Shown here: positions 1 through 64,000 of the stretch, in pieces
How positions within the stretch are numbered: the stretch's first letter is position 1
Layout of the letters: each line of letters opens with the position of its first letter
Program-made: the position numbers and the translations under genes
From: Clavelina lepadiformis
Taxonomy: Eukaryota; Chordata; Ascidiacea; Aplousobranchia; Clavelinidae
Length of the DNA stretch: 64,000 bases
Direction: 5' to 3'
Assembly: GCF_947623445.1 (NCBI RefSeq)
Contig: NC_135245.1
Span: 6,951,501-7,015,500, forward strand
The notes under the pieces: model-generated
Databases searched by the model: none
What the model was told of the DNA's origin: nothing
The model's input: the letters and a program-made list of their open reading frames with translations, nothing else

Positions 1-1055
1 CGCCTATCTTTAAAACAAACAATTGCTATTTAAAGAAAAGTATAGCATAGGGCCATAAGCTATAATTCCAAAACTTCGTTTGGCAAGATAACAGTTACCG
101 TTTGACTTGCGTTTGACAGCGCGATACAGTAGAAACCTTTAGCGATCAAAATATAATGAAAGCATTCTTAAGCATAAACGATTTTAACCGTTTTTCAATC
201 TTTAGCTAATTTAGGAATTTTGTACAAACTCAGTATTACACTTATAGGTTATTAGCATTTTAACGTACAGTAGTGTACTACTAAACAATCCAATTTGCTT
301 TCAGAAACTAAATTGTAATTGAACCAAGCTTAAAAATTGGTATCAAAGATATAACATCGTCATATTGCATTGTCAATTATGTCGGTCATTTGTTAGTTTG
401 TTTTCCGATGACAGGGACCCCTGAAAACAAAATTTTGTGCATAGCATAAATTTAAGTCGTACAGTAGCCTATACAACAGAGTGGTGGCATCCCATTTATG
501 CTCAAAGCCTCTGATACAGAACAAACATTGTCATAACTCTGTTAATCTGCTCGCGTTTTTGTTTAAAAAGAAATAATTGTGTTAGGCGCACACAGCTTCT
601 ATTTTGTCATGTCATCATTGTCGTCAATGAGTAAGCGAATGCTCTGGTGGTGTTCGGGCCCAAACAAATTGTAATCGCATATCGAGTGTTTGTTTCCTTT
701 TTTGGTATGAGATGTTTTCATATCAATTTTCTATCAGCAAGAGAGACATAAACCGCCATCTGGCCAGGGTGCTTCTGCATCAGATTTATCGTCGTACATT
801 TTACTGTACTCAATAGAGAACCCTCTATTACTCAGAAAACGTTGGGATAGTGATGTAATGTAGACACTGAGTATAATTGTTGAGGACCGGGAAGGAGCAC
901 AGAACTGCATTTAAGCAGTCGTAGGCAAGCAGTTAATGACAGTGTGCTGTAGTTGTTTGGTTTATGTTAGTTTGATATTGATTATTTTTGTAACTATATT
1001 TTATGTTTAATCACATCCATATGATAAAAGCAATGTCATATAGACCTGGGACAGT
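1..1055. other. upstream intergenic region, no gene seen
   Basis: AT-rich sequence with no open frame resembling a known protein and no recognisable RNA gene. The last few hundred bases should hold the promoter and 5' UTR of the GH1 gene that starts at 1056. I see no clear TATA box or other site that I could defend. Confidence 0.5.
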
Positions 1056-24288
<23,233 letters not shown>

Positions 24289-25251
24289 AACTGTGATTAC
24301 ACATTTTTGTTGTGTGTTTGCTTGTCCAGCACTGACAAAACACATTTATGACCTGTAGGTGACAACGTTTACGTCCATTAATTTTGAACTATGATGCTCA
24401 TTTTATGCCAACACTACCAATTATTACACGATCGGAAACCAACGCATTTCGATGCAAAATTCATCTGGTCAACTAACTCGAGTCATTTTCTTTTCGAGTA
24501 TCAAGTCGAGTCGAGTCATTTGATAAAAAACATTCCAGTCTAGTCATTTCAATTCAAACCAAGCCTTATACAGAAAGAAATAACATCGTTTCCCTTCAAC
24601 AAGAAACGTTCAAAAATTTTAAAATTGCCTTTGTGTTGCTGCCCCCAATACACGTTCGTACAGACAAGCAAACTTCATTTTGAATCACCCTGAAGTGTGT
24701 TTAGACAAAAAACAAAAAATCCTTTTACCTCTGAAATGCCGTTTTTTTCATGCTGAAACGTTATCTGAAACGTTATCAGTCAAGACAAATCTTGAAATAT
24801 TTACTGAAATCCAGTCTAGAATGTAAATTTTTAGAAAGAGACTCAAGCCAAGCCTCTGCAAAGAATAACTCAAGTGAAGACACTAATTTCAGTCATTCCA
24901 GCTCTGTATTATACGCGTTCTGTATATAATGAGTTTGTTTACAAAGCTACATAACATACATGAAGAAGTAATGCGAGTGAAAAATCATAAAATCGTTGCG
25001 TTATACAAAAAAAGGTAGGCCGACGTCTAAAAGCGTTGAAAGCTTGATAATCCCTGAGAACGGATGGCTGCATTTTGGCAAGGTATGCCTGATGATGGGC
25101 ATGAGTATTCGCTTCACTCGTTTTCTTTTGCACACGATAAAAAAAGACAGACAACAGACCAAAACAAGCGAAATTCTAAAGTATCTACATTTTCCCTATA
25201 CATGCAAAGGTCGTTGTAAAATAATTATGGCGTAATTATCCAGCAAATGAT
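24289..25251. other. intergenic region between convergent genes
   Basis: Convergent ends: the 3' side of the GH1 gene (plus) and the 3' side of the nuclear receptor gene (minus). AT-rich, with a short patch of repeated CGAGT words around 24478-24520. No coding similarity seen. Confidence 0.5.
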
Positions 25252-27837
<2,586 letters not shown>

Positions 27838-29627
27838 TTCCAAGATTTGTTTTACTTACGAACCACTGTATCGATCATATTTGGCTGTTAATACGTTTCA
27901 TTTTCTATCGATAAAACCACTTCAAGTTATACAAAAAACGATGCAATTAAACCTGCCGCTAGGCTAATTCGAACGTGATCTGTTTAAACACGACTTCATG
28001 ATCAAACAATCTGCGATATTTTCATGTAGTTTTCCCTTTGTAACCTCACAGAATGTACCAGGATGCTTGCATCTGCTTACACAACAAACTTTTTCTCGTT
28101 TCCATTAAATTTCTAAATTCTAGCGCGGCCTGATAGTTCTTTTGTCTGCGTCCTGAAAACCGTATTTTTTTGCTGAGTGTAATACCCCACTTACCTAGAT
28201 AGATCGGCCATAGACGTTTTGATAAAATCAGGAGTTCACAAATTCGAGGTCCTTGTAATCTAATATGGCTAAACTCCTGTTGCGTTAATTCATACGTAGA
28301 TAAAAAGTGCAAGGATAGACCAATAATATAATACATACGCTGGAATTCTGACATTCGTCCAAGTATTTGTTCAAATGTATCATTTTGCCCAAAAGCAGGT
28401 TTATCGTCTTATGCAACAGAATATTTTAAGGTACAAAAACGGCGTTGCTGTTAAGATTTTAGTTTGCTTGTAAAATTTATTATGATAGAAAACTTTGTTA
28501 CCCGTTACATGCATATATCTAACGAAAATTTAATGTAAGGTATTTCTATAAACAAATAAGGGTTCCTAGAAGAATAAACAAAATAAATATGTTTGTTTTG
28601 CTCAGTCAATGTTCAGGTGCAACCAGGCTGGGCCGGTACCGATGCTTGACGACAACCTTTTTATCGGGCTTTCGATCTTTTGGACTCGTTTGACACAGTT
28701 CGATTGACCTGAATAACATTAAGTTTGATGTGTGTTCAGGAACTGTCTTGGACGAACGGTGAGTTAAATTACACTTACGTCAACTACTTTAAACTAACAA
28801 ACAAACACTTGAAAAAGATACATGATTGCACTTCTTTTTCCTAAAGTGTTTTCGTTTTGTTTTAAAGTCAAGTAAATTTACACGTTTTTACTTATCATTC
28901 TTTTTAGCTGTAAAAAAATCAAACTTAAATTTTCTTAAATGTTGATGTTAATAATTTAATCTGAAATATACAGTTGAAAATCATCTTTGTAAACAATTTT
29001 TATGCATTTGTAGTACATTCATTGGATTGAACGTTATATTGCGATGACGCAACTTGTTATATTCGTAATGCGAAGTCCAACCGAGATTTAGAACGTTGTA
29101 TTGCTCGAGGCAAACCGTTATTTTTTCAGTGTGACTACATCGCATGACTTTTGTTGTCTGAGCAGTTGTAAACGGGGAACAGACAACCGTATTTTTTACG
29201 GTGACAGTTTTCGTGACAGAATTTCATCGAACAGCAAGAAAATGCTACTTTGTGGACACGCGGATTTAAAGAAGTATAATTTTCACTGTTTATACCTACT
29301 GTTATGTGTGCTTCGAATCGATAACGACCTATTGATGTCTCTCTATAAATGGAGTAAAGCCTCCATTAAATCATGATTTTTGAGAATGGTAAATAGGTAA
29401 ACGGCAGACCGATAACCATGTCATGGAACATGCTTTTTACGAACTTAGGCTGTTTGTACGATACAGTAAAGCAAGTATGGAAGGTCGGTTACCGCAAAAA
29501 CAAGTCAAATTTAAGAAATATTAGAGAAAATCAGAGTCGTGTGTAAACTAATGTGTAAAAGTTAGAGGTTAGATTTTACAAGTAATATACACATTCAGTT
29601 AACCCCGTCATTTAAAAAAAATTCCAG
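27838..29627. other. intergenic region between divergent genes, with a probable 5' UTR exon
   Basis: It separates the nuclear receptor (minus) from the glucuronyltransferase (plus), so it should contain both promoters. A strong donor (GAACG|GTGAGT) ends at 28758, and the next gene's ATG at 29628 sits directly behind an acceptor (AAATTCCAG). This suggests an untranslated first exon ending at 28758. A 102-codon open frame on the minus strand (28354-28046) shows no family similarity and is not called. Confidence 0.45.
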
Positions 29628-32600
29628 ATGTCAAGGACAAGAAAGGCGGGATTCATCATCTGCTTTCTCATCGGATCTCAGCTAGTTCGCTTTTGCCTCG
29701 AAAACATGTTTCTTTACGAAGCGACAAGTGAAGACACAATAAAACCAGGCAAAGCGGAAAGAGTTTTGCCGGCGGCGTCAGAGTACACACAAGGCAGTCG
29801 TTACGGTATTCATTACTTTTACAAATCCGAGGGCTTCGGAAATGAGAACTGGAATCCATACGATGTTACATTAGTCTTGCATGGAAGTGTCGATCGGCTT
29901 CACCGGCTTATAGAGATTACCCGAGTATGGCGCGGCCCTATTTCAATGTCAGTATTTGCACCAGCTCAAGACGCAAGCTTCTTAGACGACGCAATCGACG
30001 GCTTGAGGCTGTGCTGGACATCCATACGAAAAACCACTTCGTTCCATATAGTGTACCCAACAACGGCTAAAGGAAACACGTCCAATATCGGTTCTTTCGT
30101 GTATCTTTCATGCAAAGACATTATAAGGCGTTTGAGACGAAAAGTGAAAACTGACGCGGCCGAAAAGTCGATTCCCTATCCACATAACGTCATGCGTAAC
30201 GTCGCACATAAAGGAGTGATCACCAGTCACGTCCTGCATATCGATGCCGATCTGAAACCAACTGGACACCTTCGCGATCGTTTGCTAGAGTTTTTGAAGT
30301 TGAGAACCCAAACAAACAACCAATATCAGGCACGGTAAGTGAAATTCTTTCATGCTATGATGTCTATGTACGTACAGAATGCAGATTGCAGAATCGCTGT
30401 TGTCTAACGAATGTTTTTGTAAATTTCTTTTCCACATTAACTATCGATGATTTAACATTTCTTGTAAGAGTTTTGAGAAATGCAGGAAAAACTGGTGAAT
30501 AATAACCCAAGGGGTACAAATGATCATTATATTTTAAAGTATTTTGGACACAACTATACAGCTATTGCCTACTACTAAAACTGTATACTGTATTACTGTA
30601 TTTACAACTATTGCCCAAAGCCTAGAACCTTTCTAACATCTTCCAAACATCCTTATAAACGGGGTAACTGTAACAATAACTACATTATAAGTGATGCGCT
30701 TACCTTACATAAAACGCCCAAGGTAATCAATACGAACACTGTCGATTTGGAGTGAAGAAATTAGAAGGAAAGAATTCTACAACCCTCGTAAAATCGTGTA
30801 TTTTTGAATATACAATTAGTATACGGTAGTGTTTGTAGTTTAGGGTTGGTGTTTCTATGGGTGTAACTTTTTTTTGTCCTGCCAAGTATTTGAGTATTTC
30901 TTCTAAACGGGTTTCACTAGAAGTTTAAATGAAAACGACAATAAAATTACCGCATTTTTGACTTTCGTTTATGAAGTATCTTGCAGCGTGTTTTCTTTAA
31001 AAGTGAATGTTGAACTAATAGCGAGATTACATTTGGGGTTTTGGACTGTAGGTAAAGTTTCAAAGATATGAAATTCATGTTTGAGGTATATAGTTGTGCG
31101 CGTCTCATCTTGCTTTATTAAAGTCCACTTTTATGGTGTTGCCAGCCAATGCGCAAAGGTTAAAAAGTGGTTTATCCATTCTTCAAGAAATAATGATAGA
31201 ATGTAATAACAAAAATGCGACCAATCCTTGGGTTCATTCTTAATCGTTTCATCAAAATAATCGAAACGCGCACGTTGTAAGCATTCCTACCACACAGTTG
31301 TGGTAATTCTTTAAATATCTTTATACACAGTACTCTATATATCTGTTTGTATAGCGCGATTATTACGTTTGCCGACCCAGTTTATTCAATTTCGAATGTT
31401 ACAGCGTTGGGTGGTGGCAGTTTGGGCTGCAGGGTAGATTTGCTGTATCGATGGCTACAAGATTGGACAGTTTTTACGTACTACTTTCAGGAAACAAACA
31501 CTCATTAGTGACATATAGCTCTGTTTTTTATGACTTTTTATTAAGTTTATTCATTATGCCTTACCTCATGGGTTGTTCCACTGCACTCCACTTGTGGGGC
31601 AGTGGGACAAACACTTTCTGTGTGAATCGTTACAATAGAATTATTTTTGAAGTTTTATCTGGCTGGTTTTGAAATGAATAGTCATAAATTTCAGCTGGAT
31701 GGAGTTTTTAACTCAACCGCTTGATTGAATTACGTAATTTTTCTTCTATTGTGTTTCACTTTCACCTGTGCATCACTTAGCTGCTAAGCTGTTCGTTATT
31801 AAAACCTAGACATCATACCACTCGTTGCTATTAGACCAGTTTCTCTGATCCTTATAGTTTTGAATGAAATCACGTGACGAACTTATCAAGAGTTTTGTCG
31901 AATTTGCAGCCAGAAAGACTTGTACATTCTACCTGTGTTTGAAGTTCGCCATGAAGCCGGTCCCATACGTAACAAAACAGATTTATTTTCAGCTTTTGAG
32001 AAAAGGCAAGCGAGGCCTTACATGCAGGTAACGTGTTACAAGTTTTACGTACAACAGCTGTGTTGCGTATAGTTGATCATTTTCTGTTACCGCTCTGCTT
32101 AATTGGTTGCATTTCAGGAACTTTGCCCCCAGTGCCATAAAGCAACCAACCACGAGCTTTGGTTTCGATCCTCATCAAGCACAAACATTACTGCGTTGCA
32201 TACGTCGTATACTGTTAGGAATATAAGAGAGTGGGAGCCGTACTTTGTCTCCGTTCGAAAGCGACCGCATTTGGACGAAAGGATTACGTCATACGGCCAT
32301 GACAGACTCGTGCATGTGAGAGCCTGAAGTAGAACTACTGTTCTGCAGAGTGCAGATGGTGTGAATAGTTTACACGTGGTTATTACGTTAGCTGGTGTTC
32401 AAATTTAGCAAGGTTTAGCTAATTTTATCATCAGCATATGTTTATAGATGTGCGAATTACAAGCTAACGGCTTCAAATTTCACGTTTTAAGCGACGAATT
32501 CTTGCTTCACCACGGATACAGAAACAAAGCAACCATGTCCCAGAACGAAAGAAGCAGAAAAGAACAAAGAACAAACTTTTATAGCAAATTTATTAAAGTA

Positions 32601-32651
32601 TTAGGAAAATATAATTACGTTGGTAGTAAGTACAGCAAATGCTACCACTGA
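29628..32651 (+). CDS. B4GAT1: beta-1,4-glucuronyltransferase 1-like glycosyltransferase (GT49)
   Basis: Four coding exons (29628-30334, 31910-32027, 32118-32315, 32448-32651) join in phase to 408 residues, close to human B4GAT1 (about 415). An N-terminal signal anchor (GFIICFLIGSQLVRFCLE) predicts a type II Golgi protein. The GT49 core includes YPHNVMRNVAHKG and HVLHIDADLKP with the metal-binding D-x-D at D206/D208. The C-terminal part has LYILPVFEVRHEAG and ANGFKFHVLSDEFLLHHGY, as in B4GAT1 and the second domain of LARGE. Known role: B4GAT1 adds the priming glucuronic acid from which LARGE extends matriglycan on alpha-dystroglycan. Exon 3 could read through to a TGA nine bases past its CAT|GTGAGA donor, but the spliced form restores the conserved C-terminus. 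ATTAAA at 32691 may be the poly(A) signal. A LARGE-only origin is less likely because no GT8 domain precedes it. Confidence 0.8.
30335..31909 (+). other. large intron of the glucuronyltransferase gene
   Basis: This 1,575-bp intron opens with GTAAGT and closes with TTTGCAG. Open frames inside it (for example 31451-31672) show no family similarity. No repeat with clear ends was found. Confidence 0.6.
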
Positions 32652-34174
32652 CATGCGAAACCGTTCTTCAGCTGCACACAATTTTCAATCATTAAAAATA
32701 TATCTACCTGGTTGTTTATTCATTTTTATTTATCACCATTGCACGTGTTAACCCAATTCATTTGCTCGCACCAAGATCTTTGTGAAGCGGCTGCAAGCCC
32801 TCGAACAATGCCAACGTTTGCCGTATATGAATGACGAAATTATGACCGGTTTTCATTTGATCATCAGGTGGCGCACTTGAATAGGAATTTTGACGAATTT
32901 GGGCCCCATCTTTCTCTGGAAATAAGTCACAGTGTGTATTTCTGAAAACTTAATTGGATGGATACAAACTTAAGCTATAACGCTTCGCATGCTTTTGACA
33001 GTTTATGAGCATCCTTTTAAGTTATAAGAATAAAAATATATAGTGGTATCTTTCTTCTACCTAAGTTTAATTCGCCTAAACTTTAAACTTCAACAACAGA
33101 TGAACATGGAAAGGCGTCTGTGGGAAGCTTTTTCGCTAAACTTCAGCTTTCTGGCTGATTGTTAGGTCAAAGTGTTTACAGGCTTTTATTTTCTTTTAAC
33201 CACTTATTTAAAAAAAAACGGTTTTATAAGAATACAGGTTTACCTTTAGTTGGTATATTTAGGTCTTACTTTTAATTTATCTCTTGAGCAGCTAATAACA
33301 TTCTTTCAACATTCCGTGACGAGGTTAGGTGCGTAATTAAGCATTTTGTGCGTGTCCCGTGCTAATTCTGTTATTTCATATGTAACATCGCATTAATTAT
33401 CTTTCTTTAAAAGTTGCTTGTGGCGTTAATAATTTTAACGTTTTTAGTTTGGTATTTTAAATTTTTTTATCGTACTATATGATCATACAGAGTGTTATAA
33501 ATTCGATTTTAAATTCATAAATTCTATTATTGACAAATTCAAATTCATAAAAGTGATGATTTTAAAAGTGTGAGTATGCCCATGCACACTATCTATAGAG
33601 AATTAGGCGCCTATACCGCCGAAGTCCTAACACACCACTTGTGAACTAATCGAGCTCATTTGCACTGATTTGTATACTTTTGATATGAAATTTAAATATA
33701 AAAACATTGTGTAATTACAGTTTTATTTCATCTGCATTCTGTCGGTAGGTTCAAAAGTAATTTGCACGTTTTGTCCATGTATAGCTGCCAAATCGGGAAT
33801 TCCTTATGAAATGCAAATCGAGAAACGACATATTGGGACTTTCCAATTGCAAATAACCAACTGACATTGGCTATCCCCAACTTTGAAGCAACATCTGTAT
33901 GTAATTTAGCTTAATAAGACATGTGCGGAGTTATGACACACAGCAAAAGCTTCAGAGCTGATTTCTAGTTTTTCGTGATTTTTTTCACGTCTGTGTTTGA
34001 TGGATTTGTGACGATAATAGCCTAAAGACATTTCTGAGAAGCAAAAAAAAGTAAAATTAACGCTCGAAAGGTTGTCAAGCCAAGTAATGTAAACGGCATA
34101 AAACAGAAAAGCTATGAATGCATTAGTAATTGAGTAAGACATTATTTGTGTGTCAGACAAATTAAAGTAGGCAA
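32652..34174. other. intergenic region, no gene seen
   Basis: AT-rich spacer between the glucuronyltransferase and the mosaic protease, both on the plus strand. It should hold the former's 3' UTR (ATTAAA at 32691-32696) and the latter's promoter. I found no supported coding frame or repeat element. Confidence 0.5.
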
Positions 34175-35472
34175 ATGATGTTGTGGGCTGTTGTTGTACT
34201 CGCGTTTTTAAGTATCGAGTCTTGCATAGGACTTGGTAAGTTTGCGTGAGTATATCAATAATTAAGTTCTCTATTGATAAAAATATTCAATGATAAACGA
34301 TAGTTTACTTACATTGAGATAACATTTGCTGGTAAGCAAGCGCTTAACTAACGATAACGTTTACGGAATGAAGAAAGACAAATTGCATTATAGACAAGAA
34401 ATGCAGTCAAGAGGGTGAACGTTGCAAACTTCCCTTTAGTTTTGATGGGAAGGCCTCGACTGAGTGCGTGAGCCTTGACGGCTCTTCAAGACTGGTTTGC
34501 CCGGTGAAGTTTTATGCAAGTGGAAGCATTTCAATCAAGTCATGTGTACAATGCGCAGGTGATGATATAGTGGAATGCAATGTAATGAAATGCAATGATA
34601 GCAATTTTCCAATATCTCGTAGTGCTGTATTCTGAAATATTTTTCGAACTGAATGAAATGCGGCGCGATTGGTACTTGGTACTCTAAGCGCTTTAATTTA
34701 GTTGTGATTTGAAATATGATTAACCTAAAGAGTTTTTCGTTTGCGATACTTACAAACAAGTTTCAATAAATGATTCGCCAAGACTGAACTACCGTTATAA
34801 GGAACAATTAATTTCACACTGTCTAACAAAATATACATTCGTAACACCTTGTATGACTTCATGCAGGAGATCCATTGTGCTACATCAAGGCAGAACTGGG
34901 TATCCCGTTTACTATTGACTGTCCTACTTCCTGCTCCAGAGTAACCAGAAGGTTATGGGGTGGACCTTCTTACACAATCGATTCACACGTTTGCGCCGCT
35001 GCCATTCACGCTGGCACGATTGAAGGTAACAACACAACCGTTGTGCGTTGTTTGCTTGCTAATTGAAGAGCCTATGGCGGCTGTTAATACAACGTGTAAT
35101 ACAGACATTAGTTAAAAATGCGTAACTATCTTAGCATGTTTTTAAGGCTTTTTAAAAATAATCATCAAAAATGTTTTTAAATCTTATTGTCTATAATAGG
35201 CTTACTTGGGTAAATAAGGGGCCGAGTAAATAAAAGTATAGTGTTATGCATAATTGAAAAAAATGCCACGTTTGGGAAAGTTGGATTTTTTAAATAAATT
35301 ACAAAAGGACTCTTTACATATAGCATTCTATCATTTCACTTTACAGCATCAACAGGAGGGGCGGCAAATGTACGATTACTACCTTCCTCGTTTTTGCGCT
35401 TTCGAGGTTCTTCCAAGAACGGGGTGATATCTAAAACAAGAACAGTGACAGTAAAAGGCTTTCAACCCACAG
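34175..35472 (+). other. mosaic protease: signal peptide, FN2-like module and LCCL domain
   Basis: Exons 34175-34235, 34394-34558, 34867-35025 and 35347-35472, all phase 1. The first module has [18 protein letters not shown], the CxxPFxFxG pattern of fibronectin type II/kringle-like folds. The LCCL signature is clear: [29 protein letters not shown], then [10 protein letters not shown] and a hydrophobic close before FRGSSKNGV. Phase 1-1 exons are typical of shuffled extracellular modules. Confidence 0.8.
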
Positions 35473-38400
35473 GTGTAATGAACTGAAAAATTGCCTTAGA
35501 TGTATTGTTGCTGTAAATTAGAATTAGTTATAGGTCATGGTATAGTTTTTTGTGACATGTTTTGTTGTCGCGCTCCAACAGCTACTCTGCTCGATCGACC
35601 ACCCACCATTATCTATTCGGAACCCAGCAAAGTTCAAATCAAAGATTCAATCAGGTTTTTCATCATTAGTATTGCTATTGACATCTAAAGAGAAAATGAT
35701 CGATGTGATTAGCGAATGTTATTGATCATTAAATTATTTGGAACAGTTAAGTTCACTTTTGCGGCAAATGAAAACAGCCTCAGGTAAAAATATTCTGAAC
35801 CAGCGGCTGCTCCCGTGGTGCTAGTTACACTCCGATACCGACTGTATAACTGACTCGTGACTCACAGCATTCTGCGTAAACCTAAAATTACTTTGTAGAC
35901 GTTATGAATCGCTCACGTTAAAAAGTGGCTTCGAAAATATCATAGCTCTTGACGTGGACATAAGAAGAAGAGTTGTTTATCTTAGCGATTCAGTCCAACA
36001 TAACGTGTATAGGTTTGTGTTTGTTTGTTTATTTCTTGTGCATAACGTTTCCTCAATTTTTTCACTTATCATGGTAATTCAATTGAAGTAAGAAATTAAT
36101 ATACAAACAAATTTCACTGTTTCACTTCCCAGAGCAAGTCTAAGAGGAACATCGCTTTTGACTGACCCCGTCATTGTCCACGACGAAAGCAAGGTACGAT
36201 TTTCATATAGCAAAGGCAACCTTTTGTTTAGTTTTAGATGGCGTATGCAAAATGAAACTAACCCAAAATAGTAACTTTATGAAGTGCTTACGATACTTAA
36301 TTGGTTATAAATATAGATTAACCTCCCAGAAGGAATCGCCATAGATTGGTTGCATGAAAATCTTTACTGCATTGATGTTGGTCTTCCCGGTATCTTGGTC
36401 TCGAAACCTTCAGGAACACATCTAAAAACACTGATAAAACGAGAGCAAGATTACCTGCCTCGGGCAATTGCGCTAGATCCAATCAGCGGGTGTGGTAAAT
36501 TTGAAAGTAATTTTGCCTGCGGCATTTTCACTTCAATTATTGTAGTGTTGTCATATGTAGGATGGTTTTATTTTTGCAGATATATGTATATTAGCGACTG
36601 GGGAGATTCGCCAAAAATCGAAAGGTGTTTTATGTCGGAAGATAATTGTGTTGCTATTGTCACTCAAAATGTAACGTGGCCAAATGGATTGGCTTTCGGT
36701 AAGTTGTCCATTATATCACTATGAATTAAGCTGCTGAAATTCAGTAGCTCCTAATCAAGTGATCTGTAGACATGCAGGAGCAAAGGCTTTATTGGGTAGA
36801 TGGAAAATACCAAACGATTAGCTCTTGCCGAATCGATGGAAGTGACCGAAGAAACCTCGTCACTTCTAAAAAATATATAAACCACCCTTTTGGACTAGCA
36901 ATTTCCCGAAATAGAGGTGAAATAATGGTATTATGGCAAGTATGACATTTTACAACAAACATTAACCTGAATGCTTTTCTTATGAAGTGCAGTGCATATG
37001 AAGTTATCTTGTAAATTTATTTAGTGTTTTGGACCGACCGCGGTAAGCTAAGACTGCAAAGTGTAGATAAAACATCTGGAGTGAATCTGCATATTCTAGC
37101 GGCCGGTTTAGAAAGACCCTCTGGTGTCGTGACACTAGATCTTGAACAACAACCATTCCGTAAGCTGTACAGAATATGCAAGTCTTACCAATTACAGGAA
37201 ACTGTAATAAGCTAAAAAAGAATAGTCTATAACAAACTTATATGCACGATATTGGGTATATTTCTTTCAGCAACCAGTCGTTGTCTGCACAATACTTGCC
37301 ATCATTTATGCCTTGCCGCCCCTGGAGGATTTCGTTGTGAGTGTCCAAACGGGTTAGTGCCATTGATTGCTGACAGATCCCGTTGTGTTAATGAAACTGA
37401 AAATAGTTCTCTTCTGAACTTGATCACATTTGATGATTCTAACGTTACGCAATTGATGTACGATCCAACTGGAAGGTATGCATATACCTATTATGACTTT
37501 TATATATTCTCGACATATAATCTATTAGTACCTCACTTTATTCACTAAAAGTGATGAAAATTTTGTTTGAATTTCGATAACAGGTCGGCCAGTTCTATTC
37601 TAAAATAATTGTTTGTTTTTCATTTCATATTTACAGATCTTATACAAAATCTGTTCTTGCAGCATCACAAAACGACCCGAGAAGTGTTGTTTTAGATCCG
37701 CGTAATTTTTACATTTATTGGTCAAATATTGCTGAAAGGGTGATTAACAGGTATTTTTTGTAATTTTGAAGTTAACATTTTACCCAGCACCAATAGTCGA
37801 GTTTTTTGAAAACCTTCTCCAAAGATTTATCGCTTTCTGACTTTTTGTTTTCAGAAAACCTGTTTTAAAAGATGTTGAAGAAGGAACTGAAGTTGAAACA
37901 CTCATGCAGGGCTCAAGATTTTCCACCTTCTTACGACAGGCCAATGGCTTAGCAGTTGATTGGCTTCATGGCAATCTATTTTGGACTGACGGACAATTAA
38001 ATTCAGTTTATTTTATTGACATTGCAAGGAGCATCACTCTGTCGTTGAATCGTCGGCATTATATTCGTGTGATTAGTAGAAGTTCTTCATACCACCCTCA
38101 AGCAATTGCTTTAGATCCCGAAAATGGGTAAGAGTCTATTCTATAAAGCAAATACAACTTCTCACTAACTCATAAAGTAACGTATATTAATTGGTCATTA
38201 CAGGAAGATGGAAAGCATTAACGATTTTTTCATTATTTGTTTGTTTGTTTGTTTCTAATTACTTGAAACTTTTTTCAGGTTTATGTACATCAGTGACACA
38301 GGAGATCAGCCTAAAATTGAGAAGTGTTGGATGAATGGAGAATCTTGTACAAGTGTTGTCGAAAATAACATAGCTCTCCCTTATGGTGTCGCTGTGGGTA

Positions 38401-41400
38401 AGTGATTGCAAAGAAAATAGGTTAAAAAGATCCAGCTCACATCCATAGCTTTCGGATATAATTTAAAAGCGCAGCGACGATCTTTATGTCGAGCTTGACT
38501 TTAGATAGTGGCAGTGGCAAGTTGTATTGGTCGGATGGGCTTTTAAAAACTATATCTTCTTGCAACACGGATGGCACTGACAGGCGGACTCTGATAAGCC
38601 TTGGAGAAAATGCCGAACCGTATGGCGTAGTAGTGCATCTTAACTCAGGTCTGAATTTTTCCTGTCATTTAGCGATAAATGATAAAAACGAAAAAAATAT
38701 TTGTTAAAGAATGTATACATAAACATAGACTCGATAAAAAAACACCTTACTGCTACATAAATGTAATTTCAATTTCTAATAGTAAATGCTGACATGAGGT
38801 AAGCATAACGTACGTTATTGCATATAGTTTACTGGGCTGATCGTCAGCTCGGTACGATAAATAAAGCTGAAAAGGCCTTTGGAGTTAATTTTGAAACCAT
38901 CATTAGCGGTTTAAGGAGACCCACTGGCTTGGATATACTAGCTAGACATGGTCATATTCTTCCAAGTAAGTAGCCTACGTTGTAATTTTACTTTATTAGT
39001 AGTATCAGTTTTGTTTAGAATAAACCTATACCATCTATCTATTCTGTGGGATGTTGTTAATTTATTTTGCTATATTTCTTAATTTTTTGCAATTACCTAT
39101 AGCTCAGCGCAAATGCTCAAGAGATGTTTGCCGCTATTCCTGTGTTCCTCTTCCACAGACTAGTGGACGAAACCATGCCTGTGTGTGTCCGCTCTTCCAA
39201 CCATATTTTGATGAATGCAGAACACCATTGATCTCGGGAAATCAAAGTGAAACTGATTAACTTAATTGTTTTTTCTAAATCACAACATCTCTTAATCTCT
39301 AGCATGACCAACGGTTTAAGTCGTGTGATCAGTTGATGATATCTTTTCTTAACCAATGAATCTTTTTCAGTTTTCGACTGTGGAAATGGTATGCAACTCA
39401 GCAGCAACCTTTCCAGATGTGAAGATGCCAACGAATGTTTAAGCGGCAGTCACACATGTGAACAAGTAGGCTTTATCTTGCACTAACAGATAAGTTAATT
39501 TTTGTGAGATTATTTTAAGAAACTAACTCTGTAGATATCAATCCCTTGCTCCTGCAATTCTTTGTAGATCTGTGAGAACACTTTGGGATCTTTTCGATGT
39601 TCCTGTAACGAAGGATTCTCTCTTGCAACTGATGGTCGTAGCTGCGAATTACAAGGTATAACATAGATGCTTTCTTGAGTTCTTTTGACCAAAACTTAAT
39701 GTAACTTTCGGTTGAATGCAGTTAACGCCTGTACTGGCCAGCCTTGCAGGAACGGCGGCACCTGTACGGTTTTGGAGAGCGCCCCAGGCTTCCTATGTGA
39801 TTGTGCGCAAGGATTTAGGTATAGGTGTCACACTTGCGTAGGCTATCTATCTTGCTTTGATAATAGTAAGTCAACTTAAAATCACAACAGTATAAGTATG
39901 TTTCGTTTATCCTGTCGTTTGCTCTTAAAGGGGTCAAACTTGCGACGAAGTTTACGCTTTGATTCAAATTTCACATAAACCAATAAGGACTGGAGAATTA
40001 TTCATTCTCGAGTGTCGAGCACCACTTACCGTTGAGCATGTTATAATATGGCGTCTTAACAGAAAAGAAATCGTTGAGGTATAAACCCATGAGATTTAGT
40101 ATTTGATTTAAGGCCAACTTCTTTTGGACTTGTCTCTCATCTTGATGTAACTCGTGTAAAGCGCGTGCGTGTTCTTTATATAGGAAAAAAGCCAAATAAA
40201 TACATTGGAAAATGGCCGCAAACTGATGGTTTTCCATTCGTCTTACTTGTTTGCTGGGGAGTATCATTGTCAGTTTTTGCTGGACGGAATTGAACATAGT
40301 GCAGCTACATTCGTCACTGTCGAAACCCCGCCTAGTCTGAGTAAGTTTGAGCTTTTTATGCACAAGTTTTCTTTACCAGGATATAATTTTTTTGATTTTT
40401 CTGTTATTTGCGGACAGTCTGTGGGAAAGCAATTGGCATCAACAGCGGCATTCGTCAGAAGCAACCAAGGATTTTCGGGGGAACCGTCACTGCTCCTTTG
40501 GGTGCTCCATTTATGGCTATGCTTTATAAGGTATATGCGATACACGATGTTTAGGAGAGATTAGGGTTTAAAGTTACAGAGGTAAGCGGTAACTTTCCTT
40601 GAAAACTTGTAGACAAAAACCTTTGTTTAACAAACAATTTGCATAAACTGGTGTAAGTATTTGACACTATGCAACATGGATATAGTTTTACAATCATCCA
40701 AAGGTATACTACAGTACAAAGTAAAACTTTAAAATCATTTTTATGTTTTAAAGGATAAATGCAATTTTTGGAAATATTTGTTTTGTCTTTTTCAATGTCT
40801 GAGTTAAACGAAACTTTTTAAAGTTATTAGATTGACCACCAAACGTACTTTTATGGTATAATGACAAAAGCTATAACGACTGCTGATTATTATACGCCAC
40901 ACATAATAAAGTGTGATGAATAAATGCCTGCTGGCGCAAGTTGTACCCAGTTTTAAACCTTAGACTGGTTGCTGATGATGTTGCTAGTTTTGCCGCAAAG
41001 CGTTCAAAAAAAGCCATATAAACAAAACCTGCACTTCTTACAACCGGTTTAAAATAATTGGACTCAAAAATGCCCTTAAAGATTTGACCAAACACATGTC
41101 AAAGTTATTACCCAACTTTTAAACGAACTGATGTATAGGCCAGACACGGGGCGATAAATATCCTATGCTATGTAGAGACCCATGAATCGCCATTTTTGTT
41201 ATTTGTTTGAATTTTGTTGTAAAACGTGCGTAGAAGCAACAAACATATATGCACTACCCTTTTGTCTGTCTTTTGGACAATGCTACATTTTGCCCAACAG
41301 GTGTTGTGCGTCGTACGACTAATACGCACCAACAAAAGTTGCAACAGCAAAATCAAAGTTCTTCAATTGAATATCACAAACAGGCCAAAAATAAATTAAT

Positions 41401-43114
41401 TTTAGTGTTTGCTTTAATGATTAATTATATGAACAATCAATATACTAATTTTCTTAAAAAACTTACTTTGTCTAATTCAATCAAATAGTTTGCTTGAAAG
41501 CGCCTATTTTCAAAAACCGTTATTATACATATCCCGGTCTCTCTTGCCAACTTAATAATAAAAAATTTTCTTTCCCTTGTCACAGACAACATCTGACCCT
41601 ACCTACGTAAAGCCTGGTTTGTTTTGTGGGGCAAGTCTCATCGATAGCTTAGTCGACATGTTGTAACTGCAGCCCATTGTGTGTTGTGTGAGTAAAATTT
41701 TGTTGCTTCTTTGGCACTTTTAGGTATATTACGTTTGAAAAACACACTTTAAAATTTCTCAATTAAGCTCAGTAGCTTAATTCTTCTTTTACAACAAGGT
41801 CTTTAATATCATTTATTTTTTTCAGTTCTTACGCAGAGTGAAATTAGAATATATGTGGGGAAACTTAGTGCAGATGTAAACGTCATCGAACCTTATCAGC
41901 AAAGCGCCAATGTCAGCGCCATTTTCACGTATCCTGATTTCGATCCCGATTCCTTGCACGCAGATTACGCCATTTTAAGGGTTGACGCTGCGTTTACTTT
42001 TACAGAAGGCGTGAAGGTAAAATGCAGATTTGTTCCGTTTAAAGTTAATTGATATGCTAACAACATGCACGTATAGCACTGCGGTTTTCACAGCAAACTT
42101 TTCCTGAATCTACAGCCTATTTGCATTCCTTTGCCAAATGACAACAACAGGGATCTGAAGCCAAGACCACCCAAGGACAAAAACGCAGTAAAGTTTGGGA
42201 TGGTATTTGGGTGGGGATTCATTTCTCAACAGAAAACTTCCCGATCACTCCGTGAGGTACCAGCAATTGTTCTCAATGGCTTGAATATCAAAATAAGAAA
42301 GCCGCAATAGCCTACTTGAGTTTACTTTTTATAACTCACAGAGTCAACTGACATGCTAGTGTATTACTATTGTTTTGAATATAATTTCAGTGCATGTTTA
42401 GGTTAAGTTACCCATTCGAAGACAGGACTATTGCAATAGCGTTCATGAAAGGATTACATCCTTAATGTTTTGCGCCGGTGGAGGGACTACTCAAGATGCA
42501 TGCCACGGGGATTCGGGCGGGCCATTTGCACTTTGGAGGTATATAGCGTCAAAAAATGAAATAGAAAGTAACTACTTCATCGTAAGTTTGGTTACGCAGC
42601 CCGTTGTTAAAAATAGGCGGCTACAGTATGTTAGGAGAATGGGTGTGCCGAAAGTTGCATGATTTTAGTTATTTTGGGGAACGCAACAGAAACAAAGAAT
42701 GTTATAAAGTCAATGTATAGAAATTAGACAAAATGCCATCGAAAGTCCACCAAATCTGCTTACTGTTGGCGTTTCTGTCAAATTGGTATAAATTTGAACT
42801 TGTTTCAGCTATAAACCTACACGTTTTGATCCTATAATTTGACCATGTTTTTTCTTGGTCTTTATGATGGCGTCCGATGCTGTGGATCATTAATAATTTT
42901 TATCCAATTAGTTATAATTTAGGGTAACTGAAGACACTAATCATTAATTCACTTACAGTTAATTAATTATCTTTTTAGCTCTGAGCTAGAGATTTGGTCA
43001 TTGGCCGGAATTGTTTCATGGGGAGATGGATGTGGAAATCCTGAGAGACCAGGAGTTTATGCTCGTGTTGGAGCATCCATTCGACAGTGGATCTACGACA
43101 ATTCTGCATTGTAA
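34175..43114 (+). CDS. secreted mosaic serine protease: FN2-like, LCCL, two YWTD propellers, EGFs, Ig, trypsin domain
   Basis: About 29 exons join in phase, apart from one break, to about 1,310 residues. Order: signal peptide ([19 protein letters not shown]), Cys-rich FN2-like module, LCCL domain, LDLR class B beta-propeller, EGF, second propeller, EGF, calcium-type EGF, EGF, Ig domain, then an S1A trypsin domain with activation site R|IFGG. The protease keeps TAAHC, DYAIL and DACHGDSGG, so His, Asp and Ser are encoded. The Asp six residues before the Ser predicts trypsin-like specificity. A Cys just upstream (ICGKAIG) could tether the heavy and light chains. Frame break: exon 41586-41687 is one base short (or two long) before TAAHC. 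Likely role (inference): an extracellular zymogen in an immune or clotting-type cascade, by analogy with limulus factor C, which also joins LCCL to a trypsin domain. I know of no protein with this full domain set. Confidence 0.8.
35582..37159 (+). other. mosaic protease: first LDLR class B (YWTD) propeller
   Basis: Exons 35582-35654, 35899-36012, 36133-36193, 36317-36489, 36580-36698, 36770-36916 and 37025-37159. Blades show the LDLR-B pattern: [62 protein letters not shown] and [10 protein letters not shown]. In LDLR/LRP proteins such propellers are followed by an EGF, as here. A 32-nt open stretch at about 35748-35779 with a donor after it does not fit the phase and was left out. Confidence 0.75.
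37271..39246 (+). other. mosaic protease: EGF, second YWTD propeller, EGF
   Basis: Exon 37271-37475 carries an LDLR-type EGF ([19 protein letters not shown]) and the first strand of a new propeller. Propeller exons: 37637-37750, 37855-38127, 38279-38397, 38475-38648 and 38828-38965, with [43 protein letters not shown] and [11 protein letters not shown]. Exon 39103-39246 is a further short EGF ([13 protein letters not shown]...HACVCP). EGF-propeller-EGF is the arrangement of LRP ectodomains. Confidence 0.75.
39371..40340 (+). other. mosaic protease: EGF-CA, EGF and Ig domain
   Basis: Exons 39371-39465 and 39568-39655 form a calcium-type EGF ([15 protein letters not shown] then [13 protein letters not shown]). 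Exon 39722-39865 is another EGF ([18 protein letters not shown]). Exons 39951-40078 and 40184-40340 form an Ig fold ([15 protein letters not shown], then GEYHCQF). The acceptor used at 39950 (ACGAAG) was chosen because it keeps phase and open frame; it is not strong. Confidence 0.65.
40531..41585 (+). other. 1.06-kb intron of the protease gene
   Basis: AT-rich intron between the activation-peptide exon and the His exon. Short open frames inside it have no family similarity. No clear repeat ends were seen. Confidence 0.5.
41586..41687 (+). other. exon with frameshift ahead of the catalytic His
   Basis: The exon enters in phase 0 and must leave in phase 1, but it is 102 nt long. The first half reads [11 protein letters not shown] in one frame; the second half reads [11 protein letters not shown] in another. 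Read straight through, a TAA follows shortly after the break. The break lies within the bases AGCTTAGTCGACATG. Either a one-base assembly error or a true disabling allele; all other exons are intact. Confidence 0.75.
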
Positions 43115-44277
43115 TAATAGCCACTAGTAATAACTATGTACGAACTGACTTGGTTTTGAAACACTGAACTTGAAATGAGCAGTAGCCTAGCTATTAAAGT
43201 TTTGTAACATTTTGCTTTGTTAAAGTTGTGCTTTTGTAATATTGATCAATTATAATGGTTATCATCGTTTAACTCTAGTGGTTTGTTGGCCACCTAGATT
43301 AAAGGTTGGGACAGGTTTCTAGCATCCACTGGTTCGTATTGTGATTCAAAATACACTGGCCATTCTCTTCGCGTGGGGCATGTTAAATGGAGGGATTATC
43401 ACTTGATCTGCGGTTTGCTCTTCCGCGTCATATAGGCCACACAAACCGCTGAGTGCGCCATTTCTCATTTGTGAACGATTGAGCGAAATCGGCCGATGTC
43501 GGTACAAGATAGTTGGTTCTACCCTGCTTAGGCTATCGTTGGTAGCGCATCTGAGTCAGGAATGCACAAGTCTTGTACATTATAGGCCTATTCTAATTAT
43601 ACACATATAAACTTTTTGAAATCAGGTTAGTTTATAACAGCAATTTTCAGATACATTCTGACAGCAATTTTCAGATTCAAGCTGGCATAAATGCTTAATG
43701 TATGTCTAAACTACCATGCTCATTGCTCAAGTATTTAATGTAGGCTAAAGAAAGTAGAATGTATAAGAACATAACACCAAATCCTACCTTTGAGTACATC
43801 AATTTTTTTATTCTGCAGCATGCTAAGCTTTATATATATATATATAGACGTTTGGAAAATGTTTTTTACAGAAAAGGTTATTTGAAGGTGTCCGCTCTCC
43901 CTTCCTCCTCTCTACTGTATCTGGTGATCTGCACCAAACGAAACTTGCCTCATTCTTGCGGCAACAAACAATCGGCGACGCTAAAAATTCCGAATTTCAA
44001 AACACAACCCACAGAATTTCAAAATTAAACCCACTCATTGTGAGAATAAAACCTAAATCTAACTGTGCAAGTGGCGGTTATGATAATGGCGCAAAGCGGT
44101 ACTATATACACCATTCTTGCCATGTGGTTGGTGCCAGCGCATAAAAGATAGCTGGTTAACAAAAAAAATTGTCCTGATAATTTCAAAGTTTTACTACTTT
44201 TGGAGTTTGCTTTAGCGACACAACACACTTTGTACTAGCGCTCACCAACAAATAATCCAGCAGTACAAAATATTTCT
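43115..44277. other. intergenic region with a short TA microsatellite
   Basis: It contains the 3' end of the protease transcript, a GC-richer unexplained patch at about 43290-43560, and a (TA)n run of about 16 bases near 43832-43848. No supported coding sequence. Confidence 0.5.
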
Positions 44278-46745
44278 TTATGCAAAGTCTTTGAGCTTTG
44301 AGAAACTCCTCTTCATTTTCATTTTCACACTCCTCTTCATTTTGAGCTTTGAGAAACTCCTCTCACAGCTCGCAATTGAAACACCAATGGTAAGATAAAG
44401 TTTCAGACACAAGCATAAATATGGTGTCGAATCAAGTAGGTGTGATTTAGCTAACCACTGTAAAACATCAAACGCTGTTGCATTACGATCAAACGTGGTT
44501 TCACTGCTTCGCACCAGCCTCTTAAATCTGTCAATTTCCACAGCTAACTCCAAAAAGTCCACCTAGTCGTCATAAGTGTTTTTAAAAGCGTTGGTGAATC
44601 CATTGTGACTTTCGCTTTGCAGCAGCGCGTGAGGATTCAAAAATCCAAACATATCATTCAAGTGGTGTATGCCAGTAAACCTAGTTTCAGCTTCAAGTTT
44701 AAATCTGTCCAATGCTTGAAACATGCATCGTCTTACTTCTCCAACAACACTAAGGCCAGCATCTTCTGCGTGTTCGCCAGGCATTCCCTTTTTTCTGCGA
44801 ACTCTCCGATCTTCAACTGGAATCTCTAGCTCTGTGCATTTTTTGATCGCTGCATCCACAGAACCTTTAACCAGATTATCTCGTTCTTCCACTAAAAAGT
44901 TGACAAACGCTTTCATCTTGTTAGAGCATTGCGCTAACAGCAATCCTTTTTGCTGCAAGTAAGTTTGAGTATCATGATATTCTCGCAGGATTACTTTCCA
45001 AAAACATAAGAAGGAAAAGAAAGAAAAATTCTGAATCGCTTCTAGAATACTATGAGCGTCACCTCGTGTATTAAGATTTTCGTTTGGATTACATAGTTGC
45101 TCTAGAGCATCCATAATCTCATCAAAACCTGCGTGAAGGGCCTTTACAGCAGCGTGATGTGCGCTCCATCGCGTATCAATCACTCGCTTCAGAGCGATTG
45201 GCGCATGCTTTAGAAGGACATCCCATCTATGAGTAGAGGCAGCAAAAAAAACATATAATCTTTCTAAAACAGCGAAAAATCTGTCGCTTAATTGCGACGA
45301 TCCGACGGCATGAACACCTGCAAGATTCAGTGTGTGATTTCCACACGGTACGAATAGTGCTTTTGGATTTATGTTTTTGATTTTTTGCTGAACTCCAGTA
45401 TGAATTCCCGACATAGTAGATGCGTTGTCGTAGCCTTGTCCCCTACACCTCATCACATCTAAGTTGTTTAGTTCAAGTTCATCTAGAATAGATTGAGAAA
45501 TTTCAGCTGCCGTTTTTCTGCTCAACGGAAAGAAATTCAAAAACGATTCCTTCAGTTGGGCAATACTGTTTTTGATTGTTACATATCTGACTATAAGAGT
45601 CATTTGATCAGTATGTGATATGTCCGGAGTACTGTCGCACATAATCGCAAAATATTTAGCTTCGCGCACCTCTTCAAGAACGATGTTTTTGACTTTTTTA
45701 CTGAGAAGCAAAATAAGCTCATTTTGAATAGTGGGAGAAAGATAAGTAGTTGTCATCTTCTTAGAAATGCGAATATCAGACAGGTGTTTGCTGAGTACGG
45801 GACTATATTTTGCCAGAAGCTTCACGGTCTCTAAAAATTCCCTTGGTTGTTGGATTCAAAAGCTTCACGATGTCCTCGAAAAGGAAGGTTTTGCTTACTT
45901 AGAAATAATATGACATCAACAACGCTTTCTAAAATTGCTTTCCACTTTTTTCGCTCTTCATCCATATGTTTCTGCATGTTGTTGTCAATTGTTTGTTGCA
46001 ATTGTAGTCTCATTGCAAGCTCTTTCCATTTTTCCATGCATTCTTTGTGGATTTCGGAATTCACATGCTCAAATATGCGTGAATTTAAATGCCAAAAATT
46101 ATTGAAACATTTTGTGATAAATAAAGCATAGCCAGTAAAATGGAACAACTTACAACAATAACAATACAATCCCGATTCCTTTTTCGAATATAATAACCAA
46201 CTTCTCAAAATTCTGTCACCGTTTTTGAGTATTTTATAGAACCATTCTTTGGAAACACTTCTTCGTTCAAGCTTAGTGCTATCTCCAACTTTAATTATTC
46301 TGCTGCTGGAAGCAAATGGGCCATCCTTGTTTTGATACTTTTCTGGTCCTCCTTTGACTAGCTCAACTCTCAAATGGTGATCTATAACTTCAGGCCAAGA
46401 GGCCACATCATTGGGCAAATTGTTGACTACTGCAACTGCTTCGTCGTTATTTTCACCTTCGTCTCCATCCAATACTGGCAATGCATAATTGATTTCATTG
46501 GTATTACTTTTGATAGACCCTGTTTCTTGCGTTTCTGCTGATAAGCTGATCTTTTCAGTATCTCTCTGGAGCTCAGCGTTATTGTCTGGGTTTTCATTTC
46601 AATCGTTCTCTGGTAATGTTAAAGAAACATTTGAACCAGAAGAGGTTACAAATTTTAGCATAGCTCCCTTGTGCTTTTTTAATTCTGCTTCTCTTGCTTT
46701 CTTCTTCTTTTTAAAAAAAGCTCCACTTTCTTTGACACGTTTCAT
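44278..46745 (-). pseudogene. hAT transposase-like gene (TTF-type finger, DUF4371, hATC), inactivated
   Basis: Reading leftward from an ATG at 46745: a basic N-terminus with a run of Lys; a premature TGA at about 46598; a TTF-type zinc finger (GLYCYCCKLFHF) with the leading WPEVI and SWLLYSKK; DUF4371 (YFAIMCDSTPDISHTDQM, GQGYDNASTMSG, CGNHTLNLA, TRWSAHHAAV); and the hATC dimerisation region (YLTIGVSIASCERSFSKLK). There is a one-base frameshift in a T run at about 45834, a TAG at 44563, and a scrambled C-terminus where a 21-bp word at 44291 recurs at 44340. It resembles ZMYM1-like hAT proteins. Not functional as it stands. Confidence 0.85.
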
Positions 46746-47036
46746 TTTCGAGTCTAAATTAACACTTGTATAAATTTAACCACAACCTGTCATTTAAACG
46801 TTTACAATCAATAACAACTTAAAAGTTTACAATTAAACGTTTAAATGCCCAGGACTGGCTCACCTTCCACAGTTTTCTTGGTCTGCGGGACCAAATCGTA
46901 ACAAATTAGCTTGTTTACCGCTCCATTTTTTTAAATTCTCGTGCTGTGTGCACTGTGCAGCCTCATTTTGCCGCCCCCTTGCAGCCTGCCGCCCCTGGCG
47001 CAGAGCCAGAACCGCCAAGTGGCTGCTACGCCACTG
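44278..47036 (-). mobile_element. decayed hAT-superfamily DNA transposon
   Basis: The span holds a broken transposase-like frame (see pseudogene entry) and, at its 5' side, a CAGTGGCGTAGCAGCC sequence reading inward from 47036 on the minus strand. That form is typical of a hAT terminal inverted repeat. No convincing partner repeat was found at the low-coordinate end. A 7-bp direct repeat TGCAAAG lies at 44281-44287 and again at 47037-47043; hAT duplications are 8 bp, and the eighth base differs. The region from 46860 to 47036 is more GC-rich than its surroundings. Confidence 0.65.
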
Positions 47037-48391
47037 TGCAAAGACACCTTTAGTATCTTGTTTCACATTTATTAAAATATATGGTGTCTATTGTTCCAAT
47101 TTGGTGTACTGTATTTACAAAAAATCCCCGCGAGTAAATCCAGAATTAGACTGAATTAGCATTCATGACAGCATGATGTTTTAGGTCTATATGATTTACT
47201 TTTAGCTATTCCAAACTCGCCAATGTTTACTGTATATACTCGTAAAAGCCTAGGAAAACAGCTCAGGTTGCTGTTAGTTACAATAGAGTAGCTTAGGCTA
47301 GTCCTGTAGTCTGTCAGTTTAAACTGTAGCCTATACTTGTCTGCTTGATGGCTTGTAGGCCATAGTTCAGTATTTTTGATGTATACACACTGTATTCTAG
47401 ATTCCAAACGGAAATTTTTCTAACCTCAAATAACGAATTTAGTGCAGAAGTTTTACAAGCATTTAGCAAAATGAATACTGCAAAAGCTTGATGACTCAAT
47501 AATATCATATCTTTGCAGAGTTTTGCAAAACTACGAAACGAAAATAACCTCTTACTAACTCACTTTAGCACTTGTTGGCTGACGCCCTTAAACATGCTCC
47601 AAATGCTTAGTTACAATGCTTACAAGAACAAGGGGGACCCAGAAATGTGCACTACTATACACAAACCAATCTGACTCTTTGTTGCACTCCATGAAGATAT
47701 TTGAGAGAATCCTGAATTGGTAGGGAATACTAGATCAAAACAGCGAAAACCGCCTCTTAAGGTAGTAACTTCCCAAGAAGAAATCTTTTTGCCCAAAATT
47801 TTACTTAAAACAATTAACAAAATTATTAAAAATCATTCCCCCAGAAAAGGTGTATTCTTCATGGCCCTGAATATTGGTGCAACAGACTCCTCGCCAAAAA
47901 ACAATTTTTCATGTTGTCAAGTGAAAATCCGTTGAGGCAATCCGAAGATATTGGTAAATGTTCTGTGTATGGGCATGATATTGTGCCCTTCTGTCATATA
48001 TATTTAAAAAAGTTTATTTTGTCCTTGGGAATGCATAGCAGGTGAAAAAGAGAGCAAGAATTTAGTTTTCTCCAAAATAATTGGGTTAAAAATGGTTTTA
48101 AATTATTAGTGCTAAGCATTTTATTGGAGGAACAAGTTAGCAGCTAGAAACAGGGAATATTAAAGGAAAAGGTTTAATAGAAGAAAGACTAAATAGCACT
48201 AATTTATATGACAAGCAAAGGTCAGCTCTCACTCGTTCAATAAATAAAGTTAGCCTTTGGGCATAACAACAAGTAAAGTCAACCCTCTCATAATCAATAC
48301 TATGATGAAATTTTATGATGAAAAAATTATCATCCTCAGCCAATTGAAGAGTGAGAAGTCATTCTTGTTTACCAGATTTTTTTTGTTTACA
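47037..48391. other. intergenic region, no gene seen
   Basis: AT-rich, with only short frames lacking family similarity. I could not assign it to a known repeat. Confidence 0.45.
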
Positions 48392-48399
48392 GTCTAGAC

Positions 48400-48671
48400 C
48401 AGGGTTTCTCAACCGGGGACCAGGAGCAGACGCTTCACTAGTGGACTATAGTGTAATAGTAGGGGAAGATGAAGCAAAGCTGTACACAAGTTTCTCGAGT
48501 TTTTGGAGTTGCTGTGCAAAATTAGCGACGCGAAGGCTACTGCACATGCAGTAGTGAAATAAAATGTGTTTTGCAATCAACAATCTACATTTTTTATTGA
48601 TGAACAAGGGGCCACGGATTTTGAGGGTCACTGTAAGGAGGCCATGGACCATGAAAGGTTAAGAACCACTG
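48400..48671. mobile_element. non-autonomous hAT MITE with target-site duplication
   Basis: A 272-bp element begins CAGGGTTTCTCAACC (48400-48414) and ends GGTTAAGAACCACTG (48657-48671), near-perfect 15-bp inverted repeats of the form common in hAT elements. It is flanked by GTCTAGAC (48392-48399) and GTCTACAC (48672-48679), an 8-bp duplication with one mismatch, the length expected for hAT insertion. It does not encode a transposase. Confidence 0.85.
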
Positions 48672-48679
48672 GTCTACAC

Positions 48680-48937
48680 AATAGCATATGACCATGGCCA
48701 TGGTGATGGTAGATACTACTCAATATCCACATAATTCAGAGTGGTAAATGTCGAATGTTACTGTTTGCAGTGTTTTGATGTTTCAGTTTTACTATTCACA
48801 AACCAGGTTGTTGAGGCTGGTGTAGTTCTTGTTCTAATGGCTATTTGTTCAAAATCAACAGTAAACCTTGGTCAAAAGTTGCATTTAGATATAATGTATT
48901 CAATTGAGTAATGTATTGACCACAACACTCTGCTAAA
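48680..48937. promoter_or_regulatory. presumed FANCM 5' flank
   Basis: This 258-bp region lies between the MITE duplication and the FANCM ATG at 48938. No distinct promoter element is visible. The MITE therefore sits within about 270 bp of the start codon and may contribute to the promoter or 5' UTR. Confidence 0.35.
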
Positions 48938-51900
48938 ATGCCGAAGCCTCTATTGAGAAAGACACAGAAGACTTTATTTGAGTCATGGAAGAAAAAAGAT
49001 CCTGAAAACCCAAAATTGGAGAAAAAAAATATCTGTGGGCCATTTCCTGCCTCATCAAACTTTAATGCTAAGCCACAGCAAAGCAAAAGGAACCAACAGT
49101 GTCTTGATGTAATTAACATTTCTGAAGATGAAATTGGTGATGAAGATTTGTTAAGTGCTACTGTTGCCTTGGAACGAACATTGAATGATAGGCAGAAACC
49201 TTCCTCAACTGGTAATGGTGCTATGAGCTAGTGATGAAATATGAAATGAAGTTAGTGGTAAATTCCAGTAATTTGCTAAAATTGATTTCATAAGAGCAAC
49301 TAAACTGAATCCTGTGTGCATCCAAAAAGTATTATGTTTTCATTGTGATATTTATGTTGCAGTTATTGAAGATATACCTGGATTTGATAAGTTTTCTGGG
49401 AACTTATGGATTTATCCAACAAATTACCCCGTTAGAGAGTATCAGTATTTCATTGTTAAAACAGCCTTATTTAAAAACACCTTGGTTGCTCTGCCAACTG
49501 GATTAGGTAAAACCTTTATTGCTGCTGTTGTAATGTATAATTTTTATCGATGGTATCCACAAGGTAAAGTTGTTTTCATGGCCCCAACAAAACCACTGGT
49601 TGCCCAACAAATCGACGCATGCTACAATATTATGGGGATACCTATGGAGGATCAGACACAAATCACAGGTATTTCAATGTTTAGTCATTTTTTCAAACAA
49701 TTGTTTGATTCGTAGAATTTCTGCATGAATTTTGATATAGTGATTTATGGCATCAAACTTAACATTGCTTGTAACTGTATTTTTTACCTTTCTTTCAAGG
49801 TTATAATGTTTGTTACATTTTAAATAGGAGCAACCATGGCATCCAATCGTCGTTCTGAGCTATGGAATTCAAAACGTGTATTTTTCGTAACTCCACAAGT
49901 CATTAACAATGACCTGACTAGGGGTGTTTGTCCTGCAACTGAAATTAAATGCCTCGTAGTTGATGAAGCACATAAGGCTCTTGGCAATCATGCCTACTGT
50001 CAAGTTAGTTGACAATTTAATGTCATAAGCTTTAAGGTTTAAACGATTTTGTTTTTCATCTGCATGTTTACTTACGTTTGCGTTTAAAATTGTGTACCTT
50101 CAGGTTGTTCAGCAGCTTTTGGCACATACACGTGATTTTCGGGTTCTTGCCCTTAGCGCTACACCAGGAAGTGATTTGAAAACAGTGCAACAGGTTTATA
50201 ATATGCTGGGTTGTTTTTCAAGTGTAATGTATCTTCTCACCTTCATGGAATTCTTTATATCAGAAATACATAATCTGTTTTTTTTGTAATAGGTTATTAC
50301 CAACTTGCTGATATCACACATCGAACTTCGTTCAGAAGAGGCAGTTGACATTCAGCAATATACTCATAGCAGAAACATTGAGAAATTTGTAGTGAAACTT
50401 ACTGATAAAATCCTAAAAATGAAAGAAAAGTATCTAAGTGTGAGTGCTTGTATGAGAAATTATATACTGATACTATACTGATATCAACTAATACAAGTAT
50501 TCATCCATTTATGGTGTCCTTATCACTTCTCTGTAATCGTGCTTTGATTGCCCTTTTATTTTGCAGGTTATTCAGATGTTTATCAATTGTTTAGTGAATA
50601 ATAAAGTGATCTTCAATAAAGACGCTGCTTATTTTTCAAAGTATGCACTGCTAATGGCCCGTGATCAGTATCGAAAAGATCCTCCAACTGGTCTATCAGT
50701 AAGGATACATATCCAAAAACGTTTCTATGAATTTCTAAAATTGAATTATATTTTAATAAATTTATAGTCTGTGTAGTATCTTTGAATTCGATATGCAACA
50801 TGCATACAGCTTTAAAAAATATCTTTTACAGAGGAATACTATGGGCACAGTTGAAGGTACATTTGCCATTTTGATAAGTCTTTATCATGGTCTGGAATTA
50901 CTGGTACAACATGGCCTAAAATCATTTTTTATATTTCTCAAAGGATTAATGGAAGGGGAAAAAGGTTTGATTTGTAATATCTTCACAACAGCTTTGTTAT
51001 CAAATCTTTTTAGCATTAGTAATTAAGGTAAATTTGTTACTGTTAGGAAATGTGAGGGCCAAAACCTCCTTGCACGCAAATGAATCTTTCAGAGAAATTT
51101 ACAATGAGCTAATTGACTTATTTGGATCATCTCCTGGTTCTGTTGTTTTGCTCACCCAAACTGCTGGCACCCAGTACTCCAAGAAAGCACATTCTGTAAG
51201 TATTGTTGCCTTAAACTGCTCTGTTTGGTGTTGGCACTCAATGTTAGCTGTTTTCTGTGAAGCGCTTTTGAGCGGGTATTAAGTGCTGTAGAAATGTTTA
51301 GTATTATTATTAGCTGAGCAATTTGTTTCTAAAATCTGACTTATTTTACGCAGGATGTTGTTGCTAGGCCTTATGTCTACAGCCATCCAAAGATGCAGAA
51401 ATTAGAAGAAGTTGTTTTGAATCATTTCCAGAAGGCTCGAACGGGTTAATATTGACTTTGTCAGTTGTAAAAATAAATAAAATTGAGGTTTCTATACAAT
51501 GTAGGTCATTAGTTAACTACGGGACATTATTCAAACTTTTTATAATATATTGCTGAACTTGACTGTATTTTGCATAGCATCTGAACAAGGGACAGGCATT
51601 GAAACACGTGTCATGGTATTTTGTCAATATCGTGATACTGTTCGGGAAATCACCGAACTTCTTCAAATGCATCGCCCATTGGTTCGGCCAATGCAATTTG
51701 TTGGTCATGCCCCTTCTACTAACCCCAAAGACGATGCAAAATCGGGAACAAAATGCAATAGACGGTTTACACAAAAGGATCAACTCATGGTGCATGTTTT
51801 ATTGTTATGCTAAATTTAAGAAATGATGCCTTATTTTACTTTGGACTTTGCATTAACCTTGATATGATTGCTTTTAACTTTGATCAGGTTGCCTTACAAC

Positions 51901-52625
51901 ACTTATTTGTGGTTTCACTGTGTTTTATTTCACTTTGTAAAAAGTAAAAATAAATTTTTAAGTTAAAGTTTCACTTTACTTATTCAGGTAGTGAGCAAAT
52001 TTCGTTCAGGTGATTACAATACACTTGTGTCAACTTGTGTGGGTGAGGAAGGACTTGATATTGGAGATGTTGATCTGATCATTTGCTTTGACTCCCACAA
52101 GAGTCCCATCCGTCTTGTGCAGAGAATGGGAAGAACTGGAAGGAAAAGGAAAGGAAAAATTGTGATGTTAGTTACTGAAGGAAAAGAAGAGAGGGTATGT
52201 AATTGAAAATGTTTAACTGTTTGCTTGTAAATTTTTCTCATGCATGAAGTTACACCTTCTAATTTATTCTAAAAGCTTAGATAAAATAGTTTTTTATTAA
52301 AATGTTTTGACCTTTGTTTAGTCAGTTAATAGATCATTTTTTCTGTGTTGTTTAACCTATTTTTCTGCATTATTCATATTCAAGGATTACAACTCCAGTT
52401 TAGCAAGTCGTCGCAGTATTCACAAGGCAATTTTGGGGGCAGGAAAAACACTGCACTATTATCCTCACAACCCAGCGATGATACCAAGAGGGTTGATGCC
52501 GCAGTGCCACAAAATGTTTATGACCGTTGCTACTAAACCAAACAATGAAAAGAAGAAACCGACAAAACAAACTAAAAAGGAGACTCCGGGTACATCAAAA
52601 GACGTTTCAGTGATGCTGAAAAAGA
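48938..52625 (+). other. FANCM: FANCM exons 1-12: helicase core
   Basis: Exons 48938-49211, 49363-49668, 49828-50003, 50104-50193, 50293-50439, 50567-50698, 50832-50964, 51047-51195, 51354-51444, 51578-51789, 51988-52194 and 52385-52625. The phases close exactly. Motif I lies in exon 2, motif II (DEAH) in exon 3, motif III (SAT) in exon 4, and motifs V and VI in exon 11. The insert domain typical of FANCM/Hef helicases occupies exons 5-8. Confidence 0.88.
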
Positions 52626-55600
52626 GTAAGTTAAAGTTAAACTGATAAAGATTATCTTATTAATGAGGATCAATAGTTAATGTCATAAGCATAAAAGGTA
52701 TAACACTGACAGAACGAATTAATATAAATGTTTAAGTTACATGTGTTTAGGTTAAAGATATTTAGACTAAATTTCTGTGTAATGTTTTGACAGAATGGGA
52801 TTCCACATTTCTCAATAAGCAGCAGATGGAAAACTACCGTAAGAACTTACAACTGACACAAGAAGAGTCTAAACAGCTGAAGAAATTGCCAGTCAGCGGC
52901 ATGTGCCTCTACCTTCAGAAAGATGTACAAGAAATAATTTGTTTTGGGGTTTTGCAAAGCTTGTCACTTGTAATAAGTTTAGTTCAAGAAAATGTTGTTT
53001 TTAGCAATGGGGTCAAACAGCTTCACAAACCAATCTTTCCTTGAATGAATGGTTACCATGGCAAACAAGGCTGCAACAAACTAAATATATTGAACACTCA
53101 ACAAGGACAAAAACTTTTGCAGAGGTATGTGTTACTCTTACACTGCATGATTTATGCTTTGTAATTTATGATTTTAGGTGTTTACTTGCTCAATAAAATT
53201 TTACTCTTTGTAAGGGCTACTGTTTTGTAGTCTTGTTTAAAAGATATACCGTAAAACCTCTATTTCACCGCCACCTCTATTTGAACGTCACCTCTAATAG
53301 AACGCCACTTTTAAAGAAGGGTAGAAAAATAGAGCGCCTCCCTCTAATTGAACGCCACCTCTAATAGAACACCACTTTTAGCGGCGGAATTGTATTAGCA
53401 GGTCTCTACTGATAATTATACAATTGATTAAGTTTTCACAATCTAGCAGTTAAAGCAGCCATTTAAAAGATACCAACCAACATACCGGTAGTAACAATGC
53501 AGTATCACGTTACAATAAGCAGCAGTAAAATAAAGCGCCAACCTCTAATTGAACGTCACCTCTAATAGAACGCCACTTTTAAACAAGAGTTGAAAAATAG
53601 AGCGCCATGGCGGTGAAATAGAGGTTTTACGTATATGTGTTTTCATAGACCTGTGTAACTTTATTTGAGATTTTTGAGTGGAATGTGCTTTCATTACTGG
53701 CCCTTTAATGGATTGTCAGTTTTTTGAACATCTGTGTCAAAGACAGTAGTTTTATTCTGTAGCAAAGTACTAATTAACGATACAATTTAGTTAAATGTAA
53801 TGAAATTTTGTAATTTTACAGCTTTTAGAGGTGTCTGAGGTGATAAAACAATCTAATCAGGAAACTTTTGAAAAAAACCTCGCTCCACTTTTTGGAGCTA
53901 TGGTTGACACAGAGCAATCCACAGTTGTTAAAGCAGGCATTTCTAAATACCTTAAATCTTTGGAAAAAAAACAAAAACTCAAGCCGCAAAAAAGGAAAAA
54001 AGAAGAGCTATTCATAATATCTGATGATGAAGTTAACTGTGTGGGCGATAATTCAATTGACCTTCCAGCATTTGATCTCACGGATGACGCTGATGAACTA
54101 AAGAATGAGATGACATCAAATGTTGTTATCCATAAAGATGATAATACATGTCCATCTTTCAAACAATCAGACGTAAAAAGCACTACAGATGAGAAAAGAA
54201 TTTGTGGTGATGGATCGCAGATTTGCAAAGAAATGGAAATTAAGTATAACTGTAAAAGTTGTGACAGTACAAGTAAAAAGAATGAGCAATGTTTAGAACT
54301 GCAACTTGATAACTCAAATTTCAATTCTAATACCGAAAATTTTGCCAAGACTTTGTTTCAAAAAGATTCATTGTCTTCATTTTCTGCAAACCTCCCTGCT
54401 TTGTGTGTGACACCAACTCAAACCGAAGGTGGCAGTAAGTTTGACTTTGATTGTGCGTCCAAGAACCAATCAGAAAGTGATTCAGATCCAAAATCCGTCT
54501 CTCCTTTGATGGAGTCCATAGCTTTCGATTATTCTGATGATAGTGATAGTAAAAACACCAAAACCGCTAAACCAACATGTTTCAAATTGTGGGATGCACA
54601 AGGTACCGATAAAGTTAGAAAGGGTAGCATTGAACTGAAGAGTGAAGAAGATCTTGACACCAAAATTCCGAAAAAAGAATCACTAGATTTTTTTGAAAAC
54701 AACTCCGCATCGGTAACAACAGATGAGGGCTTGTGTGGCAGACAGGTGGATGAAACTAAGCTTGATAAAACTACATCATTCTCAATTTCTGACATGGACG
54801 AAATTCCCAACAATGAAGCAGAACAATTTAAAGATGATATTGAATTGCCCATTAGGCTAACTCATGCTCATCAATCCTTGTCCTTAAACAAAGAAGACAA
54901 GAGCATAAAACCAAACTGCAATATGTATGCTGCACAAGTGGAACCTGCTATTTCTACAGTAATGTCACCTCGCCCCATAAACGTGGAGCCATTTGATATG
55001 TCTGCTGACATGTTTGCTCCCGAGTTTGATCTTGACTTTGATCTGGGATGTGGTACACCACTTGCAGAGAAGAAAATGGAGTCCAAGTCTAACAATGATG
55101 ACAGCACAGCCAACAACACATGTAATAAACATAAACCTACAGCTATAAAGGGTAGCGATAGTAAGGATGCTACAGTGACGCATATTAGGCAAACATCAGC
55201 ACTGGCAAACTGTGATGAACCCACCATACCACCCATCTTGACTACCACAGAAGATACAATAGCAAGCATTAGCATTAGCATTAGCCAGACAAACAGAAAA
55301 GAAAACAGGACTATATTTGCTGAGTTAAATGCGAATGTTGCAAATTCAAATATTCCTTTTGCCTCAGTGAAGCCCCAGGTCATATCTCCCTCAAACAGAG
55401 AAAAATCAAATGATACGTCCACTACTTCCAACACTACTAGGTCTGGGAATGAACTTTCAAACAGCGAAAAAAAATTCAAATTGCATGTTAAACGGAGAAG
55501 AGTTCTTTTCTCGGAACCTGCTGATTGCTCTCTAATTCAAGATGAAGACGATGATTTTGCTGATTTTCAAACAAAACCTTTATTAAAGAGAAGGCGATTA

Positions 55601-58600
55601 GAGCAAAGCATTTGGAAAGGTAAATGAATTTGTACAAAGCATAGATTCGACAGTATCTGGGGAAGTTTTTAACAAGAGGTGCATGTAATTGGCTTCTGTG
55701 GAGGATGTGAAAGTTTTACTTGAAACTTTCTAAGAAATAACAAATTAATAACTGCCTGAAATACTGATGTTTTACTAGTAATTGACAACGAAAGGTATGC
55801 AAGGGACAGCTTACTTCCATTATGTACTGGTATATGAATTATTCCTATTCTGGTATCTGGAAAGTTTTAATCAAACAAGCTGTGTGTGTTTGAAATATCA
55901 TAAATTAGTTTCAATATTATAAATAACAGATGTGTCCTCGGACTGTGATTCTATTCATTCGCCTATTGCTGCCACAAAACGTCGAGCTAGAATGGTCATT
56001 TCTTCACCGGGTGTAAAACTGCATGCACAAAGAGATATTCAAGGTCAAGAAGCAAATAATGAAATTGAAGATTCCTTTAAAATGCAAACAAGTTTGGTTG
56101 CTGACAGCCCTGTCTTTAAGAAAAGAGGAAACAAACTACACATACAGTCATTAAAAGAATCTCCTGGTTTAATGACAGATTTAAATTGCAATATGGGTGC
56201 AAGTGCTTTCCTGAAACACAGCACTCCCAAAGTTTTCCTCTCAGGCAAAAATGAATCTTTAGCTGAAAAAAGAGTTCCAGTATCCACCACCAGCTTGAAG
56301 GTTTGTGTCTAAATTTTAGCTCGGATTATAGCCCATTATAAAATTAGTTTAACAAAAATTGTAACAGTACTCTCTTTTTTATTAATAATTATGCCAATTT
56401 CTTGTATTTAAAATAAGTAGAGCTTTTGTGATGAATTTTACTGATATAAATCAAACAATTATTAATTTTTTTTAACAAAAGTCTTCAAAAACAAACAAGC
56501 AAGTAAAATCAAGACGACCTTTCATCTTTGATGAGGCTGAAGTGAGCACGGATGGAGCAGTAATTTTATCAGATGAAGAATGTGATGACGATGTAACAGA
56601 CGAGGAAATGCTCGCTTTCGTCAATGATGCCACTCAGCTTACACAACATGTTAACGACCATGGTACGAATAAGCGTTTGGCAGTATTTGTCACTTTGTAT
56701 GTTTTACATTGTATTTTATGATCTTGTATCTAGATTCAGTACCCAATGAAGAAGCCATGTACCTTCAATCAATTAAAAGTCCTTTCAATAAACAATCAGC
56801 TACTGGACGTTACAGGCTTGCATATGATGTGGGAAGGAATGTAGATGTTTTCTCACAGGTATTTCATTTATGTAAGAAATAGTTGTTCTTGCCTTGCCTG
56901 TTGTATTTACTCGCATATCAGACATACACCACCTGTTACATGGTCTATTCAAAAATTCATACAACTGGACAGTTGACCAGTTGATTTTGGTTGCTCCGTC
57001 ACTTGTCATGCGATTACAATAGATCGACAGTAATGACGAATATAAAATGCTTAAAAATTTAAAATAGCTTAAATAGTTACAGGCAAAAAATAAAAAATCT
57101 TTTTGTTTTTATTATGTACTTTTGGACCATTTCGTAATAGCCAACCGTTTTACTGAGCTGGAATCACATTATAATAATAAATGATTTGTTTTGACAGAAA
57201 ATTTGGCAAATCCTTGCAAAACATACAATAGGTGTAACTATTTAATTCCCAAGGACGAAATGGAGTGGTTAACGAATCAACACTCCAAACACTGAAATTG
57301 TCATCATATAAGACTATCACGTAGACCCTCAACATACGGGTCGTATCATGATTATATATGGCATTACAAAGTTATTGTTTATGGCATTCAAACGTGCAAG
57401 CCTTTTATCTTTTAAGTGGTTTTTTGAAATTACTGAGCAGAAATTATTGTGTTTTTTTGCAGTTTGTAGTAGAATTTAACCATGATAATTGCATGGTATA
57501 CATAGATAATGGCTTGAGACATGTTGGAATAGGTTGTGGTACCAAAGCTCTTAGTTTTTAAAATTTCGACCACTTCAGATAAAGAAAAGAACTACTGTAC
57601 CACATCATTATCACATTATGATTACTCTAGTACAACCTTTCAAAGAAACTAAGAGCACATTAACTGGAAGTCTGAAACAGTTATCATTGCTAACACAATT
57701 TTGGTGTTACAGTATTGGAAACTTGTAAAATATCACTGGCGTTAATTTGCAGGTTCCTGAACAGGACGTGTCTGATTATTTAGAAGATAGCTTTTGTGTG
57801 GTTGGTGAGGAAGAGGAACATGACACAGAAATAGGAGAAATAACTATGCTCGGTACTCAGGAATTTAACCTTGAGGAATCAGAAACTAGACCAAGGACTA
57901 GGGGGCAGGTGATACATTTTCTTGTAAATCATGTAAATTAACGAACAGTAGAATTTGTGATACAAATTTATGTTTTCTACTGAACCTCGCATCAAATTAT
58001 ATCCAAGCAGAATTTTCAATTTAAAAACATTTTCTTTTGAAAACAAACATTGTACCGTTTAACGAAATTTAATCACCATTATGAGAGTTAATAAGGGTAT
58101 ACAACTAAAAACATACATCAACATTGTTTTTACGGATTCATTACCACAACCGACATGGTTAATAAATTTACAATGCACTTTGCTCCGGAAACCGTTTCTG
58201 TAATCTTGCAGGTCAAATCTCGACAGATAAACGAGTGCAACTCTGGTAAGGTGAGAAAGAGCGCGACTGAAAGCAAGAAGAGAAGAAGGATAATATGTGA
58301 TGAAGAGTCTGATGCAAACAATACAGAGACTGATGCCAATGGCTCGGGTGGGAAAGTAAAAATGTTTACAATCTCCAAGTTCATGTAAAATTATTTCACC
58401 TACAACATCGATTTTATGTTTATATGCTCTAAAGTTTTTAACGTTTTGTTCCCAAGATGCTCTTGTGATCAACTTTTGTTCACCAGTCGAAAAAATTCTG
58501 GAAACATCCAACCAGGAAACTAGTACAAATGACATACCAGGTACCTCACCCCGGAAAGTTTGTGAGATTTGTGGTGGAGTTATCACATCAAAGGGATGGT

Positions 58601-60808
58601 TGTGTAAAAACTGTGTTGATGTGATGAAGCAAAGTAAAGAAGAATACAAACAAATTATAAAAAGTGAAGAAAAGACCTTGAAGACCAAGCAGGGTGTGAT
58701 TTTTAGTAACCACTACCAGTTTTGTTGAAGTAATTTGCTTTTCTCACCTAAAACCTTTCTTTCTTGCAGTCCCACCTGTGAAAGTGAGATTGCCGGCAAC
58801 ACTCCGCATGACAAGGGAGGAAAGGCTGAAAAAGTCACGTGAAAAACAACTGGAATTTCGGAAAAGACAGGTTCAAGATATCTCAAATAGATTGCAACAT
58901 TTGACATCACATGTGACAACAAACAAAATTTTGAGAAAAGTTAATAAATAGTCATTTTACGGTGTTAATTATATTTAGGGTCAAAGGAGGAACAGTCTTC
59001 ATCAAAATTTTGCCATTAAACAGCAACCGAGTAACAACACTGGTATTAATACATTTACTTCATTATTTAAATTGATTTTGGTATGCTCTGTCAACTGATC
59101 TTGTTGTGGTTTAAACTTAACATACTATATTGATCTATAGTAGATATACTGATATAGCCATATATTACTGTGTGTACTTAATTACTCATACTGCATATAC
59201 TTATATATTATTATTGAAGGTAATTATTAATTTTTATGTAGTTAACTTATTTATGGTCTCATTATAAAGCTAAATCTTTAGATTACAATGGAAAATATTG
59301 AAACCAAGAGTATTTTGAAACAAAAATGTGATGTATTATATAGATCAACATAACTCTACTCCACCAGACATTGATATTGGTCCGGCAATAAATAAAAAGT
59401 AAGCAAATGAGAATGGTGCAATATAGAACTTATAACTAGACTGAATATCTACAGCGCATTTTATGTTCAAGGTTGCTCTTTGCGGAATCATCTCCTAATC
59501 TTGAACGCCATGGTCTTAACAAGACAACAACACACAACACAATTGTAACTTCATCGAATTCACCTAAATTCAAGCCAAGTGGTAAGTTTATATTGCAAAC
59601 CGTTTTTTCACCCTTCTATATGGGCAGCTGTAGAAAAAGTGCAAATTTTTTAATCATTCTTATGCATTGCAGTCTTTTGTAAGTTTTTTTGTGTTGTGAA
59701 AAGCAAATAAAAGAAACTGTTGTACATTTGATCGTCTCAGCTTTTTAACTGTAACAAAATATGAATTCATTTCTGTATGCAGAAAAGCTTTTAATACTGG
59801 TGGATAGCAGGGAGGTGAACAGTGGCTCAGTGCAACTTGTTCAAGCGCTTCGAACCAAACACAACATAAATGTTGTTGTTGCCTCACTGCGTGGTTCATC
59901 GTTTGCTGTGAGCAAAAGGTAGGTACTTCCACCTTTCGCGCTTACCTATCTTTCCTTGTGCTGCTTGTCATAAATACTTTACACCTGTGTAGAGCTGCTG
60001 TTATAAGAAAGACCACTGATGACATTTCAACGGTTTCAAAGAAAATTAATATTGCCGCTCAAATGCAAAAGGTCTGCTCATATTTTAGAAAGGTTTATCT
60101 CATTGTGGAAAAAAATCGAGTGAAAAAAGGTGACCAACTTTGTATTTGCTGCTCTACTGTACTAGCGGATATATCTCATTAGATGTATGAAAGAACCTCA
60201 TATCACTATGTACGACTTTTCTGTTGTTATATTTTGTCCTAGGTTGGGTGAATAAAACTTCTGCATCACACAGTGCCAACTTCACTTCGAATCTTGTGTC
60301 CATTTCTCATGGAAACGTGAGAGTTCTACATTCAAATGATCAAGTGAGCAGTATTTTAAGGTTGCCGTTTGAGGGGAAAACAAAAATACTTTCTACATAG
60401 TAACCGGAACACGTTTCTAATTTTAGGAACAGTCGGCATATCTTCTACAGTCGTTAGCTATGAGGGAATATCATGCTGGTCATGGTATAGAAGGTTTGAT
60501 GGTTCAATCAGCTTCAAAACACCAACAGATGATATCCATCTACAGCAACATTCCTGGTATCACTTTTATCAGCGCCTGCTACTTAGCTGGCACGTTTAAG
60601 TCCTTGAAAGCGGTGTTGTTCAGGTAATCGCAATGCTTTAATTTCTCATTTTGTATATACCTTGTACCTCTCAGGTAATAATGTGCTCTATTTTCTTTAT
60701 AGTTCCGCGGATGAGTTATCCAATAAAGCGGCCATGACTGAACAGGCCGCTCGAAATCTTCTTAAATTTCTTTGCAAAAAGTTTGATGTCCAGATGACAC
60801 CACTGTGA
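48938..60808 (+). CDS. FANCM: FANCM, Fanconi anaemia DNA translocase
   Basis: About 30 exons give roughly 2,130 residues (human about 2,050). FANCM is the SF2 branch-point translocase that anchors the Fanconi core complex and remodels stalled forks with MHF1/2 and FAAP24. Seen: an N-terminal lead-in ([20 protein letters not shown]), [13 protein letters not shown], Walker A PTGLGKT (K141), DEAH (239-242), [54 protein letters not shown] (about 598-626), then a helical post-helicase segment. A long acidic middle follows, then [12 protein letters not shown] and [21 protein letters not shown], and a C-terminal ERCC4-type nuclease-fold plus helix-hairpin-helix domain. These match vertebrate FANCM block by block. 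The least certain junction is the donor after 52794 (52924 used here). Confidence 0.92.
52794..53124 (+). other. FANCM: FANCM exons 13-14: post-helicase segment
   Basis: Exons 52794 to about 52924 and 53005-53124. The second reads [22 protein letters not shown], matching human LSLSEWRLWQ with the following His/Asp pattern. This is the region that binds the MHF histone-fold pair in vertebrates (established knowledge). The donor of the first exon is ambiguous: several in-phase GT sites exist between 52897 and 52981. Confidence 0.65.
53251..53630. mobile_element. palindromic inverted-repeat element (MITE) in a FANCM intron
   Basis: A 380-bp element starts GTAAAACCTCTATTTCACCG (53251) and ends with the exact reverse complement at 53630; the perfect arm is at least 23 bp. 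Inside, the words CCTCTAATTGAACG and CCTCTAATAGAACGCCACTT recur three times (about 53273, 53343 and 53541). It has no coding capacity. A/T-rich bases flank both sides (ATATACC and GTATATG), but I cannot fix the target duplication. Confidence 0.85.
53822..55619 (+). other. FANCM: FANCM large central exon
   Basis: A single 1,798-nt exon encodes 599 residues, mostly acidic and Ser/Asn/Lys-rich and predicted to be disordered. It opens [18 protein letters not shown], continuing the alpha-helical segment, and ends [12 protein letters not shown] short SISISIS repeat comes from a threefold AGCATT at about 55265. A large exon in this position is also a feature of vertebrate FANCM. The acidic-patch motifs for FANCF and RMI binding cannot be identified with confidence. 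Confidence 0.85.
55930..59581 (+). other. FANCM: FANCM exons 16-25: acidic and basic linker exons
   Basis: Exons 55930-56300, 56482-56662, 56734-56858, 57753-57908, 58212-58347, 58457-58693, 58770-58870, 58979-59042, 59368-59398 and 59472-59581. The second to fourth align with conserved vertebrate FANCM blocks (DEAEVS ... [25 protein letters not shown]). The sixth contains [18 protein letters not shown], a possible zinc knuckle. Small exons 58979-59042 and 59368-59398 are supported by phase alone and are less certain. Confidence 0.7.
59783..60808 (+). other. FANCM: FANCM exons 26-30: ERCC4-like and helix-hairpin-helix domain
   Basis: Exons 59783-59918, 59993-60129, 60243-60343, 60427-60623 and 60703-60808. 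[13 protein letters not shown] and [16 protein letters not shown] match the XPF-family nuclease fold; the catalytic ERKxxxD position reads VIRKTTDD, so it should be non-catalytic, as in vertebrate FANCM, which pairs with FAAP24. The last two exons carry the tandem HhH ([16 protein letters not shown]). The gene ends DVQMTPL, TGA. Confidence 0.82.
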
Positions 60809-61624
60809 TACTATTGGGTTGTTTTGTATTATATAACTCATTCTATGCCATTTTTTAAAATGAAACATTTTCCTTGCCTTTATTTGTGTGACTTTGTTTT
60901 ATTTTTGGACAAAGTCTATTTAGCTTCCGATTTTAACTCAAGCTCGTGATTTGGAGTTTTACTAGCTTTTGTCAGAAAATTTGGAAGTATACCCCCCTTT
61001 TAGACTTTATTATTAGGATTAATCAAACAATTTAATTAAGCAAAAAATTTATTTATTTTGTCCCACGTAATATGATTCGTTTCAAATGTAGCGCTTCTTC
61101 ATGTCTTTGTTGCTGTGAAGAAGCAGTGTGTGACATGTGTAGAGTTCTGAGAATCATTCAAACTGTGCCATGTGTCCAGGTCCCGAACCATCTGTTGCAC
61201 CAACTGATAAAACGGTTTTTAATTGGCTGAATTTTGAATATCTTATCGGAATGTGACGTTATCAATGAATTCACTACAGCTTGATTAAATATTGTCACGT
61301 GATCATGGTAAGGTTTTACACAGCCTGGTTGCGTCAATGCTCACGTGAATATAATCGAGGTTTCCCGTGAGACTCCACCTGCTTCTCACGATCACGTGGC
61401 TAATTATTACCAGACAAAAAGAAAACGCCCACGTAAAGCTACGACAGAGCCTTAGAATTAACAGTTCATCGTTTTTACGTATGGCAATGTAGCCTACTCC
61501 GCAAAACACAGTTGGACATAACTGACCAATAAGCAAGTACCAGGCTACCAGCAGCATAAATGGTTTGACAGGCCTTTATCTGCTAAGTAACTGTTCAGAA
61601 ACAAAATTAGGCAATCCCAATCGC

Positions 61625-61690
61625 CAGTGATTTGGTAGAAAATCGAACCCTCAAACTCTTCGATTTTTGTAGCTAAGCTACCGCTCAATC
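61625..61690 (-). repeat. probable tRNA-derived SINE head (minus)
   Basis: On the minus strand, GCGGTAGCTTAGCTAC resembles an RNA polymerase III A box, and GGTTCGATTTT about 32 nt later resembles a B box. The spacing is shorter than in a tRNA, so a SINE or degenerate tRNA relic is more likely than a working tRNA. Confidence 0.4.
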
Positions 61691-61827
61691 ATTAACTATC
61701 CATGGCAGTAGCAGTTTTCCCAATTGACATTGTTTCACAAAGTAGGCTAAGCATTTCCTATTACTTGATAGATGTTTTCACTCTATACCAAAGTCAGTTT
61801 TATCTGTGAATAAGTTGACACATCAGT

Positions 61828-61960
61828 GCAGTAGCTAAGAAATCAGACTGACACACAAGGAGCTCGATTCCACCGAACCTGCTGTTGCTCATTGTGTGAG
61901 GCAATAATTTGTGGCTATACTACACCTCCTTACATCTCTGACACAACCGTTAATTTTTTT
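61828..61960 (+). repeat. probable tRNA-derived SINE (plus)
   Basis: TAGCTAAGAAATCAGA (A-box-like) is followed about 31 nt later by GCTCGATTCC (B-box-like), nearly the same spacing as the minus-strand stretch at 61625-61690. About 80 nt of unrelated tail follow. The shared compressed spacing suggests two copies of one family. Confidence 0.4.
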
Positions 61961-63165
61961 GTAACTCTTACCGTCAATATCTACATTTTGTAAATATGAT
62001 GTACACCGTCCTCTTCGTACATGTGTATTATACACTAATACCACATACGTTTTGATTTATTTAAATAAGCTATTGAATAAAAAAATTAAATTTATGAATT
62101 TCTTACCAACGGCTTTCACTGGTCCTTTAGCAGGAATGGCGGAAATTTATCTGAAAATTTTCTCCCTCTACCCAAAATGAGCGCAGCTCAAAATTTTGTG
62201 TTTTCACGGTTCAAAAAGCGCTAAATACGTTTCGAAACGACATGTATTGTCATACTTTTAAGTACAAAAATTGGTAATTTATGTCTTACGCTTTTCAACA
62301 TGATGTATAATGTAATTGTGATGTCATTTGCAATCTATGAGCAGCAGGCTAACTTAGTTCTAAATTGTAATCCAAAATTTGAGACTTTGCTGTACGTAGT
62401 AGCCTATGTCTACCGATATTTAACACGTTTGATTTTTAAAAGGGGAGGGGCCGGGTCCTTCCAATAGAAAGTGTGAGGGGACTAGACTCAACCGCTCCCC
62501 TGTTCCGCTAGCTATGTCCATGCGTAACTGATAACCACTGCTTTATCTTCGACGTATGCATAATTTTTGTTTTAAAGAACATGTATAACACCAATTTTGA
62601 TTTTATATCAGGTAACAACTAAAAAAATAATCAAAAATATTACACTAAAATTGAGGAAACAAAACATATTAAAATATATATATATGAAAAAGGCCACAAT
62701 TTTGTAAAGTTGTTATGACAAATCTGTGCTACAAGACTAGAGCATTAAACTGTTACAAATTTTCTGCGTATTTTGATTGTGTCGTGCTCAAGTGCAATCT
62801 GCACAGTGATAAACTTGCAAAGTGTTAACAATATGAGAAATGCAGGTAAAGAAATAAAAAATTCGGTTGTAACCAAGGTAACTATATGCTTGTGAATGCT
62901 GGAATTTAGCATGGGCAGGTCATCTCGGAGAGGGTTTCTTGCCTTCTTCCCGCCAAGTGTTTGTGTCCCAACTGTCTCTGAACTCATTTTCAGTACCTGG
63001 TTCTGTACCTGTTTATGGGAATTCGAAAACACATTAGCTGTAGAAATAATGGAATAACTCTTTGGCTTATATAATATTCTAAACCATTCTAAAAAAATTC
63101 TGATTTTTATACCTCAGAATGGCAGACGCACCACACACTGTTACAATTATCATAAAACCGCCACA

Positions 63166-64000
63166 TTACAAACCTGTACCTGATACAACCAATATCGTAT
63201 TGCCGTGACTTGTCGATAATGAAACTACTTTCATTTCTTTGGGCAAATCATGTGGCGTTACTTCTTGTGGGTCAGAGGTCACTAGGCTTGCAGAGCTCGT
63301 TCTACCAAGCTGACCGCGAGATGCTTTACCCCACGAATATATTTTTCCATCGTTGGTGCAGGCAACAGTGTAAGTTCCACCACAGCTCACAGACTCAAAT
63401 CTAATATTTCGAATGCTTTAAAACTTGGCCTTCGGTTTGCTTTTGAAAGCCACAGGTGCTATTATCAACGAGCTACAAAAGTATCACAACCCACTTACAC
63501 TCCAGCCAGTTCAACATGATGAGGTATACGTGCAGGTGGTTTAGAATTTGATGACTCCGAGCCCACCTGACCAGAACTATTGTTTCCAAATGTATACAAC
63601 TCACCATTATCTAACAAACAATATGGCATATATAATTGAAATCTTCTGGAATAGTTTTTATTTTTTGAATCAATATGATCAACTTTTAGCCGTAATTACG
63701 TTGTAAGTACAGTGCAACCAGAGCAGCAATAGATAAAGGCATTCTACTGACCGTTAATAACCGCAGAATGCTGCATGCCTATCGATACGATCTTGATGTT
63801 GCCAAATGACAGCGGTTCTGATCGCACAGGAATGAAACAATTAGACCCATCACATTGCTTCATCAAGCTGCCATCATGAATGACATCAAGTCCAAGCCTG
63901 CTCACACAGTGATCAAATGAGAATACTTACGTTTTTCGCATGATCATAATTTCTAAATTAGATGATTACAAGAGAATGAGTAGATTTACAAAAATAGAAT
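63166..64000 (-). CDS. NEK8: NEK8-like protein, C-terminal RCC1 repeats (partial)
   Basis: Three exons are visible on the minus strand: 63897-63752, 63610-63499 and 63400-63166 (stop at 63168-63166). They join in phase and encode RCC1-type blades: VSIGMQHSAVIN, then DNGELYTFGNNSSGQVG, then VSCGGTYTVACTNDGKIYSWGKASRGQLG, with SLSTSHGNTILVVSGTGL at the end. The HGNT-I/L-L-x-V ending just before the stop resembles human NEK8, whose RCC1 domain closes the protein; NEK9 continues far beyond. NEK8 (NPHP9) is a ciliary kinase. The kinase domain lies outside the window. A GTACAG donor at 63179 could extend the protein, but the direct stop is simpler. Confidence 0.7.

What the first reader, a model, noticed from the sequence alone, without database searches (positions are those of the whole stretch)
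34175..43114. Possibly undescribed protease architecture: LCCL + two YWTD propellers + EGFs + Ig + trypsin
LCCL with a trypsin domain occurs in limulus factor C, and propeller-EGF blocks occur in LDLR/LRP receptors. I know of no protein that joins LDLR class B propellers to a trypsin-type protease. The chain is secreted with no membrane helix, the triad is encoded, and the specificity pocket is trypsin-like. It could sense a ligand through LCCL or propellers and start a proteolytic cascade, a plausible innate immune or coagulation trigger in a basal chordate.
Basis: partly seen in the sequence, partly recalled or inferred. Interest (0 to 1): 0.85.

Follow-up and report, generated by a model that had tools for sequence, protein, structure and literature searches.

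The report
Sea-squirt propeller-trypsin mosaic gene, frame-broken
A sea-squirt gene joins receptor-type propeller domains to a blood-clotting-type protease in one secreted protein, but the copy in this genome has a reading-frame break just before a catalytic residue.

Summary
The domain order is real. A 29-exon model (34175-43114, +) has GT/AG at 28 of 28 introns; its first 24 exons read as one open chain of 1,056 codons, while the other two frames hold 61 and 81 stops. Ig and protease exons lie 77 nt apart in matching phase, so two genes are unlikely. Correction: exon 25 breaks the frame. The frame reading CGASLIDS meets TAA at 41664-41666; His57 lies in another frame with exons 26-29. "The triad is encoded" holds only across that break. 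The genome fits Clavelina lepadiformis kaClaLepa1.1 (HiFi, QV 67.4), so a sequencing error is unlikely. Best reading: a secreted mosaic serine-protease zymogen built by phase-1 exon shuffling, whose assembled haplotype is a recent null or polymorphic loss. Eight aimed literature searches gave no protein of this order, but no other animal genome or protein database could be searched. New variant of a known kind.

The parts
34175..34235 (+). Exon 1: start codon and signal peptide ([20 protein letters not shown])
   Evidence: Highest hydrophobic 19-mer of the protein, KD mean 2.17
34394..34558 (+). Exon 2: fibronectin type II-like module, phase 1-1
   Evidence: Pfam fn2 E=0.0046, 17.4 bits, below cut-off 22.2; MMP2/MMP9 matches
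34867..35472 (+). Exons 3-4: LCCL domain, phase 1-1
   Evidence: PF03815 E=3.8e-14; cochlin 1jbi E=0.0018
35582..37159 (+). Exons 5-11: first YWTD (LDLR class B) beta-propeller, phase 1-1
   Evidence: PF00058 E=2.3e-29 on this part; LRP2/LRP6 structures
37271..37475 (+). Exon 12: EGF-like (FXa_inhibition type) cap of propeller 1, then start of propeller 2
   Evidence: FXa_inhibition E=6.1e-5, 23.5 bits, below cut-off 33.4
37637..38965 (+). Exons 13-17: rest of second YWTD propeller
   Evidence: PF00058 E=4.1e-19 on this part; 82 of 213 aligned residues identical to propeller 1
39103..39246 (+). Exon 18: cysteine-rich EGF-like module after propeller 2, phase 1-1
   Evidence: Position and Cys pattern; no best Pfam stretch falls here, secondary stretches were not located
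39371..39655 (+). Exons 19-20: calcium-binding EGF, phase 1-1
   Evidence: EGF_CA E=1.3e-8
39722..39818 (+). Exon 21: EGF, completed by the start of exon 22
   Evidence: PF00008 E=5.4e-7; the donor at 39818 keeps the frame
39931..40340 (+). Exons 22-23: immunoglobulin domain
   Evidence: Titin chain E=1.5e-8; Pfam Ig_3 E=0.0068, below cut-off
40418..40530 (+). Exon 24: linker Cys (ICGK), activation site QPR|IFGG (IFGG from 40471), start of the protease domain
41586..41687 (+). Exon 25: strand with Cys42 (FCGASLIDS) in one frame and VVTAAHC with His57 (41675-41677) in another; in-frame TAA at 41664-41666
41826..42256 (+). Exons 26-27: protease domain, Asp102 at 41963-41965, Cys122 (PICIP)
   Evidence: no stop in the used frame of E26-E29
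42402..43114 (+). Exons 28-29: Asp189 (42495-42497), Ser195 (42513-42515), C-terminus and stop

Best explanation
This is one ascidian gene for a secreted mosaic serine-protease zymogen: FN2-like, LCCL, propeller-EGF, propeller-EGF-like, calcium EGF, EGF, Ig, trypsin. Phase-1 exon shuffling placed an LRP-type propeller block and other modules in front of an S1A protease. The likely mechanism, by analogy with factor C, factor XI and C1r-type proteases: the non-catalytic arm binds a ligand, matrix or microbial surface; cleavage at QPR|IFGG activates an Arg/Lys-specific protease; the linker Cys bonds Cys122 so the enzyme stays attached to its sensor arm. In the assembled haplotype a recent frame break in exon 25 truncates the protein (about 1,082 aa) before His57, so this copy is a null allele or an early loss. 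Shown: gene structure, domains, break. Inferred: activation, tethering, ligand sensing, role, and that intact alleles exist.
For: 28 of 28 introns GT/AG and E1-E24 in one open frame. Domain matches. Modules E2, E3-E4, E5-E11, E18 and E19-E20 each begin and end in phase 1, and E24 starts in phase 1. Introns between the Ig and protease exons and within the EGF block are 66-124 nt. Asp189 with Gly216/226; Cys136 and Cys201 both absent as a pair; Cys122 and the linker Cys present. E26-E29 carry 0 stops in the used frame against 7 and 12 in the others, which argues that the break is recent. HiFi, QV 67.4, and one haplotype deposited as primary (passages), if the species is right.
Against: The assembled sequence cannot encode a complete protease domain in one frame. 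No cDNA, relative or expression data were available. Ig and FN2 are below Pfam's cut-offs. Two module boundaries (EGF/propeller 2 in exon 12, EGF/Ig in exon 22) lie inside exons, so shuffling would have moved larger blocks there. The sensing role rests on analogy only. The species identity rests on assembly statistics.
Confidence: 0.6

Rival explanations
1. Two neighbouring genes: a propeller/EGF/Ig protein and a separate protease.
For: Gene models without cDNA can fuse neighbours; the 1,055-nt intron 24 is the longest of this model.
Against: The long intron lies inside the protease domain, after IFGG, not before it. The intron between Ig and linker exon is 77 nt, phases match, there is no stop at the end of E23, and the only strongly hydrophobic signal sequence is in E1.
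Confidence: 0.05
2. The break is fixed and the gene now makes a non-catalytic secreted LRP-like ligand binder, or is an early pseudogene.
For: In-frame TAA before His57 in a QV 67.4 assembly; no second locus of the gene among the 55 protease-domain matches in the genome.
Against: E26-E29 keep Asp102, Asp189, Ser195, the splice sites and an open frame. A stop with four introns downstream would be expected to trigger mRNA decay (general knowledge).
Confidence: 0.3
3. Alternative splicing inside exon 25 restores one frame: either a 41-nt mini-intron (41607-41647) or an internal acceptor before 41648. The product keeps the triad but lacks the Cys42 strand.
For: The mini-intron product is open. Donor after 41606 scores 4.0 (exon 25's own donor 3.6 in the same matrix, 1.6 left-out); acceptor before 41648 scores 2.2 (exon 25's own 5.3, 0.5 left-out).
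Against: 41 nt is shorter than any of the 28 introns here (minimum 66). The removed stretch encodes the canonical FCGASLI motif and Cys42, so the domain would probably misfold. The better-scoring internal acceptors, before 41673 (6.5) and 41613 (3.2), stay in the broken frame.
Confidence: 0.07
4. Assembly or sequencing error in exon 25.
For: One isolated lesion in 3,875 coding nt.
Against: HiFi 117-fold, QV 67.4 (if the species is right): about 7e-4 errors expected in 3,875 nt (own arithmetic). The site is not a homopolymer.
Confidence: 0.07

Closest known systems
LDLR/LRP receptor family (LRP2, LRP4, LRP6)
   Same: Two consecutive YWTD propellers with EGF caps; phmmer's best stretches align residues 201-767 to LRP2 1460-2010 and 178-552 to LRP6
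   Different: No LDLR class A repeat in Pfam at E<=1, no transmembrane-like stretch; joined to LCCL, Ig and a protease
Limulus clotting factor C
   Same: LCCL and EGF upstream of a trypsin-type domain in a secreted mosaic zymogen (factor C composition recalled; the title of its 1991 paper, seen in the reference list of PMC514892, names complement-, EGF- and lectin-like domains)
   Different: No sushi or C-type lectin domain at E<=1; factor C has no YWTD propellers (recalled)
Coagulation factor XI / plasma kallikrein catalytic domain
   Same: Best PDB matches of the protease domain (E 1.2e-29), Asp189 specificity
   Different: Apple-domain regulatory chain in FXI/kallikrein (recalled); here LCCL-propeller-EGF-Ig; catalytic domain frame-broken
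LCCL + trypsin locus at C1:24083643-24088600 of the same genome
   Same: LCCL and trypsin exons on one strand within 5 kb
   Different: No propeller found in the frames scanned; no tblastn match to the finding's protein at E<=0.1

Membership tests
S1A (trypsin/chymotrypsin) peptidase | Trypsin-domain profile match | tested here: met
   PF00089 149.4 bits over positions 1-220, with XXX at the break
S1A (trypsin/chymotrypsin) peptidase | His57-Asp102-Ser195 in one open reading frame with the rest of the domain | tested here: not met
   His57 is in a different frame from E1-E24 and the start of E25; in-frame TAA at 41664-41666
S1A (trypsin/chymotrypsin) peptidase | Proteolytic activity | not testable with these tools
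   Needs expressed protein
LDLR/LRP receptors | YWTD propeller plus EGF | tested here: met
LDLR/LRP receptors | LDLR class A repeats | tested here: not met
   No Ldl_recept_a among the 14 families listed at E<=1
LDLR/LRP receptors | Transmembrane helix and cytoplasmic tail | tested here: not met
   Only the signal peptide is strongly hydrophobic
Limulus factor C family | LCCL plus trypsin domain in one gene | tested here: met
   with the frame break inside the trypsin domain
Limulus factor C family | Sushi and C-type lectin domains | tested here: not met
   Neither is among the families listed at E<=1
Limulus factor C family | Endotoxin-triggered activation | not testable with these tools
   Bench assay needed

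The most novel reading that the evidence does not exclude
A previously undescribed class of chordate protease zymogen in which an LRP-type double propeller serves as the sensor arm of a trypsin-type enzyme. It segregates in Clavelina as working and broken alleles, giving individuals with and without the cascade trigger (or with a soluble decoy).
Probability: 0.25. Interest if true: 0.65.

Novelty: new variant of a known kind. Interest (0 to 1): 0.42.

Why it matters
If confirmed by cDNA, it shows that LDLR-type propellers, otherwise known from receptors, nidogen and matrix proteins (recalled; coral matrix LY protein in PMC7853314, passages), were also used as the regulatory arm of a protease. 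That would add a new way to couple ligand binding to proteolysis in chordates. The frame break makes it a possible case of presence/absence variation in a cascade protease.

Tried and rejected
An alternative end for exon 21 (39865) was tried first; it put E22 out of frame and gave no EGF C-terminus, so the donor at 39818 was adopted. A duplicated or alternative exon 25: tblastn over the window found one place for it; (91 of 91 candidates scored, matches at E<=0.001) found one place in the genome. A direct DNA search for exon 25 was asked for three times and not answered. Skipping exon 25: rejected, because E24 ends in phase 0 and E26 then reads a stop (frames).

A second gene of the same order in this genome: by eye over the places listed, no Ldl_recept_b place lies within 30 kb of a trypsin or LCCL place apart from this locus (nearest: C3, 35 kb, trypsin on the upstream side). 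This is a weak test: one search scored 150 of 388 candidates, cut its list, and does not list this locus's own trypsin exons. A stronger test, reading 20 kb downstream of the eight other propeller clusters, was asked for three times and not answered.

Literature: searches returned 0 papers; (15 papers; 5 papers), seen as listings, gave no such protein; (LCCL, factor C, ascidian; 20 of 35 papers listed) gave background only. PMC7853314 (passages) names LY and Tryp_SPc in one list of abbreviations that covers several proteins; whether one protein there bears both was not shown in the passages. PMC514892 (passages) gives LCCL background. The region of the genome's 471-aa intronless trypsin ORF (L013) was scanned in one frame, apparently not the right one, and gave no family; not pursued.

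Full report
Setting. The window is C6:6951501-7015500 of a 209.06 Mb genome in 95 contigs. Genome size, family hits falling on contigs C1-C9 and a C1 of 28,783,666 bases fit Clavelina lepadiformis kaClaLepa1.1 (210.1 Mb, 9 chromosomes, longest scaffold 28,789,166; PMC10884593, passages). Ascidia mentula (197.0 Mb, also 9; start of abstract) fits less well.

Gene model. I placed 29 exons by hand and tested them. 28 of 28 introns are GT/AG. E1-E24 read as one open chain of 1,056 codons; the other two frames of the same joined DNA hold 61 and 81 stops, and composition alone gives P(open)=1.7e-28. With the first codons of E25 the open part reaches 1,077 residues at ..CGASLIDS and 1,082 at the stop. 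Exon 21 ends at 39818; this restores both the frame and a standard EGF ending.

Domains. Pfam on the joined protein (XXX at the break): Trypsin 1.8e-43, Ldl_recept_b 5.1e-43 (five stretches), LCCL 3.8e-14, cEGF 2.5e-10, EGF_CA 1.3e-8, EGF 5.4e-7. The same table also lists SGL (3.9e-12, a propeller family) and Rxt3 (0.00065, below cut-off, taken as chance). The propeller block scores best with LRP2, then LRP4 and LRP6. The two propellers are 38% identical over 213 residues, and most matching exons have similar sizes (E6/E13 114/114, E9/E15 119/119, E10/E16 147/144, E11/E17 135/138; but E7+E8 234 against E14 273, with one intron fewer), which points to an internal duplication, perhaps already in an LRP ancestor. 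The Ig module matches a titin chain (1.5e-8) although Pfam's Ig models stay below cut-off.

One gene or two. The Ig-to-linker intron is 77 nt, the EGF-block introns are 66-124 nt, phases match, there is no stop at the end of E23, and the only strongly hydrophobic segment is the signal peptide in E1. The longest intron (1,055 nt) lies inside the protease domain. Fusion of two genes by the model is unlikely; no cDNA was available.

The frame break. Exon 25 is 102 nt. Read in the frame that continues E24 it gives [26 protein letters not shown] and then TAA (41664-41666). VVTAAHCVL, with His57, is in another frame, and that frame continues into E26-E29. Eleven nucleotides separate the two trypsin-like stretches, not a multiple of three. 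The site is not a homopolymer, and the published consensus quality is QV 67.4 from 117-fold HiFi, so an error is unlikely though not excluded. One search shows one place for exon 25 in the genome; a direct DNA search did not complete. E26-E29 are intact (0 stops against 7 and 12 in the other frames) with the key residues, so the break is probably recent. Two in-frame splice escapes exist (a 41-nt mini-intron; an internal acceptor before 41648) with middling scores; both would delete the Cys42 strand, and 41 nt is below the shortest intron of this gene (66).

How it would work, if intact. Shown by sequence: signal peptide, linker Cys (ICGK), R|IFGG activation site, Cys122, Asp102, Asp189, Ser195, absence of both Cys136 and Cys201 (chymotrypsin numbering and disulphide pairs recalled). 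Inferred: cleavage after QPR frees the Ile N-terminus, the linker-Cys122 bond keeps the enzyme on the sensor arm, and the enzyme cuts after Arg or Lys. What the LCCL and propellers bind is unknown; the LCCL domain of akhirin binds bacteria (start of abstract of PMC12839204 in the listing), which makes surface sensing plausible. The assembled allele itself should give no active enzyme.

Origin. FN2-like (E2), LCCL (E3-E4), propeller 1 (E5-E11), E18 and calcium-EGF (E19-E20) are each bounded by phase-1 introns, as are the larger blocks E12-E17 and E21-E23, and E24 begins in phase 1. This is the usual mark of exon shuffling in extracellular proteins (general knowledge).

Copy number. Searches of the whole genome with the protease domain, propeller 1, the N-terminal part and the EGF-Ig part each return this locus as the one strong match; the other listed matches to the protease are 32-56% identical family members (one search scored 147 of 519 candidates). 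Another LCCL + trypsin locus lies at C1:24.084-24.088 Mb, with no propeller found. Whether another gene of this genome joins propellers to trypsin was tested only weakly (see Tried and rejected).

Known or new. In eight literature searches aimed at this order I found no protein joining YWTD propellers to trypsin; the library holds open-access papers only, and no protein database or other animal genome could be searched. It works like mosaic zymogens such as factor C, but it is not a factor C (no sushi, no lectin domain) and not an LDL receptor (no class A repeats, no membrane helix). Domain-shuffled proteases are common in marine invertebrates (general knowledge), so I rate it a new variant of a known kind, of moderate interest, lowered by the frame break and the missing cross-species test.

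Noticed in passing
L029:8644 to L030:3600 (C1:24083643-24088600): A second gene-like locus with LCCL followed by trypsin exons (CGGSVIDKRWILTAAHC ... GDSGGPLVC) on one strand; Pfam found no domain between them in the frames scanned. To the eye the middle recalls a vWA domain; Pfam did not confirm it.
   Followed up: partly
C4:18770507-18780367 and C4:21201834-21347396 of the same genome: LCCL is strongly expanded: 43 of the 61 LCCL exon matches lie in two regions of C4 (counted by eye).
   Followed up: no
window 2172-22963 (+): Several Glyco_hydro_1-type ORFs in tandem; two of them were tested by Pfam, the others only resemble them by eye.
   Followed up: partly
window 44563-46598 (-): Two overlapping ORFs in different frames that both match DUF4371 (transposase-derived, hAT-like by recall), probably a decayed element just downstream of the gene.
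   Followed up: partly
window 29616-30338 (+): Glyco_transf_49 (dystroglycan-type glycosyltransferase) ORF upstream, E=1.5e-36.
   Followed up: partly
window 49272-55627 (+): DEAD/ResIII helicase ORF (FANCM-like by recall) and, further on, a 607-aa ORF without Pfam match at E<=0.001.
   Followed up: no
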